Virus record (IMG/VR): IMGVR_UViG_3300047558_000101 | Span: 1-60,734 of that record | Source of the DNA: a virus | Reading direction: 5' to 3' (one strand) | Length of the DNA: 60,734 nucleotides | Shown here: positions 1 to 60,734 of the stretch, piece by piece | How the letters are laid out: every line of letters starts with the position of its first letter | Position numbering within the stretch: position 1 is the stretch's first letter | Translations under genes and position numbers: made by a program | The notes under the pieces: generated by a model | What the model was told of the DNA's origin: nothing | What the model saw: the letters and a program-made list of their open reading frames with translations, nothing else | The model's database searches: none

Positions 1-43
1 CTACTACTATCATCCCTGCCCTGCCTGCGCGCCGCCATGCCAC

Positions 44-51
44 TGTACAAT
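44..51 (+). promoter_or_regulatory. Possible -10 element (TGTACAAT)
   Basis: TACAAT at 46-51 preceded directly by TG, about 29 bases before the start codon at 80. No convincing -35 is visible 16-18 bases upstream within the window. Confidence 0.35.
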
Positions 52-79
52 TAAGGTACTAACTTACTGGAGATTCACC

Positions 80-163
80 ATGAAAGACTTGATCACTGCA
101 CTCACCATCGCCGCCGCACTCGTCGTGCTCGCACTTGAATACTTCGATGTGCTGGTGCGCTGA
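80..163 (+). CDS. Small single-span membrane peptide (27 aa)
   Basis: A 27-codon reading frame starting with ATG seven bases after a good ribosome site (CTGGAGATT, 68-76). The peptide MKDLITALTIAAALVVLALE continues to a short charged tail, so it is a single hydrophobic helix that should insert in the inner membrane. Its leader matches the repeated leader element found before several other genes here, which supports real translation. Function unknown. A 5-bp hairpin with a UUCG loop follows at 168-181. Confidence 0.6.
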   Translation: MKDLITALTIAAALVVLALEYFDVLVR

Positions 164-167
164 GCCA

Positions 168-181
168 TGCCCTTCGGGGCA
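168..181 (+). terminator. Weak UUCG hairpin after the 27-aa gene
   Basis: TGCCC (168-172), TTCG loop, GGGCA (177-181). There is no U-tract, so it is at best an mRNA 3' end or stability element. Confidence 0.3.
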
Positions 182-261
182 ACCCTACTACTATCATGTC
201 TGCCACGCTCCAGTATGCGTCGGGCCGCGCCATGGGCCTCTACTACTATCATGCGGCGGGC

Positions 262-277
262 TAATTCTGTGGGATTA
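262..277 (-). repeat. TAATCCC palindrome, variant copy (inverted)
   Basis: On the minus strand this reads TAATCCCACAGAATTA, one base from the TAATCCCACGGAATTA variant at 2125. It lies upstream of the promoter of the 388 gene and is the only copy in inverted orientation. Confidence 0.6.
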
Positions 278-301
278 AATTACGGGCTTACCCGCCAGTT
301 G

Positions 302-310
302 TGTTATACT
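302..310 (+). promoter_or_regulatory. Extended -10 promoter for the 388 gene
   Basis: TGTTATACT is an extended -10 (TG, one base, TATACT). No good -35 is seen. Transcription would start near 317, leaving a leader of about 70 bases that ends in the repeated element at 360-383. Confidence 0.5.
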
Positions 311-359
311 TGTTTCCAAGTTGAAAGGGATTTCAACCCGCCGCCGGTGCTTACCGGTT

Positions 360-383
360 AACTTGTTCACTTATTGGAGATTT
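360..383 (+). promoter_or_regulatory. Repeated leader element, copy b
   Basis: ACTTGTTCACTTATTGGAG followed by ATTT, directly before the ATG at 388. It contains the Shine-Dalgarno GGAG. Related copies lie at 58, 1850, 5349, 9147, 10759 and 12376. Confidence 0.75.
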
Positions 384-387
384 CATC

Positions 388-1026
388 ATGGCAAAAGCAA
401 AAGCCCCCGCCGCAACTATTGTTGCAACCCGTATTGCCGCCGTTGGCACATTGATCAACGAAGCTGGCCAAGCCGCCAGCACAATGTTGGCAAAATGCAA
501 AGAAGCGGCCAAAGCCGCCAGCGCACAATTGGATGCGAAAAAACCCCTAGGGGAAAGAATCGCCGCCGTTGTGGCATTGTATGCGGATGATTTCAAAGCC
601 GCTGGTCACAATGTAAAGTCACTTTTCACGGATGCGTTAACTTTGCACGCCGCCGAAGCCGCCCCCGTTGTAGTATCGGTTATCGGTAAGGACGGCAAAA
701 AAGCGGACGAAGCCACTACAGCCGCAAAAGCCGTTGATTTATCTAAGCACAATATGCGGGACGCCGCAAAACAGGTACGGGAACAAAACGGCCTAGGCCG
801 CAAAGCCGGTGCTGGACGCAAACCCGCAAAACCCGCCGCCAGCTTACCCGCCGCCCCCGATATGAAAACCGAAGCGGACGCATTTTCGGCATGGCTGGAC
901 AATTTGCCAGAGTATTTGCTGGATGCGGTTTATCACCCCCGCATTGTTGCCCGATTGATCGAAAACGGGTACCGCTTGGAAAAAGCCGTGAAAGGCACCA
1001 AGATCACCGGCAAAGCCAGCGCCTAA
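388..1026 (+). CDS. Ala/Lys-rich protein, possible DNA-binding
   Basis: 212 residues, strongly biased to alanine and lysine, with no family I recognise. The N-terminal ~60 residues are helical and Ala-rich. Around residues 125-145 is a basic, flexible stretch (GLGRKAGAGRKPAKPAA) like an AT-hook or histone-type linker. The C-terminal ~65 residues (DAFSAWLDNLPEYLLDAVYH...) look like a small folded domain. The gene stands alone with its own promoter and a perfect terminator, between two groups of CTACTACTATCATGC repeats and beside the candidate origin. That position suits a DNA-binding or origin protein, but this is inference. GCC and CCC codons are noticeably dense compared with the genes that follow, possibly a sign of recent transfer. 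Confidence 0.75.
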   Translation: MAKAKAPAATIVATRIAAVGTLINEAGQAASTMLAKCKEAAKAASAQLDAKKPLGERIAAVVALYADDFKAAGHNVKSLFTDALTLHAAEAAPVVVSVIGKDGKKADEATTAAKAVDLSKHNMRDAAKQVREQNGLGRKAGAGRKPAKPAASLPAAPDMKTEADAFSAWLDNLPEYLLDAVYHPRIVARLIENGYRLEKAVKGTKITGKASA

Positions 1027-1038
1027 GCCGCCAGCCGA

Positions 1039-1063
1039 AGCCCCCCGCAAGGGGGGCTTTTTT
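1039..1063 (+). terminator. Rho-independent terminator
   Basis: Stem AGCCCCCC (1039-1046), loop GCAA, GGGGGGCT (1051-1058), then a run of T to 1063. It ends the 388 gene as a single-gene transcript. Confidence 0.95.
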
Positions 1064-1143
1064 GCGCCCAAAATTTGCCAATACCAGACTACTATCATGC
1101 TGCGCACACTACTATCATGCGGCGGCGTTGCGTGCGTGATGGC

Positions 1144-1159
1144 TAATCCCACGGGATTA
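1144..1159 (+). repeat. TAATCCC palindrome copy
   Basis: TAATCCCACGGGATTA in the gene-free region: 7-base arms around AC. Confidence 0.9.
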
Positions 1160-1240
1160 CTCGCCACGAGTGATGTATTACCGAGGTATCGCCGACGAAT
1201 TTCAGACCACCTTGCAAACCCAAGCCCACATTGAAAAATT

Positions 1241-1704
1241 GCTGCTAAAGCCCTAGGCATGCGGGTTTGCGACACTTTAGACGATGTAGGGCGCATAGAG
1301 CCTAGGGGCACTTTTTGCTGCTATAACTTTTAATTGCGAGTAAATCCGTGAGATAAAAAAGCCTTTAAAATCAACGACTTACGGGGCTTGCACCCCCCTT
1401 TTATTTATTTATTAGTTTAATAGCTTTAGCAGATAGATTTAAGACAGGAATGTTGGAACGATTTCGGCCAGTGCCGACCGCCAAGCCCAACCCGTTACCC
1501 CCCGCCATAAAAATCTCTCTCATGCCTAAAATTGCTGCTAATCTGCTAAAGTCAGTATCCATGCGGGTTCCAGCGATTTCTATCTGCTAAAGTTATCATA
1601 TTGACATCTTTATTGCTGCTATAAACTCAACATCCTACAAAATTTCCCGACTTTTTAATCATAATTCCACGAAATTTATAAACTTGTTTGGCATCTGCTA
1701 AAGT
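1241..1704. repeat. ATCTGCTAAAGT iterons
   Basis: Exact direct copies at 1541-1552, 1582-1593 and 1693-1704; an inverted copy (CTTTAGCAGAT) at 1424-1434; a partial copy GCTGCTAAAG at 1241-1250. Irregular spacing and mixed orientation suggest binding sites for a replication or control protein. Confidence 0.75.
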
Positions 1705-1732
1705 CCAACCAACATCCTACAAAATTTCCCGA
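1629..1732 (+). repeat. 22-base exact direct repeat
   Basis: Copies at 1629-1650 and 1711-1732, beginning AACATCCTACAAAATTTCCC and ending GA, 82 bases apart. Together they flank one ATCTGCTAAAGT iteron and an AT-rich segment. Confidence 0.9.
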
Positions 1733-1761
1733 TATTTTGTTTGTAAAAACACCCCATACGC

Positions 1762-1790
1762 TTGACACGCCACGAGTATTCCGCTATAAT
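1762..1790 (+). promoter_or_regulatory. Consensus sigma70 promoter
   Basis: TTGACA (1762-1767), exactly 17 bases, TATAAT (1785-1790). Both boxes are perfect, so this is probably the main early promoter for the operon starting at 1879. The predicted start is near 1797. Confidence 0.92.
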
Positions 1791-1801
1791 GTAGTCTGTT
1801 G

Positions 1802-1816
1802 GGTCGTAAAGCGACT
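1802..1816 (+). promoter_or_regulatory. 5' leader hairpin
   Basis: GGTCG (1802-1806), five-base loop, CGACT (1812-1816): a 5-bp hairpin within the first 20 bases of the predicted transcript. A 5'-end hairpin is also seen at 5284-5311. Confidence 0.5.
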
Positions 1817-1828
1817 CAGCACCTCCCC

Positions 1829-1844
1829 TAATCCCACGGGATTA
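1829..1844 (+). repeat. TAATCCC palindrome copy
   Basis: TAATCCCACGGGATTA in the 5' leader, about 32 bases after the predicted transcription start and just before the repeated leader element. Confidence 0.95.
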
Positions 1845-1849
1845 GATTC

Positions 1850-1873
1850 ACTTGTTCACTTACTTTATGGAGT
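1850..1873 (+). promoter_or_regulatory. Repeated leader element, copy c
   Basis: ACTTGTTCACTTACT, a four-base insertion (TTAT), then GGAGTT; provides the ribosome site for the ATG at 1879. Confidence 0.7.
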
Positions 1874-1878
1874 TCACC

Positions 1879-2127
1879 ATGGCAAAAACGCTCAAGCACA
1901 ACCCCGAGCACATCACCACCTATCGCACACGATCAGGTGCAACCCAGTACCGCCCATCCGTCGCTTATGGCATGTCTCTTGCTGCACTTGACCACGGATT
2001 CTGTCTTGCATGCGGCAACGATCAACCCGGCGTCGAGCCCGATGCACGCAAATACACATGCGACCATTGCGATGCTGACAAGGTTTACGGCATCGAAGAA
2101 TTGGCCCTGATGGGTCTCTTGTTTTAA
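1879..2127 (+). CDS. Small zinc-ribbon protein
   Basis: 82 residues. Residues ~42-66 hold two CxxC pairs (CLACG and CDHC) about 19 residues apart, a zinc ribbon. An upstream in-frame ATG at 1852 exists, but the GGAG at 1869-1872 fixes the start at 1879. First gene of the early operon after the consensus promoter. Its stop codon is the TAA of a TAATCCC palindrome. The role is unknown; small zinc-ribbon proteins of phages often bind nucleic acid or host proteins. Confidence 0.8.
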   Translation: MAKTLKHNPEHITTYRTRSGATQYRPSVAYGMSLAALDHGFCLACGNDQPGVEPDARKYTCDHCDADKVYGIEELALMGLLF

Positions 2128-2140
2128 TCCCACGGAATTA
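2125..2140 (+). repeat. TAATCCC palindrome copy at gene junction
   Basis: TAATCCCACGGAATTA. The first three bases are the stop codon of the zinc-ribbon gene, and the last bases run into AAGGA, the ribosome site of the next gene. Confidence 0.92.
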
Positions 2141-2151
2141 AGGAATTCGTT

Positions 2152-2796
2152 ATGTCAAATTCACACGCAACAGTCGGCAAGCAGTTCGGCAAACTTAAAG
2201 CATGCAATGGCTCACGGATGAGCTCAGCACTTGTCGTGACACCCGGCCCACACAACGACGATATGGCCATCCATGCCAACAGGGTGTTTTACCGAGTGCA
2301 AGACGGCATCAGTTATCGCACCCCGGTTGCACGCATCATGCGCAATGCCCACACCAAAGAAAACGAGCTATGGCTCACATCACGATATTACTCGTCAAGC
2401 ACTCAGCGTCACAAAGGTTATTTCCGTGATGGGTTCGTCGCCGCTGGCAACAGCCCAGACAACATATACATAACCCCCGTGGTTGACCAACTGCTACACC
2501 GCCACAACCCAGACATCGTGCGCAACTCCATCGGGTTCGTCAACTGCATGCTCAAAGAGGTGGACAAGCCACGACTGCGTGAGGCTACCCGCAGGGGCAC
2601 CATCGACAGCTGTATTCACCATGCCGAGCGTGTCATGCACAACTTCACCCACAAGATACCGCTCGACCTGATTGACGCCGACGCCTATTACGACCTGCAA
2701 GCCATGATGGGCTTTTTACACAATCTCAAGAACGAGCCAGACATTGACGCCGTGCGTGCCGCTGTCAAGGGTCACTTTGCTTTATTGGAGGGTTAA
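2152..2796 (+). CDS. Hypothetical early protein (214 aa)
   Basis: 214 residues, no recognised family. Mixed composition, soluble, no membrane segment. ATG is preceded by AAGGAATTCGTT right after the palindrome. It is followed two bases later by the next gene, so the two are co-translated. It ends in TTATTGGAGG, which doubles as the ribosome site for the next start. Confidence 0.78.
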   Translation: MSNSHATVGKQFGKLKACNGSRMSSALVVTPGPHNDDMAIHANRVFYRVQDGISYRTPVARIMRNAHTKENELWLTSRYYSSSTQRHKGYFRDGFVAAGNSPDNIYITPVVDQLLHRHNPDIVRNSIGFVNCMLKEVDKPRLREATRRGTIDSCIHHAERVMHNFTHKIPLDLIDADAYYDLQAMMGFLHNLKNEPDIDAVRAAVKGHFALLEG

Positions 2797-2798
2797 TC

Positions 2799-3182
2799 AT
2801 GGGATACCGGTCAGAAGTCAAATACATTCTGTTGTTCAGCACTGAAGAACAGATCAACACTTTCAGGGCACATGCCCAGCTCACACTCGGCGACACCGAT
2901 GGTGGCAGGGAGATACTCGACCAGATGGACATACAAGTGATGGACTACGACACCGAGTTCAAGCACCGGCTGTATGTGTCGTGGGACGATGTAAAGTGGT
3001 ACGAGTCGTACCCGTGGGTACAGGTGCAAGAGGGGCTCATGGACTATGTGGGCGAGATGGATGGGTGCGCCTATGCGTTTGCCCGTTCGGGTGAGGAGCA
3101 TGGCGATGTTGAGACAAAAGCCAGCGACAACATCCACTTCTATGACTATATGGATGTACGCACCAGCGTAGATTTTGTTTGA
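2799..3182 (+). CDS. Hypothetical acidic early protein (127 aa)
   Basis: 127 residues, acidic, rich in Tyr/Trp/Asp, with no recognised family. The start MGYRSEVKYILLFSTEEQI resembles a beta strand and helix of a small alpha-beta fold. Strong GGAGG ribosome site overlapping the previous gene end. Position suggests a host-takeover role, which is speculation. Confidence 0.78.
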   Translation: MGYRSEVKYILLFSTEEQINTFRAHAQLTLGDTDGGREILDQMDIQVMDYDTEFKHRLYVSWDDVKWYESYPWVQVQEGLMDYVGEMDGCAYAFARSGEEHGDVETKASDNIHFYDYMDVRTSVDFV

Positions 3183-3193
3183 GGGGAAATGCA

Positions 3194-3349
3194 ATGAATT
3201 ACAAACGACGAGCCAATGCCATCCACCCGTGGTCGATGTGGTACTGGACAACTGCGACCGAGGACTTACTCACGCTCGACAAGATGACGCTATACACATT
3301 CCGTCTGCTTGTTGACGAGGCTTTTAAAACACTTGACTGGAAGGACTAA
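3194..3349 (+). CDS. Hypothetical small protein (51 aa)
   Basis: 51 codons with GAGGGG upstream of the ATG. Aromatic-rich start (HPWSMWYWTT) and a C-terminal helix. The stop codon TAA at 3347 is the first triplet of a TAATCCC palindrome whose centre supplies the next gene's ATG. No known family. Confidence 0.65.
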   Translation: MNYKRRANAIHPWSMWYWTTATEDLLTLDKMTLYTFRLLVDEAFKTLDWKD

Positions 3350-3362
3350 TCCCATGGAATTA
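3347..3362 (+). repeat. TAATCCC palindrome as stop-start junction
   Basis: TAATCCCATGGAATTA: TAA (3347-3349) ends one gene and the central ATG (3354-3356) starts the next. Confidence 0.95.
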
Positions 3363-3560
3363 AACATCACATTCACCGAGCTCGCTCTGTTCTGCTGGGC
3401 GATCATCGCCACCGCTGGTGCGTTCAAATACTCAGACGAGGCGCGCACTGCCAAGCGCATGCTGTCGATCTTCACTGAGGACGAGAGCGTGCGCAACCAA
3501 GTGTTGCATGCACATGCCGAGTTCAAAGCCAAGGTCGAGGCGTGGAGGGCTAACTCGTGA
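3354..3560 (+). CDS. Small membrane protein (68 aa)
   Basis: 68 residues starting at the ATG inside the palindrome; GGAAGGA at 3339-3345 is the likely ribosome site. Residues ~5-22 (TFTELALFCWAIIATAGA) form one membrane segment, and the rest is a charged helix. Its stop overlaps the GTG of the next gene (GTGA). Confidence 0.7.
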   Translation: MELNITFTELALFCWAIIATAGAFKYSDEARTAKRMLSIFTEDESVRNQVLHAHAEFKAKVEAWRANS

Positions 3561-3757
3561 AGCGAAAGCCAAGCCAAGCGACGCTAGCGATAGCGTTCAA
3601 GCAAGCGCAAGATGTAATGAATACGCTCGAGCCCGTGTTCGAGCGTGGCGACATCGACGAAGAACAGTTCAAACAGGCCGTGTATTTGTACACACAAGCA
3701 GTGCTGTCACGAGCACGCATCACCTCACTTCAATCAGTCAGGAGTAAATTCCAATGA
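3557..3757 (+). CDS. Hypothetical small helical protein (66 aa)
   Basis: 66 residues with a GTG start that overlaps the previous stop, a junction style repeated at 13483, 14194 and 20513. Helical, basic N-terminus, no known family. Ends in ATGA overlap with the next gene. Confidence 0.7.
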   Translation: MKRKPSQATLAIAFKQAQDVMNTLEPVFERGDIDEEQFKQAVYLYTQAVLSRARITSLQSVRSKFQ

Positions 3758-4140
3758 ACGCCGCATTTTTTAAGACATCCATGCTATTGCGTGTAGCAAA
3801 GAAAGAGCTGTCGTGGGTTAATCCCATGGGATTATGCCAAGCCATTGGTGTGACGGCACACAAACTCGCTTGTTTAGGTGCAATACTCACAGCAAACGAA
3901 CTCGAAATACTTATCGAACACCGCATTCAACCCTTCGCCTATGCACACAGCTGGCTTGGGTGGAAGATGACATACCCACAGTACAAACTCAAAGACCTTG
4001 AGAAGTGGCCAAGCTGTGTGTGGGACAGAGCGTGCGACTGGGGCAACGATGTGCGCAACAACAACCCGATGGGGTTGCAAGCATGGCGACATGCGTGGCT
4101 AGATAAATTGATCGCTGAGTTTGAAGCGAAGGGAGATTGA
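3754..4140 (+). CDS. Hypothetical Trp-rich protein with two NPMGL peptides (128 aa)
   Basis: 128 residues, Trp-rich, no recognised family. It contains NPMGL twice: at ~residue 23, encoded by a perfect TAATCCCATGGGATTA palindrome (3819-3834), and at ~residue 104, encoded by CAACCCGATGGGGTTG (4062-4077), which looks like a decayed copy. The palindrome is thus tolerated, or used, in frame. Start ATG overlaps the previous stop. Confidence 0.75.
   Translation: MNAAFFKTSMLLRVAKKELSWVNPMGLCQAIGVTAHKLACLGAILTANELEILIEHRIQPFAYAHSWLGWKMTYPQYKLKDLEKWPSCVWDRACDWGNDVRNNNPMGLQAWRHAWLDKLIAEFEAKGD
3819..3834 (+). repeat. TAATCCC palindrome copy inside a gene
   Basis: Perfect 16-base palindrome TAATCCCATGGGATTA in frame inside the 3754 gene, encoding NPMGL. 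Confidence 0.95.
4062..4077 (+). repeat. Degenerate palindrome copy
   Basis: CAACCCGATGGGGTTG also encodes NPMGL. DNA similarity to the consensus is weak; it may be a decayed copy or chance. Confidence 0.4.
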
Positions 4141-4141
4141 G

Positions 4142-4351
4142 ATGAGTAAAGTTTTAGATTCGATCTGGTTCACACCGATGGGTGGTGCGTGCATCGGTGT
4201 CGTTGCAGTCGAGACCGAGTTCGATGGCCTTTGCTTTTATATCGGCCTTGGTGCTGGTGTTGACGAGGCACGGGATGCACAACATATTGCAGAGCGTGGC
4301 GCAAGATTCCCTTACGCCGCTGGTGTTGAATTATTGGGGGTAGAGATATGA
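4142..4351 (+). CDS. Hypothetical protein (69 aa)
   Basis: 69 residues. The ATG at 4142 follows GGGAGATTGAG and is preferred over an in-frame ATG at 4121 inside the previous gene. The sequence MSKVLDSIWFTPMGGACIGV and Gly-rich middle suggest a compact beta-rich fold. No known family. ATGA overlap with the next gene. Confidence 0.7.
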   Translation: MSKVLDSIWFTPMGGACIGVVAVETEFDGLCFYIGLGAGVDEARDAQHIAERGARFPYAAGVELLGVEI

Positions 4352-4953
4352 GCAAAGATATTTACCAAAGCGAGACCTACGAGCACAAGAATGGGCTCAA
4401 GTACCATGTGTGCTGGTACCAAGACTATGACTCACAATCGCCACTGGAGTGGTCGGACTGCCACGGCGTGACCGAGCGCATGGACTGGAACCCCACCAAT
4501 GCAGAGCAGCTCGAGCAACACATCGCTGACTGTGAGCCCGAGGTTGAGGAGGTTGCACGACTGACGCTCATGCGCCAGCTATGCCGACCATCTAACTATT
4601 ACGACACAGGGCTGTATTACGATGTGCTCACCTCGTTGCACAATGCAAAGACTGAGTGGGGTTGCAAGACCCATGAAGATTGTGTCGCCGCTGTAGAGCG
4701 TGACTTCGCTTACCTCAAGGGCTGGTACGACAACGACTGGTTCTGGTTGACCATCGGCGTGGCACCGATAGACGAGGACGGCGAGCCCATCGAAGATGAT
4801 CGTGAATATTGTGGCGGGTATGAGAGCACCATACTCAACAACGACGATGACAACAAAGCATGGCGCATCGAGGTGATCGAGAATCAGATCGCTGAGGTCG
4901 AGTGGACGAGGCGCAAGAGCATACACAAAAACCAGCTGGAGTTGGCGTTATGA
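4348..4953 (+). CDS. Hypothetical acidic protein (201 aa)
   Basis: 201 residues, very acidic in the middle (DEDGEPIEDDREY), rich in Trp and Tyr. Acidic DNA-mimic proteins of phages have a similar composition, but no specific motif supports that role. Joined to both neighbours by 4-base overlaps. Confidence 0.75.
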   Translation: MSKDIYQSETYEHKNGLKYHVCWYQDYDSQSPLEWSDCHGVTERMDWNPTNAEQLEQHIADCEPEVEEVARLTLMRQLCRPSNYYDTGLYYDVLTSLHNAKTEWGCKTHEDCVAAVERDFAYLKGWYDNDWFWLTIGVAPIDEDGEPIEDDREYCGGYESTILNNDDDNKAWRIEVIENQIAEVEWTRRKSIHKNQLELAL

Positions 4954-5258
4954 GTAGACGATCGAACCGACGAAGCAAGGCCAAGCGTGCCCAAGCCTTA
5001 CTATCATGCCGCGCCGAGCTCGTGCTGTTGTATGACGGCGAGCGGATGCCCGACCACTACCTCGAGTGCGGGCTCACTGCAACGCGTGAGCTGATCAGCA
5101 TGAAAAAGTATTTGATCTGGAACGGATTCACACGACCATCTGGTTCAGTACCACTGAGCGCATACCAAGCCCAACTTGACATTGCTGCGAAGCAGTTGCA
5201 AAACGACCTCGACAGGGAACTCATCCGATCGTTGATGACCCCTTCACTTGACAAGTAG
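4950..5258 (+). CDS. Hypothetical basic protein (102 aa)
   Basis: 102 residues with a highly basic start (MSRRSNRRSKAKRAQALL) that could bind nucleic acid, then a helical body. The ATG at 4950 overlaps the previous stop. A CTATCATGC left-end repeat falls inside (4998-5009). The gene end contains the -35 of the next promoter (5248). Confidence 0.72.
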   Translation: MSRRSNRRSKAKRAQALLSCRAELVLLYDGERMPDHYLECGLTATRELISMKKYLIWNGFTRPSGSVPLSAYQAQLDIAAKQLQNDLDRELIRSLMTPSLDK

Positions 5259-5276
5259 CGGGTATCCTGCTACAAT
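5248..5276 (+). promoter_or_regulatory. Near-consensus sigma70 promoter
   Basis: TTGACA (5248-5253), 17 bases, TACAAT (5271-5276). It drives the 5374 operon, with a predicted start near 5283. Confidence 0.9.
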
Positions 5277-5283
5277 ACTACCC

Positions 5284-5311
5284 ATGAGCTGAGGAAACCG
5301 CTTCGGCTCAT
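5284..5311 (+). promoter_or_regulatory. 5'-terminal leader hairpin
   Basis: ATGAGC (5284-5289), a T-G wobble, GAGG, loop AAACCG, CTTC, GCTCAT (5306-5311): about 11 base pairs starting at the predicted first base of the transcript. Such 5' hairpins commonly protect mRNA from decay. Confidence 0.6.
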
Positions 5312-5328
5312 ACAACTGACTCATTCAC

Positions 5329-5344
5329 TAATCCCACGGGATTA
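5329..5344 (+). repeat. TAATCCC palindrome copy
   Basis: TAATCCCACGGGATTA in the 5' leader, in the same order as at 1829: promoter, hairpin, palindrome, leader element, start. Confidence 0.95.
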
Positions 5345-5348
5345 ACAC

Positions 5349-5370
5349 ACTTGTTTACTTACTGGAGATT
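5349..5370 (+). promoter_or_regulatory. Repeated leader element, copy d
   Basis: ACTTGTTTACTTACTGGAG plus ATT before the ATG at 5374; contains the ribosome site. Confidence 0.8.
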
Positions 5371-5373
5371 TTT

Positions 5374-5805
5374 ATGGAAACACTTTCACCGACAGCCCCG
5401 CTGTTCGCTTCGTTCGTGCTGGACTTAGCGAAATACATCGTGCCTCATGTTGTTGCAGAGCTCAAAGCACAGACCAACGCCGAGGGCATGGGCATGATCG
5501 CACTTGACCCCAACAACTTGGCATTGCCCGTGTACACGCTGATGCAACACGACAGCAACATCCGTGACTTCCTCACGGGGATGATTGATGGCCATTACAA
5601 CGACAACATGCGCAGCATGAGCAAAAAGATCGACGAGCTCGACAACAAGGTTGATGACTTGGAGTCCAAGGTTGATGACATGGATAGCAAAGTCGATGAC
5701 TTTGATGACGAGCTCAACGCGGTGAAGAAAAACACCCCCAAAGTTGACGCTGACGACAGCGACTTCCAAGACGCAGTCATGTCCGTACTGCGCAAAAACA
5801 TTTAA
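5374..5805 (+). CDS. Coiled-coil protein (143 aa)
   Basis: 143 residues. N-terminal half is globular. Residues ~83-115 are a heptad coiled coil with near-exact seven-residue repeats (KVDDLES, KVDDMDS, KVDDFDD), so the protein probably forms dimers or trimers. First gene of the second early operon. No known family. Confidence 0.8.
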   Translation: METLSPTAPLFASFVLDLAKYIVPHVVAELKAQTNAEGMGMIALDPNNLALPVYTLMQHDSNIRDFLTGMIDGHYNDNMRSMSKKIDELDNKVDDLESKVDDMDSKVDDFDDELNAVKKNTPKVDADDSDFQDAVMSVLRKNI

Positions 5806-5815
5806 GGAGCAAACC

Positions 5816-6298
5816 ATGAAAGTTACTAAACTGCAAAAAGAAGCCATCGTTCGTGCCATCATGAATGATGTACCCAAGCCAAACAAGGCCACGCGCCATG
5901 CCAAAGTGCAAGCTGCGCTGGTCAAGGCCATGTCACCCGAGTGCCGCAAACTCTATGGCAAACGCCCTGACATCTTCACATCCGAGCACACAGGCGACAT
6001 CACCTATGACGGATGCAACTGGGCACTGCGCCATGTGATCATCGGCGACGCACCCAAAGAGAAACTGAAAGAAATCCTCGAGCCATACAAAGCCGAGGAC
6101 GAGAAATTCTACGAGGCCAAGCGCAACCTGACCAACGCCATCATGGCGTGCACCACGCTCAAAGCCTTGGAGACAACTTTCCCTGAGTTCAAAAAGTATT
6201 TCCCCACTGAGACACAACCCACCAAGAACTTGCCAGCACTTGCCAATGTGGTCGCTGACCTGAGCAAACTCGGCTGGCCGAAGGGAGAGAAAAAATGA
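5816..6298 (+). CDS. Hypothetical protein (160 aa)
   Basis: 160 residues. The ATG at 5816 follows AAGGAGCAAACC and is preferred over an in-frame ATG at 5744. Helical, basic, no membrane segment, no known family. Ends in an ATGA overlap. Confidence 0.75.
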   Translation: MKVTKLQKEAIVRAIMNDVPKPNKATRHAKVQAALVKAMSPECRKLYGKRPDIFTSEHTGDITYDGCNWALRHVIIGDAPKEKLKEILEPYKAEDEKFYEAKRNLTNAIMACTTLKALETTFPEFKKYFPTETQPTKNLPALANVVADLSKLGWPKGEKK

Positions 6299-6477
6299 GC
6301 GACATCATCAACATCGACAGCTACGAGCCCGACTACACCCACACCTGCGAGGTGTGTGGTGCCAACCATGTTGTCACCGGCGTGAAGGATGGCAAGGTGG
6401 TGTACCAAGGCGAGATGTGTGGCGTGTGTACATGGGGCGAGAGCGCCATGCGTGACCCGAAGGAGTGGAACAAATGA
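6295..6477 (+). CDS. Small zinc-binding protein (60 aa)
   Basis: 60 residues with CEVCG near residue 18 and CGVC near residue 43, a four-cysteine zinc ribbon. Strong coupling to both neighbours. Probable nucleic-acid or protein adaptor; function unknown. Confidence 0.75.
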   Translation: MSDIINIDSYEPDYTHTCEVCGANHVVTGVKDGKVVYQGEMCGVCTWGESAMRDPKEWNK

Positions 6478-6797
6478 CAGACAAAACCGACATGACCGAA
6501 GAAGAACTCAAGCGTGAGGTCGATGCGCAAGCCTTGGCCGATCGTGTGTGGGAGATTCTTGTGCAGCGTGCCAATTCACAACTCGATGGTGTGATCGCAC
6601 TGGAGCCAACGATTCTGTACCCGCACATCGACCTCTGGTTTGCCGAAAGGACAGGCCACCATCACATCAAGGTAGGTAACCACACAATGACTAACCTGAT
6701 CGCCGATTCACTGACAGGCAACTACCGCATGCAGTCGTGGTTCAAACGAGAGATGCGTAATGAGATGCTAAACATCGTTCAACGCATGAATTTTTAA
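6474..6797 (+). CDS. Hypothetical protein (107 aa)
   Basis: 107 residues, starting at the ATG that overlaps the previous stop. Acidic N-terminus, then a mixed helical domain. Ends at the TAA of the palindrome at 6795. Confidence 0.72.
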   Translation: MTDKTDMTEEELKREVDAQALADRVWEILVQRANSQLDGVIALEPTILYPHIDLWFAERTGHHHIKVGNHTMTNLIADSLTGNYRMQSWFKREMRNEMLNIVQRMNF

Positions 6798-6810
6798 TCC
6801 CATGGAATTA
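6795..6810 (+). repeat. TAATCCC palindrome copy at gene junction
   Basis: TAATCCCATGGAATTA: TAA is the stop of the 6474 gene. The 3' end merges into AAGGAG, the ribosome site of the 6822 gene. Confidence 0.95.
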
Positions 6811-6821
6811 AGGAGCAAACT

Positions 6822-7703
6822 ATGAGTATCAAAAACCACGCACTGCTGGTCTCACTTAGCGTGAGTAAGCCACAGATGACGAAGAAAGACGACAAAGCAA
6901 CTCGTGACGCCGAGAGTGCCAACAACGCACACGGCGCTGGTCAGTTCCGCAAGGACTTGTACCCCAAGTCGCTGGTGCAACCCATTCTCACAGTGGAGTC
7001 AAGTGCCCGTGCCTACATCGAGAGCGTGACCTATATGTGGACACGAGGCGAGTATCTCTTGCCGACTGCCAAGTTCATGGAGTTCACCGAGCGCATCGGC
7101 AAATACCAAGTCGAGTTCGATCAGTGCGTCACCGCATTCTTGAACAACTGGAGCAATGTGATGCAACAAGCACAGACATCGCAAGGTGAGCTGTTCGATG
7201 CCAACGCATACCCTGACTTGACCGACCTGAAGAATGACTTCCGCTTCCGTGTCAACTACCGCCCAGTGACTGATGCTGGTGACTTCCGTGTGCAGATGCA
7301 AGACGACGAGATGGACGCACTGCGTGCCGAGGTCGAGACTGCAACCCGTGAGTCCATGAACAACATGTTGCGTGCACCACTGGAGCGCCTCAAAGAAGTC
7401 GTACAGCGACTGCACGAGGTGACTGCCAAGGGCGACCGCGAGGTGTTGAACAAAAAGACCGGTGTGATTGACCTGCGCCCACCGATCTTCCGTGACTCAG
7501 TGGTGGACAACATCATGGAGGAAATTAACTTGCTGCATGCGTTCGCTGATGTCATGCCTGACAATGTGCTTGCCATTGCCAAGGAGATCGCTGACACCAC
7601 GCCGCACCCACAACAACTGCGTGACAACCCCGATGCACGCAAAGAGGTCAACACACAGACCGCCGCTTTACTCAACTCAATCAACGCTATGCTGGAGGAA
7701 TAA
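6822..7703 (+). CDS. MoxR/VWA-associated protein, DUF3150-like (293 aa)
   Basis: 293 residues, mostly helical and charged. In integrative elements and large plasmids, a DUF3150 protein of about this size often sits beside a MoxR ATPase and a VWA protein. Placement here, ahead of MoxR (9172) and VWA (10785), and the overall look agree with that family, but I identify it from context more than from motifs. Strong ribosome site AAGGAGCAAACT. It begins a block of four genes that runs up to the HNH insertion. Confidence 0.55.
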   Translation: MSIKNHALLVSLSVSKPQMTKKDDKATRDAESANNAHGAGQFRKDLYPKSLVQPILTVESSARAYIESVTYMWTRGEYLLPTAKFMEFTERIGKYQVEFDQCVTAFLNNWSNVMQQAQTSQGELFDANAYPDLTDLKNDFRFRVNYRPVTDAGDFRVQMQDDEMDALRAEVETATRESMNNMLRAPLERLKEVVQRLHEVTAKGDREVLNKKTGVIDLRPPIFRDSVVDNIMEEINLLHAFADVMPDNVLAIAKEIADTTPHPQQLRDNPDARKEVNTQTAALLNSINAMLEE

Positions 7704-7706
7704 ACC

Positions 7707-8045
7707 ATGTCAATCAAAGAGAAAACAATCGAGCGCCTTGTCAATCAACTTGCCAACTTGGGCTGCGAGTTCAAAGTCATCACAGAGGACGGCACCGAAT
7801 ACGGCGAGCTGACTGCTGTCAGCAAAAAGCACAAGACCGATGTGCTCAAGCATGTGGACTACAAAACTGTTCTGGCCAACATGAAAGCCGGTGATGTCGA
7901 GGTGCTGGTGTGTCCCGAAGGCATCCCGCTGGAGTCACTGCGCTCATCAATCAGCGGACATGGTGCTGCAAACTATGGTGCTGGCACATTCGCCACCATG
8001 ATCAACAAAGACAACAACACTGTTGAAGTGTTGCGTATGGAATAA
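7707..8045 (+). CDS. Hypothetical protein (112 aa)
   Basis: 112 residues, small alpha-beta protein with a Gly-rich loop (ISGHGAANYGAGT) near residues 82-94. No recognised family. Lies inside the putative MoxR/VWA module, three bases after the previous gene. Confidence 0.75.
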   Translation: MSIKEKTIERLVNQLANLGCEFKVITEDGTEYGELTAVSKKHKTDVLKHVDYKTVLANMKAGDVEVLVCPEGIPLESLRSSISGHGAANYGAGTFATMINKDNNTVEVLRME

Positions 8046-8047
8046 CC

Positions 8048-8290
8048 ATGGCCGACGACAACAAGTACGAACCCAAAGCGTTGCTCGAGTTCAGTGGCTC
8101 GTCAATTCTGTTGCCGGTGGATGAAGCCATCATGGCGTTCAAGATGCTGTGCAACGGCGAGCCCGTGCAATACGACTGGAGTAAAAAAGGCTACAAGCGA
8201 GAAAAGGCTCACTCGAATACTGGAATATCTCTCAAGATGTTCACAATCACAGACTATGCTTCGCTTGCACTCAACTCGGTCGATGAGTAA
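8048..8290 (+). CDS. Hypothetical protein (80 aa)
   Basis: 80 residues, no recognised family; starts two bases after the previous stop, so the genes are co-translated. Confidence 0.7.
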   Translation: MADDNKYEPKALLEFSGSSILLPVDEAIMAFKMLCNGEPVQYDWSKKGYKREKAHSNTGISLKMFTITDYASLALNSVDE

Positions 8291-8331
8291 AATCATCGTT
8301 CACTTATCCACTCAACTACTTAGGAAAACCG

Positions 8332-8544
8332 ATGGACTTCAACATCAAACTCGATCTCAAACTTGACCTCAATGGTGTCAACGCTTTGCTCAACTTGCTG
8401 AACACTGGTGCTCATGGCTTGGTGCGTCCCATCATCGACGACATCGTGTTGCAAGCACAAGAGCAAGAGAAAGCTGCACAACAACCCGTGCCACCTGCAC
8501 CCACTGATGTCGAGCCAAAAACATCTGCCGAAGCAGTCATCTAA
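8332..8544 (+). CDS. Hypothetical protein with Pro/Ala tail (70 aa)
   Basis: 70 residues. The first ~20 residues repeat DLKLDLN-type amphipathic strands, the middle is a helix, and the tail is a Pro/Ala/Gln linker. The leader TTCACTTATCCACTC before AGGAAAACC is loosely like the repeated leader. Stop codon lies in the palindrome at 8542. Confidence 0.68.
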   Translation: MDFNIKLDLKLDLNGVNALLNLLNTGAHGLVRPIIDDIVLQAQEQEKAAQQPVPPAPTDVEPKTSAEAVI

Positions 8545-8557
8545 TCCCACGGGATTA
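8542..8557 (+). repeat. TAATCCC palindrome copy at gene end
   Basis: TAATCCCACGGGATTA; TAA is the stop of the 8332 gene. Confidence 0.95.
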
Positions 8558-8563
8558 ACCCGT

Positions 8564-8584
8564 TGCCAGTGCGGTTCACTGGCA
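8564..8584 (+). promoter_or_regulatory. Leader hairpin
   Basis: TGCCAGTG (8564-8571), loop CGGTT, CACTGGCA (8577-8584): perfect 8-bp hairpin between the palindrome and the interrupted leader element. No U-tract. Confidence 0.6.
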
Positions 8585-8602
8585 CATCAACAACTTGTTT
8601 AC

Positions 8603-8631
8603 TTGACTGTACACGCATATGCGTGTATAAT
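8603..8631 (+). promoter_or_regulatory. Promoter of the HNH gene with internal 18-base palindrome
   Basis: TTGACT (8603-8608), 17 bases, TATAAT (8626-8631). The spacer holds the perfect palindrome TACACGCATATGCGTGTA (8610-8627), a likely operator. The predicted start falls at about 8638-8639, on the ATG itself. Confidence 0.85.
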
Positions 8632-8638
8632 AGACACC

Positions 8639-9118
8639 ATGACATCAGAACTTACACGAAACGAACTGCATCGCGTACTGCACTACAGCAAACGAACTGG
8701 TGTATTCACATGGTTAGTAGACAGTGGCGCGCGCAAAGTGGCTGGCCTAGAGGCTGGGACGCTAGGCGCTCGCAATGTGGTGTATATAAGCATCAAGCGT
8801 AAAAAGTACTTGGCTCATAGGCTAGCATGGTTTTATGTGCACGGCGTTTGGCCAGCAGCGCAGATAGACCATATAGACGGTGATCCAACAAACAACAGGT
8901 TCTCGAATTTGCGTGAGGCAACTAACGCACAGAACCAGCAGAACTTACGTAATCCCAAGGGATTAAACCCATACGTAGGAGTGCACTATGCCCGCGAACA
9001 TAAACGCTGGGCAGCTAGGATAAATGGTAAGCATATTGGGTACGCAGCGACCGCTGAAGATGCCCGAGTGGTATACCTGAAAGCAAAGTCGAAGCTGCAT
9101 ACGCATGCTCCGAAATAA
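8639..9118 (+). CDS. HNH homing endonuclease with AP2 domain
   Basis: 159 residues. N-terminal NUMOD-like part; HNH core around residues 62-95 (AHRLAWFYVHG, then DHIDGDPTNNRFSNLR); C-terminal AP2-like DNA-binding domain (NPYVGVHYAREHKRWAARI). The ATG lies 7 bases after its own -10 and has no ribosome site, so the mRNA is probably leaderless. A TAATCCC palindrome variant is in frame (8950-8965, NPKGL) between the two domains. It resembles the HNH proteins at 41624 and 43285. Such genes cut DNA lacking them and spread between phages. Confidence 0.9.
   Translation: MTSELTRNELHRVLHYSKRTGVFTWLVDSGARKVAGLEAGTLGARNVVYISIKRKKYLAHRLAWFYVHGVWPAAQIDHIDGDPTNNRFSNLREATNAQNQQNLRNPKGLNPYVGVHYAREHKRWAARINGKHIGYAATAEDARVVYLKAKSKLHTHAPK
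8950..8965 (+). repeat. TAATCCC palindrome variant inside the HNH gene
   Basis: TAATCCCAAGGGATTA, full 7-base arms around AA, in frame (NPKGL). Confidence 0.9.
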
Positions 9119-9122
9119 CCGG

Positions 9123-9142
9123 CTCCGCAGCGGCCCTGCGGT
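9123..9142. other. GC-rich hairpin after the HNH gene
   Basis: CCGCAG, five-base loop, CTGCGG between the HNH stop and the MoxR leader. No U-tract on the plus strand, so not a clear terminator. Confidence 0.4.
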
Positions 9143-9146
9143 AAAA

Positions 9147-9170
9147 ACTTGTTTACTTATTGGAGAAAAT
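9147..9170 (+). promoter_or_regulatory. Repeated leader element, copy e
   Basis: ACTTGTTTACTTATTGGAG plus AAAAT before the GTG start at 9172. Confidence 0.75.
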
Positions 9171-9171
9171 T

Positions 9172-10179
9172 GTGAGAATTGCACATGTGACCCCTATTCT
9201 CGTCAAGCGTTATTTGAACGACAACACTCGTCGTCGCACAACCTTCTTGCGTGGCCCATCGGGTATCGGCAAATCCGAAGTTGTGTTCCAAACATCACAA
9301 CTCTTGGCCGAGCATGTCCCAAACTGGAAAGGTGTCATCGACCTGCGCTTGGCACAGATGGAGCCCACCGACTTGCGTGGTATTCCTCATGTCGTCGAGG
9401 GTCGTACACACTGGGCACGCCCTGACTTCTTACCCGCTGATGGCTCAGGCATTCTGTTCTTGGATGAGATCACATCAGCTCCACCGTCAGTGCAAGCAGC
9501 TGCGTACCAGCTGTGCCTGACACCCGAGGACTTCGGTATCCCTGACTCATGGATGGTGATCGCCGCTGGCAACCGCAAGACCGATCGTGGTGTGACATTC
9601 AACCTTGCCGCACCATTGCAAAACCGCATGTGTGACATCGAGGTGAGCACAACCATCGACGACTTCACAGCACACGCTATCGGTCGTGGCATTCGCCCAG
9701 AGATTCTGTCTCTGTTGCAAGACCGCCCTGACCTGTTGCACAAGTTCGAGCCCACTGGTGACATCAAGCCTTTCCCATCACCACGCTCGTGGTTCGCCGC
9801 ATCGCATGTGGTTGACCTCGACTTGCCCACGCAAGATCGTGTCGAGTTGATCAAGGGTGACATCGGTGAAGAAGCAGCCATGATCTTCGAGACACACCTG
9901 CGCGTGTGGGAGTCCATGCCTCGCATCGAGGACATCTTGCAAGGCAAGGATGTGGCGTTGCCCAAAGAAATGAATGTGCGCTATTGTGTTGCGATGGGCT
10001 TGGCCACGCGCCTCGATGCTGACAACTTCGACAAGGCATGGAAGTTCTTGGAGAAGATGCCCGGCGAGATTCAGACCCTCACCATCAAGCTGGCACACAA
10101 GCGTGACAAGTCAATCACCAAGTCACCTGCGTTCAGCAAGTGGGCTGTGGCTAACCAAGCTGCTTTCAGCATGAAGTAA
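9172..10179 (+). CDS. MoxR-family AAA+ ATPase
   Basis: 335 residues with a GTG start chosen because TGGAGA (9161-9166) is correctly spaced; an in-frame TTG at 9160 lies inside that ribosome site. Walker A GPSGIGKSE (~28-36), Walker B ILFLDEI (~93-99), sensor-like VIAAGNR (~129-135). MoxR ATPases act as chaperones that remodel or activate partners, usually with a VWA protein. The VWA/peptidase at 10785 is the likely partner. The substrate is unknown. The original upstream junction with the 8332 gene was split by the HNH insertion. Confidence 0.9.
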   Translation: MRIAHVTPILVKRYLNDNTRRRTTFLRGPSGIGKSEVVFQTSQLLAEHVPNWKGVIDLRLAQMEPTDLRGIPHVVEGRTHWARPDFLPADGSGILFLDEITSAPPSVQAAAYQLCLTPEDFGIPDSWMVIAAGNRKTDRGVTFNLAAPLQNRMCDIEVSTTIDDFTAHAIGRGIRPEILSLLQDRPDLLHKFEPTGDIKPFPSPRSWFAASHVVDLDLPTQDRVELIKGDIGEEAAMIFETHLRVWESMPRIEDILQGKDVALPKEMNVRYCVAMGLATRLDADNFDKAWKFLEKMPGEIQTLTIKLAHKRDKSITKSPAFSKWAVANQAAFSMK

Positions 10180-10181
10180 TC

Positions 10182-10478
10182 ATGGCGATCAAACACCCCG
10201 TATCGGGCAGGCCATCGCTGGCATGGGAGTTGCAGAACATGGGTATCCATGTCGCCACCCGCATACAGCAAGCTAAGTATCGGCGTGGCCAAGCCTACAT
10301 CGTGCGTGAATCGTTTGCACAGATTCGCCCAGCCTACAACACTGCGGGTTTACTCGACAGCAAAGGCGGGTGGGTTGTGACACGCAACTCGTTCGATGAG
10401 ATCAGGGAGTTCAGCGACATCGAGTCAGCTAAGCTGTATGTCGAGGCGCTGTTCGCATTGGAAACAAACGCGGAGTAA
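10182..10478 (+). CDS. Hypothetical protein, paralogue of the next gene (98 aa)
   Basis: 98 residues, no known family. The C-terminal third (DIESAKLYVEALFAL) matches DIDSAKLHVEAIFAL in the 10483 gene, so the two are tandem paralogues. Both sit between MoxR and the VWA protein. The stop is the TAA of the palindrome at 10476. Confidence 0.78.
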   Translation: MAIKHPVSGRPSLAWELQNMGIHVATRIQQAKYRRGQAYIVRESFAQIRPAYNTAGLLDSKGGWVVTRNSFDEIREFSDIESAKLYVEALFALETNAE

Positions 10479-10491
10479 TCCCATGGGATTA
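10476..10491 (+). repeat. TAATCCC palindrome as stop-start junction
   Basis: TAATCCCATGGGATTA: TAA (10476-10478) stops one paralogue and ATG (10483-10485) starts the other. Confidence 0.96.
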
Positions 10492-10782
10492 AGACAACTT
10501 GAGTGGCATGAACATGCTGGCGGGTGGGTAGCGAGGATTGCAATTCCGTTCGACACGAATGCAGAACGCACAAAGTATCGACGCTACGCACATGTCAACA
10601 TATTTGATTGGGCTGTTAAACGCAAGGGGGCACTTGTCCCCGTGCAGTTTCAGTTCTACAAACAAGGGTACGATGTCACTTGGCACGAGGACATCGACTC
10701 TGCTAAACTACATGTCGAGGCGATCTTCGCCTTAGACAATGACGAGATTGACAATACTGATTCACTTACTCACTGGAGATAA
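10483..10782 (+). CDS. Hypothetical protein, paralogue of the previous gene (99 aa)
   Basis: 99 residues starting MGLRQLEWHEHAGGWVARI from the ATG at the centre of the palindrome. CGGAG at 10471-10475 gives the ribosome site. Similar in plan to the 10182 protein: N-terminal Trp/Gly strand region, then a DIDSAKLHVEAIFAL helix. The last codons overlap the leader element of the VWA gene. Confidence 0.78.
   Translation: MGLRQLEWHEHAGGWVARIAIPFDTNAERTKYRRYAHVNIFDWAVKRKGALVPVQFQFYKQGYDVTWHEDIDSAKLHVEAIFALDNDEIDNTDSLTHWR
10759..10780 (+). promoter_or_regulatory. Repeated leader element, copy f
   Basis: GATTCACTTACTCACTGGAG plus AT, a diverged copy that overlaps the end of the 10483 gene and supplies the ribosome site for 10785. 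Confidence 0.6.
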
Positions 10783-10784
10783 TC

Positions 10785-11921
10785 ATGGCATTGATGGACA
10801 GAATTGATCTTGCATATAGCAAGCTAGGACTGCGCGAAGCATTCATCGCAGCAGTGATGACACGCGTCAAGCGTGAGGTATCCGACAAGGTAACCACCGC
10901 TGGTACCAACGGCACATGGGTGCGGTTCAACGAAGCGTTCTGCGAACCACTGAGCGATGAGGAGTTGTTCGGTCTGGTGTTGCACGAGTCATGCCATGTG
11001 GTGCTGATGCACATGTGGCGTCGTGAGGGTCGTGACCCCAAGTTGTGGAACATCGCCAACGATGCGCTGATCAACGCGTACATCAAGAGCCGCAACTGGC
11101 AACTGCCCAAGGGCGGTGTGCACATCAACTGGGTGCGTGAGGAGATGTCATCCGAGGAGGTGTACAACCGACTCAAAGAGCAACAGCAAGCGCAACAGCA
11201 GTCCGGCGGCGGTGACGGCGATGGCGAAGGTGACTCTGACGGCGGTGGCTTTGACGGCCACGGCGACCTGTACGATGCACAAGACGAGGCGACCCGTGTT
11301 GACATGGAAGCATCCATCGTTGCAGCTGCCAAGATGGCCAAAGAGTGTGGTCAAGGTTCATCGCTCATCGACCGCGTGCTGGAGAAAGTCGGCGACGCCA
11401 AGGTGCGCTGGCAAGATGTGACACGCTCGATGATGACCGAGAGTGCCGCAGCAGATTACTCGTACATTCGCCCATCACGCCGCTTCATCGGCTCGGGTCT
11501 GTATATGCCATCGTTGCGCTCTGATGCACTGGGTGGTCTTGCCATTGGCTTTGATACATCGGGCTCCATGGGCCCGAGCGAGTGCAACCAGATTGCCGCT
11601 GAGTTGCAAGCCATCGTTGACGACCTCAACCCTGCGTTCGTCGAGGTGGTGTACTGCGACTGGGATGTGACACGCGTCGAACGCTTCGAGCGTGACGAGC
11701 CACTTGAGCTCAAACCCAAGGGCGGTGGCGGTACTCGGTTCCAACCTGTGTTCGAGCACTTTGCCAACACCGGCGAGCGGTACTGTGGCATGATATTTTT
11801 CACTGACATGGAAGGTAACCTTGACGAGTGTGTTGAGCCCACCATGCCAATGATCTGGGCTGACATCGGTTACAGCCATCCACGCGAACCATTCGGCACC
11901 CGTGTCGAGGTTCCACTATGA
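10785..11921 (+). CDS. VWA protein with N-terminal metallopeptidase-like domain
   Basis: 378 residues. HESCH (~67-71) is an HExxH zincin motif in the N-terminal domain. A Gln/Gly/Asp-rich acidic linker spans ~125-165. The C-terminal VWA-like domain has the MIDAS motif DTSGSM (~256-261), GGGGTRF (~315) and FFTDMEG (~340). This matches the DUF2201 plan (putative peptidase plus VWA). It is the expected partner of the MoxR ATPase. Whether it cleaves proteins or only binds metal is unknown. Confidence 0.88.
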   Translation: MALMDRIDLAYSKLGLREAFIAAVMTRVKREVSDKVTTAGTNGTWVRFNEAFCEPLSDEELFGLVLHESCHVVLMHMWRREGRDPKLWNIANDALINAYIKSRNWQLPKGGVHINWVREEMSSEEVYNRLKEQQQAQQQSGGGDGDGEGDSDGGGFDGHGDLYDAQDEATRVDMEASIVAAAKMAKECGQGSSLIDRVLEKVGDAKVRWQDVTRSMMTESAAADYSYIRPSRRFIGSGLYMPSLRSDALGGLAIGFDTSGSMGPSECNQIAAELQAIVDDLNPAFVEVVYCDWDVTRVERFERDEPLELKPKGGGGTRFQPVFEHFANTGERYCGMIFFTDMEGNLDECVEPTMPMIWADIGYSHPREPFGTRVEVPL

Positions 11922-11930
11922 AAGAAAACT

Positions 11931-12212
11931 ATGCTTTACAAACTCGAAAAAGAATTGTTGAACCGCCTCGTGCGAATTGAATCCAAACTCGTGCGAGGGT
12001 TCGAGGAGCTGGGCGTAAACATCGACAAGGACAACGAGTGGTTAACCCTCGACGAAGAGTCCGCCGTGGTGTATGTGTCTACGCTCGGTCGTTCCATGAC
12101 TGTGTTGCTCAGCGACATGGCGCGTGCAGGTGCGACCAAAGAGGGCAAGCAGTATGACATCGTGCATCGTGGCGACATCATTGGCAACATCACATTTAGG
12201 AAAATCACATGA
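11931..12212 (+). CDS. Hypothetical protein (93 aa)
   Basis: 93 residues; helical N-terminus, then a beta-rich half (YDIVHRGDIIGNITFRKIT). The ribosome site is weak (AAAGAAAACT). A 20-codon frame starting at 11918 overlaps the start and may serve as a translational lead-in. No known family. Confidence 0.68.
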   Translation: MLYKLEKELLNRLVRIESKLVRGFEELGVNIDKDNEWLTLDEESAVVYVSTLGRSMTVLLSDMARAGATKEGKQYDIVHRGDIIGNITFRKIT

Positions 12213-12403
12213 CAAACTATCATGCACTCCCCGACCTCAACCCGACAACGCGGTGCTTTCCGCGCTCGTTGCTGCAAGCGTGGCCCAACGATTACCCTGA
12301 GTGGTTCGAGCCGCACGAGCGTAAATCCCATGGGATTAGCGTGTGGTTAGGTCTAGGCTGTTGGGTTGTTGGTGCACTTGTTTACTGGAGGTATGTGTTA
12401 TGA
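12209..12403 (+). CDS. Small membrane-anchored protein (64 aa)
   Basis: 64 residues with a C-terminal membrane segment (~45-62, VWLGLGCWVVGALVYWRYVL). A TAATCCC palindrome is read here in another frame (KSHGIS). Overlaps both neighbours by ATGA. Confidence 0.65.
   Translation: MTNYHALPDLNPTTRCFPRSLLQAWPNDYPEWFEPHERKSHGISVWLGLGCWVVGALVYWRYVL
12323..12338 (+). repeat. TAATCCC palindrome copy inside a gene
   Basis: AAATCCCATGGGATTA, one mismatch at the first base; read as KSHGIS. Confidence 0.85.
12376..12392 (+). promoter_or_regulatory. Repeated leader element, copy g (short)
   Basis: ACTTGTTTACTGGAGGT, a four-base deletion relative to other copies; ribosome site for the 12400 gene. Confidence 0.6.
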
Positions 12404-12522
12404 ATTGCAAGCATAGGTACGAGCCGACAAACTTCGGCATCAAGTATCGCACCCCAAACAGTTACTGGTGGAGTTGCGTGCGTTGTGGCAACACGATCTT
12501 TTCTGAACTCAAGGAGAGGTGA
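12400..12522 (+). CDS. Tiny zinc-ribbon protein (40 aa)
   Basis: 40 residues: MNCKHRYEPTNF, then WWSCVRCGNTIF. Cys/His pairs near residues 3-5 and CVRC at 26-29 form a small zinc ribbon. Well-placed GGAGG. The stop overlaps the next ATG (TGATG). Confidence 0.65.
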   Translation: MNCKHRYEPTNFGIKYRTPNSYWWSCVRCGNTIFSELKER

Positions 12523-12911
12523 TGACAAGCTATTCATGGAATGCCAGCAACACTTCGCATGGTGTCGTTGCACAAGAGATTGAAAGCGTTATTCCATACT
12601 CAACAATAAATATTGTTGACTCAAATCAGCAGCCAGCTAACATCGTATTCTTCAACAACAACGACAACACTGAATTACTTCGCATAACTGCTGACGGCGT
12701 GACTGCAAACCCGAATGTGCCGGTCGATGAGATTGCACAGCGAGTGCTGGTAGCGCTGAATAGCGGCATCAAACAGATGGTGCGTAAGAAGTGGAAACCG
12801 CTGACGCCAGAAGAATTGCGCCAGTGCTACTCGCACGCGCTTGAGTACGACAAAGATTTGGCTGATGTGATTCATCAGGCATTGGTAGATAAACATCACT
12901 GGGAGGATTGA
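12522..12911 (+). CDS. Hypothetical protein with a tail-fibre-like motif (129 aa)
   Basis: 129 residues. Residues ~13-24 (HGVVAQEIESVIPY) resemble the GVVAQELEQIFPG motif of the peptidase S74 chaperone domain in this phage's own tail fibre (46636 gene). The rest, NTELLRITADGVTANPNVPV onward, is a compact helical unit common in phage early proteins. The fibre-like piece may be a recombination scrap or a reused fold. Confidence 0.72.
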   Translation: MTSYSWNASNTSHGVVAQEIESVIPYSTINIVDSNQQPANIVFFNNNDNTELLRITADGVTANPNVPVDEIAQRVLVALNSGIKQMVRKKWKPLTPEELRQCYSHALEYDKDLADVIHQALVDKHHWED

Positions 12912-12912
12912 C

Positions 12913-13107
12913 ATGAGAGAAATTAAATTGATCGGCAGCACCATGCTGCCATTCGTGGTGACATTCTTCGCCATGTACTTGGTGGGTTCGTTCGTGTCTG
13001 TGAGCTGGGACATTGCAGCATGGACATGGGAGCTTCGTGTGCTGATGGCGACATTCGGCATTACCTTTGGCTTTGCATTGTGGATGCGCTTGGAGGTGGG
13101 ACGATGA
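12913..13107 (+). CDS. Two-span membrane protein (64 aa)
   Basis: 64 residues with membrane segments at ~8-26 and ~40-57. Begins one base after the previous gene. Function unknown; size would suit a small inner-membrane effector. Confidence 0.72.
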   Translation: MREIKLIGSTMLPFVVTFFAMYLVGSFVSVSWDIAAWTWELRVLMATFGITFGFALWMRLEVGR

Positions 13108-13400
13108 GTAACAAACAACCGGCAGCGTGGGGCATGGAGCATCCAGATGGGGACATCATTGATGTGATTACGCCAGAAGAACACGCTAAAAAAGAAGGCC
13201 AGTACACAGTTGCGCTTTATCGTTGGTGTGAGCCGTTAACTGAACGCGAGATTGAACTAATTGACGGGATGATTGAGGTGCAACTGCAACACGCTATGCA
13301 ATGCGATCGTATTAGTAACCGCACGATGGCTGACAAGCAAAAGGGGTGGGACATGGAACGAGTCGCGTTACTGCAAAAACTAAAGGAACTCAACACATGA
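13104..13400 (+). CDS. Hypothetical protein (98 aa)
   Basis: 98 residues; the ATG at 13104 overlaps the previous stop. Helical C-terminus with Gln/Met-rich heptads. No known family. Confidence 0.7.
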   Translation: MSNKQPAAWGMEHPDGDIIDVITPEEHAKKEGQYTVALYRWCEPLTEREIELIDGMIEVQLQHAMQCDRISNRTMADKQKGWDMERVALLQKLKELNT

Positions 13401-13486
13401 CATGGCCATTCCCAACTACACCGATACCTGCGGGTGGCAAGCCACCTAAGTACAACCCAAACAATGAGGAGGACGCACCACTGTGA
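13397..13486 (+). CDS. Proline-rich micro-protein (29 aa)
   Basis: 29 codons: MTWPFPTTPIPAGGKPPKYN, then an acidic end. ATGA overlap in front and GTG overlap behind. Pro-rich and unlikely to fold alone; it may exist mainly to couple translation. Confidence 0.5.
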   Translation: MTWPFPTTPIPAGGKPPKYNPNNEEDAPL

Positions 13487-13653
13487 AAACCGTGCTTGCA
13501 CCGGGTGCGCCTTGGTACAACACTGCCAAGCCCAAAGTGGTGGCCACCAAGCCGAAAAAAGAAAAGGTGCCAAAGCGTAGACGCGCTAGGCCGAGTCAGA
13601 TCGACGACAACTTTAGAAACTGGTTAATCAAACAGGGGTTTATAAATGACTGA
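13483..13653 (+). CDS. Small basic protein (56 aa)
   Basis: 56 codons with a GTG start overlapping the previous stop and a very strong GAGGAGG ribosome site. Lys/Arg-rich centre (KKEKVPKRRRARPSQ), probably nucleic-acid binding. The end overlaps the next gene by eight bases. Confidence 0.6.
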   Translation: MKTVLAPGAPWYNTAKPKVVATKPKKEKVPKRRRARPSQIDDNFRNWLIKQGFIND

Positions 13654-13876
13654 TGAAGATGATGAGTTCGCACGCATCGAGCGTGAACAAGCAAGCGGAT
13701 GGCGCAAGCGCCAGATTACAAACACACAAACAGCCGAGCAAAGCCACATGTATGAAATGGGCTGGAACTCTGGTTTGGAAATGGCGGCGTACAGAATCGT
13801 GCACGACTTCAAGCATGCGTTCGGCGAGGACACAGTTGCAAGTTTTGCAGCGTACATAAAGGGGCTGAAAAAATGA
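13646..13876 (+). CDS. Hypothetical protein (76 aa)
   Basis: 76 residues, acidic start then a helical body; no known family. ATGA overlap with the next gene. Confidence 0.68.
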   Translation: MTDEDDEFARIEREQASGWRKRQITNTQTAEQSHMYEMGWNSGLEMAAYRIVHDFKHAFGEDTVASFAAYIKGLKK

Positions 13877-14097
13877 GTGATCTATTACTTTTCTTTGGCA
13901 CCATCGTTGGTGTGATCGTCATCGTGCTGACCTTATACACGATAGATAAGATGAGCGGCTGCTGGCACAAATTCGACAAGTGGATGGACGACAGCACAGA
14001 TGTGGCTTATGTGCAATGGCGCAGCTGCACAAAGTGCGGGTACATAGAGCGAGAGCAGTTCAGAAAGTTTAAGGAGCGCAAAGATGACAGCACTTGA
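13873..14097 (+). CDS. Membrane-anchored zinc-ribbon-like protein (74 aa)
   Basis: 74 residues. Residues ~3-24 form a membrane anchor (LLLFFGTIVGVIVIVLTLYT). CWHKF and CTKCG behind it could bind zinc through Cys/His. Function unknown. Confidence 0.7.
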   Translation: MSDLLLFFGTIVGVIVIVLTLYTIDKMSGCWHKFDKWMDDSTDVAYVQWRSCTKCGYIEREQFRKFKERKDDST

Positions 14098-14197
14098 GAA
14101 CATTGCACTAATGGCTGTGCTGATGATGCTTGGCGTTGGAGTGACTGTTGCTATGTTGCTTGGGTTCGTATACTGGCTGGAGATTCAAGACGAGTGA
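14084..14197 (+). CDS. Single-span membrane peptide (37 aa)
   Basis: 37 codons with AAGGAG in front. Residues ~5-30 are hydrophobic (IALMAVLMMLGVGVTVAMLL). Overlaps the previous gene by 14 bases and the next by GTGA. Confidence 0.6.
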   Translation: MTALENIALMAVLMMLGVGVTVAMLLGFVYWLEIQDE

Positions 14198-14379
14198 AAG
14201 CCATGATCGAGATCGTAAAAACATACAGCGGCGTACCACGGGTACGGCAGGGGTGGGGTGGAGTTGTCGAGCAAAAAGCTAGGGTGACCATCAGCTATCT
14301 CTATCGCTGCACGTTTTGCGGTCGTCTGTTTACTGACAAAGCAAAAGCGAAAGAGCACAGCCATGAGGAAACGAAGTAA
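14194..14379 (+). CDS. Small C2H2-type zinc-finger protein (61 aa)
   Basis: 61 residues from the GTG at 14194 (an ATG three codons later is possible). C-terminal CTFCGRLFTDKAKAKEHSH is a classic Cys2His2 layout. Probable DNA or protein binder. Confidence 0.68.
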   Translation: MKAMIEIVKTYSGVPRVRQGWGGVVEQKARVTISYLYRCTFCGRLFTDKAKAKEHSHEETK

Positions 14380-14830
14380 GTACAAACCAAAGGGGCAGCT
14401 ACCTGACCCGGTGACATGGGTGCTTGCTGGCATCAAACCATTCAAGGAGGTACCGAGCAGCATCGACATACGCATCAAGAACCATGCAGCCATGGATGCA
14501 CTGCGCAAAGGTGAAGCGGGAAAACCAGAGGTTGACATTTTGATTGGTGCGTTTAACATGACGGAAGCGTATGCAAGACTACGCCCCGAATTAGGTGCTG
14601 ACTGGGCTGACGAGATTAAGAATGGACAAGACGCGTTGCTCGCTGTTGCGAAGCGTGGTGTTGAGACAGGCAGGTTTATTCTGAAGGCATCAGAGCTGAC
14701 AGCTATGAACCTTGTCATGGAGTTGCACGATGTGCAGCTGGACAACACGACTGTGCGTGACATGGAGCTGGCAATGGATGTGATCGACAAAGAGTACAAA
14801 CTACGCAAGATGCGTGCAGTGAAGGAGTGA
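14363..14830 (+). CDS. Hypothetical helical protein (155 aa)
   Basis: 155 residues, basic start (MRKRSKYKPKGQLPDPVTW), helical remainder. No recognised family; overlaps the previous gene by 17 bases. Confidence 0.72.
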   Translation: MRKRSKYKPKGQLPDPVTWVLAGIKPFKEVPSSIDIRIKNHAAMDALRKGEAGKPEVDILIGAFNMTEAYARLRPELGADWADEIKNGQDALLAVAKRGVETGRFILKASELTAMNLVMELHDVQLDNTTVRDMELAMDVIDKEYKLRKMRAVKE

Positions 14831-14863
14831 TGAAATGATTGAAGTACTGAACGGGAGCAAAGA

Positions 14864-15265
14864 ATGAATATTGAAAAAGACTGGATAACAGCGGCAGGGT
14901 TGCGTGCTGTGATTGTTGCTACGCCGATGGGGCACCGCTGTGGGTATGTGGGCGTGCCACTAGGCCATGTGCACTACGGCAAGTTCTATGACGATATGCC
15001 CCACGAGATAGAGGTGCATGGTGGGCTGACATATTCAAGCAATGACAACAACTACCCAGTTGAGTCTGACCTATATTGGTTTGGATATGACTGCGCACAC
15101 TTGGGCGACAAAAAAGACCCGGCGTTGATGAGCGATAGGTACAAAGAGGTGTACAGCGTGATGCTAGACCTACTTCGCATGGACGAGGTTGTTCGTGATT
15201 TGCCGTTCTGCATAAATGAATGCGAGAACTTGGCGATTCAACTACAAGGGGGGTCGTTGCCATGA
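14864..15265 (+). CDS. Hypothetical protein (133 aa)
   Basis: 133 residues: Gly/His/Tyr-rich first half (VATPMGHRCGYVGVPLGHVH) then a helical end with two cysteines. I have seen similar proteins in other phages without an assigned function. A 10-codon frame (14835-14867) overlaps the start. Confidence 0.75.
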   Translation: MNIEKDWITAAGLRAVIVATPMGHRCGYVGVPLGHVHYGKFYDDMPHEIEVHGGLTYSSNDNNYPVESDLYWFGYDCAHLGDKKDPALMSDRYKEVYSVMLDLLRMDEVVRDLPFCINECENLAIQLQGGSLP

Positions 15266-15462
15266 AAGGCTCGAGCATGGTGAGATGGGCTGTGCAGTTC
15301 AAAGGTCGATTCATACGAGTTGGCACAGCGAACTTGTACAGTTTGTTTTTAACACGCAAAGAGGCAGAAGAATCGTTTGTGCATGCTGTTGAAAGCAGCA
15401 AGTACAGAGCGGTAAAAGTGAAAATTCGATTAACTGAAACTACGGAAGGTGTAAACAAATGA
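15262..15462 (+). CDS. Hypothetical small AP2-like protein (66 aa)
   Basis: 66 residues. The layout WAVQFKGRFIRVGTANLYSL then a RKEAEESFVHA helix resembles the three strands plus helix of AP2 DNA-binding domains, as in the HNH proteins here. Tentative. The ATG overlaps the previous stop. Confidence 0.55.
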   Translation: MKGSSMVRWAVQFKGRFIRVGTANLYSLFLTRKEAEESFVHAVESSKYRAVKVKIRLTETTEGVNK

Positions 15463-15824
15463 GAGCAAAGAAACCAGTGATGCGTAAGACAACACGCGCA
15501 GAAAAAATCAGCAGACCAGCTGTGTATGAAGTGGAAGATAAAAAGCCACTGACCACAACAGAGATGCTGAAGCAACGAGGTAATCGCTATGGCTCGTTCG
15601 TCGGCCATGCAAAAGTGACACAGGATTTGAAAGAGTTAATCCGCATGCACCTTGAGCAACGAGATAAGGCATTGTCGGATGATCAGCAAGAAGCCATGGA
15701 TATGATCTGTCACAAAATAGGTCGCATTATTAACGGCGATGCGGATTACTTTGACAGCTGGAAAGACATCGCTGGCTATGCACAGCTGGTGTCAGATCGT
15801 TTGGAAAAAGGAGTAGAGCTATGA
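15459..15824 (+). CDS. DUF6378-like phage protein (121 aa)
   Basis: 121 residues. The segment from ~36 on (MLKQRGNRYGSFVGHAKV, then DAMDMICHKIGRIINGD type helices) matches a conserved phage family I know as DUF6378. Found near nucleotide and replication genes in other phages; biochemical role unknown. ATGA overlap with the exonuclease. Confidence 0.7.
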   Translation: MRAKKPVMRKTTRAEKISRPAVYEVEDKKPLTTTEMLKQRGNRYGSFVGHAKVTQDLKELIRMHLEQRDKALSDDQQEAMDMICHKIGRIINGDADYFDSWKDIAGYAQLVSDRLEKGVEL

Positions 15825-16342
15825 GTGAAGTAATGGTTGACCTAGAGACCCTAGGTAACGGCAGCAATGCTGCCATCATCTCCATCGGTGCAGTTGCATT
15901 CGACCCTGCGAGCGGACAGATCGAGAGCGAGTTCTATGTGAATGTTGACCCACAGAGTTGCGTGGACGCTGGCTTGAAGATGGATGTCAGCACAGTGATG
16001 TGGTGGATGAAACAGTCCGATGACGCACGAGCTGCGTTCACCAAGCCGAGCGTGCCACTGGCGCTGGCACTGGATATGTTCAAAGGCTGGTACCCACAAG
16101 GTGCAGGTATGTGGGGCAACGGTGCCACATTCGACAATGTGATTCTGGACAACGCGTTCAAAGCCACAGGCATCAACCGCCCATGGCACTTCACCAAAGA
16201 TCGCTGCTACCGCACGCTCAAAGCACTGCGCCCTGACGTCAAGCAAGAGCGAGTGGGCACACACCACAACGCGTTGGATGATGCAAAGTTCCAAGCCCTG
16301 CACGCGTGCAAACTGCTGCGTGCGTTGGGGGCAAAGACATGA
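15821..16342 (+). CDS. DEDDh 3'-5' exonuclease
   Basis: 173 residues. VDLETLG (D7, E9) is exo motif I, NGATFDNVILDNAF (~100-113) motif II, and HHNALDDAKFQA (~147-158) motif III with the catalytic His and Asp. This matches the Rv2179c/ExoX-like exonuclease family. It probably trims DNA or RNA 3' ends during replication, recombination or nucleotide recycling. Confidence 0.88.
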   Translation: MSEVMVDLETLGNGSNAAIISIGAVAFDPASGQIESEFYVNVDPQSCVDAGLKMDVSTVMWWMKQSDDARAAFTKPSVPLALALDMFKGWYPQGAGMWGNGATFDNVILDNAFKATGINRPWHFTKDRCYRTLKALRPDVKQERVGTHHNALDDAKFQALHACKLLRALGAKT

Positions 16343-16758
16343 GCGACGAAGTAGACGCATTCACATATTCGTCCATGCGTGGCATGACAACGAAAGAACT
16401 GCAAGAAGTGCAAGCTAAACGCTTGTCAGCAGCAACACAACGGCAAATTAACGGAGGTCTTATGAATACAGGTATAGCAGGTGCGATGGGTAACGCAGCA
16501 CAAGGCAGCGTTCTTGCAAGCAACGCCGCAATTTCCAACACACCGCTGGTGATGAAAACTAGCCCCGGCCCCGACCGCATCATTCGCTCGAAGGTTGAGT
16601 TGAGCTTAAACATCATCCAAGCCGAGAACGGATTCATTGTGCATGTCGGCAATCACTACGGCGGGTTAACTGATGTGCATATTGCCGCAACGCTCGAAGA
16701 TGTGAACACCATCATCACATCGCAACTGGCGTCACGCATGCTTGATCGGACTGAGTAA
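16339..16758 (+). CDS. Hypothetical protein (139 aa)
   Basis: 139 residues; the ATG at 16339 overlaps the exonuclease stop. Ala/Gly/Asn-rich middle, then a beta-rich end (GFIVHVGNHYGGLTDVHIA) and a helix. No known family. Confidence 0.7.
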   Translation: MSDEVDAFTYSSMRGMTTKELQEVQAKRLSAATQRQINGGLMNTGIAGAMGNAAQGSVLASNAAISNTPLVMKTSPGPDRIIRSKVELSLNIIQAENGFIVHVGNHYGGLTDVHIAATLEDVNTIITSQLASRMLDRTE

Positions 16759-16991
16759 TGTCGGGCATGGTTTTTTACAAAGAGGCCATGCGCCTCGACT
16801 CGAGCGGCAACATAGGTATAGGTTCATTCCCGCAACGCAGTAAAAATATTCTGGACTTCACAGTGTATGAAGATGGTAGCGGGTACACAGTTATTGCAGG
16901 TAGTGGCGACGCTGTTACTGTAAAAACTTATGAAGAAGTTGAAGAGCTGTTCCGCCTTCGCTTTGCTGAGTGGAAATTGGAGCGTGACTGA
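16758..16991 (+). CDS. Hypothetical protein with virion-protein-like start (77 aa)
   Basis: 77 residues. MSGMVFYKEAMRLDSSGNIG resembles GIVFYREATRIMEDGNE of the right-arm 44888 protein, and DSSGNIGIG is the same phrase found in the 45199 tail fibre. The C-terminal half is an ordinary helix. A virion-type piece in the early region is odd (see findings). Starts within the previous stop (TAATG). Confidence 0.68.
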   Translation: MSGMVFYKEAMRLDSSGNIGIGSFPQRSKNILDFTVYEDGSGYTVIAGSGDAVTVKTYEEVEELFRLRFAEWKLERD

Positions 16992-16999
16992 TGTATACT
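16992..16999 (+). promoter_or_regulatory. Possible -10 before the second HNH gene
   Basis: TGTATACT with no clear -35, about 30 bases before the ATG at 17030. Confidence 0.35.
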
Positions 17000-17029
17000 G
17001 TAAGCACGTAAACATACTAAGGAAAGCAA

Positions 17030-17530
17030 ATGAGCGCAAAAAATACACCCGAATCATTTTGGGGACGCGTAGACCAATCTAGCTCTGGTTGCTGGGAGTG
17101 GCGGGGTTCTAAAACTAGCTCTGGATATGGCAATTTGTCATGGCATGGGGCGCGAGTTCAGGCTCACCGCGTCGCGTATTTTTTGTCGTTCGGCGGAATT
17201 AAGTTAGAAACTCAATTTCGTCAAGACGGTCGGGCAAAGGCGTACAGGCGATTCGTGCTACACAAGTGTGATAACAGAGCGTGCTGTCGCCCAGATCACC
17301 TATTTCTAGGCTCCATGCGTGCTAACTTAATAGACGCGTACGCCAAGGGTAGAAAGTCGCAACCAAAAAGCGAGCATGTAAACGCCAAACTAACAAAGAA
17401 ACATGTCAAAGAAATACGTGAAGAGTACACCATAAAAGGTACAAGGCAGGTTGAGTTAGCGGCTCGCTATGGCGTAAGTCAACGAGTAATTAGCCTAGTT
17501 GTTAGGCACGAAACTTATAAGGACACATGA
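17030..17530 (+). CDS. HNH homing endonuclease
   Basis: 166 residues. N-terminal CWEWRGSKTSSGYG and AHRVAYFLSFG, then the HNH core LHKCDNRACCRPDHLFLGS (~79-98). The C-terminal helix-turn-helix (RQVELAARYGVSQRVISLVV) should position it on DNA. It differs from the AP2-type HNH proteins here. AAGGAAAGC precedes the ATG. It sits directly upstream of the DNA polymerase gene, a frequent homing target. Confidence 0.9.
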   Translation: MSAKNTPESFWGRVDQSSSGCWEWRGSKTSSGYGNLSWHGARVQAHRVAYFLSFGGIKLETQFRQDGRAKAYRRFVLHKCDNRACCRPDHLFLGSMRANLIDAYAKGRKSQPKSEHVNAKLTKKHVKEIREEYTIKGTRQVELAARYGVSQRVISLVVRHETYKDT

Positions 17531-19362
17531 TGGATATTCTTACAATAGACATGGAAACCTACTACGACAAGGATTACTCTTTGTCGAAGATGCAGACAGA
17601 CGCATACATCAGCGACGACCTCTTTGAAGTCATCGGTGTGGCTGTCATTAAGAACGACGAAGATGCTGTGTGGTTCAGTGGCACAGAGCTGGAGGTCGCA
17701 GGGTGGTTGTATAGATACGACTGGGCCAACAGCGCTGTGCGCTGCCACAACACTTTGTTCGATGGGTACATCTTGACGCAACGCTTTGGCATATCGCCTA
17801 AGCTGTGGATGGACACCCTCGCACAAGGGCGCATGCTGTTGCCGTACTTGCAGTACCACTCGTTGGCCAACCTCGCCAAGCAATACAACCTGCCCGACAA
17901 AGGCACAGCGGTTGTGAAGGCGCTGGGCAAACGCCGTGAGGACTTTAATCCCATGGAATTAAACGAGTACGCCGAATACTGCAAACACGACACATGGCTG
18001 TGTAAAGAGTTGGGCAAACGCTTCGACCCCTACACACCTGCACTGGAGTTGAAGCTCATCGACATGACGGTGCGCATGTTCACTGAGCCGATGCTGGTGG
18101 GTGACCAAGCCAAGATGCAAGAGCTGTACGACCTAGAGATCGCACGCAAAGAAGAACTGTTGAAAGCCGCCAATGTAGATCGCACGATCATCATGTCCAA
18201 CGATAAGTTCGCTGCGAAGTTGATGGAGCTGGGTGTGACACCACCCACAAAGACAAGCAAAACCACTGGAAAGGAAACCTATGCCTTCGCAAAATCAGAC
18301 AAAGAATTCACCGACCTCTTGGAGTCCGATGATGCGGATGTACAGGCGCTGGTTGCAGCTCGTCTGGGTGTTAAAACAACCATTGCGGAAACGCGAGCGC
18401 TGAAGTTCTTAGAGACCGCCAAGCGTGGCCCGTTGCCTGTGTACCTCAATTTCTGGGGCGCTAAGACCACGGGGCGCTACTCTGGTGGCAATTCCATCAA
18501 CTGGCAAAACATCCCTGCGCGCGGCCCTTCAGCGGGCCTGCGTGATGCGCTGCTGGCACCGCTCGGACACACCGTGCTGGTGGGTGACTCATCCAACATT
18601 GAACTCCGCACAGTGATGGCGCTGGCTGGCCAAGACGATGTGTTGCTCAAGCTGCAAAACGGCGTTGACCTGTACTGTGACTTCGCATCGAAGTTGTTCG
18701 GGCGCACGATCACCAAGGCTGACAAGGGCGAGCGCTTCTTGGGTAAGACAGCGATGCTGGGCTTGCAGTACGGCGCTGGTGCCAAGCGATTCCAAGAGAT
18801 GGTTCGCCTTGCAAAACGCACAGACCCCACAGTGGAGCTGATCGACCTCGATCGTGCCTATGCCATCGTGGACTTGTACCGCTCGGTGCACTACAAGGTG
18901 GTGGAGTTGTGGAAGCGTTGCGACAAGGTGATCTTGCCTGACATCGCCAATGGATGCAGCATGCTCAATGTGGATGTGAACGGCTGGTTCATCACCCAGT
19001 GGGATGGCTTTGGTCGCCCCGGCGAGCCCGGTGTCATGTACAACGACCTGAAGTATGACGGCAACGAGTGGACATACCTGATGGGTAAACAGCGCGTGGG
19101 CATCCACGGCGCAAAAGTTGTAGAAAATTTATCGCAACATGCTGCAATGCGCATCGTTATGTGGCAAACTGCGCGTATCAATCAACGCTACCCAGTCAAA
19201 CTGTCCGTTCACGATGAGGCTGTCTGTGTGGTGAAGAATGATGAACTTGATGAAGCGCGTGCGTATATGGAAGAGTGCCTTGCAATGACACCCAAGTGGT
19301 GCCGCAGCATTCCCGTTGCGTGTGAAACTGGAGTAGGAGGGAGCTATGGAGATGCTAAGTAA
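17527..19362 (+). CDS. Family A DNA polymerase with 3'-5' exonuclease
   Basis: 611 residues. The exonuclease domain has DMETYY (D8, E10), CHNTLFDGY and EYCKHDTW (~150-157). The polymerase domain has motif A LVGDSSNIELR (~351-361, usually DYSQIELR), motif B GKTAMLGLQYGAG (~403-415) and motif C VHDEAV (~560). There is no 5' nuclease domain, as in T7-type replicative enzymes. An in-frame TAATCCC palindrome (17946) encodes NPMEL next to exo motif III. ATG 17527 overlaps the HNH stop; ATG 17530 is equally possible. Confidence 0.95.
   Translation: MMDILTIDMETYYDKDYSLSKMQTDAYISDDLFEVIGVAVIKNDEDAVWFSGTELEVAGWLYRYDWANSAVRCHNTLFDGYILTQRFGISPKLWMDTLAQGRMLLPYLQYHSLANLAKQYNLPDKGTAVVKALGKRREDFNPMELNEYAEYCKHDTWLCKELGKRFDPYTPALELKLIDMTVRMFTEPMLVGDQAKMQELYDLEIARKEELLKAANVDRTIIMSNDKFAAKLMELGVTPPTKTSKTTGKETYAFAKSDKEFTDLLESDDADVQALVAARLGVKTTIAETRALKFLETAKRGPLPVYLNFWGAKTTGRYSGGNSINWQNIPARGPSAGLRDALLAPLGHTVLVGDSSNIELRTVMALAGQDDVLLKLQNGVDLYCDFASKLFGRTITKADKGERFLGKTAMLGLQYGAGAKRFQEMVRLAKRTDPTVELIDLDRAYAIVDLYRSVHYKVVELWKRCDKVILPDIANGCSMLNVDVNGWFITQWDGFGRPGEPGVMYNDLKYDGNEWTYLMGKQRVGIHGAKVVENLSQHAAMRIVMWQTARINQRYPVKLSVHDEAVCVVKNDELDEARAYMEECLAMTPKWCRSIPVACETGVGGSYGDAK
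17946..17961 (+). repeat. TAATCCC palindrome copy in the polymerase gene
   Basis: TAATCCCATGGAATTA, in frame (NPMEL). It is the last copy seen; none was found beyond this point. Confidence 0.93.
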
Positions 19363-19594
19363 TCGCATGCCGCAATGGGTTCGCGCTGAGTACCGGATAG
19401 ATTACAGAGACATGTGTAGTTACGCGGATGTTGGTGTGAAGGTTGCGGACGGATGGGTGCACTTGTTGCACCTACAACTCCAAGAGTACCAACAACACGA
19501 CCGAGTAATTAGAAAGACACGGCTCGAGGTTCTCCAAGAAGCGCACAAACACATCACAACCGAACTTGCAAAACTAACCTTGGAAGAAACATGA
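19346..19594 (+). CDS. Hypothetical protein (82 aa)
   Basis: 82 residues, starting inside the polymerase end after GGAGGGAG. Helical C-terminal half. No known family; translationally coupled to the polymerase and the nuclease. Confidence 0.7.
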   Translation: MEMLSNRMPQWVRAEYRIDYRDMCSYADVGVKVADGWVHLLHLQLQEYQQHDRVIRKTRLEVLQEAHKHITTELAKLTLEET

Positions 19595-20310
19595 CCCACC
19601 CAATGCCCCTGTCGTTCAGCCGACTGTCTACATTCGAGCAATGCCCTGCGCAGTTCGATTACCTGTATGTCTCCAAGCGTGTGCAGAACACGATGAACGA
19701 GGCGTCTGAGTATGGTGATCGTGTGCACAAGGTACTCGAGGCGTATGGCAATGCCATCGTGGCTGGTAGCGAGGCAACAGTTGCTGCTGTCGCACTGGAA
19801 GATACCCTTGAAGCGAAGCAGTCACTTGAGCGTTGGGGGCCACTGGTCGAGAAGATCACATCACGCAACGGCGACAAATACTTTGAGCACCAGATGTCTG
19901 TGAACCGCCAGCTGCAACCCGTTGATTGGTTTGCCAAAGATGTGTGGATTCGTTCGATTGCCGATGTGCTGGTTGTTGACGGCGACACTGCGTACTGCCT
20001 TGACTACAAGACGGGCAAGGTCAAAGAGAACCCCACCCAGTTGCAGTTGTTCGCAGCCATGGTGATGTGGCATTTCCCGCAGGTGACGAAGGTCAAGACA
20101 TCGTTCGTGTGGTTGAAGTTCGACCAAGTGACGAACGCTGTGTACGAGCGCCGATTCTTGGACGCACTGTGGCGTGCACTGGAGCCACGCTTTGACAAGG
20201 TGCAAGAGGTGATCGACCTCGGTGTGTTCGACACCAAGCCAAGCGGCCTGTGCCCTTGGTGCCCAGCGAAAGGGTTCTGCCCTGACGCACGATTGAAAGG
20301 TAAGAGATGA
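19591..20310 (+). CDS. RecB-type PD-(D/E)XK nuclease, Cas4-like
   Basis: 239 residues. SFSRLSTFEQCPAQFDY at the start, IADVLVVDGDTAYCLDYKTGK (~123-143) as the PD-(D/E)XK core, then a QLQLFAAM helix, and a C-terminal CPWCPAKGFCP. Cys18 with the three C-terminal cysteines could hold an iron-sulfur cluster as in Cas4/AddB. Likely processes DNA ends in replication or recombination. Confidence 0.88.
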   Translation: MTHPMPLSFSRLSTFEQCPAQFDYLYVSKRVQNTMNEASEYGDRVHKVLEAYGNAIVAGSEATVAAVALEDTLEAKQSLERWGPLVEKITSRNGDKYFEHQMSVNRQLQPVDWFAKDVWIRSIADVLVVDGDTAYCLDYKTGKVKENPTQLQLFAAMVMWHFPQVTKVKTSFVWLKFDQVTNAVYERRFLDALWRALEPRFDKVQEVIDLGVFDTKPSGLCPWCPAKGFCPDARLKGKR

Positions 20311-20516
20311 CGCTAGGCTGGTTGCAATTCCACGGCAAGAATGCGAAGGGGTACAGAGTCGTGCACATCATCCCAAACGAAGACACCTTCGAGCATGAGC
20401 TGGATATTTGCTGCTGGTGCCAACCAGTGGTTGACGATGAAGATTTGAGTGTGGTTGTGCACAACTCGCATGACCAGCGTGAACTGTACGAAACAGGCAA
20501 AAGGAAATTGATGTGA
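20307..20516 (+). CDS. Hypothetical small protein (69 aa)
   Basis: 69 residues with an ICCWC cluster near residue 35 and several His; may bind metal. No known family. 4-base overlap with both neighbours. Confidence 0.68.
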   Translation: MTLGWLQFHGKNAKGYRVVHIIPNEDTFEHELDICCWCQPVVDDEDLSVVVHNSHDQRELYETGKRKLM

Positions 20517-20758
20517 CTGATCGCTACTTATGTGATAACCGCCACTGTGATTGGATTGGCGATGAGAGTGAAATGTTGCGTGCGCCAGACCCGTTTAATG
20601 AGGGTGACATGTTGTACGCATGCCCTAAGTGTCGTGACCAGTCGCTTGTGCTGGCGTGCGACGAACCGGGTTGTAAGAAACAAGCAACATGCGGAACACC
20701 AACACCAGAAGGATACCGACGAGTTTGTGGCGACCACTGGAGGGAGTTAGATAAATGA
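20513..20758 (+). CDS. Multi-zinc-finger protein (81 aa)
   Basis: 81 residues with three Cys/His pairs: CDNRHC, CPKC, and CDEPGCKKQATC with CGDHW. Probably two zinc sites. GTG start overlapping the previous stop. Could act in nucleic-acid or nuclease regulation; not assigned. Confidence 0.7.
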   Translation: MTDRYLCDNRHCDWIGDESEMLRAPDPFNEGDMLYACPKCRDQSLVLACDEPGCKKQATCGTPTPEGYRRVCGDHWRELDK

Positions 20759-21147
20759 AGAAAGATTTATGGCTTGAGCGTGGCTTGTTTGTTGGTGGGT
20801 ACCTTGCCTTCGTTACATCACAAGAGGAATTTGTCGAAGCGCTGAAAGACATTGAGTGTGATGACTACACAGACTTATTCGTCCCCAACGGATGGCCAGC
20901 ATGCACGCACAGCTTCGATAATGTAAAGGGCAGTGTTGCTTGTATCGTTGGGCTTGACTTGGAACGCTGCGCCGAAGAAGACCCCATCGACGTGGCGGCT
21001 CTGCTGGTGCATGAGGCGGTGCATGTGTGGCAGCACGCCGAGAAAAAGGCTGGCAAGCTTGGTTGCTTCGGTGACGAAGGTGAAGCGTACGCAATCCAAA
21101 ACATCAGCACGCGTCTAATGACTGCATATGTGGAGAAAACTAAATGA
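20755..21147 (+). CDS. Zincin-like protein (130 aa)
   Basis: 130 residues. LLVHEAVHVWQH (~83-94) is an HExxH motif, followed by GDEGEAYAIQ (~105-114), whose Glu could be the third ligand. Layout fits a minimal metalloprotease. It lies among replication nucleases; substrate unknown. Confidence 0.72.
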   Translation: MKKDLWLERGLFVGGYLAFVTSQEEFVEALKDIECDDYTDLFVPNGWPACTHSFDNVKGSVACIVGLDLERCAEEDPIDVAALLVHEAVHVWQHAEKKAGKLGCFGDEGEAYAIQNISTRLMTAYVEKTK

Positions 21148-21455
21148 AGAACGAAGGCGATGTTAAAAAGATTGTCAAGAAAACTCTCGCTGGTACTGAG
21201 CGTTGCTGGTGGTTTATGCCACCTGCTAACGGCTATGGTCGGGCTGGTATCCCTGACTTTGTTGGCTGGGTTAATGGCATGCCATTTGCTGTTGAAACTA
21301 AGTTTGGCAAAGGCGTCACAACTGCTAACCAAAACCGTGAGATCAACGATGCAACGCACGCGGGTGGCGAAGTCTGGATTGTCAGAGAAACAAACGTTGA
21401 CCAGTGGGTCATCGAGTTCAAAGCGTGGGTGGCGTTAAATGCTAGTGATTCCTGA
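21144..21455 (+). CDS. VRR-NUC nuclease
   Basis: 103 residues. GYGRAGIPDFVGWVNG (~30-45), AVETKFGKG (~50-58) and a following Gln form the PD-(D/E)XK core of VRR-NUC enzymes, which cut branched or structured DNA. It overlaps the helicase start by 17 bases, and the pair probably act together. Confidence 0.85.
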   Translation: MKNEGDVKKIVKKTLAGTERCWWFMPPANGYGRAGIPDFVGWVNGMPFAVETKFGKGVTTANQNREINDATHAGGEVWIVRETNVDQWVIEFKAWVALNASDS

Positions 21456-22992
21456 AAAGCGTAAGATCATCATCAACAGCACAGAGAACGCTGCTGTTGC
21501 GCAGTACATCCCTCACGCAAAGACATTCACACACAATGGTGAAGACCTCGTTGCGTTGCCCTACGGCGTTGATGAGTCGATGGTTCTGAAGAACCTCGGC
21601 TTCAGTGTGCCAGCACCGATCTTGCAGTATTACAACTGGCCCGGTCGCTTTACGCCGATGGATCACCAGAAAGAAACTGCGGCATTCTTGACCACGCATA
21701 AGCGTGCGTTGTGTCTCAACGCTCCGGGCACTGGTAAATCCATCAGCTCGATCTGGGCTGCTGACTTCTTGCTGGACGAAGGCATCGCACGCAAGGTGTT
21801 GATCGTCGCACCGCTATCGACTGTGAAGGTCGTGTGGGGTCGTGAGTTAAAGCATCACTTGCCGCACCGCTCGTTCGTGATTTGCACGGGTACCAAGCAA
21901 AAGCGCCTCGACCTGTTAAACACACCGGGTGTGCAGTATGTGATCATCAACCACGATGGCTTCACGAACATGCAAGCCGAGCTCAATGGTTTCGATGTGG
22001 TGATCTATGACGAGGCGACAGCGCTCAAGTCACCCAGCTCACAACGCTACAAGATATTTGCTAAGTGGATGCAGAAGCATCAGCCTTGGCTGTGGTTGCT
22101 GACGGGCACACCGATTTCGCAAACACCTGCTGACGCATGGACACTGGCACGCCTTGTTGATTCGCCCAATGTACCCAAGAGCTTCACCACATTCAAAGAC
22201 TTGGTGATGCAGAAGGTAACTACATTTCGCTGGATTCCACGCAACGATTCGTTGGAGACATGCAGACGTGTGTTGCAGCCTTCGATTCGTTTCTCGTTGG
22301 ACGAGTGTAAAGACTTGCCTGACACCAACTTTGTTGGTCGCAAGACCGAGCTGACCAAGCAACAAGTCAAAGCGTTTGCCGACATGAAGGACAAAGCAGT
22401 GACGGTGTTCGCTGCTGGTGAAGTGACTGCTGCCAACACGGCGGTGATGTTGAGTAAGCTGTTGCAGATTTGTTGCGGCGTTGTGTATGGTGATGACACT
22501 ACGATTGCCATCGACGCCTCGGAGCGTTATAATACGCTCACTGAATTACTCACTGAGATCGGTGACAAAGCAATCATTTTCGTGCCACTCAAAGGCGTGC
22601 AGAACTGGCTTCAACAGAAGCTGACTGCTGATGGTTTCGATGTTGCAATGGTCAATGGTGATACGAGCAAGAAAGATCGTGATCAGATATTCAATGACTT
22701 CCAACACACGGACAAGCCACAGATTCTGTTGGCACACCCAAAGGTTGCAGCTCATGGATTGACACTCACGAGAGCGAAGGACATCATTTGGTACGCACCT
22801 ATTTATTCACTTGAACAATATGAGCAAGCCAATGCACGAATTCGTCGGTTGACCACAACCGGCAAAACCTCCGTGTGGCACATCTGGGCCACGGGCTTTG
22901 AAGCAGAGTTGTACCGCAGACTCCGCGCAAAGAAAAACACACTTGCGGAATTTTTGAACTTAGTACAAGGCATCAACAGTGACGATGAGTAA
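21439..22992 (+). CDS. SNF2-family DNA helicase/translocase
   Basis: 517 residues. Motif I NAPGTGKS (~94-101), motif II YDEATALK (~189-196), motif III LLTGTP (~219-224), C-terminal RecA domain with HPKVAAHGLTLTRAK (~433) and motif VI ARIRRL (~471). Phages often pair such an ATPase with a VRR-NUC protein for recombination-dependent replication. A candidate internal promoter lies at 22505-22533. Confidence 0.92.
   Translation: MLVIPEKRKIIINSTENAAVAQYIPHAKTFTHNGEDLVALPYGVDESMVLKNLGFSVPAPILQYYNWPGRFTPMDHQKETAAFLTTHKRALCLNAPGTGKSISSIWAADFLLDEGIARKVLIVAPLSTVKVVWGRELKHHLPHRSFVICTGTKQKRLDLLNTPGVQYVIINHDGFTNMQAELNGFDVVIYDEATALKSPSSQRYKIFAKWMQKHQPWLWLLTGTPISQTPADAWTLARLVDSPNVPKSFTTFKDLVMQKVTTFRWIPRNDSLETCRRVLQPSIRFSLDECKDLPDTNFVGRKTELTKQQVKAFADMKDKAVTVFAAGEVTAANTAVMLSKLLQICCGVVYGDDTTIAIDASERYNTLTELLTEIGDKAIIFVPLKGVQNWLQQKLTADGFDVAMVNGDTSKKDRDQIFNDFQHTDKPQILLAHPKVAAHGLTLTRAKDIIWYAPIYSLEQYEQANARIRRLTTTGKTSVWHIWATGFEAELYRRLRAKKNTLAEFLNLVQGINSDDE
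22505..22533 (+). promoter_or_regulatory. Possible internal promoter in the helicase gene
   Basis: TTGCCA (22505-22510), 17 bases, TATAAT (22528-22533). The -10 is framed by an exact inverted repeat GAGCGT (22522-22527) and ACGCTC (22534-22539). It could serve the 23004-24722 genes. Being inside a gene, it may be chance. Confidence 0.4.
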
Positions 22993-23003
22993 AGGAGTCA
23001 AAC

Positions 23004-23396
23004 ATGAACTATGACATTGCAACAGAGCGGTACATTGCAGTCCGCAGTGAGATCGAAGCGTTAGAGCGTGAACACAAGGCAACCAAAGCAAAGTTAACAG
23101 AGAAACTGGTAGCGATTGAAAACTGGATTACTGCTAAGGCACAAGAAGATGGTTTAGAAACCGTCAAGACACCGTCCGGTACAGGGTACTGGTCAACACA
23201 TCACACAGCAACAGTGGGTTCTCGTGAAGAGTTCTTCCGCTTTTGCAAAGAGCATGATGCGTGGGATATGGTCGAGTCCCGTGCGTCAAAGACCGGAGTC
23301 AAGAGTTACATCGAGGCTAACGGCGCACCACCACCGGGGGTGAATTTTTCTTCGACTCGTGTTTTCAATTTGCGTAAAGCGCAAGCAAAGGACTAA
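23004..23396 (+). CDS. Conserved phage protein of unknown function (130 aa)
   Basis: 130 residues: an N-terminal coiled coil (~8-45, EIEALEREHKATKAKLTEKL), a central beta unit (TVKTPSGTGYWSTHHTATV), then an acidic helix and an ending GAPPPGVN that I recognise from many phage replication clusters without an assigned role. Strong AAAGGAG site. Confidence 0.75.
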   Translation: MNYDIATERYIAVRSEIEALEREHKATKAKLTEKLVAIENWITAKAQEDGLETVKTPSGTGYWSTHHTATVGSREEFFRFCKEHDAWDMVESRASKTGVKSYIEANGAPPPGVNFSSTRVFNLRKAQAKD

Positions 23397-23399
23397 TTT

Positions 23400-23801
23400 A
23401 TGAATGCGATAGAACAAATGTCTGAAGAAGACATCGTGAGCATGTTCATGGTGCACACAGCCCGTGTATGCCACGAGGTGAATCGTGCGTATTGCCAAGC
23501 GATTGGTGATGACAGCCAGCCCACATGGGAGGACGCACCTGACTGGCAAAAACAAAGCGCGTTGATGGGCGTTGATCTGCACATGCACAACGATGTTGGG
23601 CCTGAAGCCAGCCATGAAAGCTGGATGGCACAGAAGATTGCAGACGGGTGGGAGTACGGCTTGGTCAAAGACCCAGTGCTGAAGATTCACCCTTGCATCA
23701 AACCCTTTGCCGACCTGCCCAAAGAGCAGCAAATCAAAGACCACCTTTTCCGCGCAGTGGTTCACGCCATGCGCCCACCCAAAGCTCAAACACAGGAGTA
23801 A
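23400..23801 (+). CDS. RyR-domain protein
   Basis: 133 residues. ARVCHEVNRAYCQAIGDDSQ, WEDAPDWQKQSALMGV, SHESWMAQKIADGW and HPCIKPFADLP are the diagnostic phrases of the RyR domain, first named in ryanodine receptors and common in phages. In eukaryotic channels it has a regulatory, possibly phospho-residue or nucleotide-related, role; in phages its function is unknown. Confidence 0.88.
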   Translation: MNAIEQMSEEDIVSMFMVHTARVCHEVNRAYCQAIGDDSQPTWEDAPDWQKQSALMGVDLHMHNDVGPEASHESWMAQKIADGWEYGLVKDPVLKIHPCIKPFADLPKEQQIKDHLFRAVVHAMRPPKAQTQE

Positions 23802-23804
23802 ACC

Positions 23805-24722
23805 ATGAGCAACACAATCGCAAACGTCCCAGCACACATTGCAGCGCGTATCGCTGCCCGTCAACAAGCAGGCACTAAGTCTGCCGTTGCATCAGCCATC
23901 GTCACTGACGGCTTAAACATCCCACGCATCAGCATCCGTGCTGGTCGCTATCGCCTGAACGAAGACGGCGTTGAGACAACCGTGGGCGTGACACTGGACA
24001 CCATCATCGTAGGTGCAAACCCTAGAGTGTCGAAAGTGTTCTACGGCAAAGCGTTCGATGCCTCTGCATCTGATGTGCGCCCTGACTGCTGGTCAAACGA
24101 TGGCTTGAAGCCCGATGCAAGCGTGCAGAACCCCGTGCACACTGGTTGCGCTGATTGCCCACACAATGTGCTCGGCTCAAAAATTCTGCCCTCTGGTGCC
24201 AAGTCAAAGATGTGTGCTGACCAACGCCACCTCGCTGTCGTTGCAGCTGCTGACCCCACCAAGGTGTACAGCCTGACCGTGCCTGTCTCTGGCATGAAAG
24301 CCTTACGCGAATATTTCAAAGAGCTGGGTAACTACGGCATCGGCCCTGAAGAAGTTGTAACCGAGTTGGGCTTTGATGACCAAGCCAGCTACCCCAAGAT
24401 CACATTCAAACAAAAAGGTTATGTGCCAGAAAAAGCAATCACACGCATCGACGAGTTGGTGTCGAGTGATGCAACCAAGGTCGCTACCCGCGTGTTAGCA
24501 CCATCTGGTGCCACAGCACTTGCTGCACCAGCTGCCAAGGCTGCGATTGCTGCGCCCACCCCTGCGCCAGCTCCTGCTGCCCCCGCTGTTGATGACGCCT
24601 ATGAAGAGGAGCCAGCACCAGCACCTGTGCAAGCAAAAGCTGCGCCAGCTAAACCAACTGTTGCCCCCGTGAAAGCATCGGATGAATTGGCTGCAAAGAT
24701 CGACAGCCTGTTCGACGAGTAA
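23805..24722 (+). CDS. Probable single-stranded DNA-binding protein
   Basis: 305 residues. A core of ~220 residues with possible zinc ligands (PDCWSN, TGCADCPH, KMCADQR), then an Ala/Pro-rich linker and an acidic tip (DELAAKIDSLFDE) like the protein-recruiting tails of SSB and T4 gp32. Next to helicase and primase. The SSB role is inferred from architecture and context. Followed directly by a strong terminator. Confidence 0.65.
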   Translation: MSNTIANVPAHIAARIAARQQAGTKSAVASAIVTDGLNIPRISIRAGRYRLNEDGVETTVGVTLDTIIVGANPRVSKVFYGKAFDASASDVRPDCWSNDGLKPDASVQNPVHTGCADCPHNVLGSKILPSGAKSKMCADQRHLAVVAAADPTKVYSLTVPVSGMKALREYFKELGNYGIGPEEVVTELGFDDQASYPKITFKQKGYVPEKAITRIDELVSSDATKVATRVLAPSGATALAAPAAKAAIAAPTPAPAPAAPAVDDAYEEEPAPAPVQAKAAPAKPTVAPVKASDELAAKIDSLFDE

Positions 24723-24742
24723 TAGAATCTCGGCATAAGGTT

Positions 24743-24767
24743 CCCTCGGCTAAGGCCGAGGGTTTTT
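24743..24767 (+). terminator. Rho-independent terminator between SSB-like and primase genes
   Basis: CCCTCGGC (24743-24750), loop TAAG, GCCGAGGG (24755-24762), TTTTT. The next gene starts only 17 bases later, so its expression relies on read-through. Confidence 0.93.
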
Positions 24768-24783
24768 CATCTAGGGGCATGAT

Positions 24784-27750
24784 TTGGACACGAAAAACTT
24801 TCTTACTCGCATATTTCCCCAGATCGACGAACTGGTAATCTGCACGCACAAACCAGACCCATCAGGGCAAAACCCTCGTGGCATATTTTGGAATCGTGGC
24901 TCATTCGCCAACATCGACGATGCTGTCAATGCAATCTCAAAGTGGGACACAGAACCCACAACAACCGTTTACTTTGGCGTGGGCTCATTCGCAGGCCACG
25001 CATACACCGATGATCGTGGTCGCAACAAGTGGACACGCAAACAAGAACAAGCAACGTGGTTCAAAGCCCTCGCGCTAGACCTCGACATTGGTGAAGATAA
25101 GCCGTACGCAACACAGAAAGAAGGCTGGACTGCAATGGCTGCTGCGCTTCAAGCGATTGGTATGCCGGGGCCCATGGTCATCTCATCAGGCAAAGGCATT
25201 CACTGCTATTGGCCGCTGACCGTTGCAATCAAAAACGCTGACTGGGTGAAGCTATCAACAGCTTTGCGACTCGCACTCGAAGAGCACGGCGTGCAGATCG
25301 ACACAAGTAAGATTCACGACCCATCAATGGTGTTGCGCCCAGTGGGCACACACCACAAAAAACAAACGCCGTGGAAACCAGTCGAGTGCAAGCGTGACTG
25401 CCCAGACTACGACCCACGCACACTGGTGCCAGTGTTGTCGCAGTGGATTGGCAAAGCAGCACAAGTGTCACGCCCAACGACGGCGCGCGCTGCAAAGAAG
25501 TCATCTATTCTTGATGCAGTGTTGAACTCCAACGATGTAATCATCGAAGCCGTGGCGCAACGATGCAATCAAGTCAAAGCGTTGGTAGCTTCTGGTGGTG
25601 TGCTTGATGCTGCTGGCCGCAATGTTGAAGAGCCGTTATGGCGTGCATCTCTTGGCTTGGTAAAGCATGCGACCGATGTGCCAGCGGCAGTGATTTTGAT
25701 TGCTGGTGCACACCCAGACTTCGATCTCGACAGCAACATGGAAAAGATCAACGGCTGGCACGGGACAGGGCCAACGACATGCGCTAAGTTCGAGCAGCTG
25801 TGCTCATCGGGTTGCGAAGGTTGCCCACACAAAGGAAAGATAACAAGCCCTGCCCAGTTGTCCGTGGTTACAGAGAGCAAGGTCGAAACACCAGAGGGCG
25901 AGACCGTGTCGTTCACACTGCCCAAGGGTTATGTGGTGAACAACAGCCAAGTGTTCCGCGAAGTGAAGACCGAGATTACAACGACCGACGCCAATGGCAA
26001 CGATGTCGCACAAGAGGTAGTTGAACTGGATTTGGTGAGCCCATACGAGATGCACATCACCGGTGTGTACAACGACCCATCGAGTAAAAAGTCAGCGTTC
26101 AAGTTGCTGATCAAATACCCGATGACGGGCTGGAAAGAAGAAGAGCATGAGATGGTCGTATTGGCCACAGTGGGGAAAGAATTTTCGACGTTCCTGTTGA
26201 ATAGACAGGTGTTTATGAAACACATCGGACAGTACGAAAAGGTGAGGAGCTTTTTAATGGATTACTTAACCATGGTGCAACAACAGACACCAACGGGACT
26301 TGATTACGTGGCGTTCGGCTGGCAGGAAGATGGCTCGTTTATGTGCGGTAGCACAGTGCTTGGCCACGTGCATGGCGTTTCTGATTTGCGTTTGCGTGGC
26401 CCTGCCGCCGAGTTCAAAGACAAGATCGGTACGCACGGCTCGCGTGATGAGTGGGTGCGTGGTATGCAGATGCTTGACCGCCCCGGTACCGACACACTGC
26501 GCTCGGCTGTGCTGCTGGCCACCGCTGGCATCATCGGCCCTTCAGCCGGTAACGCTACATGCGTGGTGTCGATCTATTCCACCGAGACAACCACAGGCAA
26601 GACGCTAGCATTGATTGCAGCCAACAGCCTGATCGGTACTCCAAAAGAATTGTTCCTCAGCAAGACCGACACATCCAATGCGATGTACAAAATCCGTGGC
26701 GTGCTCAACCACCTGCCATGCTGCATCGACGAGCTGACCACGGCTGAAGACAATGATGTGGCGGACATGGCGTACACGCTCAGTCAGGGTCGTGAAAAGA
26801 TTGCCATGACCAAAGAGCGCGAGCTGCGCAAACCAGCCACATGGGCAGGGCCAACGCTCGTCACCACCAACATCTCAATCCACCAGAAATTCGAGGGTGC
26901 ACAGGCTGGCAATGACCCGCTCAAAGCCCGTTGCTTGGAGTTGCCACAACATGACCGTACTTTCGTTGAAACCCGCGCTGATGGTAAGAGTGATGGTTAC
27001 GAGTTCTTCGACATTATGGCCAAAAACAACGGATGGGCATTCCCAGAACTGGTCGAGGTTGTGCTGGCAAAAGGTGGGCCGGATGCAGTATGGCAGTGGG
27101 CAGAGACCTCTTTCAACAAAACCTTTAACTTTCTCTTCGAGCCCCAAGAGCGCTTCTACCGCACAGCCATCATCTCTGCTTGGGGAATGGGCCGTATCGG
27201 GCATGCACTGGGTCTCTTCCCCTTCAACATCCAAGACACCATTCAGTACCTGATTGAGCGCGTCAAGGCCACACGCCAACTCGCCGAAGACAACAAGACG
27301 GACGTGTTCGACACCATCGGCCAGTTCTTGGCCGAGCACAACGACCAGCTGGTTGAGTGCAAAGAAACCTATGGCTCAGGCGTCGAGCAAGTTGTGCTGC
27401 CAGCACCAGAACGTGCAGTGGCACGGGTCAAAATCGTTTACGACAAGACTAACCCCATCATGCCGGGTAGCGTGGTATCCATCGGTGCTGAAAAATTGCG
27501 CATGTGGTTGCGTCAGAAGCGTGACGGACTTGACCGCATCGAGCGGGAACTGGACAACGAGGGTGCGTTGATAAAGCGCCGTGAGCGCATCACGCTGTTT
27601 AAGGGTTGCCCCAAGCATGCGCCGGGTCAGATGCAGTGCATTGTGCTGAACCTGAACCACCCACGATTCGTTGAGAGCTTGACTGGCACAAACTCACGCC
27701 CACAAAGTAAAATCACCCTAGCAGTATTGCAAGGTGACAACGCCGCTTGA
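24784..27750 (+). CDS. Primase-helicase (AEP-type primase plus SF3/DUF927-type helicase)
   Basis: 988 residues. Primase part: LALDLDIGED (~96-105, acidic metal site), SSGKGIHCYWP (~135-145) and the conserved DPSMVLRPVGTHHKK. A zinc knuckle CAKFEQLCSSGCEGCPHKG lies at ~332-350. Helicase part: Walker A STETTTGKT (~599-607), Walker B CCIDEL (~646). The C-terminal ~100 residues look like a winged helix. The start is TTG with AGGGG in front; an ATG at 24779 is out of frame. The weak start plus the upstream terminator imply low expression. Confidence 0.88.
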   Translation: MDTKNFLTRIFPQIDELVICTHKPDPSGQNPRGIFWNRGSFANIDDAVNAISKWDTEPTTTVYFGVGSFAGHAYTDDRGRNKWTRKQEQATWFKALALDLDIGEDKPYATQKEGWTAMAAALQAIGMPGPMVISSGKGIHCYWPLTVAIKNADWVKLSTALRLALEEHGVQIDTSKIHDPSMVLRPVGTHHKKQTPWKPVECKRDCPDYDPRTLVPVLSQWIGKAAQVSRPTTARAAKKSSILDAVLNSNDVIIEAVAQRCNQVKALVASGGVLDAAGRNVEEPLWRASLGLVKHATDVPAAVILIAGAHPDFDLDSNMEKINGWHGTGPTTCAKFEQLCSSGCEGCPHKGKITSPAQLSVVTESKVETPEGETVSFTLPKGYVVNNSQVFREVKTEITTTDANGNDVAQEVVELDLVSPYEMHITGVYNDPSSKKSAFKLLIKYPMTGWKEEEHEMVVLATVGKEFSTFLLNRQVFMKHIGQYEKVRSFLMDYLTMVQQQTPTGLDYVAFGWQEDGSFMCGSTVLGHVHGVSDLRLRGPAAEFKDKIGTHGSRDEWVRGMQMLDRPGTDTLRSAVLLATAGIIGPSAGNATCVVSIYSTETTTGKTLALIAANSLIGTPKELFLSKTDTSNAMYKIRGVLNHLPCCIDELTTAEDNDVADMAYTLSQGREKIAMTKERELRKPATWAGPTLVTTNISIHQKFEGAQAGNDPLKARCLELPQHDRTFVETRADGKSDGYEFFDIMAKNNGWAFPELVEVVLAKGGPDAVWQWAETSFNKTFNFLFEPQERFYRTAIISAWGMGRIGHALGLFPFNIQDTIQYLIERVKATRQLAEDNKTDVFDTIGQFLAEHNDQLVECKETYGSGVEQVVLPAPERAVARVKIVYDKTNPIMPGSVVSIGAEKLRMWLRQKRDGLDRIERELDNEGALIKRRERITLFKGCPKHAPGQMQCIVLNLNHPRFVESLTGTNSRPQSKITLAVLQGDNAA

Positions 27751-27760
27751 AAGGACAGAC

Positions 27761-28012
27761 ATGCCACGCAACTACAAACAAGAGTACGCCAACTACCAAG
27801 GGCGACCTGAGCAAATTGCCAACCGCGCAAAGCGCAACGCGGCTCGTGCCGAGATGGAGAAAAAGGGTGTGGTGTCGAAAGGTGACGGCAAGGACGTTGA
27901 CCACAAGACGCCCATCGTCAAAGGCGGCGGCAACGGAAAAGGCAATCTGCGTGCAGTGCCTAAATCCGCCAACCGCTCATTTGCCCGTACCCGCACAGCG
28001 GGTATGAAGTGA
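27761..28012 (+). CDS. Small HNH endonuclease-like protein (83 aa)
   Basis: 83 residues from the ATG preceded by AAAGGA. Residues ~46-68 (KDVDHKTPIVKGGGNGKGNL) are the His-Asn core of short HNH proteins; the last His position is replaced by an SANRSFA-type ending. Basic throughout. Last gene of the rightward arm; its stop touches the stop of the first leftward-arm gene. Confidence 0.75.
   Translation: MPRNYKQEYANYQGRPEQIANRAKRNAARAEMEKKGVVSKGDGKDVDHKTPIVKGGGNGKGNLRAVPKSANRSFARTRTAGMK
27988..28004. other. Hairpin at the convergent junction
   Basis: TACCCGC, loop ACA, GCGGGTA: perfect 7-bp stem inside the last codons of the 27761 gene. No U-tract on either strand. Confidence 0.4.
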
Positions 28013-28168
28013 TTACTTCTTAGCCTTGGGCTTTACGCCCTTGGCTTTCTGGTCTTCACGAACGAACTTCGTGGCGACTTTCTTGGACACGCCCACCTTC
28101 TTTGCGAAGGCGGGGTCGTGCATTGCAGCACGCATCAAGTTTGCTTGTTTGGCTGACTTGAACGGCAT
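28013..28168 (-). CDS. Small Lys-rich virion-arm protein (51 aa)
   Basis: 51 codons starting MPFKSAKQANLMRAAMHDPA, then Lys-rich to the end. This MPFKS-type protein is common in phage late operons. Probably nucleic-acid binding; role unknown. The last gene of the leftward arm, abutting 28012. Confidence 0.68.
   Translation of the reverse strand: MPFKSAKQANLMRAAMHDPAFAKKVGVSKKVATKFVREDQKAKGVKPKAKK
28022..28046 (+). terminator. Possible weak terminator of the rightward arm
   Basis: AGCC, TT, GGGC, loop TTTAC, GCCC, TT, GGCT: a stem with one internal TT/TT bulge, lying inside the antisense 28013 gene. Weak. Confidence 0.35.
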
Positions 28169-28170
28169 GA

Positions 28171-28356
28171 TTACTTCTTCTTACCCTTGTGCATACCGGG
28201 TTCGTATTTCTTTTCCATGGCGGCATAGGCTTTCTTGCTACCGGTCATTTTCTTTTCCATGGCTTCCATTTTCTTGGACTCACCCATGCCGAATGGGTTC
28301 ATCTTCTTGGCCTTGTTGGTGGCGGTGCGCTGACCGCGCATTGGCATAGCTTTCAT
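28171..28356 (-). CDS. Small Lys/Met-rich protein (61 aa)
   Basis: 61 residues; the ATG at 28356 has AAGGAG in front. Extremely basic (KKMEAMEKKMTGSKKAYAAM), helical. One of five tiny basic proteins ending the late operon. Confidence 0.68.
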   Translation of the reverse strand: MKAMPMRGQRTATNKAKKMNPFGMGESKKMEAMEKKMTGSKKAYAAMEKKYEPGMHKGKKK

Positions 28357-28381
28357 TGTCTGCTCCTTGCAGTGGTTGGGG

Positions 28382-28612
28382 TTAACGGTAGTTTGCGGTT
28401 TTCGCAGCAATCTTTTTGGGTTGCGCTACGAACTGTTTGCCACGGGCGTTGCCCTTGGCTTTGGCCTTGTTGGTCGCCGCTTTCTCAGCGGGACTCAATG
28501 ACTTCCATGCTGCATCGGGCAGGTAGCGCTTTTTGCCCTTCGATGGGCTGCCGTCGCTTGTGCGCCACTTCTGCGCTGTCCAGTCTTTTAGAGATTGCTG
28601 TGGGTTTTTCAC
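28382..28612 (-). CDS. DUF5872-like small basic protein (76 aa)
   Basis: 76 residues from a GTG overlapping the previous stop. WTAQKWRTSDGSPSKGKKRY and LPDAAWKSLSPAEKAATNKA match a family I know as DUF5872, found in phages and large viruses; possible DNA-associated role. Name given from memory. Confidence 0.7.
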   Translation of the reverse strand: MKNPQQSLKDWTAQKWRTSDGSPSKGKKRYLPDAAWKSLSPAEKAATNKAKAKGNARGKQFVAQPKKIAAKTANYR

Positions 28613-28800
28613 GACTTGTAACCCCCGCCTGCGGCCTTGTATTTCTTGGCCAGCAGCTGCGCTTTTCGGGCTGACCACTCGCCGGGGTCGCCACCCTTGG
28701 TGCCAGCTTTGATCGACTTGAACAGCGACTCACGCATACCGGGCTTGGTGTAGACGCCTGCGGCGTTCACTTTGGATTTGGTTTTAGGTTTGGTAGCCAT
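28609..28800 (-). CDS. Small basic conserved phage protein (63 aa)
   Basis: 63 residues from the ATG at 28800. The ending GDPGEWSARKAQLLAKKYKA is a recurring motif in small phage basic proteins. Function unknown. Confidence 0.68.
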   Translation of the reverse strand: MATKPKTKSKVNAAGVYTKPGMRESLFKSIKAGTKGGDPGEWSARKAQLLAKKYKAAGGGYKS

Positions 28801-28801
28801 G

Positions 28802-29056
28802 TCAGCAGTTCCATGCACGCAACGATTTGTTGATGCGGCTGTTGGGGTCTTTGGCTGTTTTGGCGCTGGTCAGCTTTTTCTTCATGCCTTCCATGCGTGC
28901 ACAGAACGAGTCGCGGCGTGGGCCACCCTCTGGCTGTGGTGCCTTCAAACCGGGTTTGCCGGGATTGGCTTTGTTGTACGAGGCACGCCCCTTGGCGTTG
29001 AGTCCGCCGTTGGGGTTCTTGCCTTCTTTACGCTGCCATGCTGGTGTCTTAGCCAT
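28802..29056 (-). CDS. Small basic conserved phage protein, DUF6321-like (84 aa)
   Basis: 84 residues: AWQRKEGKNPNGGLNAKGRA, then FCARMEGMKKKL and an ending with Trp-Asn-Cys. I recall this family as DUF6321; the number is from memory. Possibly packaged with DNA. Directly follows the 1947-residue gene. Confidence 0.7.
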   Translation of the reverse strand: MAKTPAWQRKEGKNPNGGLNAKGRASYNKANPGKPGLKAPQPEGGPRRDSFCARMEGMKKKLTSAKTAKDPNSRINKSLRAWNC

Positions 29057-29058
29057 GT

Positions 29059-32000
29059 TTACTCCTCAGCGCCACCACGGGCTTTTTCGATCTCTTTTTC
29101 CATGCGAGTTTGCAAGTCGTCGAGTTTCTCGTCGAGTGCATCGTAGTCAGGGTAGGCTTTGCGGTACTCATCACGCTTGGCTTGCGTCATAGCAGTTTTA
29201 AAGTCACGTTCGATACGCTTCACGACGATCTCGTTGATTGCCGCCTGTTCGTTGACATTGTAATCATAGAACTTGAAACCGAACGCACGGGCAATCGGCA
29301 GGCTTGATGGCTCATTACCGGTGATGCCGGTCTTGCCTTCAATAATGTCGTCCACCTTGCCGATGTTGCGGGTGCTGATCACTGGCAAAGTCATGATGTC
29401 GTAAGCAAACTTGGTGCTCGTCCACAACTTCTGCCACTCGGTGTCGGTAGGCTTGTGCAAAGCCTTACCGGTGTAGGGATCGACGCCGCCAACTAGCCCA
29501 AGAAGTGCGCTCACAAACGGGCCGCTAGGGGTCAACGATGCTGGAATCCATGACTGACCCATCACGCCGTTTGGCAACCCGCGTGTGAACGATGCCAGTG
29601 GGAAGTAGTCGCCGAGTTTGTAGTACACGGGGTTCTCTTCGTCGCCCATGAACGGGATGCGGATGTGCAGGTATGGGCCAATAGAGCCGAACATGCGCTC
29701 ACGGATGGACTCAGGCCCTTCTTTGCGTGTCTCTTCGTCGTCACCACCGGCTGCGCCAGCCATGGCGGCTTCGAGAATCATGTAGGCACCGAGCACGTTG
29801 ACCAGTTTCCATGGTTCGTACACAGCGATGCGGCCAATGACCGGTGCCATGGCGTAGAACCAAGAGACGAACGGCAACGCGGTTTGGCGTGCGATCTTCA
29901 CAGCCTTAGAGTCGATGTCGTAATCACCGAATGCCTTGCGGGCAAACAAGCCAGCTTCTTGCAGCATTTCTGCGGATGGAGTTTTGGCACCAGCACGCTG
30001 TTGCAAGGCACCAGCGGTCTTCAAGAACGCAGCCATGCGGAAGATGTTATCTTCAGCGGCGTACATCTGGGTTGAGACTTCGTCGATGTATTCGACGCCC
30101 TTGCCGACCTTCTTGGCTTGGGCTTGCAGCCATTCAGCTTTGGATTTCTCAACACCGAGCCAGCCGCCGACACGACGCATCAAGGACACATCTTCACCAC
30201 CACGCAAGTTTTGCTCGTGGGCTTTGTAGATCGCCTCTTTCACTTCAGCGCTTGAATAGTCTGCAAGCATAGCGCCAGAGTCACGGAACGCCATCACAAG
30301 GTCGAGTTCTTCTTTGGTCAACGCCTTTGCATTGACTTCGTACTTGGCCAGCATCTTGGCAGCGTCACGCATGGTACCGAACGAGATGTCGTGCATCATC
30401 GCCATGGTCACGTTGGACGCAGTGTTGGTCACATGGGTGCCGAAGTTCCACACGGTCTTGGACTTCTTAAACCAGCGCATGGTGTTGTTCACGGCACGCA
30501 GGTTGACCAGAGGTTGACGATCGGACATATCGCCCATGGCGTTCCACACAGGGCCGGGGATGTATTTGCCAGACAACTCGCCGTACACACCGGACTCAGG
30601 CAACTTTACCCAAGTGCCAGATTGGCGGTACAGGGCTTTGGTCTGTGGCGAACGAGAGATTTCCCGCGACACTGGCAGCACCATGTCCTCACGGATGACC
30701 ACGCGTTGATCGGCAGGTACGCCCTCGTTCATGAACTTGTTTACAGCTTCAAGCGAGTCAAATGCCACTTGTGCATGCGCACTATTTCCACGGCCCATGT
30801 CGTAGATCGACTTGATGAAGTTTTTGCTGGCGTAGTTGTTCGCCAGTGCTGCAACAGTGTTGCGCAAGGCGTTTGCCACATCGTCAGCTTTCTCGTTGTC
30901 GATCTTTTCTTTGGCTGTCGTGTTGGTTGTGAATGTGTGCTTACCCTTGACCACACCACCGTATGTCCAGCGGCGCGAGGTGTCAACAGTGAAGCCCATG
31001 GGGTTCTTGCCACCGAGTTCGGCGAAGCGTGATGCAGACATGAAGCCAGCAGAGATCATCTCACCGTTGTTCTTGATGCGGTTAGGCTCGAACACGCGGT
31101 ACATGTCACCGGTCAGAATCAGGTCACCGTTCTCGTCTTTGCGGAACCAATCTTGGTCGAGCTCAGCTTCGCGCTCAGTCTTGATGCCGAGCACTTCATT
31201 GATCTTGCCAAGGCCGAATGTGCCACCGGCAACTTGCTCGGTGGTTGATGGGAACAGCAGGGTCTCGCTGAACTTGCGGTTGCTGAACCATTGCTGCTCG
31301 ACGGGGGTCAGTTCTGCAACATACAGCTTGAACCAGTCGTTGAGCTTGTCGGCCACGGCCTTTAGCTTCACAGCATCGGGCAAACCGTCCAACGCCTTGG
31401 TGTTGCCGTCGAGGTAAGCAAATAACGCTTTGACATCGGCAGCAGGGCGACGTGCGATCACATTGGCCAAGTCCTCAGCGTATTGATAGCCGATACCTTT
31501 GTTGAGCTTGAACCGATCCATGATTTGGGACACGGTCTCGTTGACGTTGTAGCGCGAGTTGATCCAGCCCAGCACGATCTCTGCGCCGGGGAAGTTCTTG
31601 CTGATGAACGCACGAGTTTTATCGCCAGCAGAGCCAAGCATCTTCTGCGCGTTTTCCTTGCTCCAACCCACTGCCTCAAACAGCCGTTGCGTGGCTTGCA
31701 GTTGAGCGGCGTTGGCCTTGCTCCACTTGCTGTAATCTTGCTCAGGCACTTCTAATGCCGCAGCTATTTTGGCGTCGCTCACTGGCTTTTCAGTTTTGAT
31801 GGCGGCTTCGAGCACTTGGCCTTGACCTGCAACAGCGGTCTGCTTCTGTGCTTTTTCCAACAACTCAAGTGATGACTCGAGCACATCGTTGGCCAGAGAG
31901 CGCTTGCCGCCCAGCAAACGGGTGGCGATATTCTTGATGGCTTCCCATGCCTTGTTGACCGACTCTAAGAACGACTTGGGTACCTTCTTGTCGGACTTCA

Positions 32001-34902
32001 TGGTCTGAAGCGCTTTACGGAACTCAGCTAGGGTATTCCCGTAGGAGACCAGTTCGAGTACGGCGTCCAACTCGTTGCCTTTTGCAACCAAGTCTTTGAG
32101 CAAGGTCTGCACTTCTAACGCCTTGCCGGTGAGCTGGCCCTTGTAGCCGGTCACAGCCTTGAGCGATTTCTTGAGCTGCACCACGGCAGGGTTATTGGGG
32201 TTGCGGTAGACGAACGATTGCAGCGCGGCGTGGAACGCCTCGTGCAAGATGACCTCTGGCGATTCCTCTTTGTTGAGGTACACCGTGTTGGTCTTGGGGT
32301 CGAATCGGGGTTTACCCTCAGTGATGAACTCGAGCTTGATGTCGCTCTGGCTCTCAACAATCGACTCACGCAACGCCAAAGCCAGTGCACGCTCCATAGG
32401 CGTGCCGTTGGTGCGCATGTATTGCAAGATGGCTGGCAAGCCTTTGAGCGTGCTACCACCCTCGCCCTTGATGCCTTCTGTGGCGACTTGAACGAGCTTT
32501 GGCACCTTGCCTTGGCCCTTGACTTCAACAGAAGTGCGGATGGCACCGGTGCGGATGTCAGCAGTGTCTGGTTCCTTGCCCATGAAGGCTTCACGCTTGG
32601 CGGCTGCCCATGCCTGTGACAGCATTGTGTCGAGTTTCTGTAGCGCCTTGATAGCTTCGCCACGGCTTTTTCCGGGGGCGACTACCTTACCTTGCACCAT
32701 GTCTTTGACGAGGCGCACGACTGCTTCCACATCCTTGGCGTTGCCACCCACGGCGTCACCGAGCTCGGCCAGTGCTTGCTGCACATTGGCAGCTTGCATC
32801 TCGATTGCGGACGCAGCCTCTTCAGCGAACTGAGCACCGGTTTTCTTTTTAGCGATCTTGTTGCGGCGTGACAACGCCTGACCACCTTGGTCGGAATATT
32901 TTTTGTAGGCTTCTGCGAAGTTTTGGAGGGCTGCAACGATGCGTGCAGATTTCTCGTCAGCGACTTCTTTGCCCTTTACCAACGCGTCGCGGATACCTTT
33001 GAGGCCGTCTTGGCCAATCGAGGTGCGACCGGGCACAGCCTTGGCGTTGGACTTGACCGATGCGGGCAACACATTCTTGACATCCACGCTGTCAACATCG
33101 TCCAGCAGTTTTTTCAGTTGCGCATCTTCAGTTGAAGAAGCACCCGCTGCCACCGGAGCAGCGGGTGAAACGGCGCTTGGAGACACGCCGGGGGGAGGTG
33201 ACGCGGGACGTTCTGTGATCTGACTCACAGGTGCTGGTGCTTGTGGCAACAGCGAAGACGAATAGGTTGGCTCTGGCGTCAACAAAGAAGCCGAAGGCGC
33301 TTGTTGCTCTTGCACAGCAAAGGGTGATGAGGTCTGCTTGAGGCGCTTGCCTTTGGGCCCGAGCAACGCTTGGCGCTGTGCCTTGGTTAAGCCGGTACTA
33401 ACAGGCTGTGGCAATTCAGCGGCAAGTTGTTGCCACTCACGACCGATGTCCTCGATGCCGAACTGCTGCTTGAGGCGCTCTGCACGCATCTCTTGCCACT
33501 GCTCACCAGCTTGGGTGGCGGCTGCAAGTCCGCGCTCTTTCTGCGCTTGTTGTTGCTGCCACTCTTGGCCAACATCTTGTGCGGACATCAAACCAGACGC
33601 TTGGCGACCAATCAGGTCTTGATATTGCTGACCAACCTCGGCAACGCGGCGCTCGCCCAAACCCATCAGGTCTTGCTCGAACTGTTGCTGTTGGCCAACA
33701 GATGAGAACGGTGTCTGCAAGTTGATACCGGACATGCCCTGCTCGAACTGGCGTTGCTGGTCGAGTGACGAAAACGCCTGCGGCTGTTGCATGAATGGCA
33801 ACTGCTGGGCTTCGCTGCCCATCAGGTCTACAGTGCGGTTCAATGCGTCTTGTTTGACGCGGTTGTTGAACTCTAACTCGGCAGCTAGTTGCTGATTAAA
33901 CCAAGCACCGACATCAGACTCAGGTACGCCTTGGCGGCGAGCTTCAGCGGTCACTGCCTTGAGTGCTTGCGCACGAATTTCTGGGGGAGCGTCTTCGCTC
34001 AACGCAGCTTGCAAAACGTCAGCCTTGCGAGCGCGTGCGACATGGCCACCCAGCGACAATGGGCCCAGAATCATGGTGAGGCCAGCGCCACCCAAAGCGG
34101 ACTGCTTAGCGATCTCGTATGGGTCTTCGGCTTTAGCGCCATAGGCTTTTTCCACCGCGTAAGTGCCCAAGTCTTGCAACACCTCAGTGCCGGGCTGTAC
34201 GACCATGTTTGTCGCCATGCTCTTTGCAAAGGGTTTGATGACGGCTGTGTCGGTGAGGCCAGCGGCTACGCCAGCTGTTGTTTTCCCGCCGATGCCGAGC
34301 ACCGGTGCCAAGCCTTTGGCAGCACGCAATCCAGTAGCAGTGGCAACACCCTCAAGTGGACCTTGGATGAGGCCGACTCGTCGTGCGGCTGCGGTAGCGT
34401 CTTCTTCGGAGACGCCTTGTTCACGCAGTTTGTCGTAGGTTTCTTGCGCAGACGATGTGCCAAACAATCCAGCAGCGACCACGGGTGCTGCGACCTGACC
34501 ACCGGGCAAGAAGCTGGCGGCGATTGCAGGTGCCATAGGCGCGACGGCGCGGGAACCCAACACACCGGCTTGGCCAACGAGGCCACGGCCACGCATGTCA
34601 GGCACATAATCCACTGCACGGGCTTCGGCAGCTTGCGCCATTTCACGCCCGTACTCGGGTGCTAAGCCTGTGTATTCGAGTGATTGACCCACCATCTTTG
34701 GTAGGTCAACAACAGCACCGCCCACCAGCTGACGACCCATCTCTGAGAGGGTGCCACGGGGCTTGTAGCCGAAGTAGTCGGCGGTTTCTTCAAAGGTTTT
34801 ACCTACGCGCTGGCTGTAGTCTCGCAAAAGTGCATCGTCTGACAAGCCACGTAATTCGGGGGGTACCGCCTCACGAAGTTCTTTTAGCGAGAAAATGGCC
34901 AT
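29059..34902 (-). CDS. Giant internal virion protein with zincin motif (1947 aa)
   Basis: 1947 residues, by far the largest gene. The N-terminal ~300 residues hold Ala/Gly-rich hydrophobic stretches (APAIAASFLPGGQVAAPVVA). Residues ~340-620 are Gln-rich and repetitive. An HExxH site (ILHEAFHAAL) lies near ~885. The C-terminal third has helices and a hydrophobic segment near ~1770. This plan fits the polyvalent or ejected internal proteins of podoviruses, which enter the host cell with the DNA. Proteolysis is suggested only by the motif. GGAG site before the ATG. Confidence 0.8.
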   Translation of the reverse strand: MAIFSLKELREAVPPELRGLSDDALLRDYSQRVGKTFEETADYFGYKPRGTLSEMGRQLVGGAVVDLPKMVGQSLEYTGLAPEYGREMAQAAEARAVDYVPDMRGRGLVGQAGVLGSRAVAPMAPAIAASFLPGGQVAAPVVAAGLFGTSSAQETYDKLREQGVSEEDATAAARRVGLIQGPLEGVATATGLRAAKGLAPVLGIGGKTTAGVAAGLTDTAVIKPFAKSMATNMVVQPGTEVLQDLGTYAVEKAYGAKAEDPYEIAKQSALGGAGLTMILGPLSLGGHVARARKADVLQAALSEDAPPEIRAQALKAVTAEARRQGVPESDVGAWFNQQLAAELEFNNRVKQDALNRTVDLMGSEAQQLPFMQQPQAFSSLDQQRQFEQGMSGINLQTPFSSVGQQQQFEQDLMGLGERRVAEVGQQYQDLIGRQASGLMSAQDVGQEWQQQQAQKERGLAAATQAGEQWQEMRAERLKQQFGIEDIGREWQQLAAELPQPVSTGLTKAQRQALLGPKGKRLKQTSSPFAVQEQQAPSASLLTPEPTYSSSLLPQAPAPVSQITERPASPPPGVSPSAVSPAAPVAAGASSTEDAQLKKLLDDVDSVDVKNVLPASVKSNAKAVPGRTSIGQDGLKGIRDALVKGKEVADEKSARIVAALQNFAEAYKKYSDQGGQALSRRNKIAKKKTGAQFAEEAASAIEMQAANVQQALAELGDAVGGNAKDVEAVVRLVKDMVQGKVVAPGKSRGEAIKALQKLDTMLSQAWAAAKREAFMGKEPDTADIRTGAIRTSVEVKGQGKVPKLVQVATEGIKGEGGSTLKGLPAILQYMRTNGTPMERALALALRESIVESQSDIKLEFITEGKPRFDPKTNTVYLNKEESPEVILHEAFHAALQSFVYRNPNNPAVVQLKKSLKAVTGYKGQLTGKALEVQTLLKDLVAKGNELDAVLELVSYGNTLAEFRKALQTMKSDKKVPKSFLESVNKAWEAIKNIATRLLGGKRSLANDVLESSLELLEKAQKQTAVAGQGQVLEAAIKTEKPVSDAKIAAALEVPEQDYSKWSKANAAQLQATQRLFEAVGWSKENAQKMLGSAGDKTRAFISKNFPGAEIVLGWINSRYNVNETVSQIMDRFKLNKGIGYQYAEDLANVIARRPAADVKALFAYLDGNTKALDGLPDAVKLKAVADKLNDWFKLYVAELTPVEQQWFSNRKFSETLLFPSTTEQVAGGTFGLGKINEVLGIKTEREAELDQDWFRKDENGDLILTGDMYRVFEPNRIKNNGEMISAGFMSASRFAELGGKNPMGFTVDTSRRWTYGGVVKGKHTFTTNTTAKEKIDNEKADDVANALRNTVAALANNYASKNFIKSIYDMGRGNSAHAQVAFDSLEAVNKFMNEGVPADQRVVIREDMVLPVSREISRSPQTKALYRQSGTWVKLPESGVYGELSGKYIPGPVWNAMGDMSDRQPLVNLRAVNNTMRWFKKSKTVWNFGTHVTNTASNVTMAMMHDISFGTMRDAAKMLAKYEVNAKALTKEELDLVMAFRDSGAMLADYSSAEVKEAIYKAHEQNLRGGEDVSLMRRVGGWLGVEKSKAEWLQAQAKKVGKGVEYIDEVSTQMYAAEDNIFRMAAFLKTAGALQQRAGAKTPSAEMLQEAGLFARKAFGDYDIDSKAVKIARQTALPFVSWFYAMAPVIGRIAVYEPWKLVNVLGAYMILEAAMAGAAGGDDEETRKEGPESIRERMFGSIGPYLHIRIPFMGDEENPVYYKLGDYFPLASFTRGLPNGVMGQSWIPASLTPSGPFVSALLGLVGGVDPYTGKALHKPTDTEWQKLWTSTKFAYDIMTLPVISTRNIGKVDDIIEGKTGITGNEPSSLPIARAFGFKFYDYNVNEQAAINEIVVKRIERDFKTAMTQAKRDEYRKAYPDYDALDEKLDDLQTRMEKEIEKARGGAEE

Positions 34903-34914
34903 TTCTACTCCGTG

Positions 34915-36240
34915 TTATCTGGCGTAAGGGTTGCTACCTAAACCTGATTCTACTTTAGCGGAGCCCGGATTGAGCAACTCGTAAATACCTAGATCACGTG
35001 CCTTGCGCTCTTTTTCAGCGGGTGACAATTTAGCGTTCTTAGAGTCTTTTTCCCAGTCGCGGTAATAGCGCAAATTCTCTTTTTCGAGGTCAGTCATGGT
35101 AGCCCCGGGGCGCCCTGCGGAGCCTGTGGGGATCACTTTGCCTGCGGCTGCACTGATCATGTTGAACTGGCGAGCCAAGCCGACGCCAATTGGGCCAGCT
35201 TTCTCTGCATCAGTCAGTGCTGCGTACTGGTCACGAATGTCGTTGAGTTGAGATTCACGGCTTTGCAAGTCTTGCAGTGATTTAACGCGTGCATTGGACA
35301 GGCCAACAGAGGCGTCGCTTGCGCGGACATTGGCTTGAGAGGCTGCGATCTGCTGCTCTTTGCTTTGAACACCCAGCATCCATGAACCCAAAGTCTCCGG
35401 CTCAACTGCTTGTTTCACAAGGTATTCTGTGGCCAAGGCTTCGTTTTTGAACGACTGCGTGCCAGTGATCTTGCCACTTGCTTTGTCAATGAAGTTCAAA
35501 GTGACCGCACCACCTTTGCCGGGAACAATGGCCAAGTCAGTCTTGTCATCAAAGTCAGGGTCAGAGTTGTACAACGACCCGAGCTGAGCCAAGTTTTTAC
35601 CCTGCACCTTTTTCTGCACATTCAGCTTGAACGAGTCGTAGTCAGCTTTGTCGATGTTGAGCCGCTGGGTAACATATTTTTCAACTTGCCCCGGATTGAG
35701 TTTGAACTGCTCAACAGCAGCCTTTTTCAATTCAGCACCCGTCAAATTGGGGTTCTGCGCAGCATAGTCGCTGAAGTTTGCGTAACGAGTTTCAGCAGTG
35801 TCTTCACGCTCTAACTTGCCAACCTGTAGAGCAGCGGCACGGCCTTGTAAAGCGCGAGATTCCAGCTCGCTAGCCTTATCTTCCATGCCGTAGCCACGAT
35901 AGACATCAGCCAACCCTGCTGTGCGCATGGGCGTGGCCGCACGCTGAGCTTCTTGCATAGTGGCAAAGTTCTGCCCGCCGCTGGCGACTGAGTAGTCAGG
36001 TGCAGTCAAGCCTTGGCGGCGCTGCAACTCAGCGATAGCTGGTTCGTATTGGTTGGCCAACTCAGGGTTTTGCTGTTGCAAACCGCGCAGCTGCTCGATA
36101 TTGCTGCCGAGTTCGGAACCATACGCCCCCTCAGTCACTTTGTACTTCTTGGCTTCTTCAGCCAAGTCGCGCTCTATTTGCCCTTGGCGAATCGTCTCAC
36201 CTAGGCGGATACCTGCTTGTAAACCTGATGCCCATCCCAT
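34915..36240 (-). CDS. Probable internal virion protein (441 aa)
   Basis: 441 residues from the ATG at 36240, which has AAGGAG in front (an in-frame start 22 codons earlier lacks one). Long helical, Gln/Ala/Glu-rich protein; MGWASGLQAGIRLGETIRQG at the start resembles internal core proteins. Its place between the 336- and 1947-residue proteins suggests the DNA-ejection complex. Confidence 0.7.
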   Translation of the reverse strand: MGWASGLQAGIRLGETIRQGQIERDLAEEAKKYKVTEGAYGSELGSNIEQLRGLQQQNPELANQYEPAIAELQRRQGLTAPDYSVASGGQNFATMQEAQRAATPMRTAGLADVYRGYGMEDKASELESRALQGRAAALQVGKLEREDTAETRYANFSDYAAQNPNLTGAELKKAAVEQFKLNPGQVEKYVTQRLNIDKADYDSFKLNVQKKVQGKNLAQLGSLYNSDPDFDDKTDLAIVPGKGGAVTLNFIDKASGKITGTQSFKNEALATEYLVKQAVEPETLGSWMLGVQSKEQQIAASQANVRASDASVGLSNARVKSLQDLQSRESQLNDIRDQYAALTDAEKAGPIGVGLARQFNMISAAAGKVIPTGSAGRPGATMTDLEKENLRYYRDWEKDSKNAKLSPAEKERKARDLGIYELLNPGSAKVESGLGSNPYAR

Positions 36241-36250
36241 GGTGTGCTCC

Positions 36251-37261
36251 TTAGACTTTCTTGAACTCGATGCCGAGTGTTTCGTAGTTGACGGCGTCGA
36301 AGCCATCAGGCATTGTGAACACGGCGTGCGGGAATTTCTCTTTCACTTCGTCAGCCATGACGCCGATGTACTTGGTGCCGCTGCCGCCCTTGTACAAGAA
36401 CTCATACAGGTTGAGGCCAGTGCTTTCATCTACGCCGATGAGTTTGATGTCTTCTTTCAAGCGGCGATCTGATTTTGCGTACACTGCGCCAGCGCCGAGG
36501 GCTGCGCCCAACATCTCACCCTGAGCGTTGATGCCGGTGTTGTACGCGCTTGTCTGTGCGTTGAGAATGTTGCCAGCGCCTTGTACGCCGAGTCGAGCGC
36601 CTTCCATCATGGTGTTGACACCTGCGTTGTTGGCGTTTGTGAACTGGTTGCCAGCGGCCATGGCTGTGTTGGCACCTGCGGTACCTGCGCCTGTAGCGCC
36701 GCCGTAGGCTGCGGTTGATGCACCGGCGAGGCCACGGCCCAAACCAGCAGCATCCATGCGGCGTGCCCAGCCCATTTGTTCGGCTGAGGTGCGTGCACCT
36801 GTCATTGCGTTGGCGCGTTGGGCGGCGAGGCCCAGCATGTTTTGGTTCTGCATGGCGAGCGCCGCGCCGGAATTGGGGTTTACCCCACGGGCAGCAGCTG
36901 CACGAGAGGCCATGTCTTGGGTGAGTCCGAACGCTTTGGCGGAAGCTGCGGCTGCGTCACGGGCAAGTTGCTCGCGGTAGCCTGCGGTGCTGAAATCTTG
37001 AGCTTCTTTGACGAGACCTTGTTCCAGCGGGCGGAACGTTTTTGTCTGGTAGTCGTAGTAGTCTTTGGCTTGGCCCATCTGCTGCTCTTGTGCAGCCATT
37101 TGCTGATCTGCAATGCGCTGGAGCAGGGGCTTCATTTCCTCATACTGCCGTTGGGCAAAGTCCATCTGGCGGTTGCCGAGTCGTTCTGCTACAGCAACAC
37201 CTTTTTCGGTGGCTGCTGCCATGGCGCTGTAGTCTGGTGCTGGTGCTGATTTTCCACCCAT
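36251..37261 (-). CDS. Virion protein with C-terminal S74 chaperone domain (336 aa)
   Basis: 336 residues. Helical Ala/Gln-rich body (~1-200), Gly/Ala/Asn-rich segment (~200-260), then a peptidase S74 intramolecular chaperone (~263-336: SDRRLKEDIKLIG, YIGVMADEV). S74 domains help trimers fold and then cut themselves off. Finding one on a helical internal-type protein, not a fibre, is less usual. Confidence 0.78.
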   Translation of the reverse strand: MGGKSAPAPDYSAMAAATEKGVAVAERLGNRQMDFAQRQYEEMKPLLQRIADQQMAAQEQQMGQAKDYYDYQTKTFRPLEQGLVKEAQDFSTAGYREQLARDAAAASAKAFGLTQDMASRAAAARGVNPNSGAALAMQNQNMLGLAAQRANAMTGARTSAEQMGWARRMDAAGLGRGLAGASTAAYGGATGAGTAGANTAMAAGNQFTNANNAGVNTMMEGARLGVQGAGNILNAQTSAYNTGINAQGEMLGAALGAGAVYAKSDRRLKEDIKLIGVDESTGLNLYEFLYKGGSGTKYIGVMADEVKEKFPHAVFTMPDGFDAVNYETLGIEFKKV

Positions 37262-37264
37262 GAT

Positions 37265-37681
37265 TTACTCCTTGCGTAGCCAACGACACTTGTCAGGCCA
37301 CATAACCAAAACGTGCATATCAGCGCCGGGTGCGCCGTCTTTCATCACAAACTCTTCTTCAAAGCCGATGTGCTTGTCAAATGCCAGTATTTTAGGCTCA
37401 TTTGATGGAACCATGCCAGTTAATCTTTTGAGCTTGCAAAAGTTAAAAGCGTAGTCGCATGAGGCTTCGATCATCTTGTGCACCAGCCGAGTCTGGCGGG
37501 CAATGGCAATGTGGGCGGTGGCATTGGCACCGTTGTAATTGTTGAACACCACACCGGCAATGATCTCCCCGTCGCGCATGACGCCAAGGGCGTAGAAGCT
37601 GCCCCACTCACAAGTTTGTCCAACCTGCTGGGCGACCCATGCACCGATGGCTTCTTTCTGATCGAGTACAAGTGTGTCCAT
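37265..37681 (-). CDS. GNAT-type acetyltransferase (138 aa)
   Basis: 138 residues. ALGVMRDGEIIAGVVFNNYN is the GNAT central strand pair, followed by a helix and a LTGMVPSNEPKILAF strand-helix. The acetyl-CoA loop is not classical. Encoded among tail genes; may modify a virion or host protein. Confidence 0.75.
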   Translation of the reverse strand: MDTLVLDQKEAIGAWVAQQVGQTCEWGSFYALGVMRDGEIIAGVVFNNYNGANATAHIAIARQTRLVHKMIEASCDYAFNFCKLKRLTGMVPSNEPKILAFDKHIGFEEEFVMKDGAPGADMHVLVMWPDKCRWLRKE

Positions 37682-37683
37682 GC

Positions 37684-37830
37684 TTACTCAGAGCTAGGTT
37701 GTTCAGCCTCAATGGCGGCTATTGCAGCCTCATATTCTTCGCTGTCGGGGGTAATGACTCTCAGGTTTACAGTTCCGTCGCCCTGATCTTCTACCTTCCA
37801 AACTTCGTCGTTCATCCGTTTATACATCAT
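37684..37830 (-). CDS. Hypothetical acidic micro-protein (48 aa)
   Basis: 48 codons from the ATG overlapping the previous stop (ATGA). Acidic, with a VWKVEDQGDGTVNLRVI strand pair and a helical end. Probably a tail-associated or chaperone peptide; no family known. Confidence 0.62.
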   Translation of the reverse strand: MMYKRMNDEVWKVEDQGDGTVNLRVITPDSEEYEAAIAAIEAEQPSSE

Positions 37831-39275
37831 GTGACCTTGTACAAATACCAATTCCAATCAGCCGAAACATAGTTGACGAGTCGGGTGTAAACGCTTACCT
37901 TCAAAAAGATTCGCGCATTCCCAGACCAACGCGTAATCGGCACTACCAGTGCTGACGCACCCCACTGAATGTTTTGAGGTTGGTTGGTTACATCAGACAC
38001 GTTTGCGTTAACGGTTGCGTTCGACAAAGAAATCAAAGCCAAAAATGTTGTTTCAGTACCTGACCACGCGGAAGACGCCGTGTTGGTTTCGATATAAAAA
38101 GTCGCTTTATCAGCTAAGGTGTTGTTGTTTGTCGTGTTGACTAAACCAGAAAAAGTACCTGAGTCGAACAAAAGCTGTCGTGAGATAACAACATCATTAA
38201 ATTCAGCCGCGCCGCTTTTAAGAATTTGCCAACCAGTGCTGCCAGATACAAACGTCGTTGACTGAATCGTGTCGCCAATCTTTGCGTTGGTAATCTCGCC
38301 ATCACCGATCTTTGCTGATGTGATTGCAGCGTTGGCTATTTTTGCGTTGGTAATGTTGGCATCTGCAATCTTGGCAGTTGTGATGTTGGCATCTGCAATC
38401 TTGGCCGTCGTAATGTTGGCGTCAGCGATCTTCGCAGTTGTGATTGCAGCGTTTGCAATTTTTGCGGTGCCGACTTCAGCGTCACCAATTTTTGCGCTTG
38501 TAATGTTCGCGTCAGCAATCTTAGCTGTCGTGATGTTTGCGTCAGCGATTTTGGCCGTTGTGATATTGGCGTCAGCAATTTTTGCGGTAGTCACAGACGC
38601 GCTTGCCAGCTTGGCCGAATCGACTGCAAGGTTTGCAATTTTTGCGTTGGTGATCTCTGCGTCATAGATGAACGCAGCTTTCATGTAGGTGCCTGCCGGT
38701 ATAGTGACACCGCCAATTACTGTGGGCGAGTTGAGCTGAAAGAACGGTGCTTCGCTGGTGCCACCATAAGTGTCGCGCAGCAAACCCATTGTGTAGGCAA
38801 GATCAGCACCGGTGGTTGCCACGGTGCCAGTGGTGGAGTTGTACGGCCCAGCCACGTTCTCTGTATTGACGTATCTAACCCAGTAATAGCGGGTGGACGA
38901 CGGCCCAAGCGAATCGGTGTATGTGAAGCCGGGCGTTTGGCCTAGAAGTTCGGCAGCGCCCAGATCGTTAGTGCTTGCGCCCCACACCTCCGCATAAGCG
39001 TGACCGGGGTAGGTAACTTCATCCCAATCAACTATCACGTTGCGTATGGCAGCTGTCGCTGTAACACCAGTAGGTGCCGGAGGAGTACCAAACACAGTGG
39101 TAATTGGATTTAGATTGCCGCTAGCATCAACGGACACGACTCCCGCATTAGCCAAATCTTGTGCACTTACGAGACGGCCCGCCCCATTACCATTGATGAG
39201 TTCACGCAGGCGATCGACAAAGTTGCGCAGGTCACGCGGGATGACCGAGGTTACGGATGGAAGGTTTTTAGACAC
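37827..39275 (-). CDS. Tail protein with fibronectin-like domain and decapeptide repeats (482 aa)
   Basis: 482 residues. N-terminal unit (~1-60), a fibronectin III-like domain (~63-150), then ~200-330 made of near-exact 10-residue repeats, ITTAKIADAN with variants. This is the beta-helical style of lambda-J-like and other receptor-binding tail parts. The C-terminal ~150 residues are a beta-rich head. Likely a tail tip or side fibre. Confidence 0.78.
   Translation of the reverse strand: MSKNLPSVTSVIPRDLRNFVDRLRELINGNGAGRLVSAQDLANAGVVSVDASGNLNPITTVFGTPPAPTGVTATAAIRNVIVDWDEVTYPGHAYAEVWGASTNDLGAAELLGQTPGFTYTDSLGPSSTRYYWVRYVNTENVAGPYNSTTGTVATTGADLAYTMGLLRDTYGGTSEAPFFQLNSPTVIGGVTIPAGTYMKAAFIYDAEITNAKIANLAVDSAKLASASVTTAKIADANITTAKIADANITTAKIADANITSAKIGDAEVGTAKIANAAITTAKIADANITTAKIADANITTAKIADANITNAKIANAAITSAKIGDGEITNAKIGDTIQSTTFVSGSTGWQILKSGAAEFNDVVISRQLLFDSGTFSGLVNTTNNNTLADKATFYIETNTASSAWSGTETTFLALISLSNATVNANVSDVTNQPQNIQWGASALVVPITRWSGNARIFLKVSVYTRLVNYVSADWNWYLYKVT
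38269..38667 (-). repeat. Tandem 30-base repeats encoding ITTAKIADAN
   Basis: About thirteen imperfect 30-base units inside the 37827 gene. Such tracts can expand or contract and change fibre length. Confidence 0.85.
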
Positions 39276-40887
39276 CGCTCAACTCCGTCATGCTCTGGGC
39301 CATGGCAAAACCAAAAACCTCGGTGTTGCCTTCGATCTGCACTTCCCAGTCACGACCTGAACCATCAGGCAAACGGAATGGTGTGCGGCTTGCGGCGGTC
39401 TCGGTGTGGATCAGCGAACCGTCTACATAGAACTTCACAGTAACTGGGTAGGCTTCGGCATCCAGCTGTGCGCACGCCATGCTCATGGGTTTTGGAAAGG
39501 TGAACTTTTTCGACTTCCATGTGTAGGTCTTGTTGCTGCCTGTCAACCATGGCTTGACAGAGCGATCGCTGAAGGCCAAGAACAACTTGTCGATCTGCAA
39601 GTCATTGAAACCAGCCGTGGCGTAGATGTCGTGCAGAGTCAAAACACCAGAGGTGGTGTCGTAGATGAAGCCGCCCGATGTCGTGCCGTTGTTGTAGAAC
39701 CCAATGTACTTCAGGTCATGCTGGTATGCGTGGATGGATGTCGGTAAGAAATACGCCTGCCACTGTGCACGAGTGAAATACTGTTCAGTGATGATCTTGG
39801 AGCCGTTGGACGACAACATCACCAGACCGTCAGGGCTGGCGTAGATCACGGCACCATTGAAGCTCACAATGCTGCGCTTGGATGCACAGGCTTGCTCCAG
39901 CTCGGATTTCACCACGGTCATCGAGTCAGGGTGGCTACCTTGAATCAGGTACGGCACACCGGTGGTCATCACAGCCAGCGTAGTATCCATGCGGCCAAGG
40001 CCAACCACGGGGTAGTCCAGCGACTGCATGTACTGCACAGGCCACGCGTGCGGGTGGTAGGGGTCACAGAAATACACATCGCGGCCCTTGAAGCCAGCCA
40101 TGACACCGCCGGGCAAGTTGATCAAGCCCTTGAGTGTGTCGGGTGGTGGCAACCATGTGGTGGTTGGGATGGCTTCGCCCAAGTCCTCAGCAAGCTTTGA
40201 GTCAGCGTATGACGACGTGGCTGCAGTGATCTCTGCCACGAACAGGTAGGTGCCTGCGGTAGCGCGGTAGATGCGGCGATGGGTGACGTTGTAGCCAGAG
40301 GGGATGGATGCAAAAGTGCCAACAGTGATGGTCTGCCCGGGCACAGCATCAACATCCAGCGAGGCAGCGGCAGGTGCGGATTCAAACTCGAATCCAGATT
40401 CTTTAGACACCATGGTGTAGGTGTAGTTGCGAGTCTCAGGTGTGGCGGTAGAACCAACGGGCACCGAGCCAGCGGATACCGAGCATGCAGAAGTGGGTGC
40501 AGGCAAACCCAGTGGACGTGACACCGTGGGGTAATCCGAGCCAGACAGCGCCAGCGTGTTGTAAGTCGCCTTGGGCTGTGTGCCATCAGTGTAGAACGTC
40601 CACTCAGAAGTGTCACCAGCAATCTGGCTGCGTGCTACGTCAACGTCGGTTGTCCAGTGGAACCAGTAGTTGGTGTCCGAGACGGCGTCTTGGCCAAAGC
40701 GGTAGATGGTCAGCGGCGTGCCCACCTTTGTAAGCGTGGTGACAGACGAGCCGACGTTGGGCAGCGGGATCAGCGTGCCTGAAAACACAGAACAATTCAG
40801 CGCTGTCTGCGCTTGATTGTCTGCAAGCAAACGAGGTGACACCTTCGGCGAAATGCCACCAAACGTTTTCATCTGTACCAGTGCCAT
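39268..40887 (-). CDS. Probable tail nozzle or hub protein (539 aa)
   Basis: 539 residues, beta-rich, soluble. The start MALVQMKTFGGISPKVSPRL and the propeller-like body resemble podovirus nozzle proteins (T7 gp12-like, P22 gp10-like). Assigned by size, composition and place beside tail genes, not by a definitive motif. Confidence 0.6.
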   Translation of the reverse strand: MALVQMKTFGGISPKVSPRLLADNQAQTALNCSVFSGTLIPLPNVGSSVTTLTKVGTPLTIYRFGQDAVSDTNYWFHWTTDVDVARSQIAGDTSEWTFYTDGTQPKATYNTLALSGSDYPTVSRPLGLPAPTSACSVSAGSVPVGSTATPETRNYTYTMVSKESGFEFESAPAAASLDVDAVPGQTITVGTFASIPSGYNVTHRRIYRATAGTYLFVAEITAATSSYADSKLAEDLGEAIPTTTWLPPPDTLKGLINLPGGVMAGFKGRDVYFCDPYHPHAWPVQYMQSLDYPVVGLGRMDTTLAVMTTGVPYLIQGSHPDSMTVVKSELEQACASKRSIVSFNGAVIYASPDGLVMLSSNGSKIITEQYFTRAQWQAYFLPTSIHAYQHDLKYIGFYNNGTTSGGFIYDTTSGVLTLHDIYATAGFNDLQIDKLFLAFSDRSVKPWLTGSNKTYTWKSKKFTFPKPMSMACAQLDAEAYPVTVKFYVDGSLIHTETAASRTPFRLPDGSGRDWEVQIEGNTEVFGFAMAQSMTELSGV

Positions 40888-40924
40888 GCGAACCCCTTAA
40901 AACCACTGCTGCGATTGTAGTTGC

Positions 40925-41539
40925 TTAGGCCAGTGCTGTGCCAGCGTCAATCACTGCCATGGCGTGCACAGTGTGTGAAATGCGCTCGTTGAGGCCGATG
41001 GTGCCGCCGTTGATACGCTTGGTCAGTCCAGTCCAGTTGGCAGCGTCTGCAAGCTCATTGCAGCCGTGTGTTGACCAGAACCAGCCAGCAGTCAGCACAG
41101 CGTACTTGGGCGTGGCCACCAGATCAGGGTTCATCACGAAGTCAACGCCGAGGGCTTGTCCAGCGTGGTAGTAACCGCTATGGCCGGTCAATTGGATGCA
41201 CCCGCGCCCACGGAAACGGTACCCATCCCCTGACGCTTCATCGCGGTTTCCCATACGGTTCGCGTAAACGCTGTTGGCAATTTTTCGCGGATTTCGCTCG
41301 AACTGCTTGGCAAACTCTAGCGTCGGAAAACGCTTAGGCCACAACTTGCACAGAGTCTCTGCGCGGTAGTTTAAATTTTCAGATAAAAGCTTAAACCCAC
41401 CGCTTTCATGGCCGCATTGAGCTATGAACGCTGCTTGTCTCTTTGGGGTATCTATACCGAATTTTAAAAAAGTATCGTTAAGGGGCTCGACCCATTCGGC
41501 ACTGATGTGAAGTTTTGCTAGTTGCTCTGCTGTAACCAT
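40925..41539 (-). CDS. GH19 endolysin (chitinase-like lysozyme)
   Basis: 204 residues. GHESGGF (~43-49) carries the catalytic Glu, and YRFRGRGCIQLTGHSGY (~107-123) is the GH19 signature. No signal peptide, so it depends on a holin. It cuts peptidoglycan glycan strands. Its upstream neighbour in the operon has been separated by the antisense HNH gene at 41624. Confidence 0.93.
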   Translation of the reverse strand: MVTAEQLAKLHISAEWVEPLNDTFLKFGIDTPKRQAAFIAQCGHESGGFKLLSENLNYRAETLCKLWPKRFPTLEFAKQFERNPRKIANSVYANRMGNRDEASGDGYRFRGRGCIQLTGHSGYYHAGQALGVDFVMNPDLVATPKYAVLTAGWFWSTHGCNELADAANWTGLTKRINGGTIGLNERISHTVHAMAVIDAGTALA

Positions 41540-41549
41540 TTACATCTCC

Positions 41550-41555
41550 TATAAT
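41550..41555 (+). promoter_or_regulatory. TATAAT before the third HNH gene
   Basis: TATAAT without a good -35, about 70 bases before the ATG at 41624. On the other strand a TTGACG with CATTAT 16 bases away could promote the endolysin gene. Both are weak. Confidence 0.3.
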
Positions 41556-41623
41556 GGCGCAACGGCCCGATGCGTCAACACCGAGCCGTCACTTTTCAAA
41601 CCATTGCATAGAGGTGCAACAGC

Positions 41624-42115
41624 ATGAACAATTTTGATTTTACAGCTTTGGAAAAACGATTGCGGTATGACCGCGAATCTGGTGACTTTTTTTGGCTTGT
41701 TCGCGTTAATAGCAAAGTACCAGCTGGGGCAAAAGCCGGAAATCGAATGAACACTGGGTACTGGCATATAACCATAAAAGGCAAAAAGTTTTTGGCTCAT
41801 AGACTTGCATGGGTTTTTGTTTATGGAAAATGGCCCAGCGGTCAGATAGATCACATTAATGGCGTTCGTACAGATAACCGAATAGCAAATTTGCGCGATG
41901 TAACAAGTTCCGAAAACTTGCAGAATAGAAAACGAGCGGGTAAAAATAATCCATATATTGGTGTGAGTTCGGTAAAAGGAACTACTAAATGGCAGGCGCA
42001 CATAGGTTTTGGCGGCAAGCAAAAAAATCTCGGACACTTTGACACGCCCGAGGCTGCACGCAAAGCGTATCTTGACGCCAAAAAGATTTACCACCCTACA
42101 GCCCCTGTGAATTAA
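41624..42115 (+). CDS. HNH homing endonuclease with AP2 domain
   Basis: 163 residues, on the strand opposite to the late genes. HRLAWVFVYGKWPSGQ and DHINGVRTDNRIANLR (~68-92) form the HNH core, followed by an AP2 unit (NPYIGVSSVKGTTKW). Close relative of the 8639 and 43285 proteins. GAGGTG lies before the ATG. Its end overlaps the Rz gene end by 20 bases. Confidence 0.9.
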   Translation: MNNFDFTALEKRLRYDRESGDFFWLVRVNSKVPAGAKAGNRMNTGYWHITIKGKKFLAHRLAWVFVYGKWPSGQIDHINGVRTDNRIANLRDVTSSENLQNRKRAGKNNPYIGVSSVKGTTKWQAHIGFGGKQKNLGHFDTPEAARKAYLDAKKIYHPTAPVN

Positions 42116-42569
42116 CCTGCTCGCGCACTGCATTGTAAGCATCTATACAAGCGTTTAATTGCGCTGTGTTTCTTTCGCCTTGGGCGATGATTTCTCCAAT
42201 AAGTTTAAGTATCTGTCCATCAGATTCGCTTCCCGCTTCTTGGCTATTTCCGGCGGCAGGGGCGGCACTTGAACTGGCTTGTACGCAACTTGAGGAGGGG
42301 AGGCGCACGCGCCCAGCGCTGATAGCACGATCAAGAGCAGACTGTTTTTGAGTGATGGCATCGTTGGCCTCCGTGAGTTGGGTTGATGTTTGGGTGATCT
42401 GCTTTTGCAGCTCCTGTTCTTTGGCGCGGGACTCTTCGTTGCGCTTGCCGATCTCAACCTGCATCTCCATGTCACGCTCCCACCAGCCTTTGTGGTGGCC
42501 GTAGTAGAACGCCATGATGCAAGCGATCAGGGCGATGAGAATGAATTTGGGGTTGGGTAGACCGATCAT
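42096..42569 (-). CDS. Rz: i-spanin (Rz)
   Basis: 157 residues. N-terminal membrane anchor (~9-25, FILIALIACIMAFYYG), then a long periplasmic coiled coil (KRNEESRAKEQELQKQITQT). Size and plan are typical of Rz. With Rz1, read from inside it, it disrupts the outer membrane at the end of lysis. ATGA overlap with the previous gene. Confidence 0.88.
   Translation of the reverse strand: MIGLPNPKFILIALIACIMAFYYGHHKGWWERDMEMQVEIGKRNEESRAKEQELQKQITQTSTQLTEANDAITQKQSALDRAISAGRVRLPSSSCVQASSSAAPAAGNSQEAGSESDGQILKLIGEIIAQGERNTAQLNACIDAYNAVREQVNSQGL
42155..42361 (-). CDS. Rz1: o-spanin lipoprotein (Rz1), embedded in Rz
   Basis: 68 residues wholly inside Rz in another frame. MPSLKNSLLLIVLSALGACA gives a lipobox (LGAC); the Cys would be lipidated and anchored in the outer membrane. 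Pro-rich middle (VQVPPLPPEI) as in other Rz1 proteins. Confidence 0.88.
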   Translation of the reverse strand: MPSLKNSLLLIVLSALGACASPPQVAYKPVQVPPLPPEIAKKREANLMDRYLNLLEKSSPKAKETQRN

Positions 42570-43078
42570 GTTTCAGCCCTCGCAGCAGCTCGCTCGTGAG
42601 CGATTTCTTCTTTGGATGGGTCAACGTAGTCTGGCGGTGTTGTAGGTGGCGGGGGTGCACGCCACTCTTCGTCCAGCTCAGGGTTCTTGAACCCGTTGAA
42701 GTTGAAGTCAAACATGCCCGAGGAAGCCGTAGGCGCGGGGCTATTACTTGGCGCTACGGCTTGGGGCTGTGGGGGTGTGGGCCCTTGCATGGAGGCAATC
42801 TTCTCAGACACTGCCTGTACGCCCTTGCGACTCATCACACCGCCGATACCACCCACCACGAGCAGCACGATGTCGTTGAGCATCTTGGCGAACGCCTGAT
42901 CCATGGGTGCCATGGACTTCAGAGGCTGGGTCACATAGGCCAAGCTGTAGAGCATGAACGCCACGATGCCAGCCAGAATAAACGTGACAACGATGACGAC
43001 CACGGCCCATACGCGGACCTCGATCTCTTCAGCGGTCAGAAGACGCTGCGGCTGCTGGGGTGTTTGATTGTTGAACAA
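42566..43078 (-). CDS. Putative holin (170 aa)
   Basis: 170 residues from a TTG start with TTGGAG in front. Two membrane segments (~26-48 and ~69-85), then a Pro-rich cytoplasmic tail ending in charged residues. Between a lipoprotein and Rz in the lysis cassette, so a holin role is plausible though the tail is longer than usual. Confidence 0.6.
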   Translation of the reverse strand: MFNNQTPQQPQRLLTAEEIEVRVWAVVVIVVTFILAGIVAFMLYSLAYVTQPLKSMAPMDQAFAKMLNDIVLLVVGGIGGVMSRKGVQAVSEKIASMQGPTPPQPQAVAPSNSPAPTASSGMFDFNFNGFKNPELDEEWRAPPPPTTPPDYVDPSKEEIAHERAAARAET

Positions 43079-43259
43079 TTTGTTTCTCCAATACAGGGGC
43101 TACGAGGTAATCGGGGCAATCTTGTGTGAACAAGCAGTCAGGGCGTTGGCAGCGCTTGGCTTGGAAGTTTTTCGGGTCTTGGCATGCGTATCTGTAGCGG
43201 TCTTCGCAAGCACCCAGTAACAATAGCGCAGCTAGCGCTACAAATAGTTTTGACTTCAT
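43029..43259 (-). CDS. Small lysis-region lipoprotein (76 aa)
   Basis: 76 residues: MKSKLFVALAALLLLGACED, a signal peptide with lipobox LGAC. Four more cysteines (ACQDP, RCQRPDC, DCPDY) could form two disulfides in the periplasm. This lipoprotein type is common near phage lysis genes. It overlaps the holin-like gene by 50 bases. Confidence 0.8.
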   Translation of the reverse strand: MKSKLFVALAALLLLGACEDRYRYACQDPKNFQAKRCQRPDCLFTQDCPDYLVAPVLEKQIVQQSNTPAAAASSDR

Positions 43260-43278
43260 TAGCTATTCCTCTTAGAAT
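43250..43278 (+). promoter_or_regulatory. Promoter of the fourth HNH gene
   Basis: TTGACT (43250-43255), 17 bases, TAGAAT (43273-43278). The ATG follows 6 bases later, so the mRNA would be leaderless. Antisense to the late operon. Confidence 0.8.
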
Positions 43279-43284
43279 ACTGCC

Positions 43285-43779
43285 ATGAGTGAATCAGATT
43301 TAACATTGTCTTTCGTCCTTGAAATGCTAGAGTACGACTCGGCTACGGGGCTGCTGCTTCAGAAAAAAGCGCGCCCAAAAATCAAAGTTGGCTCCATTGC
43401 GGGAGCGGTCACCCCTTTCGGCTACCGGTATATTCAGCTCAAAGGCAGAAAATACGCAGCGCATAGACTTGTATGGTTCATCGAAAATGGGCATTTCCCT
43501 CCGCATGACATTGACCACATTGATGGTAACAAACTCAACAACCAGATTACAAACCTTAGAGCCGCAACACGCAAGCAAAATTGCGAAAATAAGGGCGCTC
43601 AACGCAATAACAAACTCGGCTTGCGCGGGGTAAGCTACAACACTCGACTCAAAAAGTATATTGCGCAGATACAACATAACGGAACTAACCACCACTTAGG
43701 TGTGTTTTTAGACCCACACGCAGCGCACAAAGCGTACCTAGAAGCAGCAAACTCACTGTTTACTCACTTTCAACGTTAG
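43285..43779 (+). CDS. HNH homing endonuclease with AP2 domain
   Basis: 164 residues, antisense to the late genes. AHRLVWFIENGHFPPHD and DHIDGNKLNNQITNLRAAT (~74-92) form the HNH core; GLRGVSYNTRLKKYIAQI (~110-127) is AP2-like. No ribosome site; own promoter at 43250. The end overlaps the 43760 gene by 20 bases, the same overlap size as at 42096-42115. Confidence 0.9.
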   Translation: MSESDLTLSFVLEMLEYDSATGLLLQKKARPKIKVGSIAGAVTPFGYRYIQLKGRKYAAHRLVWFIENGHFPPHDIDHIDGNKLNNQITNLRAATRKQNCENKGAQRNNKLGLRGVSYNTRLKKYIAQIQHNGTNHHLGVFLDPHAAHKAYLEAANSLFTHFQR

Positions 43780-43951
43780 GCTTAGGATCAGTGCGAGCTT
43801 TTTCACGTTTCTTTTCCTTTTCTTCCAATCGTAGCAACAAGGCTTCGGCTTTATTGAGTTGCTTGTGCGTGTGCACGACGCCAAACGATACCAACATAAT
43901 GCAAAAAAGCAACAATGTCACGATGGCAACCCATAACCAAAACTCTCTCAT
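43760..43951 (-). CDS. Small membrane protein of the lysis region (63 aa)
   Basis: 63 residues from the ATG overlapping the previous stop; an upstream in-frame start at 44053 would add 34 residues. Membrane segment ~5-27, then a charged coiled coil (NKAEALLLRLEEKEKKREKA). Could be a holin partner. Confidence 0.65.
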   Translation of the reverse strand: MREFWLWVAIVTLLLFCIMLVSFGVVHTHKQLNKAEALLLRLEEKEKKREKARTDPKPNVESE

Positions 43952-44676
43952 AGAGTTAAAAACAGTCCCGTCATCCACAGCGCCGCGAGTGCTACCACTA
44001 TCGCGTAGCCCAGCTTTGCCATTCTGATTCGTTGCCGGTACTCGCGTTGCCATTTTGCGTCGATTTCCTGTTTGCGCTTTAGCGCTCTGTCGAACTCACG
44101 CTCTTCCAAAATCTGGTCGTACATCTTGAGAAAGCGACTGTAAATGCTTTGAAGACCAATCTCCTTCGGAGTGTAAATCATGGTCTCGCGAATCTGTACA
44201 GTCATTTGTTCAAGCTGCATTTCAATCTGAATTCTGTCTAACGCCGCCCCTTCGATGTCTGACGTGGTTTTGCTTTCTTCTTCGAGCTGGTGGCAGTATT
44301 CGATGAGCTGTCGGCGGATTTCAAAGAACTGCTTGAGCTGCTCGCAGATTTTGTGGACCGCTTGGGTTTGGTACTCTTCGTAGGTGAGCTGCTCAACTGG
44401 CTTTTGCTTGTAGTTGATTCTGCTTGCAGATTTTGGCTCGACTGTGACAGCGGGTTTTGCTGTAGGCTTGGCGGCTGGCTTGGCACCAAATAGGCCCGTA
44501 ATCCAGCTCCAAAGTCCCGCAACTTCTGAGTAAATCGCTTTAGCATCGGCTACGCCCCCTTCGACGGTTTTCTTGAGCTTGGTAATCTCTTGCTTGCCTT
44601 GAGAGAGCAATTCGCACCCCTGACGGATTCCAGCCACAATGCCTTGTGCTGCCATGAGGAGTGTGAACGGGTCCAC
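43948..44676 (-). CDS. Coiled-coil membrane protein (242 aa)
   Basis: 242 residues from a GTG (an ATG seven codons later is possible). Long helical body (~90-215) with a Lys/Ala/Pro-rich break near ~65-80, and a C-terminal membrane segment (~222-240). Lysis-region position; function unknown. Confidence 0.7.
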   Translation of the reverse strand: MDPFTLLMAAQGIVAGIRQGCELLSQGKQEITKLKKTVEGGVADAKAIYSEVAGLWSWITGLFGAKPAAKPTAKPAVTVEPKSASRINYKQKPVEQLTYEEYQTQAVHKICEQLKQFFEIRRQLIEYCHQLEEESKTTSDIEGAALDRIQIEMQLEQMTVQIRETMIYTPKEIGLQSIYSRFLKMYDQILEEREFDRALKRKQEIDAKWQREYRQRIRMAKLGYAIVVALAALWMTGLFLTL

Positions 44677-44677
44677 A

Positions 44678-44884
44678 TTACAGGCCGATCAATCGCTTGA
44701 AGAATTCAGCAGCCGCACCGGGGCCGAGCAACACAGCCGCCAGCACCGCCCAGATCGAGTATTCGATTTTGGTCATGCGCTTGTCACCCTTGTCGAGCGT
44801 GTGCGTGATGTGCTCGTAGCGCTGAGCGCAGATGGCCTCGTGCGTCTGCAACTTTGCTTCGGTTGTAGAGATCATGTCGGTCAC
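44678..44884 (-). CDS. Holin-like or XhlA-type small membrane protein (68 aa)
   Basis: 68 residues: amphipathic helix (~1-40) then one membrane segment (~43-60, IWAVLAAVLLGPGAAAEFF). This plan resembles the XhlA-type lysis helper of other phages. Best candidate for a holin together with the 42566 gene. Confidence 0.65.
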   Translation of the reverse strand: MTDMISTTEAKLQTHEAICAQRYEHITHTLDKGDKRMTKIEYSIWAVLAAVLLGPGAAAEFFKRLIGL

Positions 44885-44887
44885 GGT

Positions 44888-45157
44888 TTACTCCACTGCT
44901 GGTTGCATTGATGCTAATGCGGTAGCTTGTTGTGCGTTGTATGCGTCGATGACTTCTTGTGTCCATGCCACGTTGCAAATTGCAACCACGTTTGCTGGAT
45001 GGCCTGTCAGGTCTTGACCGGGTGTTAGCGAAATACGGTGGTAGGTCTTGCTGAGTTCGTTGCCGTCTTCCATGATGCGTGTTGCTTCACGGTAAAAAAC
45101 GATGCCGTTCTCAGTGACGGTGATCTGGTCGACTGTGGTGGTTTTGGTGAGTGACAT
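44888..45157 (-). CDS. Hypothetical protein (89 aa)
   Basis: 89 residues from the ATG at 45157 (AAAGGAAAC in front). GIVFYREATRIMEDGNE near residue 20 resembles the start of the early 16758 protein. C-terminal half includes TQEVIDAYNAQQA. It may be a fibre-associated chaperone; unproven. Confidence 0.68.
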   Translation of the reverse strand: MSLTKTTTVDQITVTENGIVFYREATRIMEDGNELSKTYHRISLTPGQDLTGHPANVVAICNVAWTQEVIDAYNAQQATALASMQPAVE

Positions 45158-45175
45158 TTTTGTTTCCTTTGTGCG

Positions 45176-45195
45176 TTTGTACAACTTAGTACAAA
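45176..45195. repeat. Inverted repeat between tail fibre and 44888 gene
   Basis: TTTGTAC (45176-45182), six bases, GTACAAA (45189-45195): a 7-bp hairpin in the leader of the 44888 gene. Confidence 0.55.
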
Positions 45196-45198
45196 TAA

Positions 45199-46635
45199 TT
45201 AAACCCGATAAAACCCAGAAATTCCTAAATATCCAGTGCTTAAATTTGAAGCGCTGTCCGTTGCTGGTGAACCATAAACTGCATTTCCTTGAGTAACGCC
45301 AACAGGAATAATTACAAGGCTTGAGCCACTGACATACGCCGTCTTAAATGCCGTGTCAAAAACATCGTTGTAGCCGATTAAACAAACATTTTCATAGCTA
45401 TATCCGGTTCCCGCAAAAGGCAGACCGCCAACTAGGATGTTTCCTGTACCCTGAGAAGAAACCCCTGTAAGAACTACTAAAATATTAAAATAAACACGAT
45501 TGCCAATTTTTGTGTATTTGCCTTCTTGAACCGAATAAGTTACTGTTGGGTTTGTTGAACTACCTGAAAAATTTGGCGTAAAACTACCCTCTTCATAATC
45601 ATCCAGCGTGTTTGCGTCAGATGATGCAACTTGGGCGGCTGGAAATTTGATGCCTGTACCATCTGTGTACGAAACGTTACCAAGCGCAATACCATTGTTC
45701 AGCAAAATGTTGCCGCCAGAAGTGATGCGGAATTTTTCGTTAGTCGTGCCACCACTTGCAACAGCAATAGCAAAAAAGCCATCAAGCGCAGACGTGCTGG
45801 TGGTTGTCCGGCTGACAAAAATTTCAGCCATGCGAGTGTCACCACTTGCCTGTGATCGGTTTACGAAATCAATGATGCCGTAATTCGAGTTGGCGGCGGT
45901 TCCAGTAGACTCAATCGTCAAAAGGCTATTGCCCGATGACGCTGCGATTACCGCCAACTGTGAAGTAACAGCACCAGTAGCTGTTGACGACGAAGGCCCG
46001 CCGACAAACAATTTACCGCTAGAGTCGATACGGGCACGTTCAGTGCCGTTAGTGCCAAAAACCGTAGCTGAATTTTCGTAGTTCCACAGATAGACGTTAG
46101 CGTCACTCCACATCTGTACAGCAAAACCATCTGAAGCCGTTGCGCCTGATCCAGTATTGTGTAGACGAATTTCTGTAGCTGAGGCTCCAGCAATGTTTAA
46201 AAATTTGTTGGCGGACGCCGTAGGGCTTGCCGTACCGATACCGATGTTGCCTGACGAGTCTTTCACAAACTGGTTTGTGCCAATCGTGATCGCGCCAGTG
46301 CCGCCTGTCAGCGTGCCTGTGTAGCTTGGGTTGGCAATCGTCAGATATTTCGCATCAGCTTCGCTCTTGAGGTAGCCGTCGGACAAACCGCGTGGGAACG
46401 ATGCCACGATAACGATGGAGTCGCCTGATGCTGCGCCTGTGGCGAGCGTGACTGTTACACCGTCAGATGCTGTGTAGTCGTCGCCGTTGACGAGCTTGAC
46501 ACCGTTTTGGTACACGTCGCAGTACCCGAGCGTGTAACCGCTCGAGGGTGTGAACGCTGTCTGGTTCGATGTCGCCGTGAACGCGGTTTCTACACGCTGC
46601 GACGCGACGCCGGGGGAATTTCCGATGTAGGCCAT
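45199..46635 (-). CDS. Tail fibre (478 aa)
   Basis: 478 residues. N-terminal MAYIGNSPGV and YCDVYQNGVKLVNGDDYTAS are the usual attachment part; DSSGNIGIGTASP and similar phrases mark beta-helical repeats; the C-terminal ~130 residues form a receptor-binding-type beta domain with no S74 domain. The stop of the upstream fibre touches its ATG. Confidence 0.85.
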   Translation of the reverse strand: MAYIGNSPGVASQRVETAFTATSNQTAFTPSSGYTLGYCDVYQNGVKLVNGDDYTASDGVTVTLATGAASGDSIVIVASFPRGLSDGYLKSEADAKYLTIANPSYTGTLTGGTGAITIGTNQFVKDSSGNIGIGTASPTASANKFLNIAGASATEIRLHNTGSGATASDGFAVQMWSDANVYLWNYENSATVFGTNGTERARIDSSGKLFVGGPSSSTATGAVTSQLAVIAASSGNSLLTIESTGTAANSNYGIIDFVNRSQASGDTRMAEIFVSRTTTSTSALDGFFAIAVASGGTTNEKFRITSGGNILLNNGIALGNVSYTDGTGIKFPAAQVASSDANTLDDYEEGSFTPNFSGSSTNPTVTYSVQEGKYTKIGNRVYFNILVVLTGVSSQGTGNILVGGLPFAGTGYSYENVCLIGYNDVFDTAFKTAYVSGSSLVIIPVGVTQGNAVYGSPATDSASNLSTGYLGISGFYRV

Positions 46636-48342
46636 TTATTGGGTCTCCAGCGCAGTGATGCGTTCTGTCAGGGATTCGATTATCGCTTGTTGTTCTTGGA
46701 TGGCTTTGATGAGCATAGGAACGAACACGCTGTATTTGACGGACTTAGTTGTTGTGCCCGTTGGGACTTCATTGGTGACCTCTTGGCCATCTTCCCCAAC
46801 AGTTGTAACACGCTCTGTGTCTGGCGACTCCTCAACCATACCCGGAAAGATTTGCTCGAGCTCCTGCGCTACAACACCAAGTTGTTTTTCATTGCTTCCG
46901 ATAAAGTTGTAGTTCACCACACGAACTTGGTTCAACTGCGCCAGTTTGGGAGTGGCATCTGTAATGTTTTCTTTCAGCTTGACGTCGGAAATAGCACCAT
47001 AACTGCCGTTAGTGTTGGTCACATTACCTGAGTCGGCTACACGGAACTTATATGTGCTACTTGCGTAGTTGTAGTAACCGATTGCATAAAACGTATTGTT
47101 CGTAGTTCCTCGCGCAGCTCCAACAAAGAACAACGCATCTTGAGTAATCGAACTACTGTTGTTGTAAACAATAAACGTCTGGTTAACAGATACATCATTT
47201 GAAATAAATTCATAGTACGGCCCACTTGCGTTGATATAGCCGCCTGTGTTTGTAGCCTTGAAGAAACCGCTGGCATTGATGCGGGCTGCTTCTGTGCCAC
47301 TACCTACGGTCCAAATATGGTTGGTAACCGTTGCAGCAGTAGCAGTGCCGCCGTTGGTAATCTTGTACGCGGCAACATCGCCGCCACCGCCACCGCTATA
47401 ACCAGAGCGAAGGTTGATGTAGTACCCCGCACCAGACCCACCGACAGTGCCGGTCATCCAGTATGGGTTGGCGTTTGAAACGCTAGCTGTGGCAGGGAAG
47501 TTAACCGATGCGTATGCGCTAGTTAAAACAATGTTGCCTTGGTCACTCCAAAGCACACCTGCATTGTTGTTGTACGCCAGTGAAGTTCCAGAATAGCCCT
47601 TCAGAATAACGCCGCCAGAACCACTGCTGGATGTTGCACCAACTAAGAAAACTCCGCTGGCGTCGATACGGACGCGCTCTGCTGGCGTTCCTGATCCTGT
47701 GTAAAAGCGATGCGACGCAGTTGTTGATGTGCGAGGTATGTAAATTACATCGCCATTCGTGCCGCCAAAAACTGTATCCGTACCCCAAAGGATATATGCG
47801 TTGGTGTCTGATGAGGGAACAGCCCCGACAAGCCCAAAGTTGATGCCTGTGTTTGCGTCGTATCCCGCTTTGATGTTGCCAACCACGGTTAACTTTTGAG
47901 TTGGGCTTGCAACGCCAATGCCAACATTGCCGCCAAACGGGTTGAGCAAAAGGTCATATGCCGTGGTGCCGCTACCGTTTGACCGTTGAATTGTTGCCGC
48001 GCCACTGCTTGTTCCACCAAATGAAGTGACGGTGCTGTCAGAGCTGTGCGTCTTAAGAAGGGTTACTGCATTTGTTACGGAGTCGGCTAGGCTGGATGTA
48101 TAGCTGGTAATGCCGGATGCAACATGCAGCCTAACACTTGGCGATGCAGTACCAATGCCAAAGTTACTTGAGGTATCCCAAGTCGGCGCACCGGTAGAAA
48201 GCTTTGCGGGAGTGATAACTGCCGAAGCAATCTTTGCAGCCGTGACGGCGCTGTCCTTAATGTCCGGTGTATCGACCGTACCATCTTGGATGTTGGCCCC
48301 GCTGATGAGACCTTGGGCTAGGCTGTTGCCGATCATTCCCAT
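46636..48342 (-). CDS. Tail fibre with S74 chaperone domain (568 aa)
   Basis: 568 residues. TAAKIASAVITPAKLSTG and GIGTASPSVRLHV repeats in the shaft; the C-terminal ~120 residues (LKENITDATPKLAQLNQV, GVVAQELEQIFP, coiled-coil end) are the peptidase S74 intramolecular chaperone, which trimerises the fibre and then cleaves itself. AAGGAG before the ATG. Confidence 0.9.
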   Translation of the reverse strand: MGMIGNSLAQGLISGANIQDGTVDTPDIKDSAVTAAKIASAVITPAKLSTGAPTWDTSSNFGIGTASPSVRLHVASGITSYTSSLADSVTNAVTLLKTHSSDSTVTSFGGTSSGAATIQRSNGSGTTAYDLLLNPFGGNVGIGVASPTQKLTVVGNIKAGYDANTGINFGLVGAVPSSDTNAYILWGTDTVFGGTNGDVIYIPRTSTTASHRFYTGSGTPAERVRIDASGVFLVGATSSSGSGGVILKGYSGTSLAYNNNAGVLWSDQGNIVLTSAYASVNFPATASVSNANPYWMTGTVGGSGAGYYINLRSGYSGGGGGDVAAYKITNGGTATAATVTNHIWTVGSGTEAARINASGFFKATNTGGYINASGPYYEFISNDVSVNQTFIVYNNSSSITQDALFFVGAARGTTNNTFYAIGYYNYASSTYKFRVADSGNVTNTNGSYGAISDVKLKENITDATPKLAQLNQVRVVNYNFIGSNEKQLGVVAQELEQIFPGMVEESPDTERVTTVGEDGQEVTNEVPTGTTTKSVKYSVFVPMLIKAIQEQQAIIESLTERITALETQ

Positions 48343-48352
48343 GGACTACTCC

Positions 48353-48679
48353 TTAGACGAGGTATGACACAACTGCGTCGGCTGATGTACCTGCGCTGGC
48401 GTAGGCCGTGACAGAGTCACCAGCCTCAAGCACGAGTTTTTGATCGCCACCCACGATGGCGAGCGCACCGCCGGGCAACACCGTGGCATCCTTTACCAAA
48501 AACGCGTTTGATGTGTCAGCCTTGACCAGCTTCGCAGACACTGTAATGTTTGCTGCTGTTGTGTTGGCCAACGACAAACCGACCAGCGTGTGAGTCGTGC
48601 CAGAACTCACCGTCGCTGAGACGGTAGAGGGGCTACCCGATGTGCCGATGTTTGCGGTTACTTTTGATTTGAATGCCAT
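48353..48679 (-). CDS. Small tail or decoration protein (108 aa)
   Basis: 108 residues, beta-rich, Ala/Thr/Val/Ser-rich, like an immunoglobulin-style fibre-associated or decoration protein. No known family. In the tail-fibre gene block. Confidence 0.7.
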   Translation of the reverse strand: MAFKSKVTANIGTSGSPSTVSATVSSGTTHTLVGLSLANTTAANITVSAKLVKADTSNAFLVKDATVLPGGALAIVGGDQKLVLEAGDSVTAYASAGTSADAVVSYLV

Positions 48680-48688
48680 GGTATTTCC

Positions 48689-48901
48689 TTACCCAAGAGC
48701 GATAGCGAACGCGATCGCCTGCTCTTGAACCTCTGTAGTGCTATACACGCCCAGATTGGTTCGTGCGGTCGATGTGCTCGACAGATCACTGAGGTTGTTG
48801 GACTTTTCCATCTTGTCGGTGTTCAAGTTTGAAAAGTTGTCATCAACCTCAGTGTTTGTTAAGGGCGAACCCTTGACGTTGCGAAGTGTTAGCGTAGACA
48901 T
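48689..48901 (-). CDS. Short tail-fibre N-terminal-like protein (70 aa)
   Basis: 70 residues: MSTLTLRNVKGSPLTNTEVD followed by DNFSNLN is the classic virion-attachment start of tail fibres, but the protein ends soon after. Either a stand-alone adaptor or a remnant of a fibre. Ribosome site TAGGAGG. Confidence 0.7.
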   Translation of the reverse strand: MSTLTLRNVKGSPLTNTEVDDNFSNLNTDKMEKSNNLSDLSSTSTARTNLGVYSTTEVQEQAIAFAIALG

Positions 48902-48913
48902 GTCAACCTCCTA

Positions 48914-49363
48914 TTAGGAGACTGTGATCGCCCATGTAATGCTCATGGCGTCGTCAGCACCCTTGTTCACCACAGCGAACACAGTGCGGCACAACAATGT
49001 GCCAGAGCTCGAGGCGTTCAAGATACCAGCTTCCACAACAGCACCAGTACCGGTACCAGCCGGGAATGTTGCGGTGTAAGTGGTCACTGCGCCAGAATTG
49101 GTGGCAGAAGCTAAGCTCACGCGACCGAGTTCGCTACCCAAGGCTGTGTCGCCGTTGGCAGCTGCGGTGTTGTTTGAGCCAATGGCCATGTGGCTCATCG
49201 CTGCGGGTGAGTTGGTAGTGGTCTTGAGCATGCTCGCGGCAATGAATCCCTTACCAGCGGTGACGACCAAGTTCTTGATCTCGCGCTTGTCTTTGACGTT
49301 GCCGTCTTTGTCGAACAATTGCACCAACACATTGCCGGTGACTTTGATGTTTTCCTGAAGCAT
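48914..49363 (-). CDS. Structural protein, tail-fibre block (149 aa)
   Basis: 149 residues. NVLVQLFDKDGNVKDKREIK and LVVTAGKGFIAASML followed by a SHMAIGSNNTA segment are typical of a phage structural family near the fibre genes. Exact role unknown. Confidence 0.72.
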   Translation of the reverse strand: MLQENIKVTGNVLVQLFDKDGNVKDKREIKNLVVTAGKGFIAASMLKTTTNSPAAMSHMAIGSNNTAAANGDTALGSELGRVSLASATNSGAVTTYTATFPAGTGTGAVVEAGILNASSSGTLLCRTVFAVVNKGADDAMSITWAITVS

Positions 49364-49371
49364 GTTTACTC

Positions 49372-50283
49372 CTAAAAGGTTCTGTACGCGCCGACGTAAT
49401 CGGATGCGAAGTAGGTTAAATCGCAGTACCCCTGCGAATACAGGTATCCGGCGTCGGCAGTCGACGCAGATTCAGACAAGCCCTTGATAGGCGTTAGTAT
49501 AGAAGCATCTGACAAACTAATCGAGTCGGTTCTGTCTGACAGGACGAAATTAATCGCTGGCGAGTCAGACAAAGAAACAGAATCAGTTTTCGGCAGGTCA
49601 ATCAAGTACGCGAGCGCGTCGGCGACCGTCGCAGTTTCTGCTAATGCTTTGCTGTTATCAAGACTCAACGCATCCAAGATCGTGGAGGTCTCAGAGAACG
49701 GCTTTTCAAAAATAGCTGAGTAGTCGTCAGTAGCAAATGTGATGTTGCTAACGCCTTTGTCAAACACCCAGACCGATCCGTCGGTAGTGTCGAAGCCGTC
49801 ATTCATCGCCACGCCATCAGACACTGACTTGTCTACGTTGCGAGCCGCAGATTCGCTGATTGTGGCTATCTCCGTCAACGCCTTTGTCAGAGTAAACGCC
49901 TTGGCGTCCGTGATGCTGGCAGAGTCTGCAAAATTGCGAATGTAGACCAAAACGCGAGAGAACGAATCGCTCATTGTCACGTTCTCGGTCAAACCCTTGG
50001 TAACGTCCAAAACTGGAGCGCTATCCGAGACACTAAGCGCGTCTGTTACCGCCTTGGTAAACGCAATTACTTTGGCGTCATCCAAAACGACAGAATCCAC
50101 CACATACTTGAAGCGACCTGTTGTATCAGCGTATGCTGAGGGCACGATCAAGATGTAGTCGATAAGCGCTACTGGAACAGCTACAGTCACGCCCGCGACT
50201 GGCGCAACAACAGACACACTAGCCCGGGCTTTTACAACCGAGACAGTAGCTCTTGTTACGTTGGGCGTGATGTTTGCAGACAT
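49372..50283 (-). CDS. Repetitive structural protein with Ser-Asp motifs (303 aa)
   Basis: 303 residues. Residues ~60-280 are irregular repeats of about 20 residues built around VSD/ISD/VxDA (TDALSVSDSAPVL, TDSISLSDASILT). Likely a beta-solenoid fibre or spike segment. Start overlaps the previous stop (TGATG). Confidence 0.75.
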   Translation of the reverse strand: MSANITPNVTRATVSVVKARASVSVVAPVAGVTVAVPVALIDYILIVPSAYADTTGRFKYVVDSVVLDDAKVIAFTKAVTDALSVSDSAPVLDVTKGLTENVTMSDSFSRVLVYIRNFADSASITDAKAFTLTKALTEIATISESAARNVDKSVSDGVAMNDGFDTTDGSVWVFDKGVSNITFATDDYSAIFEKPFSETSTILDALSLDNSKALAETATVADALAYLIDLPKTDSVSLSDSPAINFVLSDRTDSISLSDASILTPIKGLSESASTADAGYLYSQGYCDLTYFASDYVGAYRTF

Positions 50284-50615
50284 CAGAAGTCCTCGCGCAT
50301 CTTGAACTTGATAACGTCGTAAACCGTCTGTTTGGTGTTGTCAGAGAATGTGATCTCAATCTCACCCTCGTAGTCGCCTGCATCGCCAGTCAACATTTCA
50401 GGGGCTGACGCAGGGTAAAAAGCACATTGGCCAGCAGCGCCGTCGGTCACAGAGCCGGTAATCGTGGCTTGAAGGGTGGTGCTACCCACAGCACGAAAAC
50501 GCATCACCACAGTGGCACCCGTGATGTTGATAGCCTCTTCGGTGGTATCGTCAGTCAGAGTGACAACAATCGCTGGTCGTGTGTCGCCTTGAACGAGTTT
50601 GATTTTTTCAGCCAT
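50283..50615 (-). CDS. BppU-like immunoglobulin-fold protein (110 aa)
   Basis: 110 residues. KLVQGDTRPAIVVTLTDDTT and an INITGATVVMRFRAVG strand match the N-terminal domain family of baseplate upper proteins (BppU), often a mount for fibres in other phages. Confidence 0.72.
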   Translation of the reverse strand: MAEKIKLVQGDTRPAIVVTLTDDTTEEAINITGATVVMRFRAVGSTTLQATITGSVTDGAAGQCAFYPASAPEMLTGDAGDYEGEIEITFSDNTKQTVYDVIKFKMREDF

Positions 50616-50617
50616 GA

Positions 50618-51277
50618 TTAATCCTTCGGTGCCACGCCTGCTGTGCCACTCAACTCAGTGTTCAGCAGGTTTTGATAGAGCTGGTAGAAGCTTGCGGCGA
50701 GCTGTGCGTTCATCGCGTTCTCAGAATCTTTGCTGTAGGCGCGGTACAAGATGTAGTTCACCAACGCGTTGACATAGATGTCTGCCACGCTGATGTTGCC
50801 GGTCACATCCGTGTACAAGGCGCTGCCGCCGGGTTCGGTGATGTCGGTTGGGTACGCAGAGTAAATCAGCTCCACAGAAGCGTTTGACGAGGCTGCGGGC
50901 GGGTACACATAGAAGATGCGTGGCTCACGGGGATCGTATGTGTAGTGGCGGATGTCGGTCACGCCGGTTTTGTTGTACCAGTCAGGCACCTGTGCGTCCA
51001 GAATGACACGGCTGGTGAGGCGAATGGCACGTTTGGTACCACCGGTGTTGCGGATGATCTCGAGCAGTTTTGCGCCAGTAGAAGGCAAAGTCTGCCGTGC
51101 GCCTCCGGTCAATGCCAGTGTGGCAGTGGTTGAGGTAGCGTCTGGGCGCACGAGCGCAATGTCACGCTGACCGTCGTTGAGGTACCGCACCAATTCAGCG
51201 GTTGGCCAGCGCACGGCGTTGGCGTCTTGTAGCGTGATCACCACGCGTTTGAGTACGTTTTGGGCTGAAAATGCCAT
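50618..51277 (-). CDS. Phage adaptor protein, DUF6682-like (219 aa)
   Basis: 219 residues. RWPTAELVRYLNDGQRDIAL near ~23-42 and YVYPPA/ELIYSAYP strands match the adaptor family I know as DUF6682. Probably part of the portal-to-tail connector. Confidence 0.78.
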   Translation of the reverse strand: MAFSAQNVLKRVVITLQDANAVRWPTAELVRYLNDGQRDIALVRPDATSTTATLALTGGARQTLPSTGAKLLEIIRNTGGTKRAIRLTSRVILDAQVPDWYNKTGVTDIRHYTYDPREPRIFYVYPPAASSNASVELIYSAYPTDITEPGGSALYTDVTGNISVADIYVNALVNYILYRAYSKDSENAMNAQLAASFYQLYQNLLNTELSGTAGVAPKD

Positions 51278-51285
51278 GGTCTACC

Positions 51286-51918
51286 TCAAGCGAAAGGGCG
51301 GCTGCGCACGCGCATGGAGCCACGGGCAAGGCCGAAGTTACTCTCGATGCGCGAAGAGACGGTCATACGCGAAGCAGCGTCGAGCAGCTCTTGTGCGCGT
51401 GCGTAATTCGTAAAAGGCTGATCTGGAATCTGCATGGCGCGAGCGATTGCACCCGACACGATGGGGTCGATCCAGATGTTGTACATGTCGTCGTCCAGCT
51501 GTGTAGCACTACGCGCAGGGCGCAAGGTCACAGCGACAACCACGGGGTAGACTTTGTCAGGTGGAGGTGACAAACGCAGTGTGAATGTGTTGTCCGTGCG
51601 GTCAGTGTAGAAGCCGCGTGGGATTGCGTTGGCGGTAGGTAAATCGTTGCGAATTACCTCGGCCAAGCCAGCGCCAAGTTCTTTGCCATTCACAGCAACG
51701 CTCATCACGCGGTTAATGTCGTGTTGTGCTGTTGGTGGATCAAGATCGTATTGAGTAAGACCAACGATGGTGTAGAACGTGTCTAAGTTTTGGCGAAGAG
51801 TGAGGGAACTTTCCGCGAATTCAATCGCGGAATTGAGTAGAACCTGATCGACCATCGGCTCTGAGCAGCCGGGTAGGTACGGCAGAATTCGTGGGTAGAA
51901 CGCGCTCAGAGCTTTCAT
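51286..51918 (-). CDS. Probable adaptor or tail-tube protein (210 aa)
   Basis: 210 residues. ALSAFYPRILPYLPGCSEPM, then an AEFAESSLTLRQ-type helix and a YDLDPP turn resemble gatekeeper/adaptor proteins of short tails. Works with the neighbouring 50618 protein; assignment by family resemblance and order. Confidence 0.7.
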   Translation of the reverse strand: MKALSAFYPRILPYLPGCSEPMVDQVLLNSAIEFAESSLTLRQNLDTFYTIVGLTQYDLDPPTAQHDINRVMSVAVNGKELGAGLAEVIRNDLPTANAIPRGFYTDRTDNTFTLRLSPPPDKVYPVVVAVTLRPARSATQLDDDMYNIWIDPIVSGAIARAMQIPDQPFTNYARAQELLDAASRMTVSSRIESNFGLARGSMRVRSRPFA

Positions 51919-51927
51919 GGTTTTACC

Positions 51928-52239
51928 TTATTCGGCAGCAGGTTGTTCAGTTTCTGCTGGCGCATCGACAGCAGTCTCGGGTGTCTCAGCCTGCGGTTCC
52001 TGCTCTGGCTGTGCATCAGATTCTACCTGAGCAGCTTTAGATTTGCGAGTTTTTGTTGGCTTTGCTTCTTCAGCAGCCAAGTTCGAGTGCAAATTCATCA
52101 GCGCGGTGCCTTCTTCAGTAGGCTCCCACTCAGTGCCGTTCAACACAGCAGCGACAACAGTTTTGCCGTCTACAACAACGCGAACACGGTTCATCACGAT
52201 TTCACCGCCGAGGCGATCCATCAATTCGAGTGCAGTCAT
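51928..52239 (-). CDS. Hypothetical head-region protein (103 aa)
   Basis: 103 residues. A folded N-terminal ~50 residues (GGEIVMNRVRVVVDGKTVVA) and a Glu/Ala/Pro-rich disordered tail. Separated from the decoration gene by a strong terminator. Function unknown. Confidence 0.7.
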   Translation of the reverse strand: MTALELMDRLGGEIVMNRVRVVVDGKTVVAAVLNGTEWEPTEEGTALMNLHSNLAAEEAKPTKTRKSKAAQVESDAQPEQEPQAETPETAVDAPAETEQPAAE

Positions 52240-52256
52240 TAAGTTCTCCAGAAGTT

Positions 52257-52282
52257 AAAAGGGGCCCCGAAGGGCCCCTTTA
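52257..52282 (-). terminator. Terminator after the decoration gene
   Basis: On the minus strand AAAGGGGCCC, TTCG loop, GGGCCCCTTTT: a 10-bp stem with UUCG loop and U-run. Works in either direction. Confidence 0.9.
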
Positions 52283-52294
52283 TTGTGCCATCAC

Positions 52295-52663
52295 TTAGGC
52301 GGGAGTAGCTACAGCGCCGAGGATTGCCAACCAGCTCAAACCGTCAGTACCGATTTGCACGAGTTGAACAACTTGTTGCTGACCAACCACCAAAGCGGCG
52401 TTGGCTGAACCACCGTTGATCGAGCCACCAGTGTTGGGATACACCTTGATGTCTTGAGCAGCGTCGAGGTTAGCAACCACGACCACGTCGCCTTGGCCAC
52501 GGCCAGCGGGCAAGATCACACCGTCGTTGTCAGCAGCGACAACAGTAACAGTGTTCAGAGCGCCGGTCAGCGCGGTAGCGCCAGCAGCAGTTTGAGTTGT
52601 ACCAGCGGTCAAACCGGTGGTAACGCCGCCAACCATGCGGCCAAAAGAAGTAACGTTAGGCAT
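52295..52663 (-). CDS. Probable head decoration protein (122 aa)
   Basis: 122 residues, beta-rich, Gly/Ala/Val/Thr-rich, no Cys. Directly follows the coat gene and is framed by two terminators, as for proteins made in amounts matched to the coat. Family not recognised. Confidence 0.65.
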   Translation of the reverse strand: MPNVTSFGRMVGGVTTGLTAGTTQTAAGATALTGALNTVTVVAADNDGVILPAGRGQGDVVVVANLDAAQDIKVYPNTGGSINGGSANAALVVGQQQVVQLVQIGTDGLSWLAILGAVATPA

Positions 52664-52689
52664 TTGAAAATCTCCAGAAAATTGAGTTC

Positions 52690-52712
52690 AAAAAGAGGGG
52701 CCGAAGCCCCTC
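52690..52712 (-). terminator. Terminator after the coat gene
   Basis: Minus strand GAGGGGC (52712-52706), TTCG, GCCCCTC (52701-52695), TTTTT. Confidence 0.92.
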
Positions 52713-52717
52713 AGTTT

Positions 52718-53719
52718 TTAGCTGGCAGAGCCAACTTGTGCGACCACCAAAGCTTGTGGCTTCACCACTTTGCGACCGTACACAGCCAAACCGCGAACGA
52801 TGTCGCCGAAGTCTGTTTGGTTGCGCAGGGGCTCAGTCTTGTTCACGGTCATCGCGAACGACACAGCAGCCTTAGTACCAGCGATCATGGTACGGCGAGC
52901 CTTGGCGTTGGCCACAGAACCACCGGTAGAAGTGTCGGTCAAGCCAGACACCAAAGCCTTACCAGCAGCGCCGCGTGGCAACAAGTTAGACACATACACG
53001 CTGAAGCGGTCCAACATGCCGATCTTGCCAGTACGGATGGTGCTGGATTGGTCGCCAGTGAAGTAGGCTTGAGCGATGCTAGATTGCATCAACAGGTGAC
53101 GATCGTAGGGAGACAAGATCAACCAACGGCCATCTTCGGGCACGTTCTGCTCGTCCAACACGGTAGACATACGCAAGATCGCCTTCAACACGTTTTCAGG
53201 TGTTGCTTGGTCGATAGGAGTAGTGTCTGTACCCAAGTTGTAGGCAGCAGAGATTGCACCAGCGGTAGCGCCGTAGTTGGCAGCGTCAGCACCTTCGGTC
53301 ACGAAGCTGTTGAAGAACACTTCGTTTTCGATTTGGATTTTCAACTGCTTGGCAGCGTCTTCGGTGAACATGTTCATCAAGTTCATGTCTGACTGATAGG
53401 CCAACACGTCGTTCACTTGAACGCCGAAGTATTTGCCCTTGTTCACTTGCATATCTTGGTAGATAGGAGTGGGGACTTCGTAGTTCAGGTTTTGACCTGC
53501 GGTGTAGTCAGAGATGGTGATGGTGGGAGCCAAACGGATACGGATGGTATCGCCTTGGTTCTTCAACTCGCCTTCGTAGTCGGTGTTAGCGACTTCAGAC
53601 AACATGGTGTTTTGGTAGAACTTGGCCAACAGTTTGCCAGACCACAAGGTCGGGATAAACGCGCCAGAGTATGAAGTGCTCGTATTGAACGGAGCTTGTA
53701 CGGGGAAAACAGCAGCCAT
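52718..53719 (-). CDS. Major capsid protein (P22-like coat)
   Basis: 333 residues. MAAVFPVQAPFNTSTSYSGA, then IPTLWSGKLLAKFYQNTML and a DTIRIRLAPTITISDYTAG segment match the P22-type coat family of HK97-fold proteins. Follows the scaffold gene, as expected. Strong terminator behind it. Confidence 0.9.
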   Translation of the reverse strand: MAAVFPVQAPFNTSTSYSGAFIPTLWSGKLLAKFYQNTMLSEVANTDYEGELKNQGDTIRIRLAPTITISDYTAGQNLNYEVPTPIYQDMQVNKGKYFGVQVNDVLAYQSDMNLMNMFTEDAAKQLKIQIENEVFFNSFVTEGADAANYGATAGAISAAYNLGTDTTPIDQATPENVLKAILRMSTVLDEQNVPEDGRWLILSPYDRHLLMQSSIAQAYFTGDQSSTIRTGKIGMLDRFSVYVSNLLPRGAAGKALVSGLTDTSTGGSVANAKARRTMIAGTKAAVSFAMTVNKTEPLRNQTDFGDIVRGLAVYGRKVVKPQALVVAQVGSAS

Positions 53720-53754
53720 TTTGGCCTCCTAAAAGTTAAACAGGTTGGTTCGAC

Positions 53755-54735
53755 CTACGCTGCTACACGATTCTCCATGTACGCGAGGTCAATTTCAGCT
53801 TCAAGTTTGCGTGCCTCTTCCAACTTGCCCTGTGCACCCAACAATGCGGCCTTTTGAAACATCTTTTCGACGTCCTTAACAGACAACATCTTGCCTGTCG
53901 GCGCTGGGGTAGCAGCGGGGGTTGTTCGATTCGGCTGAATTTGGCGTTCGATCTCTTCGGTTTTGCTTGGTGTTGGCTCTACGGGTGCCAATGTTTGCTT
54001 AAACATTGCAACGTAGTGTGCTACACCTGCGGCGTCGCCTTTGTTGAACGCTTCTTGTGCAACAGTCATTCGTGGGCCGCGCAACAGTGGGTCAACTTCT
54101 TGCAACCACGCAATCCACTTGGGATCAGCGTTTACTGCTTCGAAGTCGGGCACCAAACGGTGCAACCGCTGCTCGAATGTAGCTTCAGACACTTGAGAGC
54201 CTGTGGCGCTAAGCTGCTCGCGCAACTTCTCGTTTTCGGCTTTCATGGCGTCTAACTCACCACGAAACTCTGCTGCAACTTCGCGTGCAACCTTGCGTTG
54301 GACTTCAATTAAGTCCTTACCGAATGCTTCTTCGTCAGCTTCCGTTACCAGTTTCTCTGGTGTTGCTGGCTTAGCGGGCTCCGCTGGCTTGGCCTCAGCA
54401 GCTTGGCGGAGAGACTCCACTTGGCTTTTGAGCTCACGCAAGTCTGCGTGCAAGCGAGGGACTTCGGCGTCATACATACCCTTGAGGGTTTTGTATTTCT
54501 GCTCCCATTTCTCTTCAGAAACAACAGGTTCAGCTGGCTGAGGCGTTGGGTCAACAGGTGTTGGCTCGGCTGGGGCGGGTGCTGGGTCAGGTGTGGGCTC
54601 TGCGGGCGCTGGGTCAGGGTTTGGCGCGGGATCAGCCGGGGCTGGGTCTGCGCTGTTTTTCTGGCTATCAGCGATCTGCTGCTCTAACTTTTCCAGTTCC
54701 TTCAACTGGGCTTCAACTTGTTTTGGCAATGCCAT
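53755..54735 (-). CDS. Scaffolding protein (326 aa)
   Basis: 326 residues from ATG at 54735 (AGGAG upstream; a TTG one codon earlier is unlikely). Pro/Ala-rich repeats (~30-70, PAPAEPTPDPAPAPAEP), coiled coil (~80-200), and a helical basic C-terminus that would bind coat. Typical scaffold composition and place. Confidence 0.82.
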   Translation of the reverse strand: MALPKQVEAQLKELEKLEQQIADSQKNSADPAPADPAPNPDPAPAEPTPDPAPAPAEPTPVDPTPQPAEPVVSEEKWEQKYKTLKGMYDAEVPRLHADLRELKSQVESLRQAAEAKPAEPAKPATPEKLVTEADEEAFGKDLIEVQRKVAREVAAEFRGELDAMKAENEKLREQLSATGSQVSEATFEQRLHRLVPDFEAVNADPKWIAWLQEVDPLLRGPRMTVAQEAFNKGDAAGVAHYVAMFKQTLAPVEPTPSKTEEIERQIQPNRTTPAATPAPTGKMLSVKDVEKMFQKAALLGAQGKLEEARKLEAEIDLAYMENRVAA

Positions 54736-54819
54736 CAAAATCTCCTAAAAGCTCCAACTCCGTTTCGGCTCCTACTGCGGTCTGCCTACGCGTAATGGTT
54801 TGCTCGGACTAAAAACCGG

Positions 54820-55065
54820 TCAGTTCCCCAACCGGGCGAGAATCTCGGGCGATTTTTCAACCGCTTCGAGAAAATCTGATAAGACTTCTGCTCGACCCTG
54901 AAGGCGATAAATTCGTGCTGGCTCTTCTGCGGACATCAACGAGACCTTGGTCTCCTCGAGTTTCGTCTTAAAGAGGGCTAGCAGTGCTTCGCTTTCTGGA
55001 AGCTTGCAGCGAGTGAGTGCTTGCATCTGCTTCCGGTCAGGCTTTGTGCCTACAAAAATCTTCAT
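54820..55065 (-). CDS. Small protein with own promoter (81 aa)
   Basis: 81 residues starting MKIFVGTKPDRKQMQALTRC, helical, no known family. The ATG at 55065 is only 8 bases after the -10, so the mRNA is probably leaderless; an in-frame TTG two codons earlier would lie before the transcription start. First gene of a promoter unit leading into scaffold and coat. Confidence 0.7.
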   Translation of the reverse strand: MKIFVGTKPDRKQMQALTRCKLPESEALLALFKTKLEETKVSLMSAEEPARIYRLQGRAEVLSDFLEAVEKSPEILARLGN

Positions 55066-55073
55066 GTTCAAAT

Positions 55074-55102
55074 TCTATATCAACTTACCCGACAGGTGTC
55101 AA
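55074..55102 (-). promoter_or_regulatory. Strong promoter for scaffold and coat genes
   Basis: TTGACA (55102-55097), 17 bases, TATAGA (55079-55074) with an extended TG one base before the -10. Confidence 0.85.
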
Positions 55103-55112
55103 GAAAATTTTC

Positions 55113-57197
55113 TTAAACACCGTTGGGGCGTGGCGACATCATGTTGCCTTCACGACCGCCCACTTGTGAGCCATCGGGAAGAATGTTTTTGGGTGCGGGG
55201 CCCTGCGTCATACCGGGCGCTGCGGGCGCTTGTAGCGTACCCATGATGCCTTGCAGTTGTCCCTGCAATTCAGAGATCATGTTCTGCTGCTGTTGGATGG
55301 TGCTGATCTGCTGGCGATCAGGCACGATGCGATCGACGTTGCCGCTCAAGTGTTTGGCTTGATCACGCAACAACTCTGCTGCGCCATCCATACCAACAAT
55401 CTGTTGCGCAACGGGGCTGTTAAGCACCACTTGCAAGAACTCATTGCGGCGGATGGCCTCGGCTTCTTTGATCACCAAGCTGTTGGCGCCCTTGGCCACG
55501 ATGTTCACATCGCCGATCAAGTCTGGGTCGTCGCTGTAGCGCAAGTTGTCTTGGTACAGACGCTCGATCGCAGGCATGATCACATTGTGGTCGATGTTGC
55601 TGATCACCTGCTTGATGCCCTTGCCAGCGTTGCTGATGAGCATGGACAAGCCAGACGATGTGCGGCCCGCGCCGGGGGTATTCTCTCCAGTCATGTAGCG
55701 AGGGATCATGGTGTCTTCATCAGCGCGTGCGCTGAATTTCTCGAACACACCCATCAACTCTTGCGCGTTGCTTTGTGGCTGGAAGAATGTGATGGGCTGC
55801 GTACTATCACTGATCTCGGACTGCGTGAACTGCCAGATTTTCCATGGGTGCATGTCAGTGATGTCTTCACCGGGTGGCAAGCGTGAAATGTTGATACCCA
55901 CCTGTGGGCCCGAGCTGATGCCCATGTTGTTGGCCAAGGCACGACCTGCGGCGTTCACCATGGCTTGAGCGTCACGGCACAAGTCGGTCACGCCCTTGCC
56001 GTCCACGGAGCCGGGGAGGTTCTCGTAGCTGGTCAAGTAGTAGGGCTTGCGACCCAGTGGGTCGTAGTTGAGCACTGCGCGAATCACAGTGTTGCCAATT
56101 AACCACACTTCACAAGGGTAGTTCAGCGCAGGGTCTGGAATTTCTTTCGAAGTGAGTCCCCACTCAATGAGCAAGCTACCTTTGACGGAGTCCCACAACT
56201 GCAAGGCGTCGATCAAGTCACCGGTGATGATCGCCTCGGTGACATACTTGCCCTCGGCTTGCGCCTTCGATGCGTCAGTCCACAACCACTCTTTCATGCC
56301 GCCGGTGTCAAACTCATTGAGCACGGTGCGGATGGCCGCGTCGTTGTAGCCGGGCACGCCGATCAACGCTTGCAAGTCTTCAGCTGTGAGGCGGTGGCGC
56401 TCGATCACATAGCCGTCGCCCAGTTCCCATGACCATGGTGCCCAGTAGAGCATGAACGGGTCAACGCGTGCCCACTCGTTGCGGATGGTCTCGGTGGGGA
56501 CGAGCTTGCCATTTTTCCACTCCAGTGTTTTGCGACGGCGCTTGATGGGCCCCTTCATCACGGCGTAGGGGAATGTGACGATGTCGTCGAGGAACTCGTT
56601 GAACGCTTTGTACCAGCCGCCCTCGGCCAACTGGTCTTCCATCTTGCGCTCCATGCGAGCCACGCGCTCGGCGGACTCCTCTTTCATTTTGTGGAACGCT
56701 TGGTCTTTCATCGCCATGGCGGTCTGGCGCAACTCTTCAGGCGTGGGCGGGATGCCACCCTGCTCGATGTGCGTCATCAACTGTTGCGACAACTCTTGCT
56801 GCAAAGCCTGAATGATCTCTGGTGGCATGTCTGGGTTAGGTGTGCCCTCGATGCTCCATGGCTTGTCAGCGCCTGAGCCCAGCAGTGTGTCACGCAACCA
56901 GCTGGTGGCCGCGCGGCACTTCACCGATGTCAGGTTGATGTAAATGTCCGAGCCGCCTTGTTCAGCGAGCTCTTGTGCTTTGTCGGGGTCGTACTCACCG
57001 TTGCGCTGGCGCAGACACTGAAGCATGCGCTCCTCGAGTTTGCGTTTGGCCGTACGAGCGCTGTCCCATCGTGTGCGCACATGAGCTGCAAGACCTTGAA
57101 TGACGGGTTTGTTCTGTAGTTCCTCACTGCGGCGTTTGTCTTGCGCCTCGAGGTCAGACGCGCGTGCGACGGGGATGAGTGCGATGCCTGTAGCCAT
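55113..57197 (-). CDS. Portal protein (694 aa)
   Basis: 694 residues, the usual length of podovirus portals. N-terminal helices (RWDSARTAKRKLEERMLQCL), SVKCRAATSWLRDTLLG, and a LYWAPWSWELGDGY segment fit the family; the C-terminal ~80 residues are Gln-rich. It forms the 12-subunit DNA gate at the capsid vertex. Confidence 0.87.
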   Translation of the reverse strand: MATGIALIPVARASDLEAQDKRRSEELQNKPVIQGLAAHVRTRWDSARTAKRKLEERMLQCLRQRNGEYDPDKAQELAEQGGSDIYINLTSVKCRAATSWLRDTLLGSGADKPWSIEGTPNPDMPPEIIQALQQELSQQLMTHIEQGGIPPTPEELRQTAMAMKDQAFHKMKEESAERVARMERKMEDQLAEGGWYKAFNEFLDDIVTFPYAVMKGPIKRRRKTLEWKNGKLVPTETIRNEWARVDPFMLYWAPWSWELGDGYVIERHRLTAEDLQALIGVPGYNDAAIRTVLNEFDTGGMKEWLWTDASKAQAEGKYVTEAIITGDLIDALQLWDSVKGSLLIEWGLTSKEIPDPALNYPCEVWLIGNTVIRAVLNYDPLGRKPYYLTSYENLPGSVDGKGVTDLCRDAQAMVNAAGRALANNMGISSGPQVGINISRLPPGEDITDMHPWKIWQFTQSEISDSTQPITFFQPQSNAQELMGVFEKFSARADEDTMIPRYMTGENTPGAGRTSSGLSMLISNAGKGIKQVISNIDHNVIMPAIERLYQDNLRYSDDPDLIGDVNIVAKGANSLVIKEAEAIRRNEFLQVVLNSPVAQQIVGMDGAAELLRDQAKHLSGNVDRIVPDRQQISTIQQQQNMISELQGQLQGIMGTLQAPAAPGMTQGPAPKNILPDGSQVGGREGNMMSPRPNGV

Positions 57198-57211
57198 GTG
57201 TTTTCCTTAAA

Positions 57212-57766
57212 TCACAACTCAGTCCACAAGGCTTTGACCAAGCCAGCTGCCGATGAGTTGTCAGTGTTCGTGACGCGGATGTAATATGTCCCTGCTGGGA
57301 ACCCGATGGCGAAGTCTTCACCGCTCGTAACGCCCGAGGACTGGTTCACATTATCACCTGTGTTGACGAGGAACAAGTCCATGGTGGTGCCACCGGTGAG
57401 CGTGCCACCCGATGTCATGGTGGTTGTGGTGTTGCGCGGCACTGCTGTAGACATGCCGTTGACTGGGAAGATTGGTATCGCTTGGTTGAACGACCCACCC
57501 TCAGTGCCACCGGCAACGATCTCGACACGGGCCTTACCGGACATGACTTTGATAGAGAACGCGTTCATCACAGTGTCGCCGGTGATCACAACCTTGACAA
57601 CTTCCGTTGCCCCCGCGTTCATCGAGAATTCATGGAACATGAAATACTGGCGGTTTTCAGACGGATCAATGCTGCCAGTTTCCACGAAGATGCGACCGTG
57701 CATGCCATGGGCTTGCTCAAAGAACCCTGATTTCGGGTTCAAATAGTTTGTGGTCATGTGACTCAT
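57212..57766 (-). CDS. Probable head fibre or decoration protein (184 aa)
   Basis: 184 residues, beta-rich, with GSIDPSENRQYFMFHEFSMN and a Thr/Gly-rich middle. Between terminase and portal, with its own promoter. GAAGGGTGCC before the ATG; a second ATG three codons later is possible. Family not recognised. Confidence 0.65.
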   Translation of the reverse strand: MSHMTTNYLNPKSGFFEQAHGMHGRIFVETGSIDPSENRQYFMFHEFSMNAGATEVVKVVITGDTVMNAFSIKVMSGKARVEIVAGGTEGGSFNQAIPIFPVNGMSTAVPRNTTTTMTSGGTLTGGTTMDLFLVNTGDNVNQSSGVTSGEDFAIGFPAGTYYIRVTNTDNSSAAGLVKALWTEL

Positions 57767-57790
57767 GGGGCACCCTTCGTAAGTTGCCGA

Positions 57791-57818
57791 ATTGTAACCC
57801 TCATCATCCCACGGTCAA
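57791..57818 (-). promoter_or_regulatory. Promoter upstream of the 57212 and portal genes
   Basis: TTGACC (57818-57813), 16 bases, TACAAT (57796-57791), overlapping the end of the large terminase gene. Confidence 0.75.
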
Positions 57819-59260
57819 GTGTATGCGTAGCGTACCCGCTTAACTTCACGGCGTGTGTTCTGTAACCCGAAGCCTCTGATGTTCATGTCGATCACTGCCG
57901 AGCCGTACTGCAAAGCGTCGTGGATGTGACTGAACTCGTTCTTGTCCGGCTTGTCTTCCATCTCGCCATTTTTCTTGACTTTGTACCGGTACCCTGAGCG
58001 AAAGCCCTTGATCAGCTGCGTGCAGCGCGGGTCGATGAGGAACATGGCCTTGCCCTCGAGCTGCTGCGCCAACAGGCGCTCCACGGCGGCGATGCGTTTC
58101 TCCGGGTCGTTGGTCGGCGGCTTGACGCACTTGTACCCCGCGTTTTTCAACGCGTCCACGAGCGTCATCTCGTTCAACTGCTGCTTCATAAACCCCGCTG
58201 GGTCTGGTGCGCAAATGAACTGGTAGCCGGGGTAGGTGTTGCCGATGTGCGGGTTGAGCACTGTCTGAATAAAAGTCTCGATGCCCATGTTGACGCTGTT
58301 GAGCTCACCTAACACCAGTATGCGACCACGCGGGTCTCGCTGCATGAACACGGCGGACGGCGTGCGCCCAAAGTCAATACCGATCGTGATGGGATATTCC
58401 GAACTCTGTATGGGCTTGAGGTTGTCTTTGGCCACATGAAAGTCTTGGGTGAATGAGCGCTGGTAAACCGGCGTGCCACTGAGGGAGCGCCCCCACTTGC
58501 CGTGCACATACACGTCGATCCAGTCCTCACTCTTACCCTCGCACAAGTCCTCGTAATAGTTCGATGGCAAGTGCTGCACCCAGTCCGCCTCTTCGCTGAG
58601 ACCGCTGGGCTGTATGGTGACATGCACTTTCTCTGGGTCGGCGTTGGTGAGGTACTGCTCCCAGTGTGCGTCCATGTCGGGCGGGTTGGTCGCGCCCCAC
58701 ACTTTCTTCATCTGCCGCCCGTTGTCGTCCACGCAGCCCTGCACTGGGTTGCCCTTCTCGTCCACACCCCACTGTGGCTTGTGCGGCACCATCATGCCGT
58801 TGGGATAGCGACCCAAACGACCGGTCAGGGCGTCGAACACATCCGCATTGATCTCGCGCACCTCGTCCACCATGGCGAAAGACAGCTGTAAGGAAAGGAG
58901 GCGACGCACGTCGTTGGCGTCATCAAGCCCTCGGAACAGCACATCCACTTCGACATCATCGAACTTCAAAATATATCGAAGCTCAGTGCGTAAATACGTC
59001 CCAGCCTGCCCTTCAGGGAACAGCGCTAAGAAGTCTTTGATGGTGGAGTCCTTAAGCATTTGGGCCGTGTTTCGGACAACGGCTACCCTAGACCTGCGAA
59101 TCCCATCTTTGCAAGGGGCCATCTTTTTGGCTTCTAGTGGTATCTTCATCAACGACGCGGTTGTTTTTGTTGAGCCGACAGGGCCGACAATAAATGACTG
59201 AAACTTATCGCTCATCAAGTATGGAACGACTGACCCAGCAGGTGTGTAATTAACGCCCAT
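57815..59260 (-). CDS. terL: Terminase large subunit
   Basis: 481 residues. ATPase: GPVGSTKTTAS (~26-36) as Walker A, FAMVDEV (~133-139) as Walker B. Nuclease: IGIDFGRTPSAVF (~292-304) and a FSHIHDALQYG acidic site (~443-453). It packages DNA into the portal. AAAAGGGGG precedes the ATG, which overlaps the end of the GIY-YIG gene by 11 bases. Confidence 0.93.
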   Translation of the reverse strand: MGVNYTPAGSVVPYLMSDKFQSFIVGPVGSTKTTASLMKIPLEAKKMAPCKDGIRRSRVAVVRNTAQMLKDSTIKDFLALFPEGQAGTYLRTELRYILKFDDVEVDVLFRGLDDANDVRRLLSLQLSFAMVDEVREINADVFDALTGRLGRYPNGMMVPHKPQWGVDEKGNPVQGCVDDNGRQMKKVWGATNPPDMDAHWEQYLTNADPEKVHVTIQPSGLSEEADWVQHLPSNYYEDLCEGKSEDWIDVYVHGKWGRSLSGTPVYQRSFTQDFHVAKDNLKPIQSSEYPITIGIDFGRTPSAVFMQRDPRGRILVLGELNSVNMGIETFIQTVLNPHIGNTYPGYQFICAPDPAGFMKQQLNEMTLVDALKNAGYKCVKPPTNDPEKRIAAVERLLAQQLEGKAMFLIDPRCTQLIKGFRSGYRYKVKKNGEMEDKPDKNEFSHIHDALQYGSAVIDMNIRGFGLQNTRREVKRVRYAYT

Positions 59261-59954
59261 TTTTCCCCCTTTTCGGTGTGAGAAGCGCCTTTTCTAAACT
59301 CCAACCACGCTGCATGCGTGAGCGAACGGCGTAATAGTCAACGACCCCGAACTTTTCAGTGAGCATAGTAACGCTACCTGTGCAGCCACGAAATGTTAGG
59401 TTAGCTCCTTTGAACCCCGTGTTGTTTACTTTGCGAGAAATCGCGCTGATTTTTCCACGTTCCGCCTTTGGCGTTGATGGAGTGAGTACAGCGTCTTCAA
59501 CAGACATACCACGCACCACCATACGCCACTGTGCGCACTGCTTTGTCACAACCCCAAAGTGTTTGCATAACGTATGCAGACCACCGGTTACACCTCGCAC
59601 AGTGTATTGGTTGGCTGGTCGTCCTTTTTTAGCATTGGTTTTTGCGCTCCACTTTATACCCAAGTTAGATTTAGCTTCAACCCTCGTGTTGTACTTAGGT
59701 CGTAGCTTGTCAATGTACCTCTGCTCGGTAAAAACACACATCTCAGCAGCGCAAAACTCAAGCACCACAAACGCAAATGCGTCTTCTCCATATTTATCCC
59801 ATGCAGCTTGTAGCTTAGGCGGGCTTTTCTTGTGGTGTCGCAAAGCGTACTTGTGCGTACGCCACCGCATACCTATGTTCACTGCGCTACCAACATATTG
59901 AGCGCCAGTTTTTATGTTCGTGATGGCGTAAACGCCCGGTTGCTTTGTGTCCAT
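59250..59954 (-). CDS. GIY-YIG homing endonuclease
   Basis: 234 residues from the ATG at 59954. GVYAITNIKTGAQYVGSA (~6-23) is the GIY-YIG motif, with RWRTHKYALR and a YIDKLRPKYN segment. The C-terminal half has two copies of a module (VRGVTGGLHTLCKHFGV..., FRGCTGSVTMLTEKFGV...), each ending VLTP/LLTP, probably DNA-reading units. Own -10 (TATAAT) and no ribosome site. It splits the small and large terminase genes. Confidence 0.9.
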   Translation of the reverse strand: MDTKQPGVYAITNIKTGAQYVGSAVNIGMRWRTHKYALRHHKKSPPKLQAAWDKYGEDAFAFVVLEFCAAEMCVFTEQRYIDKLRPKYNTRVEAKSNLGIKWSAKTNAKKGRPANQYTVRGVTGGLHTLCKHFGVVTKQCAQWRMVVRGMSVEDAVLTPSTPKAERGKISAISRKVNNTGFKGANLTFRGCTGSVTMLTEKFGVVDYYAVRSRMQRGWSLEKALLTPKRGKNGR

Positions 59955-59976
59955 TAGCATATTATACACTATGCTA
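59954..59976 (-). promoter_or_regulatory. Promoter -10 with inverted repeat for the GIY-YIG gene
   Basis: Minus strand TAGCATA, eight bases, TATGCTA: an exact 7-base inverted repeat. TATAAT (59966-59961) lies between and partly inside it, 6 bases before the ATG. No good -35. Confidence 0.65.
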
Positions 59977-59982
59977 CATGAC

Positions 59983-60588
59983 TCATGTGTAGTCCTCGCC
60001 GCCGTACTCGTAATTTTCGTCCTCAAGCAAAAATAAAGGCGCTTTTTGCACTTTTTCTGCATTTGGGAGCTCGAAATCACCTGTAAGGGCCTCGAAACTG
60101 TCGTTTTCGAGCATTTTTGACGAAAAATCGTCAATTTTTGGGGTTTCAGCCTCCAAAATCAGGGTCTGTTGGGGCGTATTTGCAGTGCTTGGTATGTTGA
60201 TTGTGATCGAAAAACCGGGGCCAGTTTGTGCAATTTGGTTGGTTTTTGGCTTCAATTCTGCCCATTCGACGATGTCTGTGATGGCTTGGCGGCGTACAGC
60301 AGCTGGTGTGTCCAAATCTTTAGCCATGTGATAAAGCGTCGGCAACAAATCCTCCGCCAAGACCCGAGCTTTGGCAGAAAATGAGAACCCAGAATCCTTG
60401 AGTTCTTTCGTATACATATCCACATAGCGTTGAAACTGTGGATTTGCTGCTATGGCATCGTATTCAGTCTGCGTGAGCCCCTCTCCTGCAACAATCTCGT
60501 GAGTTGGCCGCATGGCACCCACGGAATTTCTGGCTATGGAAAGAGCAAGTTCACGCAGCAGCTGATCCGCGTTGATTGAGCTGTGCAT
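59983..60588 (-). CDS. terS: Probable terminase small subunit
   Basis: 201 residues. The helical N-terminal ~110 residues (LTQTEYDAIAANPQFQRYVD, then SFSAKARVLAEDLLPTLYHM) and an acidic tail resemble small terminases that recognise the packaging site. Named mainly from its position two genes upstream of large terminase. No clear ribosome site before the ATG; GATACA 12-17 bases upstream could be a -10. Confidence 0.7.
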   Translation of the reverse strand: MHSSINADQLLRELALSIARNSVGAMRPTHEIVAGEGLTQTEYDAIAANPQFQRYVDMYTKELKDSGFSFSAKARVLAEDLLPTLYHMAKDLDTPAAVRRQAITDIVEWAELKPKTNQIAQTGPGFSITINIPSTANTPQQTLILEAETPKIDDFSSKMLENDSFEALTGDFELPNAEKVQKAPLFLLEDENYEYGGEDYT

Positions 60589-60734
60589 GTGCGGAATGTA
60601 TCACAGGTAAAAAATTTTTGGAACGCCTTTGATGAGGGGGTGGGTAAAATAAATAGCGAGTATTCTGTGGGTGTGTAGGGTATTAAAAAATTGGCCTTGT
60701 TATGAGCGTGACGGATAAAGGCTAGGGGTGTGGG
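60589..60734. other. Right-edge gene-free segment
   Basis: 146 bases upstream of small terminase; AT-rich with AAAAAATTTTT (60608-60620). If the genome is circular or circularly permuted, it joins 1-79 to form a divergent control region of about 225 bases. I see no clear terminator here. Confidence 0.5.

Follow-up and report, generated by a model that had tools for sequence, protein, structure and literature searches.

Iterons, IHF and an AT-rich unwinding element are combined in the plasmid origins of pSC101 and R6K gamma, where Rep acts together with DnaA (PMC5043065). In the replication modules of other mobile elements, SaPI Rep recognises an iteron origin via its C-terminal domain, with SaPIbov1 Rep and Cch being related DUF927 helicases (PMC7581432), and fusions of AEP primases to DUF927 have been described in mobile elements as well (PMC5862659). 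A gene-free segment at positions 1064–1761 of a 60,734-base virus record from IMG/VR (the window, i.e., the whole stretch of DNA analysed here) shares iterons, an IHF consensus site and an AT-rich element with the two plasmid origins, but it lacks a DnaA box and its presumed initiator is itself a helicase. Like lambda ori, it would represent an iteron origin of a phage with an AT-rich element and a replicon-specific initiator; the lambda iterons, however, are part of a replication gene and are recognised by O, whereas those of the window are intergenic and a helicase is the presumed binding partner. SaPIbov1 Rep and the SaPI origin resemble the system proposed for the window in employing a DUF927-type self-loading MCM-like helicase and many short iterons, which the C-terminal domain reads in SaPI and would read in the window. 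In contrast to the SaPI case, the helicase of the window is fused to an AEP primase-polymerase, IHF sites are found in its segment, the candidate origin is not placed directly downstream of the initiator gene but 23 kb apart, and a complete phage, presumably of Gram-negative hosts, takes the place of the island. For the helicase and the C-terminal part of the candidate initiator, Cch from SCCmec (5dgk) is the best match in both profile and structure comparison, although the matched chain does not include a PrimPol part and Cch belongs to a chromosomal cassette. An origin for the clade or its cultured relatives was not found described in the literature searched. The initial annotation had proposed the complete segment as candidate replication origin; as deduced from sequence comparison, its core at about 1230–1760 quite probably has this function in the phage.

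From its proteins, the window can be grouped with podovirus-like phages. Judged from DNA polymerase and capsid, its nearest cultured relatives are RHph_TM3_14A and similar Rhizobium phages, followed by the Pseudomonas phages Rollin and KPP25 when considering the polymerase. Structural genes and terminase are oriented leftward (29–60.6 kb) and early genes rightward (0.4–28 kb). As relatives show the gene order terminase small subunit, 212-aa gene and iteron segment, the two ends of the window correspond to neighboring regions in these genomes. The 212-aa gene (388–1026, + strand), a conserved neighbor in about 39 relatives, is followed by a rho-independent terminator (1041–1063, +) which is likewise kept. 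On its right side, the segment ends at an early promoter with the 12/12 sigma-70 sequence TTGACA-17-TATAAT (1762–1790, +), found at the same position in relatives and confirming the initial placement just before an early promoter. The classification as gene-free is also corroborated, since none of the open frames in the segment is conserved at the protein level. Segment peptides match chiefly the nearest relative and do so in several frames, indicating DNA conservation and not coding. The vicinity to the terminase genes could also be indicative of a packaging (pac/cos) or partition (centromere) site, particularly as these genes diverge from the segment's side in the window as well as in relatives and the ends of several contigs fall within the segment or close to it. 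However, the terminase is set apart from the iterons by the 212-aa gene and a distance of about 1.7 kb, the corresponding repeat-rich or AT-rich gaps in KPP25 and RHph_TM3_14A are located close to where the early block begins and not directly beside the terminase, and contig ends can be produced by repeats. Hence, we consider a packaging or partition function very unlikely. The 212-aa protein itself (AF2 model with a pLDDT of 77) was evaluated as initiator and rejected, as it has neither a PHROG or Pfam match nor a significant PDB fold match. Elsewhere in the window, a 1947-aa protein of the structural block (29059–34902, –) does not show any Pfam domain above its cut-off, and a search for relatives of the protein encoded at 2152–2796 did not find any.

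The repeats of the segment are real and non-random. In line with the initial annotation, ATCTGCTAAAGT is present in three exact copies (1541–1552, 1582–1593, and 1693–1704) and in an inverted one with one mismatch (1423–1434). The 9-mer core CTGCTAAAG occurs five times, in direct orientation at 1242–1250, 1543–1551, 1584–1592, and 1695–1703 (all +) and inverted at 1424–1432 (–), compared to at most three copies of any 8-mer in 200 shuffles. Moreover, seven of the 14 TGCTAWA words in the 60.7 kb are found inside the 700 bp of the segment, with not more than two in any other 700 bp. Degenerate iterons are TCTAAAGT (1274–1281, –), representing the CTAAA word of other groups, TTGCTGCTATA (1315–1325 and 1613–1623, both +), and TTGCTGCTA (1532–1540, +). 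Between the iterons, a box CATGCGGGTT is conserved in relatives (1258–1267, +), and a second copy (1560–1569, +) is found where most relatives possess a second IHF site. The direct repeat reported as 22 bases long exists but extends to 23 nt (CAACATCCTACAAAATTTCCCGA at 1628–1650 and 1710–1732, both +). The core from about 1230 to 1760 comprises the iterons, an IHF site, two CATGCGGGTT boxes, the two 23-nt repeats and AT-rich stretches. The description of the complete segment as the densest repeat region of the window holds for 12-mers but not for 9- to 11-mers, by which it ranks second to a coding repeat at 37.9–38.3 kb (densest region 37850–38850, in the structural block).

The initially delimited range is a composite, with the left 100 bp (a CTACTATCATG pair and a palindrome) being part of other repeat sets, and to this extent the proposal of the complete segment as origin had to be restricted. 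Copies of the CTACTATCATG box are located at 188, 243, 1089 (1089–1099, +, the first one after the 212-aa gene) and 1109 (1109–1119, +), with four additional ones showing one mismatch. On either side of the 212-aa gene, a pair of these boxes is flanked by terminator and palindrome, and the boxes are kept in almost all relatives. The 16-bp palindrome TAATCCCACGGGATTA at 1144–1159 is real, as had been claimed, but it is one of about 12 copies of the TAATCCCRYGGRATTA palindrome across 262–17,961 (0.9 expected), all in the early region. Positions of TAATCCCRYGGRATTA are 262, 1144, 1829 (1829–1844, within the early transcript's leader), 2125, 3347, 3819, 5329, 6795, 8542, 8950, 10476, 12323, and 17946, the latter falling within the DNA polymerase gene. 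Often, the palindrome separates a stop codon from the ribosome site behind it or is part of an early leader; at 2125, 6795, 8542, and 10476, its TAA serves as stop codon of the ORF ahead of it, in many cases with a ribosome site thereafter. Of 20 related records, 19 also contain the palindrome, several having a single copy, and the set probably represents an operator or stoperator-like network not specific to the segment. A similar network with a different word, 18 GTTACC-N-GGTAAC palindromes genome-wide, is present in RHph_TM3_14A (MN988472). A second early promoter of the window (5248–5344), TTGACA-17-TACAAT, matches the layout at 1762; its spacer contains the inverted repeat GTAGC...GCTAC, and the palindrome follows.

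Considering these palindromes in the segment and its position directly upstream of the 12/12 promoter, the region might serve the control of early transcription instead of replication, with a phage regulator binding to the repeats and IHF looping the DNA for tuning the promoter at 1762. Regulatory regions frequently contain IHF sites, which fits this interpretation as well. However, the iterons are spread over both strands at distances of roughly 60–520 bp upstream of the promoter, and only the promoter at 1762 is equipped with iterons while those at 1762 and 5248 both have the palindrome. In addition, neither the melting minimum nor the tie to the C-terminus of the helicase (see below) would be explained by such regulation, which we therefore regard as unlikely.

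For comparing the segment with other genomes, a search with the 212-aa gene identified 39 relatives, yielding about 26 segments, that of the window included, which are complete up to the promoter. In these, the layout of terminator, CTACTATCA pair, 16-bp palindrome, iterons, IHF site(s), AT-rich stretch and promoter is kept but not the sequence, with conservation in the alignment being limited to short boxes. The iteron word is group-specific: CTGCTAAAG is present in the window and two relatives (L114 and L095), CAATCTAAA in L007, L008, and L115, CAATCTAAA together with ACTAATT in L105, and ACTAATT in the groups of L096, L103, and L110. In some relatives, the excess of iterons over shuffles is not significant. 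The assumption of one iteron word for the whole family was rejected, as ATCTGCTAAAGT is absent from the six relatives analysed first, where other words are found. When the segment was used as query for nucleotide searches in collections of phages and plasmids, only short matches to the IHF block or chance matches resulted. A partly conserved, gene-free segment adjoining a strong promoter and a terminator might also encode a conserved non-coding RNA. This is extremely improbable, however, as a match to Rfam at gathering thresholds was not obtained, and the relatives differ in the orientation of the IHF block with only short boxes being conserved, as expected of protein-binding DNA. In some relatives, an extra gene is located between segment and early promoter (tested for L114 and L121; by eye in L095, L113, and L117). 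The N-terminus of its product resembles NikA-like/DUF6290 ribbon-helix-helix proteins, with L114 alone exceeding the Pfam cut-off.

The block most conserved among the segments, CTTTAAAATCAACGACTTAC, contains a perfect site for the IHF consensus WATCAANNNNTTR (PMC10380432), in the window represented by AATCAACGACTTA at 1369–1381 (+). Perfect sites of this kind are found only three times in the 60.7 kb of the window, one of them in the segment, and at least one is present in 25 of the 26 segments, L008 being the exception. The relatives usually have two IHF sites about 200 bp apart, inverted in some groups, whereas the window has one. A search for a phage-encoded IHF/HU did not find any. The combination of IHF sites and repeats in an AT-rich context also resembles attP, and an attP-like site with arm-type repeats for an integrase could be envisaged, the more so as the 19-mer TTTAAAATCAACGACTTAC adjoins tRNA-like sequence in several proteobacterial contigs. 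However, this 19-mer contains the IHF consensus, which suffices for explaining its recurrence and is expected of a strong IHF site. Recombinases of PF00589 and PF00239 are absent from the window and eight relatives, with controls being detected. Due to the lack of an integrase in nine genomes, the attP reading fails and is to be considered exceedingly unlikely; likewise, the IHF block was rejected as att core.

Duplex stability was calculated from nearest-neighbour energies in 100-bp windows. In agreement with the AT-rich stretches initially described, the segment harbors the lowest-GC 300 bp of the genome as well as its least stable 100 bp at 1588–1687, a candidate DNA unwinding element, besides a second stretch of low stability at 1322–1421. 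In all seven near-complete genomes, the genome-wide minimum lies inside the segment. The same holds for the corresponding gene-free gaps of RHph_TM3_14A (minimum at 19,914) and KPP25 (26,478), hence for nine of nine phages. The gap of RHph_TM3_14A (19355–20125) additionally resembles the segment by holding both perfect IHF sites of its genome, in inverted order, and this phage encodes a DUF927 protein (annotated as 'integrase'); its iterons, however, are weak or different, and its palindromes have the GTTACC-N-GGTAAC word. In KPP25 (AB910393), the gap (26218–26895) is likewise gene-free, repeat-dense and close to where the early block begins, but it has eight copies of the iteron TCGTAACA, no perfect IHF site, and the phage encodes a large DUF5906 protein in place of DUF927. 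Thus, both origin word and presumed helicase differ in KPP25. If the origin reading is correct, it would also suggest an origin in these two cultured phages.

The cumulative GC-skew minimum, proposed as a check in the initial annotation, does not coincide with the segment: in the window, it is located at about 9.8 kb, and in most other genomes 2.3–8.5 kb right of the start of the 212-aa gene. As phage GC skew also follows transcription, this mismatch weighs lightly. A DnaA box (TTWTNCACA) is absent from the segment. Such boxes are not universal among iteron-type origins and are not known, for example, from lambda ori. Counting against an origin at 1.2–1.8 kb is furthermore the distance of 23 kb to the gene of the candidate initiator (24.8–27.7 kb). 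In favor of an origin are the position kept in about 26 relatives, the IHF sites, the melting minima, the group-specific iterons and an initiator-type helicase whose C-terminus apparently follows one iteron group. Most likely, the segment represents an origin of the iteron/IHF kind in a podovirus-like clade that has been little studied.

The likely initiator is a 988-aa protein (24784–27750, +) combining an AEP primase-polymerase with a DUF927 MCM-like helicase. It matches PF06048 (DUF927) at 4.8e-21 and, in profile comparison, SCCmec Cch (5dgk) at 2.7e-9 and SaPIbov1 Rep (8tch) at 3.5e-4, in line with Foldseek values of 2e-13 and 5e-12, respectively, for its model. Structural superposition gave a VIA Z of 16.0 with 5dgk (rmsd 5.4, 331 aligned), 12.8 with 8tch and, for the PrimPol part, 9.2 with the S-2L PrimPol. 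The full-length model is poor (mean pLDDT 53.7), albeit the 5dgk match is well above unrelated rows. Residues 891–988 (27454–27747, +) form a C-terminus predicted to be winged-helix-like, with a strand-helix-helix-strand-strand succession at residues 897–956 (pLDDT about 70–80, taken from the full-length model), and the alignment with 5dgk reaches residue 979.

For relating this C-terminus to the iteron word, the initiators of the CTGCTAAAG group (the window, G001 and G002) were compared with those of 10 other genomes. Twenty diagnostic residues of the group are found in none of the 10 others, and half of them fall within the last 98 positions (P 5e-6); among 39 windows of the protein, 901–950 is the most group-specific. 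Over residues 891–988, G002 is 66–68% identical to the window's protein compared to 51–56% for the others, whereas in the rest of the initiator as well as in DNA polymerase, helicase and terminase it exceeds the others in similarity barely or not at all. The 239-aa exonuclease, however, is also closer in G002 (86% versus 66–76%). Apparently, the C-terminus tracks the CTGCTAAAG iteron group, a correlation with effectively one independent case (G002), and the 3' end of the gene may have been exchanged for another reason.

From these findings, a route of initiation at the segment is inferred in which the C-terminal winged helix of the 988-aa protein would bind the five CTGCTAAAG iterons and, in addition, weaker sites with a CTA core while host IHF would bend the DNA at 1369–1381. 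The AT-rich duplex at 1588–1687, and perhaps also that at 1322–1421, would then melt, enabling self-loading of the MCM-like helicase domains. The PrimPol domain might lay primers for extension by the phage family A DNA polymerase (17527–19362, +), while the adjacent early promoter (1762) would read away rightward. Most likely, the segment is an origin of a known type, with an unusual initiator and evolving iterons. We give about even chances to the more specific proposal that a PrimPol-helicase of the SaPI Rep/Cch kind initiates at a distant IHF-bent iteron origin and that iteron word and winged helix were switched together between close phages, forming specificity groups. If the origin reading is correct, a precise start site and its initiator would be at hand for widespread uncultured phages, together with a phage counterpart to the SaPI/SCCmec replication modules and a case of origin words and the DNA-reading domain of an initiator changing together. 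Besides, the RHph_TM3_14A gene annotated as 'putative integrase' (L254:240-3323) can be assigned as a relative of the DUF927 helicase.
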